Assembly (NCBI GenBank): GCA_025766275.1
Contig: JAFKAC010000180.1
Location: 1 to 64,000, forward strand
Source: Lactarius indigo
Lineage: Eukaryota; Basidiomycota; Agaricomycetes; Russulales; Russulaceae
Length of the DNA: 64,000 nucleotides
Direction: 5' to 3'
The notes beneath the pieces are model-generated. The model made no database searches, was not told the DNA's origin, and worked only from the letters and a program-made list of their open reading frames with translations. Each line of letters begins with the position of its first letter. Position 1 is the stretch's first letter. This document shows positions 1 through 64,000 of the stretch, one piece after another. The translations under genes were made by a program, and so were the position numbers.

Positions 1-425
1 AGTCATGGACTTTTACATCGTATCAGTCAGCATGTAGTTAGCATGTGATTCGTGACTCATGTATGACTCATTCCTAGGATAGCTGTACTAGGGTTCGAGC
101 TAGTTACGCTACGGATAGGTTACCTTCTAGCGGCGCTTCAAAGCCCGTGCGTATCTGTATAAGTAGTTGTCTAGAAGACCAAGAGTCTCCATCTTGGTCT
201 TCTTCAATCCACCATTTGCCTCGCCTCTTGCCTTAGTCCCGGACTAAGAGTACTTCCGCTGCTATCCACCAAGGGATTAGTACTTCTTCATCCTTGCTGC
301 AGTGTGTGCCAGTGAGCCCCTGTTCAGTTCGCATTGGTTGACACCAGTCCCCATTGCCTAGTCTTCGCTAAGTCGATTACGCCTATCTCAAGTCCAAGTC
401 GGACTAATGCTGGTGGAGCATAACA
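1..425 (+). mobile_element. LTR end of a gypsy-type element (solo or 3' LTR, left part outside window)
   Basis: The segment ends in TAACA at 425, directly against the LINE reverse transcriptase, as an LTR terminus would. It carries a TATA-like GTATAAGTAG near 157-166. About 15 to 35 nt further on is an inverted repeat, AGAAGACCAAGA (173-184) facing TCTTGGTCTTCT (192-203), the same U3/R hairpin seen in elements A and B of this window. This gives plus-strand orientation. Because what follows is LINE and not a gag leader, this is either a solo LTR or the 3' LTR of an element lying to the left. The 5' end is not visible. The left flank needed to test for a target duplication is also outside. Confidence 0.65.
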
Positions 426-510
426 CCTTGGTAAGGATTTTGTAGTCTGTGTTTAGCAGCGTTATCGGGCGGTAATTACTGATCTCAGTAGGGTCTTTCT
501 TTTGAAGATC
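426..510 (-). pseudogene. LINE reverse transcriptase, N-terminal fragment
   Basis: Minus-strand translation gives DLQKKDPTEISNYRPITLLN followed by TDYKILTKV. This is the signature at the start of LINE-type reverse transcriptases, where a YRPI(T/S)LLN block precedes the fingers domain. The frame ends at 426 against the LTR terminus, so the catalytic palm is missing here. The upstream part (about 511-1380) continues as a linker region with several frameshifts. Confidence 0.8.
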
Positions 511-1380
511 GGCACATCCATCCTAGGCAAAGTCGGAGTTTTCGTCAACTCCGTGTTTTTGTATGTTGCAGAACAGTATTGTAAGTGCTTAACTATATGA
601 AGGCTTCTTGGTTCACTTTCTGTGCAGCTTCGTAGCGTTCGTCTAGCAGTTTCCAGAGTTCATATGGGCATCCATCCATCCCGGTTGCGGATCCATTCTT
701 TGCTAGTTTTATCGCCTTTTTCACCTGTGCTTTGTAGATGTTCCAGTTTTGGGGTCCCTTTGGGATCTTCGTAGTTTCTGTTCGTGGGGGATTTCCTCAG
801 TTGGCTTCATACTTTGTTCAGGTATTCCTCCTCATCGTCTGCTAACAGGTTTCCATCTTGTTGTAGTTTTTCATGGTAATCTCTTGCTAGTTTGGCCATC
901 CGTTTGGTACCTCGTTTGTATTGGGGGGGTTTGATCCAGGGATCTTGAGTCGGCCGATTAGGTCTCTCGGTTTATTTTTCTTGCTTGTTTTGACCATATA
1001 CCTCCAAGGCGTTCCCCATGGTCTAGAAGTTTTGCTCGGTATAGTTCCTTTTGGTTTCGGGCTTCGATTTTCTCTAGGTTTGTGAGCTCGTTTGCGAGGT
1101 ATGCCTCGTTTATTCTGGTGCTTTCATCCCAGTCTAGTTCCGGCTTTTTTGCTATCTCTTCAGGTCTTTACTAGGTTTTTTTTCGCACGGTATGTTTCCA
1201 TTGTATTTCTTTCGTGGTTTGTTGTGCTTGCTTGGTTATGTCATCCTTGAAGCTTTTCCAGAGAAGCTGTGGGTTAGTTGTGTGTCGTGGTACGTCGTTC
1301 CTTTCCGTCTCTGCCATATCTTTCAAGAGTTGTTGACCTTTTTCGTCTATCACTTGCTTAGTTTTTATTTCTTAGGATCA

Positions 1381-2226
1381 TTAGCGGCCATGTCCATCGG
1401 CCTTTCCCGATTTGGGGGTTGCTTGCTGGGGTGAATTTGGTCGTCGCAATCCAGTGTGTCGGGACTGGGGTTGGGCCCGATTCTCCAGTCTAGCGTGTGC
1501 GCCGCCTTCTCTAGCTTTCACGTATATCCTGTCTAGTCTGATTGGATCTGGTGTCTGCTTGCATTTGCGCGGTATGTGAAACATCGTTCTTTGGGGTTTC
1601 TATGCCTCCATGTGTCTTCCAGGTCAAGGTGGTGCCATAGGTCTCTTAGGGCTTCCACAGCGTTTTGGTTGTCGTGTGTATTGGGGCTCTGTCTATTGGG
1701 TCTTCTGTGACGTTAAAATCCCCAGCAGGAAGGTCTGGGCGGTTCACACCGCGGTTTACACGTTCCTGTTATTGTTCTCCAGAAGTCGGGGTGCTCAGCT
1801 CTGTTGTTCAGTGCGTAGATGTTGATCAGTGTGGTCTCTTCTGACCCATGCCAATTGATTGTTAGAGCAATGGCTCGTCCTGGGATGAGCTCCATCATCG
1901 TGTATGTTTTAGGGGCGATTATACTTTTGTTTATAATGAAGGCAACTCCCGCTGATGCTCACGGGTTTGTCGGGGTTGTGTGAGGTGATTAGGTCAAATT
2001 TCTGGCTGAAGCAGGTGAGTATATTTTGGACTCTTTCGTCGTCCAGGTGAGTTTCTTGGATAGCTAATATTGCTATTTTGTATGTATTAAGTGTTCGGTT
2101 TATTGTTGACCATTTTTCGACCCCGTTCATTTGGTGCGATGGAGCTGTGAAGCCGTTCACGTTTAGGGTTGCTATATTAATGTTGGCTTTACGTCGTAGT
2201 ACTGTTTGACTACGGGTGGGGGGCAA
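1381..2226 (-). pseudogene. LINE endonuclease (EEP/APE-like) domain, frameshifted
   Basis: Three minus-strand frames together make an endonuclease/exonuclease/phosphatase domain. The first (1909-2226) has INIATLNVNGF and LAIQETHLDD, the Asn- and Glu-containing metal-site motifs of LINE endonucleases. The second (1713-1898) has TLINIYALNN. The third (1381-1584) contains IRLDRIYV, matching the conserved R-hD-hh region near the C-terminus. The pieces are separated by frameshifts and stops, so no full protein could be made. In an active LINE this domain nicks the target DNA to prime reverse transcription. Confidence 0.8.
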
Positions 2227-2486
2227 TTGTTGCCCAGGTATTGGGTGGTACGGTTCTGTACCTCGGTGTATCCTCCCTTGTTGGGGGGTTCACCGTTTGT
2301 CCAGGTATGGACTTGGGCAGGCAGGGGGCTAGGGTGGGGGGCGGCGGTGCTTATGGGCATCATGCGTGAGAGGAGGTGAGCAGGGGCGTCTCGTATTTAA
2401 GCATTCTATGGAAACTAGCTAGTTATTGGTCGGATCATTTTTATTTACATTGGGGGGTATCTAGTGCAATTCCGATTGCTGGTTCA

Positions 2487-3691
2487 CTACGTGTAGGTGA
2501 TGGGTCCAGATCCCCTGCCTCGGCCCCTGGCTTTGCCTTTTTCGTTGCGTCTCTTAGGGCCGTTCCAGCCATCGACGTCGGGGAACGGGCAGAGGCCCCT
2601 AGGGTGGTCTACTCCATGACAGATACCACAGTTGTAGGGACTGATGTTCGTTATCCCAGTTCCCATCATCGGGGCCGAGTAGGTGTGGTTAGCTAGGTAT
2701 TTTCTTACCCTGGGCCAGACTCCTAGGTTGATCGCCTCTCATCCTTTTGTGTAGACGTTGAATTGCAGGATTAGTAGGGTCTCCGGGTTGCTTGATGTCG
2801 AGGCGGGTGAGGTGGACCAAGCTGGTGAGCTTGAGGAGGGCTTCATATACTTGTAGCCTTTCTTCCTCCGGGTGCTTGTTGCGACCGTTACAATGTAGTT
2901 CCTTGTCTCAGGGTCTTCCCAGACACTTTTGATGATGACTTCAATGTCTTCTTTGTCATGGAGTGAAAGCCTCTGATTGCAAAGAGGAACTCCGGACATA
3001 CACGTCCCAGAGGGGTGGCCCGGAAGGTGATGGCTGGGGATGACCATATTGTTTGTTGGAGGAGGGTGTCGACTTGCTCAGGTGTTAGGTTGAAGACTAG
3101 AAAAGCGTTGGGGTGACGCTTGGCGGTGATGGCTTCAGTGCTGGCTCGTGGAGTGGCTACTCCTACATTCTGCGATTTGGTGATTTCCGTAATGGCAGCC
3201 ATGAGTCTTGCTTTAATGTCTTCGTACATGTTGACATTCCTTGCCTCGTTTTCGAAGGGAATGGCTATGAGTTTCCCTCATTGGAAGTTTTCCCAGTCAC
3301 TGATAAGGTCAAGGTCAAGGTATTTGAAGATGGACGTTGGGTGCGCGTCCTGCACCTGGGGCATGGGGCCTGGGGTGAATTTGTCGACGATGGCAAGGGG
3401 GTTTGCGCCTCTCACGTTAGGGTCAGTACGGTCCGCTTCCACTAGGCCTCTGACCGAGGCGGTGGGTCTTCCGGTTCCCATGGCGGGGCTGGGGGGGGTG
3501 TGATGTTCACGTTGCATGCAGTCTTCTTGGGGCGTGAGATTGGCGAAGATCATTGGGATGTCGTCGTCCGGTGTACTCTGATGGGTGAGGCTGTTGGCGT
3601 GTCCCTGTGAGTATCTGGTGGGTGTGGCCAGGGGGGTCGGGGAGCCTTCACCAGAGATGGGTGGGAGTACGTATGGAGACAGGGAGTACAT
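2487..3691 (-). pseudogene. LINE ORF1 (gag-like), frameshifted
   Basis: The minus strand reads a 137-residue Pro-rich segment (3278-3691). It continues in another frame with a stretch containing FLVFNLTPEQVDTLLQQTIW (2888-3229), then shifts again near 2900 to end in CGICHGVDHPRGLCPFP and a Gly/Arg-rich tail (2487-2700). The final cysteine/histidine group resembles the nucleic-acid-binding knuckle of fungal LINE ORF1 proteins. At least two frameshifts separate the parts. Function as an RNA-binding ORF1p is inferred from position upstream of the endonuclease. Confidence 0.6.
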
Positions 3692-4796
3692 CGGGCCTGA
3701 GGAGGGATAGTGGACTATTGGGGCGAGAGGTGTGGTGGGCGGTGGTTGTATGGCTTCCTCCGGGACCTCAATTGAGGTGATGGAGGGGACAAGGGAGGTG
3801 CCTACAAGGTCGTTGACCGTGCGTAGGTCCTGGTCGTCCTCTTCATTTGTTAGCCCTGTGTGTGCGTTAGTGTGTGCTCGTTTTTGCTCGCTTTAGTGTG
3901 GGGCTTACTTAGGGGTCTCTTCCTGTTTTTCCTGTTTTCTGTTGCAGCGGTGGCAGGGCTGCTTGTCACGGAGATGCGGGCAGATTGGATTGTTGTTATC
4001 TTGTTGGGGGGTTCTTTGGTGGGGCGTTCTGGGGGTTGGGTTGGGTTTTGTGGTGGCTTGGGGGCGGTGGTGGCGGCGGCAGTGGGAGAGGGGGGTGGTG
4101 CGTCCATCGTTGGTAGCTGCGGGTGGTGGGCGGTCTTGTGGTGTTTAAATGTTCGTTGGGGGAGGGTCCTCGGAATGGGTGGTTCCGTCAGGGGTGCGTG
4201 TGGGTTGGGATTTGGATTAGCGTTGTTTTTAGTTTAGTTGTCGATTGGTGTACTTACTATGCGGTATGAGAGGGGTTGATGGTGGCGTTGTGCGTACTTG
4301 GGGTGACGGTTGTGGGGCGTGACGGTTTTGTTTGCCGGGTCGGTGTCGGTGTCGGGCTTCTGTTGAGGGTCCCAGGTGTCTGGTGGTGTTGTTGCTCTGC
4401 GTCGTCTGTGGGGGTTGTGTTTTGGTGGTAGTGGGGGTTCTTCCTGTTTATGAGTCATATTGGCAGAGAGTGTGGGTGTTCGTTGGTTGGGTTCTGGTTG
4501 GTGGGTCGTTTTGGCGGGCCCTTGGTTTGTTGGGGGGGGGGGGTGGAGTGTTCTCGTTCTTGCTCAGTTCTCTCAGTATGATTGTTGGTCTTTTTGACCG
4601 TGTGATGGTTGTATGAGTGTGTATTGTTACAGCAGGGCCGGTGGTATTCGGGGACTGGGATAGGGCTCATCTGCCATTGCAGCTTGCTCTTGGTCCTAGT
4701 CCGTCCTTGCCCCGGCTTTGCCGTGGGAATTCCGTTCCCTGGTGGTGGTTACGGTTCAAGGAGCCCCACAGGAAGACATCTCAGCCAATGGATAGT

Positions 4797-5440
4797 GGTG
4801 GCTTATGTAATTGATACCCCCAACCGACGGTGAGAATCTTCTGTAATTCATACTCAGCCGGCGCCGGCCGACGTCGGAGAATCCGACGTAATTGATAGTC
4901 CAACCGGTGCCGGCTGGAAGCGGGGTGTCCGCTTTTCGATTATTAGCATAAACAAGTCAATACATGACTCATTGTGATACATATTGGTGGCAGGAAGTAC
5001 AGGGAATGTGGATATATAAGCAATGACCAAAGGTTACTCCTGAATGGATGTTGGGGGATACCTTTACAGTATAACAAGTCCATAGGATGTATGGGGAGTT
5101 CGGATGAATTTTCAGTGAACCCTGAGCTTGACCATGAGTGTTCCAGGAGTAGGAACCAGTGGGTCTTGTCATTATTTGATTGAGGGTCATACTCATATAC
5201 AACAAAGAGATGTAGAAATACTGTTCAAATGAAAAGGGGTTTGAAGAGACTAACATATAAGTGCATCCAGCAGGGATATCCTCGATGAAATACACAACCA
5301 GTTTGTAAACAATTAGTTGACCAATATCCATATGGGTTCAGGGCACATCATTGAAGCTATGGGCGGACACTCCGCCAGCATGACTATATACATGTTTATA
5401 TCTATCTATTCATGCTCCAGATGTCAGGATGGACTTTAGC
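4797..5440 (+). repeat. Left terminal inverted repeat of KDZ element
   Basis: The outer 170 bp (4797-4966) match the reverse complement of 17574-17743 with only a handful of changes. Homology continues inward to about 5440 at visibly lower identity; for example GACAGGAAGTACAGGGAAT on the right aligns with GGCAGGAAGTACAGGGAAT on the left. It contains CGG-N5-CCG sites at 4875-4885, 4921-4931 and 5364-5374. Confidence 0.9.
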
Positions 5441-5503
5441 TGCACCCCGACCAGTATCCATATTCCTGTGAAGTGATCAGAAGTCTGGGGAAGGGGCTAA
5501 TTG

Positions 5504-7534
5504 TTAGCCACTAACCTGACCTTCTCTGAGACCTTGATAGTTCGTTTGATTTCTTTCCCTTTCCCTTTTGCTACATGAGGCTGATGGCCAACTTGCATTT
5601 CTTTCCATTGAAGCTGAGGAGAGTGTGATGGTCCTGCCATTTCTGTGCATTGATGAATGATTGGTGGTGCCGGATGTAATGTGGATAGGATGCAAACCTG
5701 GAAATGAAGATCTATTCATGCTCAGATAATCGTGTCCAGCAGAGGTGGGACTGGGACCTCCATCATCATCTACATGCAATGTTGTCATTGATAAGTTGAG
5801 GGTAACCCAATAACAATCGGACTCACCAGGACAAGCGTCCTCCTGTATATAAGACATATTCAAGGGTGGAGACCTCATAGCCACTTCATCCTCAGATGGA
5901 TCAGTCCTGTCAGATGAATCATCATTCCTGGATGAATCATCTGAAGAATCTTCAGCATCAGTAATGTCATCCTCCTGATCAGAGTCCCGACTAGCTGGAA
6001 GAATGAAGCACTCTTCATCAGATGCTGGTGATTGCTGCTTTCGAGCCCTTCGGACACTCCGCATAGGCCTTGGGGAATCTTCCAAATTACTAAAGAGTGG
6101 GGACGTTGATACCCACATCAAGGGGTCAATGCCTTTATCTTGCCTGTCACTCCAGTGGTACAGTAGACGAAAGACCTCTCCAATCTGGATCTTAGATGGG
6201 TCCTTCCACTCAAACCCATCTGGAATACATTCATCACGAATCCAGGAAGATGGATCCTTGACCAATGATCCCCATGGAATGGTCAGTGTTGGCTTTCCAG
6301 TGACATAACCTTATTCCGACATATTAAATACTGATACACATTTATTAAAAGAATGGCTTACGGATATGTGCAGTGCAATAATCCCTGAGCAATGACTGAA
6401 CAATCTTGGCTTTATATCCATGACGCTGAGTAACTGTCGGAAGCTCCGGACATCCATCTGCATCAAATACAAGGGGGATTGGGGATTGGATTGTCCTTGA
6501 GTTGTCCTTTTTTGGATGCTCCTGGACAGTCTCTAGAATGTACATGAATGATATTCACTCACTGGGATAAGAAGCTTGTCAAACCTTTTGCAAAGCACTT
6601 TAATCCAAATTGAGTCCACTGCTCCCAGAGGGCAGCACTCTTCCAGTCTGGGCAGAATTTCCGAAAGTCCTTTCCATCCTGCAATACACTGTTCACATCA
6701 TTGCTGAAATTGGTTTGCATCAATTGATGGTCAGTACAGATTAAGGATACATTTTTGGATGACTTACAAGCCAATCTTGAGGTTGTTGTCTTCACCCTCA
6801 TATGCTGTGAGAACAATGGAACGAATACCACATGTCTTGTAGAGTTGACTTTGAAAGTCTTGGATGATCCGCTCACGCATAGAAGATGCCATTCTGTATA
6901 GAAGAGATGAGAGAAATGGATCCAAGGTGATACATATTTGCGTACCTGGATTGAATATGCTTTGGTGGAGTCTTCTCTGACCATTCCTTAGCAGCATCTA
7001 CATACTCCCTTTGATCTTTAGGGGATACATCATTCCATAAAGCAGTGGTTGCATCTTGAAGGGCCCCCAGGAATGCGGGGTTCCCTGGCTCTGTCCCAGA
7101 GTCCTCCCTAGCACGCTCCAAGACTTCCTCACGGTGCAGGTGATAGAATGCATTCCTGGCAGACCATTTGCGAGTGAACTTGATATATTGACGCCTGGGG
7201 CGGATGTAGTGGTTATAAAACCATTTCTGAATTTTCTGAAATCTGAAATGAGCAATATATCCGTCACTGTATAAATGAAGCCCACCTTTGTGGCCACCTT
7301 CTTATCAAATGGTGCACTAGAAGGGCGGAGCAGATATAACTGGGCCATGGCTTTCTCAATTATCCTGGTACGAAGGCTTGTATCAGCAGCTTGGAACTCT
7401 TCAAGATATTCCTGCAATACATCTGCATCTTCAGGAGTAATGATAAATCCTGTGTCACCAGACTGTGCTCTTTGACTCTGTGATATCTCGGACTCTCCGC
7501 CAGAGCCAGAGTAAGTGATGTCCTCGTTCTGCAT
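5504..7534 (-). CDS. KDZ-element accessory protein, 586 aa, function unknown
   Basis: Six exons (7534-7286, 7235-6946, 6893-6768, 6703-6585, 6532-6362, 6309-5504) join in frame through introns of about 50-64 nt and give 586 residues. I chose the ATG at 7534; the frame upstream has only a non-ATG codon. The N-terminal half is a conserved-looking basic and aromatic block (KKIQKWFYNHYIRPR, FTRKWSARNAFYH, then QLYKTCGIRSIVLTAYEGED). I recognise this type from hypothetical proteins of mushroom genomes, but I do not know its fold. The C-terminal third is acidic and Ser/Asp-rich and looks disordered. It is transcribed away from the centre toward the left TIR. Being intact in an intact element argues for a role in transposition or element control, which is inference. 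Confidence 0.7.
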
Positions 7535-8580
7535 GGGGATATTAATCAAAGGTGATCAGAGGATATGGATACGGTGTGTGTGGATAGATATATTGAGCAT
7601 GAAGTAGTTTAAATACATGACAGTAGTTTGGTTGTGTTGGATCAGAAAACAAAATATGGACACTGGCAATCGGGATATAGTGAGGGTAAAACAGGGACAC
7701 ATAGGTTAATATATGTGGTAAGATAATATAACAGGTTTCAATGGGTTTGAATACGGATCTGGGTGAGAGGTGCCACATGACATGGATGGGAAATATGGAC
7801 ATGAATTATGGTTTCACATATGTTTCACGCATGGGCTAGATATGCTTGTACCTCAAGAGCGGACCTCCCGCTTTTGATGAATCGTGACAGCTATCTACAT
7901 GGAGAATAGGATGTATATCAATGAGAAATGGTACTGAGCCTATACATCAAGGAGGGGGTGTGAATATGATGCATGGCTTCACATATATTTCATATTTGGC
8001 TAGACATGCTTGTGCAAGGAGATCGTGCCTCCTGCTCACATAGTACATCATATGACGATGTCTCACCTGTTGCATCGGGGACCCCGACACATTGTACGTA
8101 TCAGATTCGGTCCTGCACAGCATGTCATCGATATTTCAGGTGTGTTGGGCCACCTGACATATCACGTGGCATTCTCCCATACATCCATACATCAAACTGG
8201 GGATCTGAAACATCCCATCTGTGGCACGCGTTTGATATGGACATCGTAGATAGTTCCTAGTGATTCATGCGGCAAGTAGTGTTTTGACATGGTCTGAACT
8301 AATATGTCATCAAGCGTATCTGATACGCCGGACCTCCCGACATGTACATATCACGTCATCTTAAGAGACAAAGGTAAATATCAAAGGTAAATATGAACAA
8401 AGGGACGTGGGAAGTCCGCATGTCAGACACGTTACATAACTGATGTATTTAATGGTTGCGGACACTCCGACATGGTACCAAATTGGTACCAAAATGGTAC
8501 CGAAACATGATCTCAATGCGTGATATTGTTACCGACACATGCAAGACGATCACAATACATGTGCTACATAGTTACAGTCC

Positions 8581-9528
8581 TTACTCCAAGTATTTCGCCA
8601 TATTCTCCAGATCAATCAAAGTCTTCAGGATTGAGTCATTGATTGCTTGAACTCGACCCCGCAGCTCTGTGAGCTCATCCCACACATCAGCAAGTGTCAG
8701 CTTGCATCTCTCAATCCTGGACTCGACGTTTCCGAGGTCCTCAGGGAGGGGAGACGCAGGGATGGTGATGCCCATTCGATGCTTGATTGTACGGGTGGAT
8801 GGGGGTATCCCCCCAGTTCGTGCACGAGGGGCGGACCTCCCAGCGGCCTTGACCATTTGTACAGATTAATAGAATAGTCGTATGTAATTGTATATACGTA
8901 CCTTGCGTTTCGGGGCGTCCGACTGCGATGGGGTGATTGCACGCTGAACAGAACTCCCTGGATCATCGACGTCCATCGTATCAGCTATCTGTGACTTTTA
9001 TATGATGCATCAGATAAGCTATAGACGATGGGTAATTATCACATACGCTCAGAGCAAGTCCTGCTGACGTTGGGGAACCTGTCGGGGCACCCGCAGTTGG
9101 AGCGTCACTTGGTTGATCATCAATAGAGATGATCTCAGGTGCTGGTGATACAGGCTTAGCGACCACAGTGGGTTCACGGATAACACGTTGTGAGAGTGGG
9201 ATGCGATCCATAAAGTCTTTGGGTGGAGAGGGTGTGCGCCTCTTCTTGCGCTTGCCATCATCCTATACAACACACTGTTAGTGCTGTCGAATATGTAAAT
9301 ACAGTTACGCACCCGCGGGGTATCCGAAAGACGTGGCCCAGATGGAATAGGTACGACAGGCGACGGTACCTTGGATAGGAATTCAAAGCCAGTGGACACC
9401 CCGGATGCTTCAGAACGCTGTTTCGATGGAGGGCCCATAGACTGAGGCTTTGGTGACGCTTGTTGAGACTGCGGGGTTCCCGCAGCTGCACGAGATCGCG
9501 AACGCGAACCACGAGAGGTATCAGACAT
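8581..9528 (-). CDS. KDZ-element accessory coiled-coil protein, 261 aa
   Basis: Four exons (9528-9313, 9262-9047, 8988-8902, 8847-8581) join in frame into 261 residues starting at the ATG at 9528. The N-terminus is Ser/Arg-rich (SRGSRSRSRAAAG). The middle is Pro-rich with a basic KRKKRR patch that could be a nuclear signal. The last 60 residues (IESRIERCKLTLADVWDELT onward) form a clear heptad-type coiled coil. No catalytic motif is visible. It is divergent from the zinc-cluster gene at 9788, with 259 bp between the start codons, which contain a CGG-N5-CCG site at 9660. Partnering with the divergent zinc-cluster protein through coiled coils is a guess. Confidence 0.6.
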
Positions 9529-9787
9529 ACTGGAGGGGTCTCTGTGGGATATTGGAGCTCGCCACCTGCGTAGATATATATCATATCTAGTCACCACAGT
9601 CATCGCTTGATCTTCGGATCAATCGGATATATATTTTCCAAATTTCCTAAATCAGATTTCGGGGTTCCCGGATACCAGAGGAGATCGATAATCAATAGTG
9701 GGACCCCCAAACGTTTCAAGGTGCTTCCGTCTGAGGCGCTTCCATCTGTGACTTCGCTATCATTCACATTAGACACCCCCACGCTCA

Positions 9788-11525
9788 ATGGGTAGGAAAG
9801 GCCCATCCGAATTGACAAAGCATGAAGTTCAGTTGCTCACCATAGCAGCTAAGTTCATGGCTGCCATGAAACGTGTGGAGGAGACTGGTCCGTCACCAAT
9901 GGAGCTGGACATAATGGATACAAAGATCAACCAAGAAGTGGTGAGTCGATTTAATATCCTCAACGCATATGCGATGTATCTAATGGTATGCTATTCAGAG
10001 AACCATTAATTCGATATTTGCAGGCTATGGGATACATTCCAAGACCCCCCGTGTCCATCCGATCATCCAGGTCATTGGGACCGAGTGGCAGTCAGCTGCA
10101 ATAGAGGACCGCTACCCTGATTGGTTCATACTAACAACTGAATACATTACTACGCTTTGTGAATATGTATCGTCGGAGAACCCGGACTGGCACCTCAAAC
10201 TCTCATCCCTTGATCTGAACTCATATCTGGATGGCCTCCATCCGAGCAAGATGTGGTGGCTCGAAGAGAACACCATACCACAGATGCCCTCAGAATGTGT
10301 GTCAGATATATTGTATCGATTCATACCTATTCACATCCTCATGCACAGCTACAGTTGACAATCTCCCATCCCAGTCGTCGTCTTCACGATTGACACTTGC
10401 CCCTCCTTCCGCCTCCACGGACCCCCCGGAACCCCCGGACCCCCCAGCCACCCCCCCACCCGTACACAATACACGAGGCACAGTAAAGGCACGTGCCATA
10501 CAGACACGTTCGTCGGACCGCCCGGCCGATGCTCCATCCAAACGCCACACTGCTCCATATGCGCTGCGAGGAACGAAACGCGATTCACCGGGCAACCCGG
10601 GAGAAGCATCCGAAACGGTCCCACATCAGAACCCCCCCGTTCCACGTGTCGAAGTGGAGCAGGCATCTCCCCCTCGACCCACACAACGTCAGCGTACGGA
10701 TGCTGGTGATATTGTTGCCTATGGGAATGTAAGTATTCTTATTCCATCCTCCTGCATCCAAATAACGATCTGATGTATATGTGCACTACTTGTAGGACCG
10801 CTGTGGCCCCTGCATCCATTTTGGGGATTCTGAATGCAAAGCCCAGGCCAATAAGCGGTCAATCGCATGTGTGAAGTGTGCGCAGAGGCACAAGCCATGT
10901 GAACCCCCTGCGACGTGGGCCATCCCGCTGCATCGTGCAATGGAGGCCAGATCAACACCATCGATGGGAGCGGGGTCCCCGGGTACGTCCCACCTGTTTT
11001 CTGCAAGCGTAAACGAAACCCACATGCATCACACACCTAGTAGGAAGCTTCGGGGACTCCCGCGTTGATGCACTGGAGCGCAAAGTGGAGTCATTGACAT
11101 CGAAACTTGGTGATGTCACTCAGACAGTAGACCGTGTGCTATTTGAGGTCGTAAACACACGCCAGGATTCGCATGACACACGGCTTATGGTTGGGAAACT
11201 CCTGTCTCACCAGGGTATCGAATCGACATCGATTCCTGGTGTCGGGATGCCCCCCACCAATCGTCGCTCAGTATCCCCTGGTGTCCAGTCGACCTCATCA
11301 GTTGGAGCACATATGTCTGGCCTCACTCTCTCTGACATTCGGCCTCCTTCTTCCCTTTCAAGTGCACCCCCAAGCCGCTCTCGCCAACCATCAGGTAAGC
11401 ACTTATATCATCTGAATCGGAAACACAGGCTCATCCACATTACAGGGGAGAGCGTTGCCTCAGGGGGACGTCTGACCCCATCTGGAATATCTGGTGGGTC
11501 ATCATCGGCTGGTCCTGTGGCTTAG
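9788..11525 (+). CDS. KDZ-element zinc-cluster (Zn2Cys6-like) coiled-coil protein, 482 aa
   Basis: Six exons (9788-9940, 9999-10296, 10349-10728, 10796-10982, 11044-11394, 11446-11525) give 482 residues in one frame. The N-terminal 150 residues include a helical region and a folded-looking block (IGTEWQSAAIEDRYPDWFIL). A Pro-rich linker follows. At about residues 279-312 lies a six-cysteine cluster, CGPC...C...CVKC...C, with spacing C-X2-C-X7-C-X10-C-X2-C-X6-C, close to the Gal4-type Zn2Cys6 pattern. About 30 residues later comes a heptad stretch (DALERKVESLTSKLGDV) like the dimerisation coil of Zn2Cys6 factors. Unlike classical members, the cluster is not N-terminal and its first loop lacks the usual basic residues. 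DNA binding to CGG triplets is therefore plausible but unproven. Confidence 0.7.
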
Positions 11526-12366
11526 AATGGAGTGTTTCTATTTAAATGATGTATACTATTCTGTAAACGCATGTTCGGGAGGTCCGGCCCATTGAGGGTC
11601 GAAATATATGATGTGTCAGGACTGTTTGCATGTGACCATATCAACGTAATAATCACCATGTGATCCAGTGACTAAGGGGCCTTCGTTTCGAATATATGAT
11701 GACTTGTATTTGAAGCAGGCGTGATACGTGTGATGTGTCGGGGTCCCCGCTTCTATGAATAGGAGAGCATCATGTGGTATTGGGGGATACCTGATGACGT
11801 GTCGTGTGGGACTGTATCTAGATTTACATTTTCCATATGCAACAGTTTGGGGTCCCTGTATCAATGTATGATGGGAAGGTGTCATGTGATGTGTCGGGAG
11901 GTCCGCTCAATTGGATATGCTGATTGAAGCGTTGTGTGGGACTGTATTACAATTGCTACCTGGTACACATAAAACATGTTTTACATATGCAACAGTCCAG
12001 AACCCTGCTTCAATATGTTTGTTATTTCCTTGTGGTATATCTGAAGGTCTATGTGACATCTGCATCAAACAATCAAATATATTTGTTACAAATATGCGTA
12101 CAGTGTGGCGGGGACCCCGCTGTAATGCATGGGATATCCGTATGTGGTTTGGTGGGTATTGTGATACCTGTATTAGATGTAATGCTACAGGGATTCGCGA
12201 AACACGTATGGGAGATAGTTGTGCGATTAGATGGGGAGTCCGGCATGATACTAGATGGCATACACAATGCTCCTACATATGAGGCAAACATGTAACTGTG
12301 TTCCACACATGATAGTTCAATTAGGGGATATTTATACCGTGTAACAGCTAGACTACATTATACACC

Positions 12367-12974
12367 ATGCAGCCATCCACATCCAAAGTAAAACGTATGC
12401 CCTCCATTTCAGGTACTTCCATGAATATTCACTAATTGCCACTATCCCAGGAACCCACCATAAGAATCAGAAAACCCACTTGAGGGATAGGCGGACTCCC
12501 CAAGCATACTCCAAACATCCACCCACCATGTTTTCCGATCCAGTTGATAGCTCTTCCTCCGATGCAATGTCATTTGATGAAGATGACATGTATGGATCAG
12601 ATTCTAATGCTGAAACCATTAACCTGAAACCTGACTCCATCGAACCACATTCCCCTGCCCATGTGGACCATGCAAGTCTGCCCAATGACCATATGGTATG
12701 TACACGATAATATGGAACCACTTAACATGTCTGACATGGTCAGGAGCATGCAGACCTCATATTGGAGACAGAGGAGATGTGCATGGATCTTAAGGATATC
12801 TCCCTTATGGTAAGGGCACTATGTGAAACAGAGGGAATCAATATGTCACAAACGACAAGTGAAACACAAGATGGACAGTATCAAGGTCACTCCCCACATG
12901 CATCAGAGATGGCATCAGGATCTGAAGGTGTTGATAATGGTAGCGGTAGTTTCGGAGCACCCGAAATGACATAG
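12367..12974 (+). CDS. KDZ-element small acidic protein, 173 aa
   Basis: Three exons (12367-12412, 12451-12695, 12744-12974) join to 173 residues from the ATG at 12367. After a short basic start (STSKVKRMPSIS) the protein is rich in Ser, Asp and Glu. A central helical segment (LILETEEMCMDLKDISLMVR) precedes a Gly/Ser tail. No known domain is recognised. It lies about 210 bp upstream of the transposase in the same direction. Its last exon contains a CGG-N5-CCG site at 12953. The three small models depend on predicted splicing, so the start is less certain than the rest. Confidence 0.5.
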
Positions 12975-13183
12975 AACAGATGATGGTATTCCTATCAGAT
13001 ACACTCCACAGTTTCAGATTAGAATTGGGTACACATTCTTCAGGTGTATGATTGTGCAGCGAGCCCAATATTCCAATGTGTAGAATATCCAAGGTGTTGT
13101 AAATGTATTTAATGCGTGAAAGGATTGATGCTGTCCCAATTGCTATCATCCATATCCTCCTAACTCCATTGAAACTGTCTATC

Positions 13184-16100
13184 ATGCCTCGCAAGAACAC
13201 CTTTACCATTCCTATGGGAGATGTCTCTGAGGTTGTCTCTAAAACATCAAAGTCTAAGCGGGGACTCCGAACCACTGTGAAGGAGGTCCCATTCCATTCT
13301 TCAAAGCAGAAGAAGTCAGGCCAGGCTTCAAACCAAGCTACAATAGTTGAGGAGCAGTCATCCAAGCAACAAACGCAGGGGGTTCAGGAGTCACATACCC
13401 TTCAACCCATAGAACCATATGAAGCTGACATGCAAGACCTTCAACTTGATGACACACAACCCCAACCACATGTATGCGACACAATACCCTTCATCATCCA
13501 TCAAATACTGATCATTTACAGACACCATTGCGGACACATATGGGCCAATGGATAGACATCCGGAGCAGATATCTTCACCTGTTACTAGAGATGGAGGGTT
13601 TGACAAGGGCCCCAAAATGCTCCATGTGCACCATGTCAATGCAGATCAAGTGTTCCGACTGTGTTGGAGGTAACTACTTTTGCAAGGAATGTTGCCTTCA
13701 AATACATACAAGATCCCCATTCCATCGGATGTCCCGCTGGACTGGCACACACTTTGCACCAATATCATTAATATCAATTGGATTTAAGCTCTGTTTGGGT
13801 CATGATGGAAAGCCATGCCCACTTACAGTAGAGGTATGAATACATCAGTCCTATGAAATGTCATATGCACTTATCTATACCCAGGGAGTTCAAGCAGCTA
13901 AAGAGCCACAGACAAGCAGGCGGAGGTCCCGACACACTCGGTCTACATCACTAATATCTGTTGAGGAGGAGCAGGCCCATTCCTCGGGAGGCCCGCAACC
14001 TCCTTTGCAAGCTCTTGAGGATATGCATGGGATTTCAGACACATTGTATGACTTTCCTGGGGATGTGTTGGATCCCTCTGAGGGAAACACAAGACGCACA
14101 CGGACCGCAAAGTCAGGCAATCCACTGATCACAATTGTCAATCAGACAGGTGTCTTTGATATGGATGTACTCTTCTGCATATGCCCCAATGCTGGTGCCG
14201 ATGATGAGCAACTACTCCAAGCTGGAATATTTCCTTCAACCTTCAAGCAGATTGAGACTGCATTTACCTTCTCAGTTCTGGATGACTTCTTGGCTGACAA
14301 CCTGGAGTGCAAGACAACTGCACAACAGTACTACTCTAAGCTTCAGAGCATCACCAATCGGATGTTCCCTGACCATGTCCCAGTATGTTACAATGCCATC
14401 CCAGCACCACATACTGTATCACTGATAAACATTTACAGAATCTCTACAAACAGCTCTTGAGAGCATCCAGGCAATGGCGAGATTTAAGGAATAGGATTCA
14501 GAATGGTCTGGGACATCTCCAAGTCGGGGACCCCGCTAATGATGGATCCATGGCCATATTCTGTCCAGCCTGTCCACAGCCAGGTATCAATCTACCTGAT
14601 GATTGGAAGGACAGATATAATGATGAACCGTATGCATTCATTAAACATGTCAAATATCCCATTGTTGACTTGCTCAAAGGAATCAGCTCATCCGAACATT
14701 TATAATGGATGGTAACTTCTCAGCAGAGCATATGAGATGCAGAACTGGGGAAGCGGACGTTCCGCTGTCGGCAGGGATGGCCTTCATGGCAAATCCCAAT
14801 TCATATAAGGCTCACCTGCATAGTGGGCAAGAGATTTCCCAGGTATGTCAGATACTATTGACAGTGACTGTTGTCTTATATTCTCATAGCCCAGCACATG
14901 TAACACATATAGGGCCATTGAACAGGCCAATTCAAGTCGTCCACACCTTGATGTTACAGGCATCGGGGCAACCGCATGCTGTCATGGATTCTTTGTCCCT
15001 ACATCTGTAGTTGACTTCCAGAAGGGAGAGAGGTATGTCCAATGTTTAAAGACTCTAGGTGTGGATATGACATCGCTCTTATGCTAGGCAAATAAATATG
15101 GACTATAGCCTTTGCAAGGCCCTCTCCTACAACATGGAGGACATCCCTGTGGCCCTGGTTATGTATGACATCATGTGCCAATATGGTGTCCACTTCAGGG
15201 AAAGGGTGGAAAAGAGCCCAGAGTTATCTCTGTCTAGCTCTTTACAACTTCGGACTGGGATTGGCCTCTTTCATATTCATGGCCATCAAGATTCATGCTT
15301 ACCCCGCTTTTCACCAAGCTATATTCCTGGAGCGAAGCAGGTGGATGGGGAGATCATTGAGACATTGTGGGCACCACTCAATAATATCTCACGGAGTATC
15401 CGCGGGATGTCCCTGGCCCATCGCCAGGAGGTCTTGGATGCACACATGAACCATTCCAATTGGAAGAAGATGGTCCGCATTGGTCTGTCACATCCATATC
15501 CATGCTACATTCTAATATAATAATCCATGTTCCAGTTCCATCACTTCTGAAGTGGTGGAAGCGCATGGAAACTGGAATAGATCTCAGTGCTGAGACATTC
15601 AATACACTCAATGCACGCTTCAGGAAGAAGACCAAGCGATGGCTTGAGGCAGAGAACCATGCTCAATCTAACAGGTATGAAGACCCTACTTTAATGGACA
15701 TATATGATACAGCATCATCCAAAGGTATTGTTACCCAATAAACCAATCTATTCTACACTGATGAATATCATTAGCTCCCTCTCGTGCAGAAATCCAGCAA
15801 CAACTGATTTCAGAGGAAAGTAGAGATATTACTACTCATGGGCAAACATCTTGGATTTCTTGTGGGATAAAGATTCAGGAGCTACAGTTGGTCCCTTCAA
15901 TGGTATATGTGACTGTTGGCTGATGTCCTGTGAAGACTGGCCATCAGATATCAACTACGGGCATATGGTCCAAAGATCAACACAGAGGAGGTCCAAGTCA
16001 TTGAAAATAAGCGGAGTCGCCTCCAGAAGCTCATTGACATATTTGAGCATCAGGGAGATTCTTTCCTCCTCCAACAGAAACTCACAGATGATTCCCCAAT

Positions 16101-17054
16101 ATCACCATTGGGTAATTATGAAGAGTACGACCATGTGGATGATCTCGGACCTCCCGATAATACAGATGACAATCATTCAGGTCATGATTTCCATCATCAC
16201 ACTCATCAGGCATTGGATGGATCTGGGATGGATGGCATCAATCCAGAAGATCTTCCCATTCTTCTTCCCTCATCCCTTGGATGGGAATGGTGTGTCAAGC
16301 ATGGAGCCCAATCTCTTGCCAGGAAGGAGGTACAGCTACGCCATGCACAAGCCAGTGATTCCATTCACAGGATCCGCCTTGCCCTTGGATTCAAGTCAGC
16401 TCTGTTCCGCACTCAGGTTAGACCTGCTAACACACAGCAGACAAAGACCCGTGCTTGGAATGCCATACACAGTGTTGATACTACTGTCCATGAGCATGCA
16501 CGCATATACAGCATGGCACGTGATGCATACCGGAGTCTCCGACAGGCATCAATGAATCTACAGGACCTTCCAAGATTACGTGCAGAGGACTTCCATGTAG
16601 CAACCTTGGTTCTTGGATCAGAGCCAATAGGACAGCGTAACAAGCAAACATCCTGGATCTGGGGGTTTGGCCACACTGTTGAAGATGATGGAACATGGAT
16701 GGATGATTGTAGGTTCTCATATTCATCAGTGCTTATATTGATGGACTCAATTATTTAACAGTTGAAAGGGTTCATTGGCTCCGTGCAAGGGCACAGTTTG
16801 AACGATGGTTGGAGGAGCAGCACAGCATCCATAATGAAGCTGAATGGGTCCCTGCATACTTCCATGCCAAGGCAAAGATGTGGAAGAAGCTCATGACCAT
16901 TGCTGCACAGGATTCGCTTAAGGGGCACCAAGCATATGCATCATATCAGATGCATGCATGGGAAGAACTCTCCAGAAGCTCAGTTAAGGCCCTCACCCCA
17001 ATCACAGATGCTCCATTAAAGCATTGTAAAGTTAAATCAATCCACTTGTTCTAA
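13184..17054 (+). CDS. CxC2/KDZ transposase, intact, 1114 aa
   Basis: Eleven exons (13184-13471, 13522-13833, 13885-14382, 14439-14629, 14680-14842, 14890-15032, 15088-15482, 15536-15724, 15775-15886, 15948-16708, 16762-17054) sum to 1115 codons with no stop. The N-terminus holds a CxC2-type cysteine cluster (CSMC...CSDC...CKEC, then FHRMSRWTG), typical of basidiomycete KDZ transposases. The catalytic region has MDGNFSAEH (first acidic residue), GIGATACCHGFF, YDIMCQYGVHF (second), the FHIHGHQDSCLPRF block, and DGEIIETLWAPLN (glutamate). The C-terminal half (VHWLRARAQFERW, WEELSRSSVKAL) is the usual helical tail. In the family this enzyme cuts and pastes the element at its inverted repeats. 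At least seven CGG-N5-CCG sites lie inside the exons. The stop is immediately inside the right TIR. Confidence 0.88.
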
Positions 17055-17109
17055 CACATGCATTCCCATTATTTTACATATGGATAGATATCAGTTCTTT
17101 GCAGGATAT

Positions 17110-17743
17110 CCATACTCTTATGTTAATATATTCAGATGGATAGAAGTATGTATATGGTGACATTGACGGAGTGTCCGACTCTGCTACAATCATAGATCCA
17201 CTGGACACATATGGATACCAGCCAATGCAAGGTGTATTCTTGGGTATATTAGCTGGTTAGGCACCGAGTCATGTCCATTCATGAGGGATGGTATCTTCCA
17301 ACCCCTTCACATTTGTATAGCCTTTCTATATCTATTCATTCTATGTGAATATTACCCTCAATCAAATAATGATCACGACCACTGATTCCAACTCCTGGAG
17401 TAGTAAGGACTTATTACAATTTCATCCAAACTCTCTAAACATCTTATTGACTTGTTTCACAATCAACAGACCATAAAAGCATACCCCCACATCCATTCAC
17501 TGAGTTCCTTTTGTCGTCCCTTGTATATCCATATTCCCTGTACTTCCTGTCACTAATATGTGTTACTATGAGGCATGTTTCGACTTGTGTGTGCTAATAA
17601 TCGAAAAGCGGACACCCCGCTTCCAGCCGGCGCCGGTTGGACTATCAATTACGTCGGATTCTCCGACGTCGGCCGGCGCCGGCTGAGTATGAATTACAGA
17701 AGATTCTCACCGTCGGCTGGGGGTATCAATTACATAAGCCACC
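17110..17743 (-). repeat. Right terminal inverted repeat of KDZ element
   Basis: This is the partner of 4797-5440. The outermost 170 bp are nearly identical; the inner 460 bp are recognisable but diverged. CGG-N5-CCG sites at 17167-17177, 17609-17619 and 17655-17665 mirror the left-end sites at the same distances from the tip. The transposase stop codon lies about 55 bp inside. Confidence 0.9.
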
Positions 17744-20231
17744 GCTGATCATTATGTGGACATCTTGGCTCATTCACAGACATAACCTTGGGCGTCCCAG
17801 GCTGGCCGGGCCGCAGAGAACCAGTCCCTTATCTTCTCTGTCGCAAAATTCGGGAAGGGGGTTATAACGTCTTATAATGATTTAATGTAATGTAATTTTG
17901 CTGGAACATTGTAACCATTATAAGAAAGCCTGGCTTCTGATAATCAGCTTTGTAATTATACTTGTAAGTTGCCTTATTAAGTGATTATAAGGCCCAATGG
18001 ATCATGTCATTTATTATAAGAAACACTTAGTATTACCAGATCGATCACGATTATAATGTATGATTCCATTATAATTCTCCTTACAAAATCAACTCCCTTT
18101 CTGATAATTCAACAAGCTATGGCCCGGGTTGCTAAATCATAAAAATTACATAATTTATTTACAACCTTTTTTTGTTGGTCAATGAAGGGGAAGGTCGATG
18201 AGTGAAAGGGCACATGCCCCAGTCTGCATGTACCATCTCCTTATTCCTGCCCCATACATATGCAGGGGGAGGGGGAGGGCACCTGCACCTTTCTGTATGT
18301 CTCCCATTCACGCATCGCCCCTGCAAGCTGACCAGTATGCCACACCTGTGTTTGTGCGCTGGTGCTACGCAAGCAAAAAGCAGAGGGGGCATACCCTCTG
18401 CCACACTTCACACGGCCCCATGTTCATGTATTGCACAAGAGCAGGGGAGGGGGGGGTTGCTATTGTAGACATGGGTTCCTGTCAGCATGTCAATGGGAAG
18501 GGAAAGGAGAAGACGTACCACGGTGCAAAAAGGGTTTGTATGTCCCGTTCACTGTGCACTACTCTTAGCACGCACATGATCCATGGCAAACAAAAACCTA
18601 GCTCCGCATCTCGATGAGTTGTGGGAGGTAGTTCCGACTCCGGCAGCAGCTTTAGCTTCTTGAAGCCACGCTCACAAGGCTCGTTGAGGGTGAGATGGAT
18701 GATAGCACCAAGAGGAAGAGAGACGCAGTCAAGCCCAACTGAGAAGAGCCATTCTCTAGCCCCTATGCGCGTGACGTCGAAAGCGGCACCACCAACGAAA
18801 CAGATTAAGACTTGTACGGCAACCTCTGATGGAAGATTTTAGCCATGCTACACAAACTCAGACGAGAGGACACACCGGTGGTGATGACGGCCATGAAATA
18901 CCGATTCTTCGACATGCCTTCCAACTTTCAATCCAGCCATTGGCAGTTGAATGAATTGAAGATCTGCGCGAACATGAACATATTGAAAACAAGTGTCTGC
19001 ACAATGTTGTTGTGGTGTTTGCACGCCTTGTTGTGGTGAGGTGGGCACAAGGGGAAGTGGGTGGGCGTCCTAAAAAAAACAAAAAAAAGGGAGGATCCTC
19101 TGTACATCGACAGAGGTGGAGAGGAGAAGAAAACGGACATGATATGTGTGCGCTGCCTTTTGTGGTAGATAGATGGGTGGGGAGTCCTTAAAAAAAAGGG
19201 GGGGGAGGGAAGGGTCCTCATCTGCATATCAATGGTGCAGGAGAAGGGGGAAAGAAAGGCACATACGTCGGGGTGCAAATGTGGGGGGTAACAAAGAAGT
19301 GGGTACTACACAGTGGGTAATACACTCGGAAGGGAAGGCTGGACGACGTTGAATTCAAACTTGCTTATAAGCTAGCCACCCTGAAAACATGGCAGGTTTT
19401 GATGCTATCTAGGGCTGCGAACGTAGGGGGAGTGACAGAAGGAGGGAGGGCATGTGGAAGGGAGGGAACTTGAGTTGGGGTACAGAAGAAAGTGTCGCAT
19501 TCGAATCCAAACTTGCTTACCAGTGCTTACTAATTGCATTCCTTTTTGAGAAACTAGCCACCCTATAGTAGATTGCTCCGCGCTAAGGGCCAACAAGATA
19601 TATCATTAGCAGAGTGAGATGTACCATAACATGGTGTCAATACTTGCGCATCCAAGGTGTTGCAAATAGTCCAGGAAGAGAACCCCAAAGCTTCCCAATC
19701 CTGAACAGCAAGTGCTGATAGTTGATCCTGGCGCTCACGTGCAATGTCAAGTGTGTAATATTAAGCACCCAGAAGCGCCTCGGCAAGTCGTTCAGTAATA
19801 TGAATCCCTCGGGTTGCTCACACCTTCACTATGTGTAAAACGGAGAGAACAGAAACTGCGCATCATACAGTGTGCGTAAAGGCTAGGTAGCGCCGTCTAC
19901 CTGAAACGCAGCAAGCTGTTCGATAAGATCGACAGCTTTCTCAACCCGACCATATGTCGCATTCAGCCTAATCAACTCCCGGGTAGATTCGTTGCCATTC
20001 ATGCCCATGAGGACGGAGCCCCAATTCTCACAAGGACCGAGGATGGTGAGGGCTTGATCAAGAAGTGCGACGGTTTGTAGAAAACTAAACCGGAAAGGAT
20101 ATCTCACGTTTCAGATGACTCTGTCTCTCAATGTCCGAGTCTAATAGATCAACTAAACTAGACAGAACTCTAGGAGTCTATTGGTGAGGGAACAGGTACC
20201 ATTCTCTTATTAGTGGCTTTTGTCATTGGTT
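17744..20231. other. Intergenic: AT-rich TTATAA-repeat block and low-complexity DNA
   Basis: 17839-18170 is AT-rich with many TTATAA/ATTATAAG words and begins TGTCGCAAAATTC, a 13-mer that recurs inverted at 51661-51673. 18200-19600 holds G-rich low-complexity DNA, A-runs, and two or three diverged copies of a segment of roughly 60 bp (near 18470, 19100 and 19210). A 74-codon minus-strand open frame (19883-20107, with LLDQALTILGPCENWGSV) looks helical and might be an exon of a lost gene. I cannot assign it. No other coding signal is convincing. Confidence 0.5.
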
Positions 20232-21887
20232 TCACCTTTTGAGTGGTGGCTGCTTCTTTTTAGACTGACGCTTGGGGCGACGCACTGCAATGTCCAGCTC
20301 GTGGTCATCTGCCATAAGTTTTGTGTCAATGGTGTTTGCGTCCTTCAGGGGTTGCCCCATCTGATCATTGACAGGGGCTGGACCCCGCACACCATTAGAA
20401 CTAGGGGATTGAGTGTAAGGAATCAGTGCTGGATCGTCGTCGGCAGCACCCATGGGCTGAGCCACATGGGCTGGAGGGCTAGATAAGCAGGTGACTTCAG
20501 AAAGTTCGGCTTGCTGGAGGCGTTTGAGTAGATCTTCGACGTCTCCTCCATGGCCTTGATTGAGGGAACCTGTGCCAGATGAACTAGTCACAGCTTCCAA
20601 GTCCGTTTTGAAGAGGTGGCCGTTAAACCAAGAAAATAGTTCCGTGCAGTAGCTAATGGGAAAACGAATGATGGATTCCTTGTACAACTTGAAGCGTTCC
20701 TTCCAAATAACGCCACTGGGGCCCTTGGTCCTCGTAAATGACTGGTCTTGGCTGCATGCATATATGAGCTAATAAATCGGGTCAGTAAAGGAGGACATCA
20801 CAACACTATGACTTACAAGGGTCGCTGCCATTGCAATCATCCCCGCGGTGGTCCTTTTCACACCCCAGAGGACCGCTTTCGGTGTGTGATTCCCAGTACC
20901 TGAACCATCTATCGATGAGGGCCCGTACAAGATGATTTTAAGGAACTGAAGAACGTGTTAGCAGTACACACGACCAAAGATTCTTAGACTCATACATACC
21001 TTCACTAGCACCATGCACTGGAATGGACGGGTACTCAAGGTGTCCTGGTCGGGGAATAGAAGCCGTGGCCAAAGTGGATACAGTTCGGATGGCTTCCCAG
21101 GGTTTTCAAGGAGCCGACGCAGCACTGGGGCACTTGTACGATCGAAAGTTTTCAAGAAAAAAGTAGAGTCGACCTCAAGCACGTGGCTCGCATAAGTGCG
21201 CACCAAGTGCACCGAATTTGCCCATTCCTGGTTCAATTGCTTCAAGAACTATTATGTGGATCACTGATTCAGAGACGCGGTCTGGGGGTATGTGCAGAGG
21301 CGATTGAAACTTACGATTGATATGAAGGACCGCTTTCGATTGCGATCCGCAAGTAACTGCCGGAGGCTAGGCGCAAGATCTAAATAAAGCTCAGCCATAA
21401 CACCGTGGACTTCAGCATGGGGATCATCGGGGGAATAGCGTGCGGGATTGAGCGGATCAAAGTTCTGAGGGAAGGGGACCTCGAGCGTAGCAGTGTCGAC
21501 CCAAAGCTCCCCAACCACAGAGAACCTACCCCCAGCATGCGAAATTTCCTTCGACTCTCCGGATAAAGATCCCCTTGGAGCCCTTGCGGCATTTGTGGGC
21601 CTGCGAGAGGCCGCCAACTCGTCACGATCAATTTTTAGCGCCTTGTACTTCTCGACAAGTAACTGGTAATCGATCTGGATATTTTTGAGTGACTAGAAGA
21701 GTGACAGGTCAAGTCCAGTTAGCACAAAAACAGACAAGATTGTATGACTGACATCACGCAGTTGCAAAGCTGTCAACTCGTCAACATCTAATGGCACCAT
21801 GGGCCGCAATAGTGCCTTGTCGTCTGACTCCAAACCGTCAGGGAAGGAATCGGGCTGTGAGGAAAGTGATTTGTTGTTGTCGTCCAT
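20232..21887 (-). CDS. DUF6698-like basidiomycete protein, 475 aa
   Basis: Five exons (21887-21753, 21692-21315, 21248-21000, 20945-20817, 20768-20232) are each a whole number of codons and give 475 residues. The N-terminus is acidic. Residues about 45-75 (LKNIQIDYQLLVEKYKALK) form a coiled coil. The central block has PLWPRLLFPDQDTL, LYGPSSIDGSG, VLWGVKRTTAGMIAMAATLL and SFTRTKGPSG, which I match from memory to the DUF6698 family of mushroom proteins. That family has no established function and often lies near transposons. The last 130 residues look disordered and end in a Lys/Arg-rich tail (RRPKRQSKKKQ). The gene looks intact. The family assignment would need a profile search. Confidence 0.6.
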
Positions 21888-23090
21888 GTAAAAAAAAGTA
21901 TATTCGTGAGAGTCAATGGGAAGGACAAAGTCAGCGAATCAGTGATGCGTCAACAATGACAACAACTTCTTACCTCTTATATCCTATAGTCGCCTTTCAA
22001 TCGCCAAAAGAAAAGGTTCAATACAGCACCTAGAAAGTCCACATCCACGTACAAAGACACCTGCTATCCTGGCATGAATGGTTCTGTTACAACATGATTG
22101 ACGTCTAGATCAACTGTATTGATCAGCACTCTTCTAGATAATCGGAGAAAGGGGTTTGAGTGATCGGCCATGCGATTGTTGTGTTGATACTTATGTGTGG
22201 CGATGACGTGCCGGCATTGCTCTCAAGAACAATCATACTTTATTGATGATTGGAGAAAAGGATGCGAGTTCATCGATCATGCGATTGTTGTACTGGTACT
22301 TACATGTGACGACCTCATCAGAGACATAGGTGATAGCAATAGGACAAGAAAGTTCTTGGGCGCCACTAGGGTTGACAAATATTCCGTCCTCAGCTAGGAA
22401 TCGTCAGATCTTTGTCTCAAGAGCAGAGATGTCGCAATAAAGCTTCTTGAGCTGGACGGAGAAGGCACTCGTCTTGGACTCTTTGTGGGCTTTGTGGTCA
22501 AAGACGGAAGATGGCACTGATGAACCATCTGTAGTGCTGGAAGAGAGGGCAAAATTGGAAGAGATGATGGAATTTGCGTATGAGCAGACTGAGGATATGG
22601 AAGCATTGTAATAATACTCACTAGAAAGCTTTGGCGCCACCCCCCGATCACAATCACATCAATTTTGCGCCATCAGATTGACAAAGTCCCCGAACTCGTC
22701 CTGGTATTACTCAATCTCATTGAGATTGTCGATTTTGGTGTGTTCATTATCAAGACAACCAGCTTCATCAAGAAAGACAAGTACCAGTGCCAGTGCGGGG
22801 GGATATAGAAAGTGCAATACCAGGGTCATCAGCACCAGCTGTTCTCAGCGCGCCCGACAGGCATTGTCAGCACAAGGCAGGTTCGTGGAAGTAATGATCA
22901 AGATGAGGACGGTGTAATATTACTCTTCGATGTAATAATAATATTAGACTAATCAATATAATAAAGGGCGCAACCTTTGTTGATTTCCCACGCTTAATAA
23001 TTTAATAACATTATTACCATTGCCCCTTCGTGTTCTTTGTCTTTATCACCCACACCATCCCCACTATTCGCTGTAAACACTTCCCTTCTT
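21888..23090. other. Intergenic with small coding relics
   Basis: A minus-strand frame at 22404-22640 ends QLKKLYCDISALETKI and looks like a lone exon or relic. A plus-strand frame near 22675-22800 (VPELVLVLLNLIEIVDFGVF) is similar. Neither has clear neighbours. 22140-22320 contains a diverged direct repeat of about 65 bp around ATGCGATTGTTGT. 22916-23018 is an AT-rich block of TAATA words that could be a small mobile remnant. None of these can be named. Confidence 0.35.
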
Positions 23091-23263
23091 ATGCCAAAAG
23101 CAAGTCAATCTCCGAGCAAAAACAAGAAATGTCCAATATGTCGCACTAGATACCGCATCCAAGGTTATCCTGCCCATGTCAAGAAGTGTGAAAGAGAATG
23201 AGAGGAGCGCCAGGGGGACAAAAGATACGTCAAGGCTCTGGAGAAGAGACTTCATGCACTAGA

Positions 23264-23842
23264 TGTTATGATCCGACGCTTCGGACCTAAGTCACAGTAT
23301 GTCTCCACCCTGCCTTTCCCCTTCTGTACTATACCTTGTTACCAAAGGAGCTACTGTTACTAGTGGCGCTGTTTCTTTGATCCGAACTTCTGTTTACTCC
23401 GTTTAGTCTCTTTGATATTGTGTGGACTTGTGTTCATGTTGTTTGGAACCCTGTCCTATATAAACCTGTACCATAGACCGTAGGAAGCCAGACTTGGCTT
23501 CGCTTGCAATCTAGCAACCTTGCCTCCGTACTTTGGTGTGACCTCGCCTTATCCCTCTCTTCTTGTGCATCCCCTACCTCAGTCCCTAACCGGGACACTC
23601 CGAAGTCTTTGCAGTTGAACTATATCAACGCGTCACACCTGTTATACTCTGTGCACTAGCAAGATCAAGTGTAGAGAAGTGTTAGACACTTCGGACGAGG
23701 AGTCCTACATTACAGAGTAGTGCTGCACCTTGTGCCACACTTTTATCACTTGTATTTCATAGCAACAAGACAACAGAGGTCTTCGCTTGATACTTGTGTG
23801 ACTCAGAACCTTTAGAACCCACGCCCCTGCTAGGGCGTAACA
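23264..23842 (+). repeat. 5' LTR of element C
   Basis: It runs from TGTTATGATCC to GGGCGTAACA. The TATA box TATATAAA is at 23457-23464. The predicted transcript start is near 23490, at the first base of AGACTTGGCTT. GAAGCCA/TGGCTTC around 23484-23501 forms a small inverted repeat across the U3/R border. Confidence 0.95.
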
Positions 23843-23854
23843 TAAGCCAAGTCT
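23490..23854 (+). promoter_or_regulatory. Self-primer (R start) and matching primer-binding site of element C
   Basis: AGACTTGGCTT at 23490-23500, placed 26-33 nt after the TATA box, is exactly complementary to AAGCCAAGTCT at 23844-23854, which begins 2 nt after the 5' LTR. In Tf1/sushi elements the first 11 nt of the RNA fold back onto the PBS and are cleaved to prime reverse transcription. The same 11-nt arrangement is found in elements A and B. Confidence 0.85.
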
Positions 23855-25742
23855 ACAACTCCCAACACACCCAAGACACTACTGCCACACAGCAGAGTGG
23901 GCGACGATCCAAGGGGACGCATCAGCCAACAACCAGACACTCCACAGAACCCAGAAACGACGGCACAGCCGGGCGACGGATCCTCCTCGACACAAGAGGC
24001 CGCTTCAGCCATCCCCTTACACAAATCAGCACCCAAGACAAACCACAATCGTGGCTAGCATCAGTGTCACCTTTGAATCAGACAACGATTGGACCCCAGT
24101 CACAACCAGAACACAAGACGACCTCCCACACCACGTTAAAAGCAGTCAACTAGGAAAAGGAGCTCGCTGGGCCACAACATCAGGCAGACCACCTTGTTAC
24201 AAGTGCCTCATCAAAGGCGAACTCAGACCAGTGGAATTCATCAACAACAACTGGTACATCCTCCGATACTTTCAGAACACATACCACACCAGAGCCATAA
24301 ACATCACACCACACAGATTTGCTGAAGGACTAGGCTGGTGGAACGAAGAAGACGAACAGAACCCAGAAACGCCCACACAACAATCATCCTCAGCACCAAG
24401 AAACACTAGGGGAACATACGGACTACAACAAGACTCATCAGAAGAAGAACCCAGCTCAGACGAAGCGGAATCACACTCAGAACTATCCCACTCCTCAGAA
24501 CACCGCCTAGACATCACAGTACCCACACAAGCTTCGTCACAAGCCAGCCCCACTATCCCTATCTGGATAGAACCATCCCCAGCGGAAGAAGGATTCCCAG
24601 CCCCACTACCACCAATCAGATTGCCCTCCCCAGTCGAACCACCCCAGATCCCCATCACACCACAGCCAACACTTATCATGTCAGCCATAAATGCCACAGG
24701 CACTGGCACAGGTACCGGCTCAAGCACCGGAACAGGAGGAACACCAACAACGAGCTCAGGAGGACTCAAAGGAGCACCTCCTACTCCGTTCACCGGAGAT
24801 AGAACAGAGAGTGGTCAGTTCAAAAGAGAACTACTACGATACATCAAGTTAAATAGCGAGAATGAACTCATCAAAGAACCTTATGCACGGGTACTATTCG
24901 CCCTTACAATGTTCAAAGGACCTGGTGTACAGCTGTGGGTCAACCAAACCGAAGATGATATGGAAGCGGCACTAGCAGACCCCACCAAAGCCCTCACCAA
25001 AAACAGCAAAGATCTTTGGGACGGTTTTCTCGACACCTTCGACAGAGACTGGACCGACACTCTAAACAAAGAAAGAGCCTACCAGAAGCTCATCAGTCTG
25101 ACGATGCAGGGTGGAGCATTGGACAGTTACATCCTCGACTTCGAACACCTTGCAGGAATAGCAGGATGGGCAAGAGATGCCCCTGGAACGGTGGAATTCT
25201 TTAAAAGAGGACTACCCACAGGACTGTATCGTGCTTGCCTTATGCGAACCACCATCCCAAACACCATGGACGAGTGGCAAACCGCTGCCAGAGCAGAACA
25301 CCAACGCTGGAAGCTGTTAAAAGCCAGACCGGGGAATAGAAACCCAGGGCCAACCCAGAATGTCCACCAAGGACGACCAAAGCGAGACCCAAACGCGATG
25401 GATGTAGATGCCACCACCTCCACCCCCTTTAAGAAGCTTACTGAAGAAGAAAAGAAAGCCCTCATGAAAGAAGGACGCTGCTTCAAATGCAGACAGCAAG
25501 GACACATGGCTAGGAACTGTCAACGACAAAACACCACCAACCAAACCAAAGCCAGAGCCACAGACACTCAAGAAGCGGACACTGCACCCCCATACACCCC
25601 AGAAGCAAGCACCTCATTAGTGGCTGCCACCACAACCGAAGATAAAGTCCGACAAGCCCATGCACTCGTCCAAGGCATGACTGAGGATGAAAAGAGACGC
25701 TACTATGCCTTAGATCAGGATTTTTGCGATGCCGACCTGTGA
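23841..25742 (+). CDS. gag: Element C Gag (capsid-nucleocapsid), no ATG at N-terminus
   Basis: The frame is open from the LTR border to the TGA at 25740. The first ATG is only at 24678; a GTG at 24051 in the context ATCGTGG would give 563 residues. The N-terminal part is acidic and Pro/Ser-rich. The capsid region (GAPPTPFTGDRTESGQFKRE, about residues 240-260, through LWDGFLDTFDRDW) is the retrotransposon gag core. The C-terminal part carries one CCHC knuckle, CFKCRQQGHMARNC. It packages the element RNA. The end overlaps pol in the -1 frame. See the finding on the ATG-free leader for the start problem. Confidence 0.85.
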   Translation, partial: HKPSLQLPTHPRHYCHTAEWATIQGDASANNQTLHRTQKRRHSRATDPPRHKRPLQPSPYTNQHPRQTTIVASISVTFESDNDWTPVTTRTQDDLPHHVKSSQLGKGARWATTSGRPPCYKCLIKGELRPVEFINNNWYILRYFQNTYHTRAINITPHRFAEGLGWWNEEDEQNPETPTQQSSSAPRNTRGTYGLQQDSSEEEPSSDEAESHSELSHSSEHRLDITVPTQASSQASPTIPIWIEPSPAEEGFPAPLPPIRLPSPVEPPQIPITPQPTLIMSAINATGTGTGTGSSTGTGGTPTTSSGGLKGAPPTPFTGDRTESGQFKRELLRYIKLNSENELIKEPYARVLFALTMFKGPGVQLWVNQTEDDMEAALADPTKALTKNSKDLWDGFLDTFDRDWTDTLNKERAYQKLISLTMQGGALDSYILDFEHLAGIAGWARDAPGTVEFFKRGLPTGLYRACLMRTTIPNTMDEWQTAARAEHQRWKLLKARPGNRNPGPTQNVHQGRPKRDPNAMDVDATTSTPFKKLTEEEKKALMKEGRCFKCRQQGHMARNCQRQNTTNQTKARATDTQEADTAPPYTPEASTSLVAATTTEDKVRQAHALVQGMTEDEKRRYYALDQDFCDADL

Positions 25743-28700
25743 GAGCTGACAGGGAGGCCAATTCAATGTATAGTGTTCACGATAGTGCTATGACAATCAA
25801 AGTCCTCGTTCGCCTTTACTACAAAGAAGCTCGCATAAATGTGCTGCTGGACAGCGGTGCAACAGACAACCTAATCGACCGAAACCTGATCCAAAAACTT
25901 GGACTAGGAACCACTCCTCTGAAACCACCCAGATTGGTCCGGAATGTAGATGGATCGCTAAACAAAGATGGCACCATGACAGAAACATGCCAGCTATGGA
26001 TAAAAAGAGGAGAAGAAGAAACTCCCTTCCAGTTTTTCGTAACCAGCCTAGGGGAAGACAGAATGATCTTTGGATATCCCTGGTTCGAACACGAAAACCC
26101 AGACATAGACTGGAAGAAACAAGAGCTGAAAGGAGAAGCCGTCACCATCCTGACAGGAGGGTACCGCTTCCGAAGAAAGCGACACCAAGAAGCGAAAGCG
26201 GCAGCAACCAAAACAACCTTTGACCCAGTAAAAGAAACCGCCATCCCAGAAGAATACCAGCGCCACAACAAAGTGTTCTCAGACGAAGAAGCACAGCGCT
26301 TTCCCCCAGAAAGAGAAGAAGACCATCCTATCACATTGCGACCAGATGCACCCAACAAGATCAATTGCAAAATCTACCCCTTGACTCCAGAAGAAGACAA
26401 GGAGTTGAAGGCATATCTCGACGAAAACATAGCAAAAGGATACATCTATGAAGGAAGCTCCCCCTACGCTTCCTCCTTCTTCTTCAGAAAGAAAACAGAC
26501 GGAGGGTTGCGCCCTATCCTGGACTACAGACCCCTAAATACCTGGACAATAAAAGACACTTACCCACTACCTCTCATCTCCGACATCCTGACCAACTTAA
26601 ATGGGAAAACACTGTTCTCAAAGTTCGATATCAGATGGGGGTACCATAACATCCGCATAAAAGAGGAAGATCAGTGGAAGGCAGCCTTCAAGACACCAAG
26701 GGGGCTGTTCATCCCTCGAGTCATGACCTTCGGCCTCACAAATGCACCAGCCACCTTTGCAAGAACCATGAGCAGAATACTTCGACCGCTTATGGACAAA
26801 TACCCGAGAGAGCTATTTGTGTACATGGACGATGTCCTGATAGCCACAGAAGAAGATACAGAACGCCACAGACAAATTGTACACGAGTTCTTGGAAATCT
26901 GTGAAAAGGAATCTTATTTCCTTAAAGCGTCGAAATGCGTGTTCGAACAAAGAAAGATCCACTACCTAGGCATTGTCATCGATGGGTCTCAAATCAAAAT
27001 CGACCCAAAGAAAGTAGAAGGACTAAAAGACTGGCCAAGAGACATCAAGTCAGTCAAACAAGCAAGAAGCGTGTTGGGGACACTAAGTTATCAGCGACCC
27101 TTCATCCCCAACTTTGCTCACTTAGCAAGACCCATCACGGACACAATAAAGACATCAGAAGGACCCTTCAGATGGACAAAGGAAGCAGCAGAAGCCTTAG
27201 AAGCTCTCATCACGCTTGTGTGCAAAGACCCCATCTTATGCCAACCAGATATGGACAAACCTTTCGAACTAGAAGTAGATGCCTCCGCTTTCGCCACAGG
27301 GGCAATCTTAACACAAAGAGACAGCCGAAACAAACCACAAGCTGTGGGATACTTCTCCAAATCATTTTCCGAAGCGGAGCGCAACTATGACATCCATGAC
27401 AGGGAACTCCTGGCAGTAATCAGAGGACTAGAACACTGGAGACACCTTCTTTTAGGGTCCCCCCACGAAATCACAGTGTTTACCGACCACAAAAACCTAG
27501 AATATTATCGCCACCCTCGACAAATCAATAGGAGAGTGGCGCGCTACATCCCCAGACTTGCAGACTATCACATCAAACTTCACCACAAACCCGGACCCCA
27601 AAACCATGCTGATGCCCTGTCAAGACGCCCTGACCACGACGCCGGAGCAGGAGATAACACCGATGTAGTGGTCCTGACCCCAACCATCTTCGCAAACTCC
27701 GCTCTCTCCATAAGAATAGATGACCGGGTCATGGCACACCAATTAGACCACCAAGACACTCTGGACGAGTGGGCCACCCCCTTCCACCTAGTAAAACAAG
27801 GCAAACACTGGTGGAGAGGCGACAAACTGGTGGTTGTGGACAACACACCGCTAAAGAGGGGGGTAATTTCCCTGTTTCATGATACAAAAACAGCTGGACA
27901 CCCTGGAATAACAAAGACCTTGTGGTTAGTGTCACAAGACTTTTGGTGGCCAAATATGAAAGACGACATATCCGCATATGTAAAGGGCTGTGCCACATGC
28001 CAATCAAACAAGAACTTCCCTGGGAACCCGAAACCACCGATATTCCCCATCAAGACTAACCCAGAAGCACTCCCTTTTGAAACCATCGCTCTAGACTTTA
28101 TCACAAAGCTACCCCAATCAGAAGACAATGACACAATTCTCACCATCACGGATCATGACTGTTCCAAAGCAGCCTTCTTTATCCCATGCAGTGAAACAAT
28201 AGACGCAGAAGGAGTGGCAAAACTCTATGCCAAAACTGTCCTGCCACACTATGGACTACCAAGAAGGGTCATCTCCGACAGAGACCCCAGATTCACAGCG
28301 AAGTTCATCAAAGAACTGTGCAGAGTGCTTGACATAGAACAAAACATCAGCACAGCATACCACCCACAAACAGATGGACAATCAGAGCGAACAAACCAGT
28401 GGTTAGAACAGTACCTCCGAATGTTCATAAACCATCAACAAGACAATTGGACGGAGCTACTACCACTGGCACAGTACACCCACAACTCCTGGCCAAGTGC
28501 AACCACTAAAAAGGCACCCTACGAATTAATTCTTGGGTACATCCCAAGAGTACACCAACCAGAAAGAACGACCACAGTGCCAGGAACACAAGAGAGATTG
28601 GAGCGAATCCAGGAAGCCAGAAGGACCGCCCAAGCAGCAATTACCCATGCACAGTCACTCTACAAAGGATCCTCTCGCTTCGAACAACACACAGAAGGAG

Positions 28701-30607
28701 ATAGTGTGTGGCTGGATGCCAGGAACTTGAAAACAACGCACCCTAGTTTCAAGTTAGCCCCAAAAAGATATGGACCCTTCAGGGTCACAAAGAAGATCTC
28801 CGCCACCACATATGCCCTGAAACTTCCCCATCAATGGCGGATCCACCCAGTATTCCATGCGTCCCTCCTGATGCCACACAAAGAAACCTCCATACATGGA
28901 AAGAACTTTACGGAACCACCCCCAGATCTAGTAGATGGAGAACAGGAGTGGGAAGTTGAGAAAATACTAGAAACAAGACGCCACAGGAACCAGTTACAGT
29001 TCCTAATCAAGTGGAAAGGATACTCCGATGCACACAACAGTTGGGAACCAGAAAAGAACCTCAACGCCCCAGAACTTATTCAGGAACACTTCGAAAGTAA
29101 CCCCAGAAACGAAGGAGCAAAGCAATGGTTAAAACGAAAGGAAGTAACAGTACGAACAGCAACCACCTTCCCCACTAGCTTCCTCACCATGCCCTCTCAC
29201 TCCTCCTCTGTGGAACGCCTCGTTGCTCGTGCCATGGAAAGAGGCTCCTTTGACGAAACACCCTCTGTCACACCCTCCTCTGGCTATTCTCCCTTCCCAG
29301 CACAACCCCCTTCCTTGCCTTCACTCATCCAGGAACCACAACCCATCGATCCCACCATGCCCAGCATCATAGAAACAGAAGGAGGAGGAATAGCCCTTCG
29401 CGTTCCCCCTCCTGGACACACAGCTCCCCCTACTCCCGAGATACACCGACCTACCACCTCCCCCCCTGATCCTAGAGTGACTATGGCTCGTCTCAGCGAA
29501 ATAATCAACGACCCAATCATGGACGCACTCCCCATTAACTATGAAAGGATGCATATCACTGCTGAAGAAGACGACGACCCTGGCTACCCCTTCTTCTTAA
29601 ATGACCCCTGGAGCAGCCGCTATGTCCACTTCCTCATCCCTGACGACGCTGACCCAACCTTGTACATCCGAAAGGATGCCAAATGGATCAAAATCATTGA
29701 AAACAAAGAAGATGTCATCGGCACCATGGGCAAGAACCTCCCTCACTATGGCCTCCCCCTTTTCCTCCTTCCCAGAGACGACGACCCCCACAATCCAGCC
29801 CCCCCCATCACCTCAGCTCAGATGCAGAACTTGGACGAAGCTTCCCCCACAGCCAGACAAGTCGATGAAGTCCTAGAAGACCTGAAAGATGACCGCCTCA
29901 CAGCAGAAATCTCCAGGACTCGCCGACTCTTGCGAAACCAGAAGGCCCTCCGAAAGGAAATTGAAGGCCTGTACAAGACGATGGAGCCCCTCAAAAGGCA
30001 CCTCCTCAACATGGACATGCAACTAACCAGCACCCGAAGAAGGCTGCAAGAACACAAGGCCTATGTCCGGATTGCAGACCGATGGCTCGCACTACACCCC
30101 CCTCCTCCAGAAGAAGAAACTCACCCCTTTGAAGTCCACCACGTTCCTGCCCCTGCTCCATCTCGCTACCACTCCATGCCAAGACTCCACGACGAACCAG
30201 AAGGACCTAGCCCCTCTGCAGAAAGGAAGAAGAGACGCAAGCGCAGAGCCAACAAGAAGGAGACTGGCACCATCCGACTTTGTTACAGGTGTCAGTCTGA
30301 AGACCACCTCTCCTTTGCCTGCCCTCAAAAACAGAAGTTTTGCTGGAGGTGTTCTAGCACTGACCACTTCCCCTATCAGTGCCTCTGGCCAGCCCCTGAA
30401 GAACGCACTCAGTGGTGTGGCAAGTGTTTTACCAGCAACAGCCACGAAGAAATCAAGTGCCCCAAGTATGAAAATTGTCGCAAGTGCGGGGCCCATGGTC
30501 CCTTCAACTTCCTTCGCCAACATCGCTGCCCCCTCCCTCGCGAAAGCACCCCCTCCAATGATGTAGACAACGATGTCTATGACCTGATGGACTTCGAAGC
30601 ACTCTAG
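25724..30607 (+). CDS. pol: Element C Pol polyprotein with chromodomain and extra zinc knuckles
   Basis: An uninterrupted frame of about 1627 codons lies in -1 relative to gag. In order: aspartic protease (LLDSGATDNLID, about residue 40), reverse transcriptase (VYMDDVLIAT, about 365), RNase H (LEVDASAFATGAIL, about 516), integrase with an HHCC zinc site (about 727-765) and D,D,E motifs (IALDFITK, ISDRDPRF, TDGQSERTNQW), a GPF region, then a chromodomain (FLIKWKGYSDAHNSWEPEKN, about 1090-1110). A Pro-rich linker, a coiled coil and a KRRKRR patch follow. At about 1518-1605 come three or four C-X2-C-X4/5-H-X4-C knuckles, which elements A and B lack. Pol may be reached by -1 slippage at TTTTTG before the gag stop; the canonical heptamer of A and B is absent. 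Confidence 0.9.
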   Translation: MRCRPVRADREANSMYSVHDSAMTIKVLVRLYYKEARINVLLDSGATDNLIDRNLIQKLGLGTTPLKPPRLVRNVDGSLNKDGTMTETCQLWIKRGEEETPFQFFVTSLGEDRMIFGYPWFEHENPDIDWKKQELKGEAVTILTGGYRFRRKRHQEAKAAATKTTFDPVKETAIPEEYQRHNKVFSDEEAQRFPPEREEDHPITLRPDAPNKINCKIYPLTPEEDKELKAYLDENIAKGYIYEGSSPYASSFFFRKKTDGGLRPILDYRPLNTWTIKDTYPLPLISDILTNLNGKTLFSKFDIRWGYHNIRIKEEDQWKAAFKTPRGLFIPRVMTFGLTNAPATFARTMSRILRPLMDKYPRELFVYMDDVLIATEEDTERHRQIVHEFLEICEKESYFLKASKCVFEQRKIHYLGIVIDGSQIKIDPKKVEGLKDWPRDIKSVKQARSVLGTLSYQRPFIPNFAHLARPITDTIKTSEGPFRWTKEAAEALEALITLVCKDPILCQPDMDKPFELEVDASAFATGAILTQRDSRNKPQAVGYFSKSFSEAERNYDIHDRELLAVIRGLEHWRHLLLGSPHEITVFTDHKNLEYYRHPRQINRRVARYIPRLADYHIKLHHKPGPQNHADALSRRPDHDAGAGDNTDVVVLTPTIFANSALSIRIDDRVMAHQLDHQDTLDEWATPFHLVKQGKHWWRGDKLVVVDNTPLKRGVISLFHDTKTAGHPGITKTLWLVSQDFWWPNMKDDISAYVKGCATCQSNKNFPGNPKPPIFPIKTNPEALPFETIALDFITKLPQSEDNDTILTITDHDCSKAAFFIPCSETIDAEGVAKLYAKTVLPHYGLPRRVISDRDPRFTAKFIKELCRVLDIEQNISTAYHPQTDGQSERTNQWLEQYLRMFINHQQDNWTELLPLAQYTHNSWPSATTKKAPYELILGYIPRVHQPERTTTVPGTQERLERIQEARRTAQAAITHAQSLYKGSSRFEQHTEGDSVWLDARNLKTTHPSFKLAPKRYGPFRVTKKISATTYALKLPHQWRIHPVFHASLLMPHKETSIHGKNFTEPPPDLVDGEQEWEVEKILETRRHRNQLQFLIKWKGYSDAHNSWEPEKNLNAPELIQEHFESNPRNEGAKQWLKRKEVTVRTATTFPTSFLTMPSHSSSVERLVARAMERGSFDETPSVTPSSGYSPFPAQPPSLPSLIQEPQPIDPTMPSIIETEGGGIALRVPPPGHTAPPTPEIHRPTTSPPDPRVTMARLSEIINDPIMDALPINYERMHITAEEDDDPGYPFFLNDPWSSRYVHFLIPDDADPTLYIRKDAKWIKIIENKEDVIGTMGKNLPHYGLPLFLLPRDDDPHNPAPPITSAQMQNLDEASPTARQVDEVLEDLKDDRLTAEISRTRRLLRNQKALRKEIEGLYKTMEPLKRHLLNMDMQLTSTRRRLQEHKAYVRIADRWLALHPPPPEEETHPFEVHHVPAPAPSRYHSMPRLHDEPEGPSPSAERKKRRKRRANKKETGTIRLCYRCQSEDHLSFACPQKQKFCWRCSSTDHFPYQCLWPAPEERTQWCGKCFTSNSHEEIKCPKYENCRKCGAHGPFNFLRQHRCPLPRESTPSNDVDNDVYDLMDFEAL

Positions 30608-30633
30608 GGAGAGTTGACTTAGAGAGGGGCTCA

Positions 30634-31212
30634 TGTTATGATCCGACGCTTCGGACCTAAGTCACAGTATGTCTCCACCCTGCCTTTCCCCTTCTGTACT
30701 ATACCTTGTTACCAAAGGAGCTACTGTTACTAGTGGCGCTGTTTCTTTGATCCGAACTTCTGTTTACTCCGTTTAGTCTCTTTGATATTGTGTGGACTTG
30801 TGTTCATGTTGTTTGGAACCCTGTCCTATATAAACCTGTACCATAGACCGTAGGAAGCCAGACTTGGCTTCGCTTGCAATCTAGCAACCTTGCCTCCGTA
30901 CTTTGGTGTGACCTCGCCTTATCCCTCTCTTCTTGTGCATCCCCTACCTCAGTCCCTAACCGGGACACTCCGAAGTCTTTGCAGTTGAACTATATCAACG
31001 CGTCACACCTGTTATACTCTGTGCACTAGCAAGATCAAGTGTAGAGAAGTGTTAGACACTTCGGACGAGGAGTCCTACATTACAGAGTAGTGCTGCACCT
31101 TGTGCCACACTTTTATCACTTGTATTTCATAGCAACAAGACAACAGAGGTCTTCGCTTGATACTTGTGTGACTCAGAACCTTTAGAACCCACGCCCCTGC
31201 TAGGGCGTAACA
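30634..31212 (+). repeat. 3' LTR of element C
   Basis: It has the same length as, and by eye the same sequence as, the 5' LTR. It is followed by the CTAGA duplication at 31213-31217. Confidence 0.95.
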
Positions 31213-34200
31213 CTAGATACTCTTGGTGCGTGATGGACAACTAATAATATTTGACATACTGACCATGTTTTATGAATCAGCTCCGAGTGCCGCCATAATT
31301 CCAGATGAACCCCTACCCCGTACCTTCACTGCTGCCGAACCGATGGATCTTGACGCTGGATGGGGGACATCTGAGTCAGGTGCGCTATATATCAATCTTC
31401 CTAGCAGTTGGTTTGATCATCTACTCAGTGTGTGAACCAACACCTCCTGTCGCACGAGCAACTGGCTCTTCTAATAACCCTAAATTTACGGTCGAATACC
31501 ACCCAAATAGTGGACGAAGGCCTGAACCACTTCATGAGGAGCCCAGCAACACACGTCGACGTACCAACCCCCCCCCTCATAAAACGGAGCCGTGGCGACC
31601 ATTCTTTCGAACATGCGAAGACTTTGTGTTCTTGGAGGTTCTCATGGAGATTGGAGTGACCAAGGATCAATACAACCGTCTCTCTAAGATTGTTGGAACG
31701 TGCATCGATGGCAAGGGCACACTTACCCTGTTGGCTTACCCAGACATGATGGGTGCATGGGAACGCGCCTCGTCTCAACTGACGCCCGTGAGGCTACTAG
31801 TTGTATTGAAGTTTAATTGCTAACCTTTTCAAGTGCTAGTTTGTTTTCGACAATATTGCAGTCCCATACAAAGGTGAGGATCGCATGTTCAAAGTATCTT
31901 ATTGCCCACTGTGGGACTGGGCGGTTGATCTCATCATGGATCAGCAATTGGCCCAACATTTTGAATGGGATGCGCGGAAGATTTTCAAGCACGATGGAGA
32001 GACTACTTCTCGTGTGTATAGTGAGCCTTGGACTGCGGACGCGTTTTGGAACTTTCAAGTACACATACCACTCTTTATTGTCTCCTTGTAGCACTTGTTC
32101 TAATGTGTACAATTTTATTGTTGAACCAATCATTGCAGTCTCGGATCCCCAAGGGTGCATGTCTGTTGTGCTTCATCCTCTATGCGGATAAGTCGAAGCT
32201 GTCAAGTTTCGGCACAGAAATGGCCTACCCAGTGATCGCACGCTGCGCGAATCTACCAGTTGAGATTCAGAATAGCAACGGCACTGGTGGTGGCCGCATT
32301 ATCGGATGGTTGCCAATTGTAAGTTTTCTCGCAGACTCAGATAGGAGATATCTAATGTTGTACTGCACTTATTCTAGGTCCCAGAAAATCCAGAGGACTC
32401 TAAGGAGACGGCATTCGTCAACTTCAAATGCGAGGTCTGGCATTGCGCGTTCCGTCGCATAATCAAATCCATCATCGAGAAATCTAAGACGGGTTGCTGG
32501 CTTCAGTGCGCCGATGGCACTGACCAATTATTTTACCCTGGCATCATCATATTATCTGCCGACTATGAAGAACAGTAAGTACTTTATTCTATCACCACCT
32601 GAATCGGCTGACCCCAATGTATTAGATGCATTATGTCTCTTATCCGGGGCACTCGCGGCAAATGGCCCTGCCCAGTTTGTTTGGTCCCTGACGATGAGCT
32701 CACTGACATTACAAGGACTTGGCCGTTGAGGTCAACGGCAGGGATGCAGCAAATCATCGTACGTGGGCGCACCCTCCCCAAGAACGTTCACGAGAAACTT
32801 CTCATTGGACATGGGCTTCGTGATATTGATGTGAGTCTCATTGATTATTTCCTCTAATAATTATGCATAACTATGAGTTCAGAACGTGTTCTGGCTTGTC
32901 AACAATTCGGACCCATATTGCGCGCTGTCCTTTGACAGGCTTCATTCAAACAATACTGGCCTATTTGGGCACCATTTGTGGTGGGAGTTCAAGGCTTTGG
33001 CTCAAACATGGGGCGGCGCAGCATCGAAAGTCGACCAACAGTAAGATATTTCCCGTCTTATCCAAGTCGATGTCCAAGTGCTTTATTCCTTCAGATTTGA
33101 TCTTGCGCCTCGCTGGCGTGGCCTACATCACTTCCCTGCAGTGATGAAGGTGTCTTTCACAGATGGCACAAAGTTCAAGGATATATCCGAGGTGCGTCAA
33201 CTATATGTGGCTTCATCGCGTCAACTGATTGACTCTGAATCGTCAGAATCACCCCAGGTTGTGGTCTTTGCTGCACATAATGTTATTCCGCAGGACAGCA
33301 AGAAAGGGTGGCAATTACTATATTGTCTACAAAGCCTGTCCATCTTAGATTTGCTCTTATCTCTCGAGGCACACATGGAGAAGACAATTCTCGCTGGGCG
33401 GAACGAACTGAAGAAGTTTGCTGACTTCATGGAGGTACTCGTTTTTTCTTTTTTTGATGACTCTGCGGTATTGATCTACATAATAGAACTATATTCTACT
33501 ATTTTTGGGATCGGCGGAAGAAGATAATGAGAAAGTCAAAGACTGGAACTTCCCTAAGATGCACGCGTTGGTCCACGGCTTCGACGATATCGAAGCGAAA
33601 GGTGCCTCACGCAATTACAACACGAAACCAAACGAGAAATTTCACAGCCCCCTCAGGAAGCTGTACTTGAATCAGACCAATTTCAAGAACGTTGTACCTC
33701 AGGTCAGTCGCATACATTATCTTTATAGTTTATTTCTGACAATTACCATTTAACATAGATCTTGAGGTATGATCATTTTGCGTTTATTTCAGCGCTAATC
33801 TGGGACCAAATCAACGAACTCGATGCGGCGGTTTCATGTCATGTGCAGACGTTGGACGACGACGACGATGTGGAGGACGCTTTGGGGAGCACACAAGAAC
33901 AAGATATTGGTCCCTCCCTTGGACCCACATTGACAGTACATGATGGCTCATCGCATCAAGGGAGAAGTACGATGTTTGATGCCGGGGCCGTTGTCCTGCA
34001 GTCGCAACAGCCCCCAGTTACATTAAAAACTCTTGAAGGCACTAACACTGAAAATCCGACTTTCAGAAACTTCCATGCGAGACTCGCGACTTGGTTGACT
34101 GTTGTTCTACCCCAGTATAATTTCAGTTTCGCACCAGGCTGTACGCACGTTGAATTTCAGGACAATGACAAGGTGAGTTTCACATCTGATCTGGTATTTT

Positions 34201-34654
34201 GGCTCATTAGCTTTTTAAGATAACAGAATACAGGTCGATGAAAGTATGCTCTGAATCGAAGGTCGACTGGGAACAATATCTGGACTACCTGTATTGTAGT
34301 CCTAACTTCCATGGCCGCAAGAGATACGACTTCATGATTCTCATGACAACAGAGGGGTTCATTTTTGCAGAACTCAAGTTTATATTTACCGTTTCAGTTG
34401 CAGAGGACAAATACCCTATTTGCCTGGTGTGTCCCCTTGATGCATCCACAGGCCCACCACGGGCCAAGGAAAAGGATTTGAGGCTTCGTCGTCTTTGTGC
34501 GAGGCGATCAATGGAGTTCTTTTTTGCCCAATCAATTGTGCACGGTGCTCCACTCATTCAGGACTTCAACAAGCATGGCGACTACCTTGTGATGGATGTC
34601 GTTGACCACACCAGCGACCTGTTCATCCGTTGCAACGAAATATTTGGATGGTAA

Positions 34655-35314
34655 TGTATTCGCGTTTCTACATCTGGTTTATTTTGACTTATTTGGGATT
34701 ACCGATTGATCAGCGTCTGGGACTGATGCACGGGGTAAGACACATTTATGAGTTTTATCTTCCCTCTGGCTGATGCCTTTGTTGTGGCAGGCCCTCGTTG
34801 TTGCTTCAGATGTTTGCTTGTTCCGAATTGAAGTTGCATTGACAACCCCCTGACATTAACAACAATTGAAACAACGTGAGTAGTTGCCACAGCGAACATG
34901 GGACCAGCCACCGCCAGAGGTTTCTCCGACGGTAAGCCAAAGCCCAAAATGCATACGTAGAACGCGATACAAGGTACCACCTTGCGCCTGCTGGCATCTA
35001 TTGCAAACGGGGGTCCTTGCTGACCATCACCGTGCTCAACGTGCCCAAAGGCTGCATGACGCACACCCAGAATACGCATCGCACAGGTTCACCCTGCTCC
35101 CTGCCCTCCGGAGTCGGAAAGCGCATAAGGGTGTAAACACGTGCGTATTCCGTCCTGACGATTCAAGTTTATAGACATAATATGTTCCTACTAAATCAGC
35201 CCCACCTCACACCTTCAGCCCCCTCTGGACCCCCGTGAGCGCTGCATATGTAGGTCGAACGCTTGGTTGACTGATAGTGCACCAACGATCGCGCAAGGAC
35301 TACATCAAAACCAG
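34655..35314. other. Intergenic between Plavaka 3' end and element A
   Basis: I find no convincing gene. This should hold the 3' untranslated region and right end of the Plavaka element, but no terminal repeat matching the left side could be recognised. The last five bases before element A (ATATC, 35315-35319) are its target duplication. Confidence 0.4.
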
Positions 35315-35319
35315 ATATC

Positions 35320-35767
35320 TGTAACGCCGTCACAGCGTTAGCTCGACTTGAGCTGATGAAGGCGACTTTATGACTTAGCTAATCACGCCGAAGGCGTATG
35401 GCACGAAGGCAATTCTGACAGATGTGCGAAGACACTGTGATTCGATGGCACTCTAACTCTGATAGAGGCGAACAAGAGAGGAGACAAGAAGTGACGATTG
35501 AAGAAGACCAAGATGGCGTATCTTGGTCTTCCGTAGCCATCTTAAATACAAGAAGAGCAGGCTTTCAAGCGCTGCTATGAGTCATCGTATCGTAGCGTCC
35601 AACGTATCGCGTAAGTACCGCAATCCTACTACTACTACTACCTGTACTAGGATCGAGTCATCCCTCAACGCCTAACTCCTATCGTAATGGCCGAGTCCGT
35701 GACTAATATACCTTACCGCCGTAGTCACAACCGGTACAGTAAGGGTTCAACGTGCAAAACCGTAACA
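35320..35767 (-). repeat. 3' LTR of element A (minus orientation)
   Basis: 448 bp, TGTAACG...CGTAACA on the plus strand. It contains the 12-bp perfect inverted repeat GAAGACCAAGAT / ATCTTGGTCTTC with a 5-nt loop and a CTACTACTACTAC run. Confidence 0.95.
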
Positions 35768-35797
35768 TCACCCCCTTTTCAGCGTGAGACCCCAGAC

Positions 35798-37816
35798 TCA
35801 CCGGAAGTCCCGCGCCGTCCACGTGGACTGCTCGTCGCTAATTCTCTCGAAAACGTTAGCCCTCTCCAGTCGATAAATGCAGTCCCGCTTATCGTCCCTC
35901 GCCGACAGCCGCATGGCCTGAAGTTGGCGGATGCGGGCCGCGAGCCGCTCTTCTTCATATGCCGCCGCGCGGTAGCGTGTCACTTCCGCAGTCAGGGACT
36001 TGTCCCCGATGCGGTTCAGTGCGCGGTCGGTGATCTTGTCGGAGGCGAGGATGACCAGGTCCTCGTGGGCGATGAAGGCGCGTCCCGCAGCCGATAGCAT
36101 CGGGTGAGCATAGAGGGGTTTGCCGTAGAGATGGGGAGAGCCAGGGATAAGTCCCAGCACAAATGGATTCGCACCTCCGACAATTTGGACGTGACTGGCG
36201 TTCCTCTCTATGCCATCTGGTCCGGTGATGGGGAAATGAATGTAATGGGGCTGTCGATTCGCCCTGAACCCCTCAGGCGCAAGGACCTGCGCGGGGTCGT
36301 CGTCGTGCGTAATGGGGGTGTGAAGTGCGACGCCAGGCAGTCGCACACGTCCTCGAGACATGGCGGTTCCGTCGGTGTGGACGAGCCATGGGGTGATTCG
36401 GGAATTAGTAGGGTGGCTGTGCGTTCGAAGGAGGGGGTGTCTGACCGGGTAGTAATCCTCGTCGTCAGCGTGAGCCTCGTCGTTAGGGAGCGCTGCCTGC
36501 GCTGCCGCAACTCGCTCAATCTCCTCTGCGCTAAGCGCAGTTGTTCGTTGGCCCACTCCTTCGCCATCCTCCGCCAATCCTCCGCTGCTTCTAACTCCTG
36601 TTGGGTCTTCGAGGGGACGATTGGCAGGGAGAATTCCCCTTGTGCCGATGAGGTCGTCACCTGGGGGAATGACGGCAATGGGTTCGCGATTGCCGTTGTC
36701 GTCTCGGAAGATGTGAGGGACGGCATGCTGCTGCTCGTCGTCGGGCTGGCGAGTCGGGTTGGGGAACCTCTGTAGGACATTAGCCCACTCTTGAGCGGTG
36801 ATATGCCCCGCTCGCATGTTTGCAGGTGTGTACGGAGTGAGCTGGACCGGTTGAACCACGGTTTCTTGGTCGTCTTCGATGAGGTGGGCGGCGTCTTGTG
36901 CGACTTGGTCGAGGAGGATCGCCATGGTGACATGTCTGAGGGGAGAAGTGGGCATAGAGGTCTGAGAAGATCGGATATAGGAATGGTACTCTCCCCACTC
37001 ATCCTTGGGCTGGCTTTTAAGGCATCGTACGGCTGTCCGGCCCTCTTGATACTCCCTTATCGCGTCTGGAGCGAATACGTCGTCCTTATCAACCCACTGA
37101 TTCTCCGAGTCGGGGTAGCCCTTCCATTTGACGAGATATTGCAACTTCTTTTTCCTGCCGAAGTGCCGAGAGTCCACGATGGCCTCGACTTCGTATTCCT
37201 CCTCGCCTTCTACAAGGTCCGGTGGTGGACGTGGAAAGTTTTCGCCATGAAAGGCCGTACGTTTATATGGCGTGAGAAGATCGATGTGAAACACTGGATG
37301 GATGCTCCACTGCATGGGAAGTTCGAGACGGTAGTTGTATGGGGACATCACCTGTACTACTTTAAAGGGTCCGTGGCGTCGCGCCGCTAATTTCGCTGTG
37401 GGTTGATTGGTCCGTAGATGTCTTCCCTCCAGCCACACTTGATCACCAACTTGATAGCGTGGAGTATCTTTATGCCGAACCCAGCTGTCCTGTGCCTTTT
37501 TGATAAGGTCTTGTGCAAGCCGGCGTGCCTCCTTTAATTGTGTCAGTCTGGTGATTACGTTTGGAATTGGAGATGGCTTATCCGTCCAATCGGCGGTCAG
37601 GTTGTACCCCATCAGAAGCATGAATGGCGATTGTTTTGTGTGTTCATGGGGCCAATTGTTGTGAGCGAATTCTGCTATCGGGAGATACGCCGCCCAGTTA
37701 TCTTGACGCTCGTTGGCCCAGAATCGTAGATATTGTTCAAGCCACTGATTGGTCCGTTCCGACTGCCCATCCGTGCGCGGATGATAAGCCGTGGAAATGT
37801 TCTGTTGGATGCCTAG
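35798..37816 (-). pseudogene. pol: Element A Pol, 3' segment (end of integrase, chromodomain, C-terminal extension)
   Basis: It continues exactly from the codon broken by element B: GIQQNISTAYHPRTDGQSER with the integrase glutamate, the GPF block (RRHGPFKVVQVMSPYNYRLE), then a chromodomain (LQYLVKWKGYPDSENQWVDK). A C-terminal extension of about 400 residues follows, with Pro-rich and coiled-coil parts, ending WTARDFR at 35798. The extension is homologous to that of element B and, more distantly, to the coiled coil of element C (shared LTAEVTR-type block). Confidence 0.9.
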
Positions 37817-38393
37817 TGTAACGCCGCCACGGCGTTAGCTCGACTTGAGCTCGGAGAGGCGATAACAACTTAGCGCGAATGTATGCTCGACACGACGACG
37901 CGAAGGTCCGTGTGCTTGCCTTAGTGAATACACGAAGGTACACCGGCAAGGCCTCTGTCTATCTTGCTAATCACGAACGAAGTCGGAGTTCAATCGAAAG
38001 TCTGGGAGTAGAGCGAGAGAGAGAGAGAGAGAGAGAGAAAGAGATAAGCCGTAATAGAGAAGCAAACAAGTGACGATTCAAGAAGACCAAGATGTCGTGT
38101 CTTGGTCTTCACGAGGCCATATAAATACAAGTCGAGCAGGCTTACAAGCGCTGCTATGAGTCACAGTAGGTAGAGCGTCCAACGTATCGCAGAAACATCT
38201 CGAACCCTAATACTACTACTACTAGTATTAGTGGCGTGATTCCTCAGTCAGCAATCCGTACCGTATCGCCTATCGCATCACCGTATCACCGTATGTAAGT
38301 CCGCAACTAATATACCTTACCGCCGTAGTTGCAACCGGTACAGTAAGGGTTCTCAGTCGTCGTACCACAGCACCGAAAGTCCGAATCGTGACA
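37817..38393 (-). repeat. 3' LTR of element B (minus orientation)
   Basis: 577 bp with a GA-dinucleotide run (about 38013-38040) and a CTACTACTACTA run. It shares the U3/R hairpin core AAGACCAAGA / TCTTGGTCTT with element A. Confidence 0.95.
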
Positions 38394-38422
38394 TCACCCC
38401 CTTTTCAGCGTGAGACCCCGAC

Positions 38423-41400
38423 TCACCGAAAGTCCCGAGCCGGCCAATCTCGCTGTTCGTCGGCAATGCGCTCCAGCGCCGTGGCGCGCTCCAACCGATA
38501 GATGGAGTCGCGTCGATCGTCCTGCGCACACTCGATCATAGCGCGGAGTTGCGCTACTCGGGCTCGGAGTCGATCCAGCTCGTAGCTGGCCGCGCGAAAG
38601 CGCGTGACCTCCGCAGTAAGCGACTCGTCGTTGATGCGGTTGAGCGCGCGGTCGGTGATGCGGTCCGCCTCGAAGACCACAAGGTCTTCGTGGGGATACG
38701 TGGGGCGAAGGGCCGCTGACACATGCGGCTCGGCGTAGAAGGGCTTACCGTACACGTGCGGCGACCCCGGTATCACTCCCAGTATCAGGGGGTCCGCCCC
38801 TCCAATGATCTGGACATGGGACGCGTCCCTCTCTACTCCGTCGGGTCCGGTGATGGGGTATCGAATGTGATGGGGTCGTCGGTTCGCCCTGAACCCTTCA
38901 GGCGCAATGACATGCGCGGGGTCGTCGGCGGCGGTGAACGGACGATGATCGGCGGCGCCGGGTACACGGATACGCCCTCGATACATGGGGGACCCGTCGG
39001 TGTAGACGAGCCATGGCGTGATGAGGGGATTAGTAGGGTCGCTTTTCGTTCGAAGGAAGGCATGGCGTGCCGGGTAGTAATCGTCGTCGTCATGGCCAGC
39101 CTCAGCTGCCTCCATCGCTGCCGTCGCTCGCGCATCTCCCTCAGTCGGGCCGCTGCGGAATCGAGCTGTTCCTTCTGCCACTCCGCCGCCACCCTCCTCC
39201 ACCCCTCCAACTCGTACTCCATCAGCGCTTGAACGCTGGTCGTTGCTCGGGAAAACTCCGCGAACGCCGATGAGGTCGTCGCTTGGGGGGATAGCGGCGA
39301 TCGGCTCGCGTTCTCCGCGGTCGTTTCGGAAGACGTGGATGACGGCGGGTTCGTCGTCGGGGGTAGTAGTGGGGTCAGGGAATCTGGTGACGACGTTGGC
39401 CCACTCTTGTGCGGTGATAGGCCCCTCTGTTGGTCTAAGAGGTGTCCATGGCGTGATTTGAGGGTCGGGTACCTCGGTGTCGTCGTCCTCAGCCAAGAGG
39501 GCGTGGGCGTCTTGTGCGAGGGAGTCGAGGAGCGCTGCTTGGGTGACATGACGCAGAGGGGATGTAGGCATGTGAGAGATGAGAGATCGGAGGAAGGAGG
39601 GATGACTTCCTTCGACTCTTGCGCTGCTCGTTTTAACTTGTTGTCCGCGCGCTTGTGTTTCCTGATATAGGCGGAGCGCTTCTGGCGCAAAGACGTCCTC
39701 CTTGTTGACCCACTGATTCTCCGAGTCTGGATACCCCTTCCATTTGACGAGGTACTGCAGGCGTTTGCCTCTGCCGAAATGCCGGGAGTCCAAAATGGCC
39801 TCGACCTCGTATTCTTCTTCGCCATCAATCAGTTCTGGCGGCGGGCGCGTGAAGTTTTCCCCGTGTAGGGGAGTTTGCTTGTAGGGTGTGAGAAGATCGA
39901 TGTGGAACACTGGATGTATGCTCCACTGTGTGGGAAGTTCCAATCGATAGTTATAGGGCGACATCACCTGGATCACCCTAAAAGGTCCGTGGCGTCGCGC
40001 CGCTAATTTTGCCGTGGGTTGATTGGTCCGAAGATGCTTCCCTTCTAGCCATACGAGGTCGTTGACGCGGAACTTGGGCGTATCTTTGTTGCGTACCCAT
40101 GCCTCTTGCGCCTTCTTCATAAGGCGTTGAGCGTCCATTCTAGCTTCTTTCAGCTGTGTCAGTCGCGCGGTTACTTGTGGAAGAGGGGATGGCTTATCGG
40201 TCCAATCAGCTCGCGGATCGTATCCCATCAGGAGCTGAAACGGCGATTGTTTCATGTGTTCGTGGGGCCAATTGTTATGCGCAAATTCAGCTATTGGTAG
40301 ATACGTGGTCCAATTGTTTTGGCGTTCATTCACCCAGAAGCGCAAGTATTGCTCCAACCATTGGTTGGTCCTTTCCGACTGTCCATCGGTGCGCGGGTGG
40401 TACGCCGTGGATATGTTTTGCTGCACCCCTAAAATGCGGCACGCTTCCCTTGTGAACTTGGACGTGAAGCGGGGGTCTCGGTCGCTGATGATTTTGCGCG
40501 GTAGCCCGAATCGTTTAAAGACGTGACTGACGTACAATGCGGCAGTTTCTTCTGCGGATATTTCTTCCCGACATGGTATAAATACTGAAGCTTTGCTACA
40601 GTCGTGGTCGGTAACGGTGAGGATGCTGTCATGCCCTTCGGATATTGGCAACTTGGTGATGAAATCGATCGCTACCGTTTGGAAGGGGAGCGCGTCGAGT
40701 ACCGGTGTGATGGGGTATAGCGCCGCTCGTATAGGACGCGTGTTTACCTTGTTTCGTTGACATTCCGCGCATCCCTGGACGTACTCGTACACGTCCTTTC
40801 GCATTCGTGGCCACCAATAGTGCCTCTCCAGGATTCGTTGTGTTTTTGCGATTCCCGGATGGCCGTGTATCGGCAGGTCGTGGTGGTCATGGATCAGTAC
40901 GCGGTGCGTCGATGCTGGTCCGGTTATCACGAACCTGCCGTCCTTATACCACTCTCCTTGGATTTTCTTTAGTTGGTGGGGGTCGGCCCATACCTTGATT
41001 ACTTCCTCGTCTTGTTGATGTCGCGGCTGCGCCAGGTTCGGGTTGAGGGTGAGTGTCCTTGCCGTGTTAAGGGTTCGGACAAAGATTTCGGGTGGTAATA
41101 CCACCACCTTGCTGTTGTCTTCCGTTCCCTGGTCATAGTCCGGTCGACGTGACAGCGCGTCCGCTCGGCCATTGTTTTTTCCTTTGATGTGGTGAATCTC
41201 AAAGTCGTACTCTGAAAGCTCCAGTACTTCCCTGGCGACGCGTCTGCTGATCTTCTGCGGTGATTTCCAGTACTGCAGATTGAGGTGGTCCGAGTAAATT
41301 TTGATCTTATGTGGGGCTCCTGCGAGTAGCGGCCTCCAGTTTCGCAACGCCTTGACTATGGCCAATAATTCCAGGTCATAGATGTCGTAGTTGCGTTCGG

Positions 41401-43162
41401 CTTCGGAAAGCGTCGCTGAATAGTATCCTATTGGGTGTCGCTTTCCGTCAGCTTTTTTCTGTAGGAGTACGGCTCCCACCGCGTATCCCGAGGCGTCGAC
41501 CTCCAATTCGAACGGGTCTTGGAGGACTGGATGTGCCAGTACTGGTTCTTCCGTTACGAGGCGTTTTAGGGTATTGAATGCCTCTTCTTCTACTTCTGTC
41601 CATCTCCACTCCTCGTCTTTTCGTGTTAGTTTAGTCAACGGCTTTGCGTGGTTCGCGAAACCGCGAATGAAGAGTCTGTAAAAGTTGCAGAAGCCCAGAA
41701 AGGATCGAACGTCTTTGACCTTCGTGGGCGTTGGCCAGTCTTTGATGCCTTGAACTTTTACGGGGTCCATGCGAGTTACCCCCCTTTCAAGGATTACCCC
41801 CAGGTAATCCATTCGCGGTTGATGGAAAAGGCATTTTTCGAGCTTGAAGTAGAGGTCGTGTTCCTTGGCGACGCGCAGAACGTCGCGGACAGCCGAGATG
41901 TGGGCGGCTAGATCATGGTCAAAATGAGTCGCGATTCCGATATCATCCATATAGACACGTATCGTGGTGCCAAGGCGATCATGTTTCATGATTGTATCAC
42001 GATAAATGTGGTTCATCATGGCTTGGAAGGTAGCCGGGGAGTTGGTGAGGCCAAAGAACATGACCATTGGTTCGAAGAGACCAAATTTGGTCTTGAACGC
42101 CGCTTTCTCTTGATCGCCCTCGCGAATACGTATGTTGTTGTAGCCCCATCGAACATCAAGTTTGGTGTATATGTGGGCGTTGCTGAGATCCAAAATGAGA
42201 TCTTGGATGAGTGGCAGCGGGTATTGATTGCGGATGGTATGCGAGTTGATGACTCGATAGTCCTGAACAGGCCGCAGTTTCCCGTCCTTCTTTTTAATAA
42301 AAAAGAAGGAAGATGCGTACGGGGATATGGAGGGGCGTAAGTAACCCTGCTTCAATTTTTCATCCAAAAACTCCTTGAGCTCGCCTTCTTCTTGTTGCGT
42401 CATGGGGTATATTTTGCAGTCTATAGCCGCCGGTGCTGATGGTTTGAAATCAATGGCATGGTCCCACGGTCTGGCCGGGGGAAAGCGGTGCGAGGCCTGT
42501 TCGTTAAAGAGGTTGCTAAACTCTGCGTATTCGGGTGGCAGCACAGCTGCCGTCTGCTGTTGTTTTGCTGATATGGCCAACTCCGTCGAGGTCGTGGCTC
42601 GTGCAAAAGTCTCTTCTTGCAGTTCCCGTAGAATGTCTTCTTTTTCTGCGACAATGAGAGCTCGCGTCGCGGACGCAGCGAGTAATTCTTCCGTAGTGGC
42701 TAGCACTACGGGCTGCACGTCGGGGTGTGTTGTTGCCGTAGCCCAGCTAATGGTGGGCTCGAAGGCGCTCAGCCATGGATAGCCGAGTACCATGTTCTCG
42801 CTTCCGAGGTCGGTGACCAGGAAGGTCATCTTTTTGATCTGTCCACGCGTTTTTACTTCTAGGTTAACGTAATGAGTGATTAACCCAGCTTTGTTTTCTG
42901 TGTTGTCTATGTTCCATATCTTGCGAGGCGTTTCTAACGCCTGTGCCGGGATTCCTGCCTTGGCTGCCATGCTTGGTTTGATAAAGTTATCGGTCGCTCC
43001 GGAGTCGACCAATGCGTTTGTTTCAGTCGTTTGATAATTCGTTCGGACAGTCACTGGAATTCGCAGAGATCGATAGCGCGTTGTCACGATTACAGAATTA
43101 CATTGTAGAGCCCTCACCCAGACTGACGGGTTCAGGCGTCCCGAAAACCCTCCTTTCCCCAC
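38423..43162 (-). CDS. pol: Element B Pol polyprotein, intact, about 1579 codons
   Basis: One uninterrupted frame, -1 to gag. It has protease (ALVDSGATDNFI), reverse transcriptase (IRVYMDDIGIAT), RNase H (LEVDASGYAVGAVLLQKK), integrase zinc site (HPGIAKTQRILERHYWW) with IAIDFITK-like, ISDRDPRF and TDGQSERTNQW motifs, a GPF region, a chromodomain (LQYLVKWKGYPDSENQWVNK) and a C-terminal extension of about 400 residues with a coiled coil, ending PARDFR. There is no ATG at the start of the frame, in line with expression by frameshifting. The chromodomain in such elements directs integration to histone-marked chromatin. That is family knowledge and was not tested here. Confidence 0.92.
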   Translation of the reverse strand: MGKGGFSGRLNPSVWVRALQCNSVIVTTRYRSLRIPVTVRTNYQTTETNALVDSGATDNFIKPSMAAKAGIPAQALETPRKIWNIDNTENKAGLITHYVNLEVKTRGQIKKMTFLVTDLGSENMVLGYPWLSAFEPTISWATATTHPDVQPVVLATTEELLAASATRALIVAEKEDILRELQEETFARATTSTELAISAKQQQTAAVLPPEYAEFSNLFNEQASHRFPPARPWDHAIDFKPSAPAAIDCKIYPMTQQEEGELKEFLDEKLKQGYLRPSISPYASSFFFIKKKDGKLRPVQDYRVINSHTIRNQYPLPLIQDLILDLSNAHIYTKLDVRWGYNNIRIREGDQEKAAFKTKFGLFEPMVMFFGLTNSPATFQAMMNHIYRDTIMKHDRLGTTIRVYMDDIGIATHFDHDLAAHISAVRDVLRVAKEHDLYFKLEKCLFHQPRMDYLGVILERGVTRMDPVKVQGIKDWPTPTKVKDVRSFLGFCNFYRLFIRGFANHAKPLTKLTRKDEEWRWTEVEEEAFNTLKRLVTEEPVLAHPVLQDPFELEVDASGYAVGAVLLQKKADGKRHPIGYYSATLSEAERNYDIYDLELLAIVKALRNWRPLLAGAPHKIKIYSDHLNLQYWKSPQKISRRVAREVLELSEYDFEIHHIKGKNNGRADALSRRPDYDQGTEDNSKVVVLPPEIFVRTLNTARTLTLNPNLAQPRHQQDEEVIKVWADPHQLKKIQGEWYKDGRFVITGPASTHRVLIHDHHDLPIHGHPGIAKTQRILERHYWWPRMRKDVYEYVQGCAECQRNKVNTRPIRAALYPITPVLDALPFQTVAIDFITKLPISEGHDSILTVTDHDCSKASVFIPCREEISAEETAALYVSHVFKRFGLPRKIISDRDPRFTSKFTREACRILGVQQNISTAYHPRTDGQSERTNQWLEQYLRFWVNERQNNWTTYLPIAEFAHNNWPHEHMKQSPFQLLMGYDPRADWTDKPSPLPQVTARLTQLKEARMDAQRLMKKAQEAWVRNKDTPKFRVNDLVWLEGKHLRTNQPTAKLAARRHGPFRVIQVMSPYNYRLELPTQWSIHPVFHIDLLTPYKQTPLHGENFTRPPPELIDGEEEYEVEAILDSRHFGRGKRLQYLVKWKGYPDSENQWVNKEDVFAPEALRLYQETQARGQQVKTSSARVEGSHPSFLRSLISHMPTSPLRHVTQAALLDSLAQDAHALLAEDDDTEVPDPQITPWTPLRPTEGPITAQEWANVVTRFPDPTTTPDDEPAVIHVFRNDRGEREPIAAIPPSDDLIGVRGVFPSNDQRSSADGVRVGGVEEGGGGVAEGTARFRSGPTEGDARATAAMEAAEAGHDDDDYYPARHAFLRTKSDPTNPLITPWLVYTDGSPMYRGRIRVPGAADHRPFTAADDPAHVIAPEGFRANRRPHHIRYPITGPDGVERDASHVQIIGGADPLILGVIPGSPHVYGKPFYAEPHVSAALRPTYPHEDLVVFEADRITDRALNRINDESLTAEVTRFRAASYELDRLRARVAQLRAMIECAQDDRRDSIYRLERATALERIADEQRDWPARDFR

Positions 43163-45177
43163 AGATCTTGAAGGATGAGGTCCTTTACCTCATCCGTACT
43201 ATTGGCCACCTGCGTGAGCCACTCCTTTGCTTGTTCTCCCGCCGTCTTCGTACTTGCCGCGTTAATTTGGGGCGCCGGTGTCGCGCTAGGTGCCGGGGTC
43301 ATGTATCCGGGTAGCGAGGGTTCGTATTGCGATACGGGTCCTTGGTGCCATGCAGTCTCGGTCATCCGACTGCTCGATGGCGCGTTCTGCCAGTTTCCTG
43401 ACGCACGCGGATGGGGGCAATTTCGTGAGAGATGTCCCGGGGCGTGACAGTTATAACAGAGGACGTTCCTTAAGTCTCGCCTCGATCCCCCTCTGCCGCG
43501 TCCTCTCGCGCCCGGCCCTCCTCTGGGTGGGAACGGAGGTGTTTGCCAGTTGTGGTGAGGTAACTTGTTAAAGTCGATGTCTTCGGAACCCGCTAGTCGG
43601 ACCTTTGCACGATCGGCCGAGGTGTCCATGGCCCAGGGGTTGGTCTGAGGTAAGTTCTGCGGGAGTGTCCATCCCGCGTTACCGGTCTGTTTCTTGGGCT
43701 GCGTGGTGTTTTTGTACTCGTTCAACCTTGCTTTGAGATGGATGTAATTTTTCTGCCGTTTGAGTACGGCTCTCTTCCAGTCGTCGAATGTAATCGGGTC
43801 GTCGAACTGGAACGCGTTTTTGAACAATTCCCTCGGTAGACCCGACGTAAAGAGGTCGATTGTTTGTGGTTCGTTAAGGCGATAATGAGCCTTCCGTGCG
43901 AGCTGTTCGAAATCATTGACGTACTTGTCAATGTCCTCTCCCGTCATCTTGAACCCTTTTCGTAGTATTGCTTGCGCTTGTTCGCGCTCCAGTGTGTTTT
44001 CGAATCGTTGGCTGAAACCGTCTGCTACGGCGTCCCACAGCTCGCGGGTGTAGGGACTGATCCCTCGTTGTATTTGCCTGTTGAGCCAGTTCAGGAAGGA
44101 CAGGACCCATTCACTGACTGCTCCGCCTTTGATGTACGACAAAAACAGAAGGCATCTTCTGTAGTCGTTGCGCATGATGGGGGCATCCAAGTTCATGCCC
44201 CAGTAGACGTGCCACTGTGTTAGAAATTGGTCTACTTTGAGTCTGTCTCCATCGAAGATGGAAGGTGGCTCGCCGGTTAATTTCTCGTTATGATGGCCTC
44301 TGCCTCCGGCATCTCCGCCACCTCCCCCTCCTTCGCCTCCACCCCCTGGTGGTCCGGCGGGTGGTCCCCTTGGTGGCTCGGTTCTTCGTAAGTCAAACGG
44401 GACTCCTCCCCCGGGTGGAGGTGGCGGATCCCCATCGGGCCCTCCTATTCCCGGAGGCAGTTCCATGGCTGGTCGGCGTCCGGACGGGGGGTCTCCCCTA
44501 TCCGACCCGATGGCTCGAAAGATTGCGGCGTCGTCCGCGGTCATTCGTACTCCGGTCTCTGGGTTGATAGGCATGAGGATGTCTCTGGCTTCTGCCCTTA
44601 TGACTCGTGCTTCTTCGATGGCAACTTCTTCCATCGCTTGCGTCAAGGTTGCCATGATGGCTGGCGATCTAATGTGAATTGGTTCCGGCTCTGTAATGTG
44701 TGCGGACTCAGCTCGTTCGATAAGGAGGTCTTGTATAGCTCCCCCGCTGGTCTCGGTTTGATTTGGTTCGCGTCCTTCGCTTTCTTCGTCTTCTTCTTGG
44801 CTTTGCTCAGATTCTTCCGATACTACTTCTCCGGTGGAGTGCTCTCGTATTTGCCCGTCAATAGGGCCCCAGTCGGTGCGGCTGTTAAGTTCTCGTGCGT
44901 CGATATCGCACCGGTATCTGGGTCCCGCTGGTCGTATTGCGTCCCACTGAGAATCTATGGGGTTCCAAGTAACTTCCACCCAGCACAAATGGTCGAAGTT
45001 GAACTCAACTGGACGGAACCTGCTAGGTCCGTTAAACTCGACGAAGTATCCAGTTTCTTCTTGTCTTTCCCTCCAACTGGCAGCTTGTAAGAAGCGCGTG
45101 GGGACGTTGCGTTCTCCTCTTCTTGGGAGAGAGTAGGGGCGGAAGCTGGTCCACTGGTCTCTAGTTGTTACGGCCAC
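43132..45177 (-). CDS. gag: Element B Gag, intact, about 681 aa
   Basis: The frame opens at a TAA in the PBS. The first good near-cognate codon is GTG at 45177 in the context ACCGTGG. No ATG exists in any frame from the predicted transcript start (45473) to 44655, an in-frame Met. The upstream protein (FDHLCWVEVTWNPID and flanks) matches element A, so it is likely translated. The capsid region follows a Gly/Pro-rich linker, and a CCHC knuckle, CYNCHAPGHLSRNC, lies near the end. The G GGT TTT heptamer (43150-43144) is four codons before the stop and fuses Gag to Pol by -1 slippage. Confidence 0.88.
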   Translation of the reverse strand: MAVTTRDQWTSFRPYSLPRRGERNVPTRFLQAASWRERQEETGYFVEFNGPSRFRPVEFNFDHLCWVEVTWNPIDSQWDAIRPAGPRYRCDIDARELNSRTDWGPIDGQIREHSTGEVVSEESEQSQEEDEESEGREPNQTETSGGAIQDLLIERAESAHITEPEPIHIRSPAIMATLTQAMEEVAIEEARVIRAEARDILMPINPETGVRMTADDAAIFRAIGSDRGDPPSGRRPAMELPPGIGGPDGDPPPPPGGGVPFDLRRTEPPRGPPAGPPGGGGEGGGGGGDAGGRGHHNEKLTGEPPSIFDGDRLKVDQFLTQWHVYWGMNLDAPIMRNDYRRCLLFLSYIKGGAVSEWVLSFLNWLNRQIQRGISPYTRELWDAVADGFSQRFENTLEREQAQAILRKGFKMTGEDIDKYVNDFEQLARKAHYRLNEPQTIDLFTSGLPRELFKNAFQFDDPITFDDWKRAVLKRQKNYIHLKARLNEYKNTTQPKKQTGNAGWTLPQNLPQTNPWAMDTSADRAKVRLAGSEDIDFNKLPHHNWQTPPFPPRGGPGARGRGRGGSRRDLRNVLCYNCHAPGHLSRNCPHPRASGNWQNAPSSSRMTETAWHQGPVSQYEPSLPGYMTPAPSATPAPQINAASTKTAGEQAKEWLTQVANSTDEVKDLILQDLWGKEGFRDA

Positions 45178-45196
45178 GGTGATATCTTGGTCTTAA

Positions 45197-45773
45197 TGTA
45201 ACGCCGCCACGGCGTTAGCTCGACTTGAGCTCGGAGAGGCGATAACAACTTAGCGCGAATGTATGCTCGACACGACGACGCGAAGGTCCGTGTGCTTGCC
45301 TTAGTGAATACACGAAGGTACACCGGCAAGGCCTCTGTCTATCTTGCTAATCACGAACGAAGTCGGAGTTCAATCGAAAGTCTGGGAGTAGAGCGAGAGA
45401 GAGAGAGAGAGAGAGAGAAAGAGATAAGCCGTAATAGAGAAGCAAACAAGTGACGATTCAAGAAGACCAAGATGTCGTGTCTTGGTCTTCACGAGGCCGT
45501 ATAAATACAAGTCGAGCAGGCTTACAAGCGCTGCTATGAGTCACAGTAGGTAGAGCGTCCAACGTATCGCAGAAACATCTCGAACCCTAATACTACTACT
45601 ACTAGTATTAGTGGCGTGATTCCTCAGTCAGCAATCCGTACCGTATCGCCTATCGCATCACCGTATCACCGTATGTAAGTCCGCAACTAATATACCTTAC
45701 CGCCGTAGTTGCAACCGGTACAGTAAGGGTTCTCAGTCGTCGTACCACAGCACCGAAAGTCCGAATCGTGACA
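45197..45773 (-). repeat. 5' LTR of element B (minus orientation)
   Basis: 577 bp. The predicted start is at 45473 (ATCTTGGTCTT on the minus strand), about 34 nt after the TATTTATA box, and is complementary to the PBS at 45184-45194. Confidence 0.95.
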
Positions 45774-48511
45774 CCTAGTATGCGGCATATCTCTCGTGTG
45801 AATTTGGAGGTGAACCGGGGGTCTCGGTCGCTAATAATTTTACGCGGTAATCCGAATCGTTTGAACACGTGGTTGACGTACAGAATGGCGGTCCCCTCTG
45901 CTGTGATCTCCTCGTTACAGGGAATAAATATGGATGCTTTGCTGCAATCATGATCTGTAACGGTTAAAATGCTGTCGTACGACTGCGAGATCGGTAGTTT
46001 GGTGATGAAGTCGAGGGCAATGGTATGGAAGGGAGGGGCGTCCTTGGCAGCGGTGATTGGGTGTAGTGATGCGCGGGTTGGTCTTGTATTGACTTTGATT
46101 CGCTGACAGTCAGCACATCCCGTAACGTACTCATATACGTCCCGGCGGATACTCGGCCACCAGTGGTGTCGCTCTACGATCCGTTGTGTCCTGCTTATTC
46201 CAGGATGTCCGTGTACCGGTGGGTCGTGGTGGTCTTGTATAATGGCCCGGTACGCTGTCATGGGTCCTGTGACTACCAGTCGTCCGTCTTTGTACCACTC
46301 CCCTTCTATCTTTTTGAGGTGATGGGCATCGACCCAGGTTTTAATTATGGCGGGGTCTTGTCGTCGCCTCGGCGGTTGCATCATCGGGTGTGTTTCCAAC
46401 GTACGCGCAGCATTAGTGGCTCGTATGAATACCTCCGGAGGTAAGACGATCACACCTTGGTTGTCTCCCTCTCCTTGGTCGTAGTCTGGTCGTCGTGATA
46501 GCGCGTCCACTCTGCCGTTGTTCTTCCCTTTGATGTGATGGATCTCGAAGTCGTATTCCATCAATTCGAGTACCTCTCGAGCGACCCTTCAACTGATCTT
46601 TTGCGGGGTTTTCCAGTATTGGAGATTTAGGTGATCCGAGAATATTTTGATCTTATGCGGAGACCCTGCGAGTAGAGGTCTCCAGTGGTGAAGGGCTTTG
46701 ACGATGGCGAGAAGTTCTAGGTCGTAAATGTCGTAATTTCGCTCCGCTTCATTCAGCGTTGCCGAGTAGTATCCTATAGGGTGCTTGCGACCGTCATTTT
46801 TCTTTTGTAGGAGTACTGCGCCTACCGCGAATCCTGACGCGTCGACTTCTAGCTCGAACTGGTCTTGTAAGTTGGGGTGTGCCAGTACTGGCTCTTCCGT
46901 TACGAGTCGTTTGAGGGTTTTGAAGGCCCGCTCTTCATCGTCCCCCCAGTTCCACTCAGCATCTTTCCTCGTTAACCGGTTGAGTGGTCGTGCATGGGTC
47001 GCGAAACCTCGGATAAAAAGGCGGTAAAAGTTACAAAAACCCAAAAATGACCGTACGTCCCTGACCTTGGTTGGTGTCGGCCAGTCTTTGATGCCGCGAA
47101 CTTTTACCGGATCCATACGTGTTACCCCCTTTTCAAGGATTACCCCCAGGTAATCCATCCGAGGTTGGTGGAACAGGCACTTCTCGAGCTTGAAGTAGAG
47201 GTCGTGTTCCTGAGCGATGCGAAGAACGTCCGTCACCGCGGCTATGTGGTCAGTGGTCGTGGCGCCTTCCCGTGTGGCGATACCGATGTCATCCATATAA
47301 ACACGGATGACGGTACCACGGAGTTCGTGCTTCGCGATGGTGTCGCGATAGATGTGGTTCATCATCGTTTGGAAGGTGGCTGGTGAGTTGGTGAGACCGA
47401 AGAACATTACCGTTGGCTCAAAAAGGCCAAACTTGGTCTTGAAGGCCACCTTTTCCTGATCACCGTCTCGTATCCTGATATTATTATATCCCCAGCGGAT
47501 GTCGAGCTTCGTGTAGATGTGGGCGTTGCTGAGGTCATAAATGAGGTCTTGAATCAGGGGGAGTGGATACTGGTTTTGTATAGTATACAAATTGATGGTG
47601 CGATAGTCCTGTATGGGGCGTAGTTTTCCGTCCTTCTTTTTGACGAAGAAGAATGAAGATGCGTACGGGGATATGGAGGGTCGCAGGTATCCCTGCTGTA
47701 GTTTCTCGTCTAGGAATTCCTTGAGTTTCCCTTCTTCTTCTTGCGTTAATGGGTATATTTTGCAATCTATTGCTGAAGGGGTACCCGGCTTGAAGTCTAT
47801 TGCGTGGTCCCACGGCCTGGTGGGGGGGAATCGTTGTGACACTTCTTCGCTGAAGAGTTGTTGGAAGGCGTGGTAGACCGCCGGCAGTTCTACGGGCTTT
47901 TCCTCCCCTTTGGCCTGGATGGCCAATTCTGTGGACGTAGTTGCTCGCAAGTACGTGTCTTCCTCGTCTAATTCGAGGGCTATCGCTTCCTTTTCATCGT
48001 TAGTTAAAGCGGTCGCGATGACAGTGTGACGGTCCAGACTGTCCTGTGTGCTGATCACGACTGGCATGATCTTTTCGTGTATGACCGCGTCTCGCCAGTT
48101 GATGGTTGGCTCGTAGGTTGCCAACCAGGGATAACCTAGGACGACTTCCTCGTTTCCAAGATTCGTGATGAGGAATCTCATGGTCCTGTGATACCCGTTG
48201 GCGTATATGTCTAGATCGGTGAAGTGAGTGATGGACCCAGCTTTATTCTCCGTACTGTCTATATTCCAGACCTTCCGTGGTCGGGTTAGTTGCTGGGTCC
48301 CTATACTCATTTTGTTGATGAAATTCGGGTGTATGAAGTTGTCGGTGGCCCCCGAGTCCACCAATGCTTTTATGTCGGCCATCCGGTAATTCGTACGAAT
48401 CGAGACTGGAATTCGAAGAGAATGAAAGCGCGTCATGATTACAGAATTACAATTTAAAGCCCTCACCCAGGCCGATGGGTTCAGGCGCTCCGAAAACCCT
48501 CTTTTCCCCAC
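45774..48511 (-). pseudogene. pol: Element A Pol, 5' segment (protease, RT, RNase H, start of integrase)
   Basis: From 48511 the frame encodes protease (ALVDSGATDNFI), reverse transcriptase (RVYMDDIGIATREG) and RNase H (ELEVDASGFAVGAVLLQKK). It is broken by a TGA at 46591-46589 in KIS*RVAREVLEL, where element B has an Arg codon; this is a CGA-to-TGA change. The frame then resumes through the integrase zinc site (HPGISRTQRIVERHHWW) and the first two catalytic aspartates (IALDFITK, ISDRDPRF) until TREICRILG. There element B is inserted at 45773/45774. So this copy of pol has two independent lesions. Confidence 0.9.
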
Positions 48512-50472
48512 AGATCCTGCAATATCAGGTCTTTTACTTCGTCAGGTGCGTTTGCGACTCCGGTGAGCCACTCTTTGGCACGTTCTTCGGCCGTTTTGCT
48601 GGTTGAGGCAGCCTGTATCTGGGCTGGCGGTGACTCTTGCGTGTAGTAGTCGGTTTCTGTCATCCGGACACTGGAGGGTCCGGGATTCTGTGGTTGCCAC
48701 TGTCGCGGCTGTCTAGGATGGGGGCAATTTCGTGAGAGATGGCCTGGTGCGTGGCAGTTATAACATAACACCGTCCTTAGGTCCCGTCGCGACCCTCCCC
48801 TTCCTTGGCCCCGGACTCCTGGCCCCCCTCTTGGCGGGAAGGGGGGTGAGTTAGTATATGGTGGCTTGCTGTAGTCGATCTCCTCCGACCCTGCCAGTCG
48901 TGCCTTGGTTCGATCAGCGGAAGTGTCCATCGCCCATGGGTTTGCGAGATTCTGGGGGACGGTCCATCCGGCGTTCCCTGTCTTTTTGGGCTTATTGTCT
49001 TTATACTCGTCCACTCGCGCACGGATATGGATGTAGTTGCGTTGCCTTCGGAGCGTCGCTCGCTTCCATTCGTCGAACGTCTCCGGTTCGTCCAAATCGT
49101 AGGTTTTCTCGTAGAGTTTCTTGGGTAACCCCTTGGTAAAGAGGTCGATTGTTTGGGGGTCATTGAGACGGTACCCGGCCTTCCTGGCGGCTTCTTCGAA
49201 CTCGTTGACGTACTTATCAATATCTCCGTCAACCATTTTGAGCCCTTTTCTAAGAAGCGCTTGAGCTTGTTCGCGTTCGAGGGTATTGACGAACCTCTGG
49301 TTAAACCCTTCCGCCACCGCGTTCCATAGATCGCGCGTGTGCTGGTCTATCCCTCGTTGTATCTGCCGGTTGAGCCATTTGAGGTACGAAAGTACCCATT
49401 CGCTGACCGATACCCCTTTTATATAGGACAGAAACAAGAGGCTCCGTCGGTAGTCGTTGCGCATGACAGAGGTGTCAAGGTTCATTCCCCAATAGACATG
49501 CCATTGCGTGAGGAACGAATCAACTTTAGTGCGGTCGCCGTCAAAGATGGTGGGAGGTTCACCGGTTAGTTTTTCATGTCCTTGTCCTCCTCCTCCTGCA
49601 CCTCCTCCACCGCCGCCTCCTCCCCCTCCCAGGGGTCCTCCTTCCGGTGGGTTGTTCGGGAGGTCAGGTGGGTTTCCTCCTCTTCCTGGGCGTCGGGGAA
49701 AGTCGTCTCCGGGTGGTCCTCCCCATCCTGGTGGGGGGTCTAGTGATATTCCTCGTCTTCCTCCGTCCCCTGATGGGGGATCTCCTTGATCGGGTCCAAT
49801 AGCCCGAAATATTGCTGCGTCGTCTGCGGTCATGCGGTGCCCAGTTTCAGGGTTAATGGGCATGAGGTTCTGCTGTGATTCTTGTCTGATTGCTTCAGCG
49901 GTGTCTCGTGCCGCTTGCTCTCTGATGGTTATAATTTCTTCGGCCGTCATGGTGGTGGTTGCCATTTCTGCTGCGGGCGATCGCACGTGAATGACTTCCG
50001 GTTGTTCCGAAATATGTAGAGACTCAGTTCGTTGGATGGTGTATTGTTCAATGGGCCCGACGCTCCCAGGTCGGTTCTCTTCGCTTTGCTCGTCCTCTTC
50101 GGTTTCTTCACTGACTGCCTCCCCAGTAGAATGTTCTCGTAGTTGACCGTCGATGGGTCCCCAATCGGATCGTGAATTAAGCTCGCGTGCGTCGATGTCG
50201 CACTGGTACTGTCTTCCTGCTGGCCTGATGACGTCCCAGCGGTGGTCTATGGGATTCCACGTAACTTCCACCCAGCACAAGTGGTCGAAATTGAACTCAA
50301 CAGGTCTGAACCTCGTAGGTCCGTTGAATTCTACAAAGTATCCGGTTTCATCTCCTCGGTCTCTCCAACGGGCTGCTCCTAGGAATCGGGTGGGTACGTT
50401 GCGATCCCCTCTTCTTTCTAGATAGTAAGGACGAAAGTTCGTCCACTGATCGCGAGTGTTAACAGTCACCAC
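48481..50472 (-). CDS. gag: Element A Gag, intact, about 663 aa
   Basis: The open frame runs from just inside the PBS. The first codon with a good context is a GTG at 50472 (ATTGTGG); the first in-frame ATG is at 49965. The N-terminal 110 residues (FDHLCWVEVTWNPID, WGPIDGQLREHSTGE) are well conserved with element B, so they are probably translated. A Gly/Pro-rich stretch precedes the capsid region (EKLTGEPPTIFDGDRTKVD onward). One CCHC knuckle, CYNCHAPGHLSRNC, lies near the C-terminus. The gag stop follows a canonical -1 heptamer, G GGT TTT (48499-48493), giving access to pol. Confidence 0.88.
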   Translation of the reverse strand: MVTVNTRDQWTNFRPYYLERRGDRNVPTRFLGAARWRDRGDETGYFVEFNGPTRFRPVEFNFDHLCWVEVTWNPIDHRWDVIRPAGRQYQCDIDARELNSRSDWGPIDGQLREHSTGEAVSEETEEDEQSEENRPGSVGPIEQYTIQRTESLHISEQPEVIHVRSPAAEMATTTMTAEEIITIREQAARDTAEAIRQESQQNLMPINPETGHRMTADDAAIFRAIGPDQGDPPSGDGGRRGISLDPPPGWGGPPGDDFPRRPGRGGNPPDLPNNPPEGGPLGGGGGGGGGGAGGGGQGHEKLTGEPPTIFDGDRTKVDSFLTQWHVYWGMNLDTSVMRNDYRRSLLFLSYIKGVSVSEWVLSYLKWLNRQIQRGIDQHTRDLWNAVAEGFNQRFVNTLEREQAQALLRKGLKMVDGDIDKYVNEFEEAARKAGYRLNDPQTIDLFTKGLPKKLYEKTYDLDEPETFDEWKRATLRRQRNYIHIRARVDEYKDNKPKKTGNAGWTVPQNLANPWAMDTSADRTKARLAGSEEIDYSKPPYTNSPPFPPRGGPGVRGQGRGGSRRDLRTVLCYNCHAPGHLSRNCPHPRQPRQWQPQNPGPSSVRMTETDYYTQESPPAQIQAASTSKTAEERAKEWLTGVANAPDEVKDLILQDLWGKEGFRSA

Positions 50473-50491
50473 AATGTTATCTTGGTCTTAA

Positions 50492-50939
50492 TGTAACGCC
50501 GTCACAGCGTTAGCTCGACTTGAGCTGATGAAGGCGACTTTATGACTTAGCTAATCACGCTGAAGGCGTATGGCACAAAGGCAATTCTGACAGATGTGCG
50601 AAGACACTGTGATTCGATGGCACTCTAACTCTGATAGAGGCGAACAAGAGAGGAGACAAGAAGTGACGATTGAAGAAGACCAAGATGGCGTATCTTGGTC
50701 TTCCGTAGCCATCTTAAATACAAGAAGAGCAGGCTTTCAAGTGCTGCTATGAGTCATCGTATCGTAGCGTCCAACGTATCGCGTAAGTACCGCAATCCTA
50801 CTACTACTACTACCTGTACTAGGATCGAGTCATCCCTCAACGCCTAACTCCTATCGTAATGGCCGAGTCCGTGACTAATATACCTTACCGCCGTAGTCAC
50901 AACCGGTACAGTAAGGGTTCAACGTGCGAAACCGTAACA
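50492..50939 (-). repeat. 5' LTR of element A (minus orientation)
   Basis: 448 bp. The minus-strand TATA-like TATTTAAG (50720-50713) lies 34 nt before the predicted start at 50686, whose first 11 nt, ATCTTGGTCTT, are complementary to the PBS at 50479-50489. The inverted repeat is at 50675-50686 and 50692-50703. Confidence 0.95.
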
Positions 50940-50944
50940 ATATC

Positions 50945-53327
50945 AATGTCAGCGCAGGGAGACTCACATTGTTTTTTTTTCAGTACTGCGAACGGTTGCG
51001 AACGCAAAACGAACACCCACAAGGATCGTCAGGCGGCGGCGAGGGGGCGACAACAACAATGGAAGGGGCAGGGGAAGATGGCGCCAGCGAGGGGGCGGCC
51101 ACGACGGCAGCATTGACGACTTGGCCAGACTCTAAGTGTAAGTTTTTTTTTTTTAGCTGCATCCTCTCCCTGCCAAAGGGTACTTACCGATGTCAGGCTT
51201 GACACGCTTCTGTGGGTTGGTCGGATTCTGGTCGTTCTTTTGTTTGTTGGAAGTAGTCGGATGCATGACGATGACGGATAGTTGTCAATGGATTCAGATG
51301 TTTGAGTGCCGCGCGCGGCGTTGTTTCGAGCATTTGCGTACACGTAACAACGCCCCCAAACACAGTGCCGACGTACGTGCTCCCTTACTCGCAAAATTTC
51401 TCATTTTTTTTTTTTTTATCGAATATATGCTATCTCGACGCCAGCAGCAGTCGCAGGTGGAGCGGGACATGCTGGTAAACACGTTGTAATCATGTGACGT
51501 TCCCTTATAATTGTATATAATAATAGACCTTTCTCGTAATATTTTATAATTACGAATAACGCCTTCTAATTTGTTTTTAAAACCTTTATATAAGCCAAAA
51601 ACGCTTTATAATTCACCTTAAAAGGGCAATTATAAGTCGGACCGATTATAAGGCGGTCCGGAATTTTGCGACATCGACTATTACTACTGGCACGCTCATA
51701 CGCGTACGTTCCCACTGATCTATTTTAGATCGCCACACACTGAGGTAGATGTGGAGACGGAAGTGAAGGACCAAGACCGTGACCCCGAGGCATATGGAAA
51801 TAGGTCAGGGGCCAACGCACGAGATGCGTTCAAAACAACGTCCCCGCATCTGCAGGACCGGAAACCACGCCTGCCGCAACGGTGGCAGATGCAGGTGCAG
51901 AGAACCACCCAGCGCTCCCCCACAGTCGTCCATGACAACGACCCAGAGCGACTGTAGCTGATGTCCCACCAGTGCAACCCCAGGACGGGTCTTCCAGTTC
52001 GGTGGTGCACGCGACATAAGTGGTGGACCTGCGGCCCGGGTCGATCAGCTATGAGACGGTCCCGAACTGCGTCGTCGATTTTAACGACAGGGATGACGTG
52101 CACGGGCTGCCACGCAAAGGAAAGCACATCTTCCATCAGGTGTGCGTCAACCTGTGGCTGGTCCGATCTGCCAACACGGTAAGCAACCACCCGTGCCTCA
52201 TCCGGTATTTTCTATTACATGTCCAGGCACTGGAGATGATGCTGGCAGGGTGAGCTGGCCGAGTGTCAGACCTGACAGTCGCCGGACGCTACCTTCACTT
52301 TGTGTGGGACCGTCACCAGCTCAGTACGAATGAACACTGAAAAGGGACTCACTGACCCGCTGCTGTCGCTCGCTCCCAGCCAGAGCCCTGGCCAGGAGCA
52401 TGACGTATATCCCTTCCAAGCTGTGCACCCGAAGCGATCATGCCTGCGTACCACACCCTCTAGTTTTCACATTGTTGCACCAGATTGTCTTTGGCAACGA
52501 TGTGGTCAATGCAGACCGCTTCAGGTTCCGTGATGCGCAGAGCTGAGAACCAGATCCTTGCATCGTTTCTCTGGTACATTTAGGTACGCGCATTTAAAGC
52601 CAATGCTTAAGCAATTGTACAGAGAGCCTATTTATCTGATTGGTAGAGCCTTTGCTACGTTTTCATATAATACAGATTTTAGAGCAATCAGATAAATGAG
52701 AATGACGTCCAAGACAGTATCAATGCTCAGTTTAAAGGTTCGGAGTTGTCGGGATGGGATGGGCCTAACGAACGATAATAATCAGAAGCAGTTGGTACGA
52801 GAAAAGGTGATCGAACATACGAAGACGATGACTGAGAAGAATTTCAGAAAGTGCGGCGATGAATGCGGTTCGTTCGTGTGAATCCCCTAGTTTGTCAAGG
52901 GCGACCTCGACCTTCCCTTGTGTGCCAGTTTCCGTATATATTGCAAAAGCCTTGCGAAAGGCATCGATAAAGGAGATGGATGAGGATTGGTACCAGAAGG
53001 AACTTTCAAGACAAATGACGAGCGCTGGATGACGCCGAAAAATGAACGGCGACTTTGAAGGACAATAAGTACAGGAAGCAATTCCAACGAACCAGAAAAC
53101 ACGGGAATGGAGGGTTTCTAATTTTAATCAGCATCTATCACTGTGACGTGGGGCAAAACTTGACGAACATCAGACATTTTCTCTGCGATTGCCGAAACTT
53201 CCTTGGCGTTCTGTAACTGAGGAAAGGAAGAACGAAGTTCAAGGCAGACGGGATCAGCGTGATTGCAACTGTAGAAGAGCAGGATACCCACAAGCTGGTG
53301 ACGTTTAAGGTCAGCTTATCAGTCATA
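50945..53327. other. Intergenic with TTATAA-rich block and unassigned open stretches
   Basis: 51490-51673 is AT-rich with repeated TTATAA words and ends GAATTTTGCGACA, the inverse of the start of the 17839 block. 51960-52190 holds a plus-strand open stretch (SYETVPNCVVDFNDRDDVHG, then KGKHIFHQVCVNLWLV) that looks protein-like. I cannot name it or find the rest of the gene. 52696-52881 is another short frame. Poly-T runs occur at 50970, 51147 and 51405. Nothing else is supported. Confidence 0.4.
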
Positions 53328-55460
53328 AAGTTCTGCACAAAAGGGAGAGAGCGCCTCACAGCCTGGACGGGATTTCAGGTTGGGTTGTCAGTCACCGAAT
53401 TTTGCACAAAACCGAGAGAGCGACTCACTTCCTAGACACGTTTTCAGGTAGCGTCGTCAGTCACCGAATTTTGCACAAAACCGAGAGAGCGACTCACTTC
53501 CTGGACACGTTTTCAGGTGGCGTGGTCAGTCGAGCAAATTTTGCATAAAACCGAGAGAGCGACTCACTCGCTGGACACGTTTTCAGGTGGCGTGGTCAGT
53601 CGCGGAATTTTGCACAAAACCGAGAGAGCGACTCACGAGCTGGACACGTTTTCAGGTGGCGTGGTCAGTCGAGCGAATTTTGCACAAAACCGAGAGAGCG
53701 ACTCACTTCCTGGACACGTTTTCAGGTGGCGTGGTCAGTCGAGCGAATTTTGCACAAAACCGAGAGAACGACTCACGGACTGGACACGTTTTCAGGTGGC
53801 CTGGTCAGTCGGCGAATTTTGCACAAAACCGAGAGAGCGACTCACTCGCTGGACACGTTTTCAGGTGGCGTCGTCAGTCGCCGAATATTGCACAAAACCG
53901 AGAGACCGACTCACTCGCTGGACACGTTTTCAGGTGGCGTCGTCAGTCGAGCGAATTTTGCACAAAACAGAGAGAGCGACTCACGAACTGGACACGTTTT
54001 CAGGTGGCGTGGTCAGTCGAGCGAATTTTGCATAAAACCGAGAGAACGACTCACGGACTGGACACGTTTTCAGGTGGCGTGGTCAGTCGCCGAATTTTGC
54101 ACAAAATAGAGAGAGCGACTCACGAACTGGACACGTTTTCAGGTGGCGTGGTCAGTCGCGCCGAATTTTGCACAAAACCGAGAGAGCGACTCACTCCCTG
54201 GACACGTTTTCAGGTGGCGTGGTCAGTCGAGCGAATTCTGCACAAAACCGAGAGAGCGACTCACTCCCTGGACACGTTTTCAGGTGGCGTGGTCAGTCGA
54301 GCGAATTTTGCACAAAACCGAGAGAGCGACTCACGAACTGGACACGTTTTCAGGTGGTGTCGTCAGTCGGCGAATTTTGCACAAAACCGAGAGAGCGACT
54401 CACTTCCTGGACACGTTTTCAGGTGGCGTGGTCAGTCGAGCGAATTTTGCACAAAACCGAGAGAGCGACTCACTTCCTGGACACGTTTTCAGGTGGCGTG
54501 GTCAGTCGAGCGAATTTTGCATAAAACCGAGAGAGCGACTCACTCCCTGGACACGTTTTCAGGTGGCGTGGTCAGTCGCCGAATTTTGCACAAAACCGAG
54601 AGAGCGACTCACTTCCTGGACACGTTTTCAGGTGGCGTGGTCAGTCGAGCGAATTTTGCACAAACCGAGAGAGCGACTCACGACCTGGACACGTTTTCAG
54701 GTGGCGTGGTCAGTCGAGCGAATTTTGCACAAAACCGAGAGAGCGACTCACGAGCTGGACACGTTTTCAGGTGGCGTCGTCAGTCGGCGAATTTTGCACA
54801 AAACCGAGAGAGCGACTCACTTCCTGGACACGTTTTCAGGTGGCGTGGTCAGTCGAGCGAATTTTGCACAAAACCGAGAGAGCGACTCACTCCCTGGACA
54901 CGTTTTCAGGTGGCGTGGTCAGTCGAGCGAATTTTGCACAAAACCGAGAGAGCGACTCACTTCCTGGACACGTTTTCAGGTGGCGTCGTCAGTCGGCGAA
55001 TTTTGCACAAAACTGAGAGAGCGACTCACTTCCTGGACACGTTTTCAGGTGGCGTGGTCAGTCGAGCGAATTTTGCACAAAACCGAGAGAGCGACTCACG
55101 AGCTGGACACGTTTTCAGGTGGCGTGGTCAGTCGCCGAATTTTGCACAAAACCGAGAGAGCGACTCACTCCCTGGACACGTTTTCAGGTGGCGTGGTCAG
55201 TCGAGCGAATTTTGCACAAAACCGAGAGAGCGACTCACTCCCTGGACACGTTTTCAGGTGGCGTGGTCAGTCGCCGAATATTGCACAAAACCGAGAGAGC
55301 GACTCACGAACTGGACACGTTTTCAGGTGGCGTGGTCAGTCGCCGAATTTTGCACAAAACTGAGAGAGCGACTCACTTCCTGGACACGTTTTCAGGTGGC
55401 GTGGTCAGTCGAGCGAATTTTGCACAAAACCGAGAGAGCGACTCACGACCTGGACACGAT
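53328..55460 (+). repeat. Minisatellite, about 30 tandem units of 69-70 bp
   Basis: The unit core is GAGAGAGCGACTCAC-nnnn-TGGACACGTTTTCAGGTGGCGT-GGTCAGTCG-junction-AATTTTGCACAAAACC. Two positions vary independently. The four bases after ACTCAC are TTCC, TCGC, GAGC, GGAC, GAAC, TCCC or GACC. The junction is GAGCGAA (70-bp units), or GCCGAA or GGCGAA (69-bp units). The first unit (near 53344) is diverged and the last breaks off at about 55458. Because 70 is not a multiple of 3, all three plus frames stay open for long distances, including a 625-codon frame. I read this as a property of the repeat, not a gene. Confidence 0.92.
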
Positions 55461-55909
55461 TTAGGCCACCATCATCAGTATTCCAGTCGGATCACGGGTA
55501 ATTTATAATTACCTCCTGTATAGATCATCATGTTCAGCTTCCGCATCCTTGTATTACATTTCTTTCTTACCGTCTGTCCCTACACCACGATCGTATCTTT
55601 CTGAGTACCATTCTTGATAATGCAACTTACATACTATCATACAAATGTCAGTTATCGCTTTCGTCCATTGAAAATATTCATTCTCTCACGTCCTAAACAG
55701 CGCATCAATTCTCCGTCTCTGGTCAGAAAATATCGCATCCTTCGTACATGATCCTTTGCCTTGTTAGTCCGCATTCATCCTTTGTGATAGTGTGTCAATA
55801 GATGAGAAAATACCCAGAAAGATAAACCTCTTACCTCTCATGATTGTCGGTTGTACTCACTCCGAACTGTTGGTATAATAAATCAACAAAGAACAAACGA
55901 ACACGGCTT
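55461..55909. other. Intergenic, nothing recognised
   Basis: AT-rich DNA between the minisatellite and the 3' end of the GTPase gene. I see no ORF, repeat or hairpin worth naming. Confidence 0.5.
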
Positions 55910-57144
55910 TCACTCACATATGAATGGCGGAACCATGACAAACATTTGATCGCCAATTCCCTCTTTGACCGTTACAATTAATGTAGGAAAAATCTGGCCC
56001 AACAACACGATAATACCAACCATGGAAGCGCTCGACATAGGATTCGGCGCACTGGAATGGACGTCAATGAGCACATTCAATTAGGTTTTTCAGGGAAACG
56101 CCTACTATTCCACCGCATATTTGACACACAGTTCCAGGTTGTTCTGCTGCACAGAAACGAACAATATCTTCAGTGCAAGATTGTCGAGCGACTCTGCTGT
56201 TTTCTCGATCAGTACTTTCACCTGCTCTTGGTGGTTCCCGTCATCATCGTGCATATCTGTATCGACCGAGTCAACAGACCAACGAACTACAGGAAGCATA
56301 CCATGAACGCGCCTTCCAAACATACATCTGCTCTGGGTGGAAACTTATACTCGAATAACGGTGCTCGGAGTTTGTCTTTCAAGAAAGTCTCCGCCACCTG
56401 GCGATTTGCGTCGTCCTCCAAGTCTATATCGTAGACTTGACTTATCAGAAAATCGAATTTCGTGAAGATCGCGATCACTGGAACTGCGGAGAGTTTCATA
56501 TATGTCAGCGGGAAGTTCAGAAAATAGGGAGAGTCAACAAACTATTTCCTGCTCGTTGCTCATCGAAGAACCTCTTTTCTAGATCCAGGAGGAATCTCGA
56601 TATATTCGGTATAAAGCAGAACCTGTGCGAGAAATAAGGGAGAGCAACAAAGTGAGACGGTGAAAGTGACCAGATGGCGTGAAGTTGATCGTCTACTTCC
56701 GTGGCCCGAGCACGCTCCTCGATGAACGACTGGACTTTCTTCAGCTGACTCTCGTCTCCTGTCTCAAACCCGGGAGAATCGTGGAAGATGAACTGTGGAT
56801 TGCTCGCAAAAGCGAATGGGCGATCGATGTCGTGGATGCCGCGCTGATTAGTAGCAAAGTTGAATGGTCGAGATCAGTCGACGATAACACAGAAATTACC
56901 TCCGAAGTCGGCTCCAACTGAATTTCCATTGGGTGATTAGAGAACTGCGTGAATGACTGAGTAAGAAACTCACCAAACTGTTACTCTTTTCATCATAAAT
57001 GCAAGGCTCTTCCGTGGTATTGCAAACGCGCTTTAAGAGTGTTGTCTTGCCGGCATTGGCCCGACCGATGACGAGAATACGAAAATAGCGGTATTTCTGG
57101 CGTGCTTCGAAGGAGTCCAAGACTTGGTTTGAGACGTCGCCCAT
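55910..57144 (-). CDS. P-loop GTPase (G-domain protein) with C-terminal hydrophobic segment, 298 aa
   Basis: Seven exons (57144-56974, 56917-56900, 56843-56671, 56622-56543, 56483-56322, 56256-56106, 56051-55910) join in frame to 298 residues. G1 is GRANAGKTTLLKR (about residues 27-39), G3 is FIFHDSPGFE (about 77-86), and G4 is IFTKFD (about 151-156). These fit the fungal family of AIG1/MMR-HSR1-like small G proteins. A C-terminal stretch (SMVGIIVLLGQIFPTLIVTV) is hydrophobic enough for membrane attachment. Exon 2 is a microexon of 18 nt encoding LEPTSE. The apparent TAG at 56107 is spliced out: the TA joins a T across the last intron. The last exon's end is the least certain part. Confidence 0.75.
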
Positions 57145-57684
57145 GTTGATGCTCGATCGATAAGAGAGTGAGGGTAGCGGGGAATCACCACCACACTGAT
57201 AATAGAGTCATATGACGCAGGGTCTCACGCGGCCGCAACTAGGAGCGTACAGTACGCTTTCGACCTTACTTTCGACCCGTTGAGAGTGCCGACGGTGATA
57301 TAGTGACAGCTCACTACGCTCGCTCACGTATAATACATGTGAAATTGTTCCAAACAAATGAGCGGTCCATAAATGACCCTTTCCAAACGGATCGAACCAA
57401 GAAAGTATGTATCGCTGCGCCAATGCCAGAGAAAAGGGAGGAGGTAAGTGACAGAAAAAATGTGTGTGGGATTGGGTGGATATAGTGGTAACGTGGATCA
57501 TGCAGATCGGAAGGGCCTATTAGATCGTACATCTTTGCTATCGAATGTATGCGGGCAGTGCAGTGCTGAGAGTAAAAAGAAAGTGAGAGAGAGAAAAAGC
57601 GGATGGGAAACGAACACTCGAATTGAGTGGGGGGGCCCAGACTCATCGCGCCGAGGGACCAGCGACGGCGTCTCATTCCTGTCT
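57145..57684. other. Intergenic between GTPase start and polo kinase stop
   Basis: About 540 bp with no coding signal. It should contain the GTPase promoter and the kinase 3' untranslated region. I can point to no specific element. Confidence 0.5.
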
Positions 57685-60493
57685 CTACCTCAGGGATGCC
57701 TTCGAAGCCTTTGTGCTGACCCCACCACCATTTTCGCTGCCGCCTCCGCTGCTTGCACTGGCGCTCGCGTTGCGGATCGACAACAGTACCTCCTTGCAGT
57801 ACCTCAGCTTATCCAGCAGCCGCTGTGCGAACTTGGTTTGCTCCGCGTCCGACGACGGTGGCACGAGCGCCTGCGCCATCACTTGGCTCAGCGTCCAGCG
57901 CGTTAGCACGTAATTCTTGTCGATATGCGCGATCGCGAGACCTTGCGCCGACAGAATGATCTTCGAGTGATCGTAAAAATTGAACTGATAGTCGCGTTAG
58001 TTGCGTGTTCCCGTACGGCCAGTAGCAAGGGAAGTGCGCACCTGGAGGACGTCGTGGCTTAACTTGAATACAATCACATGCTTCATCCGAAGGTACTTCT
58101 GCACGAAGTGCATGCACTTCGTACGTTGCAGGTCCGTAAACGTGTACTCGTAATCGCCATATAATTTACCCATGATGTAACCCTCAAAGTGTTTCAGGAG
58201 GTACACTTTACTCTTCAATTCCTCTGGATAATCCGCGACCGTGTGGTTCTTGCGCACATACACCGTTCCTTGACGGCGCGATGAAATGTAATCGAAGTGC
58301 CTGCCATAATGGATTAATACGCCGTACAAAGGAAAGAACTAGAATTGACGTACTGCTTGTCGGCGGCGAGGACCAGCGTCGTGCTGTCATTGAAGTGCAC
58401 GCCGACCGAGCCATCCGTGAGGGCGTAACCCATACCATATTTGTTACAGTAGTCGACCCAGGATGCAATGAATACCCGCTCCTCCGGCAAGTCTACATCG
58501 CCGCTTGGGTCACGGAAAAGCAGGCCCTGTGAGAATGCATCGAATGCGGCGCAGAGGGTCTCCGCCGCAGCATCGAACCCGTTCACTTTGGGAGCGGCCG
58601 GTGTTGGTGCGTTAGCGATGGCGCCGCCTGATGATCCTGCATCAAAGATAGCTCATCAGCCCCAGTCCAGAAATGCGCAAGTAAGCGGCCTCACCGAGAA
58701 TGGCCTGGGTCTCCTTCGTGCGCACTCGTACACGTCGCTCGCCTTGTGCTGTCTCCAGGGCCGGTGCAGGCACATTCTCCGCATCCTCGAACGGAGACTC
58801 GGTAGTGGAACGTGGGACCTGCGCAGGCACCATCTGCGCGACGATCCTGGCCTTCTGACTTTGTAGCTCTTTCGTCCGCGCTTCCTCCCCCTGCATTTCG
58901 TACGCAGCACCGCCCTCCTCCGTGATCCCCTGCAGTCTTGTGGCCTTCTGGGTCTTGGCAGGCGACTTGACTGCCTCTTTCTTTGCGGCTTGCAATTTAC
59001 GGAGAAGTGTCGGTTCTCCGCGCGCGACACCAACGCCGCCGGGCGCCACCATGAGCGGCTGACGTGCAGAGCTGAGCAGAGCGGAGATCGGGCTCCCGGG
59101 CTGCACTGCATTTCGGAATTCACGCTCCTGCTGCGCAAGACTGCTTGCGCTACTTGCGCTCGGGGCGGGGGGTTCCATGTCACGCGACGTGGCTGGATCG
59201 ACCTCCCCGTCGAGTTGGCACGCCTGCCGCAAGCGGGCGAGATTCGCTTGTGAGACGAGGGGAGAGAGGTGTCGGAAGTCGGGGGGCATGTCCCGCGCGG
59301 ACACGGGTATGTATCCAGGAACGATACCGCGGGTAAAGAACGCGTGGTCAACGATGTCGTGCAACGACGGTCGCTCTTGGGGGTTGGGTGTGAGTATCTG
59401 CTGCACCAGTTCACGGGCGTCGAGTGATACATCTCGGTGTGAAGGGAACTCATATTGGTTGTCGCGGATACGCCTGTGCAGAGTTGAGGTTAACCTGTCA
59501 GTAAAAATACCTGCAAACTTACTGATACACCTCTTTGACGTCTTTAGTCTGGAAGGGAGGACGGCCGACGACGAATGTGTAGAGAATGACACCGATCGAC
59601 CAGATATCGACCTCAAAACTGTGTCCGTTCGCGGTGTCGAACAATACCTCAGGCGCAATATAGTTGGGCGTGCCGCAGATGGTCTTCTTCCGCTCCCCGG
59701 GGCTCTCGATAAGCGCCGCCAGACCAAAGTCGCCAACTTTGATGTTCATGTCCGCGTCAAGGAAAAGATTGCCGAGCTTAAGGTCACGGTGGATGACCTG
59801 GTGGGTGTGCATATAGTGGCAGGCACCAATGAGTTGCACCATGAAGAACCGTGCCTCTGGCTCTGTGAAGACGCGACGACGGTGGAGCATGCCCATGAGA
59901 GAGCCGCTGGGACAAAGCTCAAGGGTCATGTATACGTTCTCATCATCCTCGAAGCAATCTATGAACTGGACGATGTTTGGGTGGTCTAACGCTTTGTGAA
60001 TTTTGATCTCTGCGTAAAGCTGAAACCTGTTTAGTATCGGAGAATGATCTGGGTAAAGTGAGCACGCACCTTGGTTTTAGCTTTCTTGGTCTTGAGCGAG
60101 CTTTTCGTCACGACCTTACAGGCAAGGTAGTTATCGCGGGAATCTCTAACTTGATATACTCGAGCGAAACCGCCCTGTAAGGTTAGGGTAGGTAAGAAAC
60201 AGAGAGTGCCGAGAGAAGTAGGTGCTGACCTCTCCGAGGAAAGACATTCTTTGATATCGCAGAGAACCTGTCTTGTCTTGGATGACTTGGGGTGGCGAAG
60301 GGGGCTGAACTTTGGCATTCTGGCGAGGCAAGGGGGGTGATGGTTTCTTTTCATAGGTCGCTGGCTTTGGTGGGACCTCAGGAGGAACGTGGTTATTGAT
60401 AGCGTTAGATAAGGGGTTGCGCCGATGGGTGGTCGTTGAGGTGGCCGGTGGGGGGATCGGAGCGAGACGAGCGTGATGGAGATGAGCGTTCAT
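57685..60493 (-). CDS. Polo-like kinase (Cdc5/Plo1/PLK1 family), 828 aa
   Basis: Seven exons (60493-60230, 60174-60070, 60019-59523, 59473-58695, 58636-58354, 58300-58042, 57984-57685) total 2487 nt, 828 residues, with no stops. After a Pro-rich N-terminus comes a Ser/Thr kinase domain (about residues 80-340). It has the Gly loop split by intron 1 (GEGGFARV), LACKVV with the ATP lysine, HRDLKLGN (catalytic Asp), DFGLAA, and the T-loop [15 protein letters not shown] linker of roughly 200 residues leads to two polo boxes: [20 protein letters not shown] and [15 protein letters not shown] onward. Two polo boxes plus this T-loop identify the PLK1-type family, which drives mitotic entry, spindle pole function and cytokinesis. 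It is a single-copy housekeeping gene in fungi. A basic spacer and a Ser/Gly-rich tail end the protein. Confidence 0.95.
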
Positions 60494-61628
60494 TTGTCAC
60501 AGAGGCCTAACACCAGAGACAACTAGAGAGAATTATCGCGACTTGCTGGTTGACGCCTTGCGCGTTGTTGAGCAAGTTCAAGTTAAAGTAAAACTCGAAC
60601 AAGTCGAACACCCACGCTGCCACGGCGTGTATATTACATAAGCACCACCACCCGCGTCACAATTCATCACGTGATCGCGTTCTCAGCCTACTGCAGCGAG
60701 ACCGTGACAGCAGCACATTTCCCCACTGGACTACATTCGTCGTGCGCGTAGCTTTGATGTGATTCGTGCGCCGCGATCGTGCTTTTGATTTCCCAGCGAT
60801 TAGCCTCGTGTCTCCCCAGGTGAAACACGCACATCACCAGGAAGCCTGCGCCACGGCGGTTCCTTCCGGCACGTCCGAGTCAGGAACCTTGTCAGGAACA
60901 CCATTCTGCTGAGGCACCTCTATTCCAAGCACGCTCGTCGATACTGTACAGATCTGAACGGCACAACGATATTCAGGTGGTCTGTAGATCAAAAGAAGAC
61001 TTTGGTGATCAGCTAGTAGCTTTGTGCAAGCTATGTGTGTGCCCTATTCTCTTGCGCATTGGAGATCCGGTCAAACGGAACGACATCTCGTACACTGGTC
61101 ACCATAAACAGGAGAAATTAAATCTGAAAAATCTGCATGTATCGTTCTGGTGCTTCTTGTGGCCGCTCCCTCACCGCTCCCCGATCGCATCCGCGGACAA
61201 GAACAAAGAGTTGGAGACGAGCAAATGTTCCGAATGCCCAAAGATAGAGGATTCGAAAACAAAGCTTCCGAATGAGGTTTGACACACTGGTGATGTCCAC
61301 GATAAGTGCACGACGATAACAATGGCGTTTGAGGTGGGTCTGCGTCTACCTGACCGTAATCCACAACCCAATATTGGATGGCCATTACGCTTGCGCACGT
61401 CGTGACTAACTTACTCTTGACACAATCGGTTTCATTGCCTCGGATAAAGTGCGCTCTCCGACGGTCTTACTCGCCTAGCTCGTGTCATGCGTTCTGCTTT
61501 GTGCCGGTATCGTACTCAACCCGTACTGTAACTCAATTGATTTTCTTCCACTCTTTCGGTACATTCTACCTTTCACGAAATACACCCATTGAAGTCATCT
61601 GCACATCCCTTCCCACAAAGATTGGGAT
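60494..61628. other. Intergenic between polo kinase start and aldo-keto reductase stop
   Basis: About 1.1 kb. It must hold the kinase promoter. Short open frames at 60977-61282 and 61071-61385 overlap on opposite strands and resemble no protein I know. No repeat was found. Confidence 0.5.
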
Positions 61629-63018
61629 TCAGAGCGTGGGCGTGTTCACGTAGACCGTCTCCAACCACCCGGCAGGGTAGCGATCTCCCAGGACTGAGTC
61701 TGCGCGCTCGGCAATCCCACGCACTTCTTGCACCTCCTCCGGACTGAGCTTGACATCCAGCGAGCCGAGATTCTCGTTCAAATACTAGAGAAGCGCAGTC
61801 AGCGCTACGTTTTTCTTTTGCTCTGTTTTTCGTACCTTGACATTACGCGTACCAGGGATGGGGATGATGTCCGGTCCCTGTGCAAGGAGCCAAGCGAGCG
61901 TAACCTGTCCCGCAGACGCATCGTGCTTCACTCCAATCTGCTTGATTTCTTCCACGACCTTGAGCACATTCGGGAAGTTCTCCTTCGAATACCGCGGAAT
62001 GACCCGCCTAAGATCGTCTTTTTCGAAGTCGTCGGGACTCGTCTGTGAAACGACGAGGGCACCATTTCCTCAGGTTCTTCTCTCCGCTTAGGAGACAAGC
62101 GTGTCAGACGTACGTATTTGCCCGTCAGGAGTCCCCTCCCAAGCGGCGAATATGCGAACACGGTTACGCCGAGTTCGCGCGCGGCTTGCAGGGCCCCAAT
62201 CTTCGGATCCTCGGCATCCAGAGTGAAAGGTGAGTATTCGACCTGGATCGCTGAGATCGGGTGGACCTTGTTCGCGCGTCTCAGAGTCTCGCCATTACAT
62301 TCGCAGATGCCGATGAACTTGATTTTTCCTTCCCTGCAGTAGGGTAAATCGGGACGAGCCGTGACATAAGGGGAAAGATGTGAAGGACGTTCTCTTACTT
62401 CACAAGCTCCGCCAATGCTCCCACAGTGTGTTCAATGGGGACAGTGGGATCCGCCCTTATCAGTATCCACATCAGATCTCCACGCGCCCTACGGGGAAAT
62501 CGCCCTCACCTATGTGCATAATACAGGTCGACGTAGTCGATGCCAAGCCTCTCGAGAGACTTGTTCAGGGCCTCCTTGACATAGGCGGGCGAACAGTCGA
62601 TCACCTTCCCCGAAGGTGCACCGGCGCCAAATTTGGTCGCTAAAAATATCTCGCTGCGCTTCCCAGTGCGCTTGAACCTGTGCGTTCACGCGGCTCAGCA
62701 GACAAGCGTGCGAACGACTCATCGATGAGAGCGTTTACCATTTACCGATGAGCTCTTCCGAATCGCCATACGCGTCTGCGGTGTCCCAGTTGGTGCAACC
62801 GGCCTCGTAGACGGCATCGAGCAACTAAGAGGAGACGAGCGCCATCATGTGAGAGGGTTCGCGATATCACTACGTCACATGGCAGAAGCGGAAGTTACCT
62901 TGAATCGCTCTTCGTCGGGCTGAGCGGCGCCGTAGTAGCTAGATATGCCCATGGCGCCATATCCTATCGCCGAAACTTGCGCCGTGCCTACTCTGCGGGT
63001 GGGGAGTTTACTAGCCAT
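61629..63018 (-). CDS. Aldo-keto reductase (yakc/AKR13-like), 337 aa
   Basis: Seven exons (63018-62899, 62824-62739, 62677-62510, 62455-62399, 62333-62114, 62042-61836, 61784-61629) sum to 338 codons. The protein has the (beta/alpha)8 aldo-keto reductase landmarks: GYGAMGISSYYG near the N-terminus, NWDTADAYGDSEELIG with the catalytic Asp and Tyr, LATKFG with the Lys, and DLYYAHR with the His. The C-terminal cofactor segment is IPIPGTRNVKYLNEN, where the IPG and R/N residues contact NADP. It reduces aldehydes or ketones with NADPH in the cytosol; the true substrate is unknown. Length and motifs match fungal yakc-type enzymes. The start at 63018 gives the usual short N-terminus before RRVGTAQVSAIG. 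Confidence 0.93.
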
Positions 63019-63616
63019 TTTAGAGTGTAGCGAGGAGTTTACTCTGCAGTGACCCGCTGAGCGTATCAAACGAATGGCCGTTCACGTCGACCTCTTATAT
63101 CCAGCAGGTCAGGAGGTGCCGTTCCATCAATTGCGGGCAGTCAAGGGAATTGTGAGAACAAACGAAGGATCGTGACATGAGGCGAGTAGTCAGCTTGGAA
63201 TAAATTGAGACGTAAAAAGCAATGCTGTGATGAGAGCCTCGCTGGTGGTCGCTTGCGCCGGTCTGAACGGGAACCCAGTGGAGGGACCGAATAATACAGC
63301 CTTGACAACAAGCATGGAAGAAGCTCGATTGTCTGGTTGCGCTCTACGAATATGGGGTGTGATGTTATACACGGCGACACGAGAACAGTCCTGAACCCCA
63401 GTTGGCTTTGCCAGACCGTTCCTTTATATTCAATAATGTTAGAGCCCGAAGGGCCGTAAAACCGCTCGCACGCGTACGCGCATATGAAAAAAGAAAATCG
63501 GATGGTAGATGGTAGATGATCACAGGAAAAATTACAAAAAACGGTTACAACAATATAGATCGCATACCTCTGATTAGACCGCGGCATTGGTACGGTCATG
63601 TCACGTGCCAGTGGCG
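63019..63616. other. Intergenic upstream of aldo-keto reductase
   Basis: About 600 bp between two minus-strand genes. No coding signal, repeat or clear promoter motif was recognised. Confidence 0.5.
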
Positions 63617-64000
63617 CTACTCCGAGTCGTCCAACAGCCCATCCACCTCATTTGTCTCCTCCCCTTCCGTTTCAGAACCCAAAATTGAGTCAGCTGGCTC
63701 TGATGCCTCGTCGTCATCGTCGTCATCGTCATTCTGCTCGTCCTCTTCCTCTTGTCGATGAGATCGCGACTTGGACCCATTTCTAACAGGTTCGCTAATA
63801 AAAATGGGAAGGAACGTAGGGTAAGGATACTGTAGCTCCAAAGAGTAAGCAGAAAGAAGGGACACGCACGCAGTGGCACGACGCTTGGAACGAGGAACGG
63901 GCGTGGACTCGCCGTCCTCATCGTCGTTGTTTTCGTCGACATCGTTTCCCCCGTCTTCATCGTCATCGCCCTCGAGCCTGATCGGCGTCATATCGACCTT
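63617..64000 (-). CDS. C-terminal end of an acidic protein (5' part outside window)
   Basis: The last two exons of a minus-strand gene. The upstream exon reads VDMTPIRLEGDDDEDGGNDV and on to PRSKRRATA. An intron with donor GTGCGTGTCC (about 75 nt) ends in TTTTATTAG. The last exon (EPVRNGSKSRSHRQEEEDEQ followed by a run of seven Asp) ends DGLLDDSE at the stop, 63617-63619. A Lys/Arg patch between acidic runs could be a nuclear signal. Acidic tails of this sort are common in nuclear and ribosome-biogenesis proteins, but the fold lies beyond the window edge, so I give no function. Confidence 0.6.
   Translation of the reverse strand, partial: KVDMTPIRLEGDDDEDGGNDVDENNDDEDGESTPVPRSKRRATACVSLLSAYSLELQYPYPTFLPIFISEPVRNGSKSRSHRQEEEDEQNDDDDDDDEASEPADSILGSETEGEETNEVDGLLDDSE

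Follow-up and report, generated by a model that had tools for sequence, protein, structure and literature searches.

A KDZ-type DNA transposon of family A, referred to here as element A, lies in the window, i.e., the whole 64 kb stretch of Lactarius indigo DNA that was analysed (Table 1). Its two ends, aligned with each other by blastn, are TIRs with 81% identity over 470 columns, and they place the boundaries of the element at 4794 and 17746, rather than at the limits of the interval 4875..17665 that the original prediction had equated with the whole element. Judged from its encoded domains, element A is a KDZ DNA transposon, the transposase domain (PF18758, 103 bits against a cut-off of 26.6) and the CxC2 cluster both being present; no clear target site duplication of 7-8 bp was found by eye in the flanks of this one copy. 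The accessory gene region on the minus strand returned no Pfam family above cut-off, and its frame at 7001-7555 has relatives inside elements of families A-E. The CpG o/e is 0.49-0.69 in KDZ loci, compared with 0.96 for the remaining window.

Table 1 Features of element A, with positions in the 64 kb window
Feature	Position	Strand	Basis
Family A KDZ-type DNA transposon, TIR to TIR	4794..17746		blastn of two ends; CxC2 and KDZ Pfam matches within
Left TIR, with CGG-N5-CCG at 4875 and 4921	4794..5250 (about)		blastn of ends
Array of 39 CGG-N5-CCG sites	4875..17665		motif count, Markov simulations
Accessory gene region (frames 5507-6310 and 7001-7555)	5507..7555	-	frame relatives in A-E elements
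Proposed reader gene, about 486 aa, six exon pieces (splice joints approximate)	9788..11522	+	32 Lactarius homologues
Zn2Cys6-like core, C-X2-C-X7-C-X10-C-X2-C-X6-C	10802..10900	+	profile and model comparison of seven-family set
Long helix predicted to follow the zinc core, likely a coiled coil	11064..11220 (end approximate)	+	AlphaFold model of homologue P0001
CxC2 cysteine cluster of KDZ transposases (PF18803)	14104..14361	+	Pfam E 4.7e-20
KDZ transposase domain (PF18758), profile positions 98-217 of 217	15086..15460	+	Pfam E 2.4e-29
Right TIR, with CGG-N5-CCG at 17609 and 17655	17291..17746 (about)		blastn of ends

The palindrome CGG-N5-CCG starts 39 times between 4875 and 17665, which is the number originally claimed, and 53 times across the 64 kb. 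Within the same interval N4 and N6 spacings occur zero times and once, respectively, and every other spacing from N0 to N20 is found 0 to 3 times. The form CGG-R-N3-Y-CCG (CGGRNNNYCCG), said to be near-universal, fits 38 of the 39 sites, the sole misfit being the site at 14964, CGGGGCAACCG. The central bases vary, as had been described, although G or C occupies base 5 in 32/39 sites. The remaining 51,033 bp of the window hold 14 N5 copies, and only the isolated neighbour noted before, at 35802-35812, has the R..Y form. Markov simulations of element A (100 first-order and 100 second-order) give means of 0.80 and 0.69 copies with maxima of 3 and 4, i.e., 0.7-0.8 where fewer than two had been estimated, and CGGRNNNYCCG is present 4,762 times in the 90.3 Mb genome, or 0.68 per element length; an origin of the 39-site array by chance or base composition is rejected. 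The sites are spread evenly along the element (KS p 0.93) and lie, as stated earlier, in TIRs, spacers, introns and exons: with coding frames assigned by hand, 13 of the 39 fall in coding frames (six in exons of the zinc gene described below and seven in the CxC2/KDZ gene), five in minus-strand frames, four in TIRs and 17 elsewhere.

Six sister families, B-G, were compared in the same genome, with one locus read per family. Family B shares CGG-N5-CCG with family A. The motif has no copies at the loci read for families C, D, E and G and two at that of F, and a universal KDZ motif was rejected; these five families carry other CGG-core words, namely ACGGA in C and D, TCGGAC in E and TCGGCA in F and G. 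Related KDZ elements with an intact transposase that lack the motif are, taken literally, what the original prediction had named as its refutation, but five sister loci bear different CGG-core arrays, and the case thereby becomes more specific. Cross-occurrence among the four motif classes (AB, CD, E and FG) is low at these single loci. The CGG flanks are non-random in 7/7 families (p 3e-11 to 6e-23, compared with 0.04 and 0.2 in two control samples), and the signal persists once near-identical flanks are dropped. When the 64 triplets are ranked, CGG or CCG comes first in A, C, F and G; B, D and E also have it among their leading words, and in control stretches the ranks are 56, 62 and 63. The arrays of C and D are the weakest, with modest counts of 55 against 21 and 42 against 22, respectively. 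Some of the TCGGAC sites of family E belong to tandem arrays whose units are unrelated, and some C copies are also tandem; tandem-repeat (TRF) rows contain the word of their own family in 6/8 cases in E, 4/5 in C, 2/5 in D, 2/2 in F and 2/3 in G, and no tandem array of the own site was found in A (0/2 rows) or B (0/10).

A six-cysteine, Zn2Cys6-like frame lies upstream of the transposase in 7/7 families, and the six cysteines are the only invariant columns of the core alignment. The canonical Zn2Cys6 spacing (PF00172) is C-X2-C-X6-C-X5-12-C-X2-C-X6-8-C, from which the core of element A departs by X7 in the first loop, the rest being in agreement. PF00172 scores reach 20.4 bits in F, compared with a gathering score of 21, and 10.9 in E, and Pfam finds no match in the A, B, C and D cores; we therefore name the cores Zn2Cys6-like and do not class them as PF00172 members. 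All seven PDB sequence matches of the core set are Zn2Cys6 proteins, individually weak (best E 0.11), and a model of the D core gave 26 PDB fold matches, 25 of them to Zn2Cys6 domains and none strong by itself (best E 0.37). The reader protein proposed for element A is matched along much of its length by 32 Lactarius homologues, and the AlphaFold model of one of these, P0001, has a helix at residues 343-395 (pLDDT about 48-76). The zinc core is not confident in the AlphaFold model of the whole reader, and the 60 Foldseek matches to that model all have E values of 1.6 or more. A phmmer search of the PDB with the F core found no match, and a Pfam scan of three frames of the A zinc gene gave no family. 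Weak Pfam matches (spectrin, dynein AAA_8, FlaC, DUF1660 etc.) were disregarded.

Of the zinc matches, 77/87 of the A-E type and 32/49 of the F/G type have a KDZ core downstream of them, in the same strand and at most 20 kb away. The original suggestion that a bound protein reads the array along the whole body is thus supported indirectly, by family-specific, CGG-centred arrays and by the Zn2Cys6-like frame in every sampled family. The motif classes track the descent of the entire element, transposase included, and as far as the sequences go an array-reading role of the zinc protein cannot yet be separated from common descent. Not every locus with such a zinc core bears a CGG array, as had been predicted: at L077, a non-KDZ locus, CGG ranked 54 (2/4 sub-windows). 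A TET/JBP dioxygenase is encoded in the F and G elements, and none was seen in the A-E elements; 36 of 39 TET/JBP matches lie downstream of an F/G-type zinc match; TET/JBP-bearing KDZ transposons were reportedly described by Iyer in 2014.

Conservation of individual sites was assessed by aligning A with the C1 copy of B. Fifteen of the 39 A sites align, five of them kept, and five of the 16 B sites align, all kept. Changes from A affect 15/90 half-site, 16/45 spacer and 109/438 flank positions. In-site triplets are retained in 8/14 (CGG) and 7/14 (CCG) cases, compared with 10/24 and 15/28 outside sites; extra constraint on the site triplets was not found. In the KDZ region of 15 A and 15 B copies, five site positions are present in both families, three in A only and one in B only; another shared site, near 13985, dropped out of this comparison through alignment gaps. 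One exon site encodes the peptide RSIRGMS, common to A, B and D, and is present in A and B and absent in D via codon choice. CpGs within motifs show no significant difference in decay from other CpGs across copies in 4/4 copy sets, of which the set of A zinc loci used 12 of 14.

The best explanation, to which we assign a probability of roughly 55%, is that a zinc-cluster protein encoded by the element binds the family-private array and that this self-recognition counters silencing; the array and its family specificity are observed, and we infer binding, dimer geometry and the anti-silencing effect. The reader, with its zinc core and long helix, would bind as a dimer to CGG half-sites, which would fix the 5-bp spacing of the inverted triplets. 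Because the sites lie throughout the element, it would coat element A and little else, and such coating would act as a family-specific mark that counters DNA-methylation silencing and leaves the element expressed and mobile. Sister families would have diverged readers for their other CGG-core motifs, TCGGCAGC being the preferred word of the F reader in this scheme, and in F and G the TET/JBP enzyme of the same element may be a local effector. Among possible roles, the originally suggested self-silencing control, counting, copy marking and looping included, comparison of the families favours, by analogy, anti-silencing self-recognition. Weighing against this explanation are site triplets that A and B retain no better than other triplets, the unhindered decay of motif CpGs, motif classes that track the descent of the entire element, the sub-threshold Pfam scores and weak single matches of the zinc cores, the lack of tandem arrays in A and B and of TET/JBP in A-E, and the modest arrays of C and D. 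A wider proposal, which we hold at somewhat less than even odds, is a lock-and-key system independent of plants, in which each group pairs a zinc reader with a matching whole-body CGG-core array, accommodated in coding exons via codon choice, and exempts its own family alone from methylation silencing, in F and G via its own TET/JBP; reader and array would change together and yield mutually blind lineages.

The most serious competitor, unlikely yet carrying appreciable weight, is that the zinc-cluster protein is an ordinary transcription regulator, or a repressor titrated by copy number, with no direct role against methylation. This would accord with the motif CpGs being unprotected, with the A-E elements showing no TET/JBP of their own, and with Zn2Cys6 proteins being classic transcription factors on CGG sites, as excerpts on Pho7 illustrate (PMC5559640); however, an even spread that includes exons and TIRs exceeds the needs of a promoter, and C-G have tandem arrays. 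We consider it improbable that the array serves synapsis or end recognition and is read by the KDZ transposase or its CxC2 cluster in place of the zinc-cluster protein: sites do lie in both TIRs and the motif classes also match the transposase tree, but end recognition needs no sites along the whole body, CGG is the classical Zn2Cys6 triplet, and the words of C/D and E differ despite transposase cores that are 90-93% alike among these three families, whereas the zinc cores diverge far more. Quite improbable, too, is a host zinc-cluster factor, exploited by the element or used for its silencing; mushrooms have numerous such factors, according to excerpts of PMC7295025, but the words differ between family groups in one nucleus, each with a co-travelling zinc gene, which element-encoded readers fit better. 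That the signal is an artefact, created by composition, by CpG decay or by the growth of repeats, is scarcely credible in spite of the CpG depletion of KDZ loci and the partly tandem E and C copies, as the signal survives Markov controls, single spacing, varied spacer bases, removal of near-identical flanks and control triplets, and CpG loss should destroy CGG-N5-CCG sites.

If self-recognition by the zinc protein is correct, it would give a testable role to a previously unnamed gene of KDZ elements and a possible targeting partner to transposon-borne TET/JBP enzymes; four natural reader-motif classes in one genome would also allow switches of zinc-cluster specificity and spacing to be learned. 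Gal4-type Zn2Cys6 factors bind CGG half-sites with protein-dependent spacing and flanks. The readers resemble these factors (Gal4, Ppr1, Put3, Leu3, Pho7) in the six-cysteine core and, in A, the long helix behind it, but differ in scoring below the Pfam cut-off, in the X7 first loop of the A core, and in having tens of sites spread along a mobile element, where the factors have a few in promoters. Pho7 reads TCG(G/C)(A/T) in excerpts of its description (PMC5559640), which resembles the family E word.

A literature search gave nothing on transposable elements in the L. indigo genome, and the titles and abstract beginnings of the matches listed describe neither a zinc-cluster reader nor a motif array in KDZ elements. 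The Kyakuja transposons, as presented in excerpts of Kojima 2025 (PMC12730594), likewise have a KDZ transposase, occur in Agaricomycetes including Russulales and carry TET/JBP as F and G do; however, those families are without TIRs, which are long in element A, no TET/JBP gene was seen within the A-E elements, and the excerpts, in which the word "zinc" does not occur, mention neither a motif array nor a zinc-cluster reader. The only comparable system found in the literature searched is VANC/VANDAL of Arabidopsis, for which binding and demethylation are demonstrated according to excerpts of PMC5735166 and PMC10398659, whereas the proposed L. indigo system is predicted from sequence. Both have a fast-changing, element-encoded protein beside a conserved transposase, and short family-private motifs (here from one locus per family) that differ between related elements and are often tandem, here in C-G and not in A or B. 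They differ in being a plant MULE and a fungal KDZ element with a Zn2Cys6-like reader, and in the TET/JBP of F and G; VANC sites are, in those excerpts, non-coding, whereas a third of the element A sites lie in coding frames, which makes element A an analogue of the VANC type and not a member. Convergence with VANC/VANDAL is the best reading of this comparison, and if it is true, a second, unrelated system in fungi would make element-wide address arrays a convergent answer to DNA methylation.

The array of CGG-N5-CCG sites (N5 sites) proposed for the KDZ-type transposon in the window (family A) is borne out by counting: 39 sites lie at 4875–17665, where each other spacing from N0 to N20 occurs only 0–3 times, and 38 of the 39 match the suggested consensus CGGRNNNYCCG. 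Simulations yield 0.7–0.8 N5 sites (maximum 4), in line with the earlier estimate of fewer than two by chance. The span assigned to the element holds the array but is slightly short, as the terminal inverted repeats extend the element to approximately 4794–17746. The adjoining retroelement (24051–30604) has no comparable array, as had been stated. Outside the element, the window contains 14 N5 copies, of which a single one matches the consensus, the lone copy already noted at 35802. Two overlapping N5 sites, 9 bp apart, lie at 10418–10437 in the proline-rich coding stretch of the zinc gene, i.e., the frame upstream of the transposase that encodes a six-cysteine Zn2Cys6-like core; three such sites are present in at least one other A copy (loci L009 and L013), and this coding repeat looks as if it had grown out of an N5 site.

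The 90.3-Mb assembly, in which the window lies on contig C91, was searched by tblastn using the KDZ core as query; the 149 matches obtained were divided into families A–G by identity and frame length, A comprising 15 copies at ≥98%. One locus per family was examined, i.e., A entire, B over 15.5 kb, E over 16.5 kb, and C, D, F and G as 8-kb stretches lying upstream of the KDZ core or reaching into it. N5 sites number 39 in A and 16 in B (0.9 expected from second-order simulations, which were used for all family words), and the 3-kb loci of further copies carry them too (118 in 14 A zinc loci, 96 in 16 B zinc loci). The original prediction had named related KDZ elements lacking the motif as evidence against it, and such elements exist: C, D, E and G have no N5 site, and F has two. 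These families carry words of their own. In the same single-locus sample, TCGGAC occurs 65 times in E (9.3 simulated, maximum 18) and 2–9 times in other families, and TCGGCA 39 times in F and 36 times in G (3.5 and 4.0 simulated), compared with 0–6 in the remaining families. ACGGA occurs 55 times in C and 42 times in D (8 kb), 13, 19 and 24 times in A, B and E (13–16.5 kb), 8 and 5 times in F and G, and 39 and 48 times in 23.1-kb control stretches; the C and D arrays are the weakest, because their counts are nearest to the simulated ones (21.4 and 22.1, maximum 34 each). Tandem arrays in E with mutually dissimilar units of 38, 16, 23 and 14 bp all contain TCGGAC. The family word is found in 6/8 tandem-repeat rows in E, 4/5 in C, 2/5 in D, 2/2 in F and 2/3 in G, some of which overlap, and the N5 site in 0/2 rows in A and 0/10 in B.

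Bases flanking CGG are non-random in all seven families (best-position p 3e-11 to 6e-23; 0.04 and 0.2 in two control samples), and the signal persists without near-identical flanks (4e-9 to 3e-15). The top-ranking triplet of all 64 is CGG or its complement in families A, C, F and G. The joint leaders in E are TCG, CGG, CGA and CCG, each part of TCGGAC; four A/T triplets lead in B and TTC/GAA in D. CGG ranks 56, 62 and 63 in three control stretches, low scores being favoured there since the stretches belonged to the control set itself, eight small loci of which had been retrieved via the motif.

The zinc gene travels with the transposase. A zinc match is followed by a same-strand KDZ core within 20 kb in 12/14 cases for A, 24/26 for B, 7/9 for C, 17/20 for D, 17/18 for E and 32/49 for the F/G type (counts drawn from 134 of the 149 KDZ rows). 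KDZ core identity is 95% for A/B, 93% for C/D, 96% for F/G, 90% for E versus C and D, and 63–67% for A–E versus F/G, and the motif classes are AB, CD, E and FG. Divergence is much greater among the zinc cores, whose identity to that of A is 50% in B, 35% in E, 29% in D, 25% in C and 15% in F. A word is common to the closest relatives, and the zinc protein is the fastest-changing part. Word and zinc protein both track descent of the whole element, and the zinc protein is thus not proven to be the reader in preference to the transposase. A coding site at the peptide RSIRGMS is present in A (CGG AGT ATC CGC) and B (CGG AGC ATC CGT) and absent in D (CGC AGC ATC CGA). At the non-KDZ locus L077 (C261:219828–227827), which has a G-like zinc core, CGG ranks only 54 and gives no signal, a result that weighs against the proposed reader; similar core matches lie on contigs C159, C213, C290 and C258. 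In these loci the zinc match contains one stop, and the 20 kb downstream of it lack a KDZ core. In the zinc cores of C, D, E and G the second half holds the more basic loop, and Pfam Zn_clus aligns crosswise (F first half with the profile's second, E second half with its first), a pattern resembling an exchange of the two halves compared with clusters of the Gal4 type. Close to the left end of the locus sampled for E, an additional zinc-cluster-like frame (L071:1273, minus strand; C112:449155) is 40% like the F core. Relatives of the frame at 7001–7555, part of the minus-strand accessory gene, occur at element loci of all five families A–E; the 138 matches listed include none on the contigs sampled for F and G (C95 and C68).

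Other annotated features of the window
Feature	Position	Strand	Details
Accessory gene	5507–7555	minus	
LTR retroelement, Ty3 type (our classification)	24051–30604		Long frames; reverse transcriptase, RNase H, integrase, chromodomain
Second retroelement fragment	35801–37621		Tf2-1 SH3 and chromodomain
Tandem array	53334–55462		30.6 copies of a 70-bp unit (also 15.3 × 139 bp, 92% matches); overlaps open frame 53587–55464

Constraint on the sites, as originally envisaged, did not emerge from comparison of A with B: triplets within A sites are kept in B in 8/14 and 7/14 cases, no better than those outside (10/24 and 15/28). CpG observed/expected ratios are 0.49–0.69 in KDZ loci versus 0.96 in the window remainder, a depletion in keeping with methylation, and 81 of the 372 CpGs of A lie inside sites. 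CpG loss across copies does not differ significantly between motif (14–23%) and other positions (14–21%) in any of four sets, which fits silenced copies and lends no support to standing protection. TET/JBP dioxygenases are already described in Kyakuja elements, Russulales among them, and interpreted there as methylation escape (PMC12730594). Of 39 PF12851 (TET/JBP) matches genome-wide, 36 have an F/G-type zinc match upstream and 36 a KDZ core downstream; only 2 of 87 A–E zinc matches have a TET match within 20 kb downstream.

Among the papers listed in literature searches, titles and abstract openings described neither a zinc-cluster reader nor a motif array for KDZ elements. The putative reader would bind CGG-N5-CCG in A and B as a dimer, and those of E, F and G would probably act on single half-sites; a TCGG-core site has precedent in Pho7 (PMC5559640). 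The closest analogue is the Arabidopsis VANC/VANDAL anti-silencing system, in which a protein encoded by the element binds short motifs specific to its family, many of them arranged in tandem repeats, and the element loses methylation along its length (PMC5735166; PMC10398659). By this analogy, the zinc-cluster protein would likewise bind the family motifs and cause loss of methylation over its element, a reading to which we give slightly better than even odds (about 55%), held at that level because the A–B triplet comparison weighs against additional constraint. Unlike in the case of VANC21, sites in A also lie in exons.
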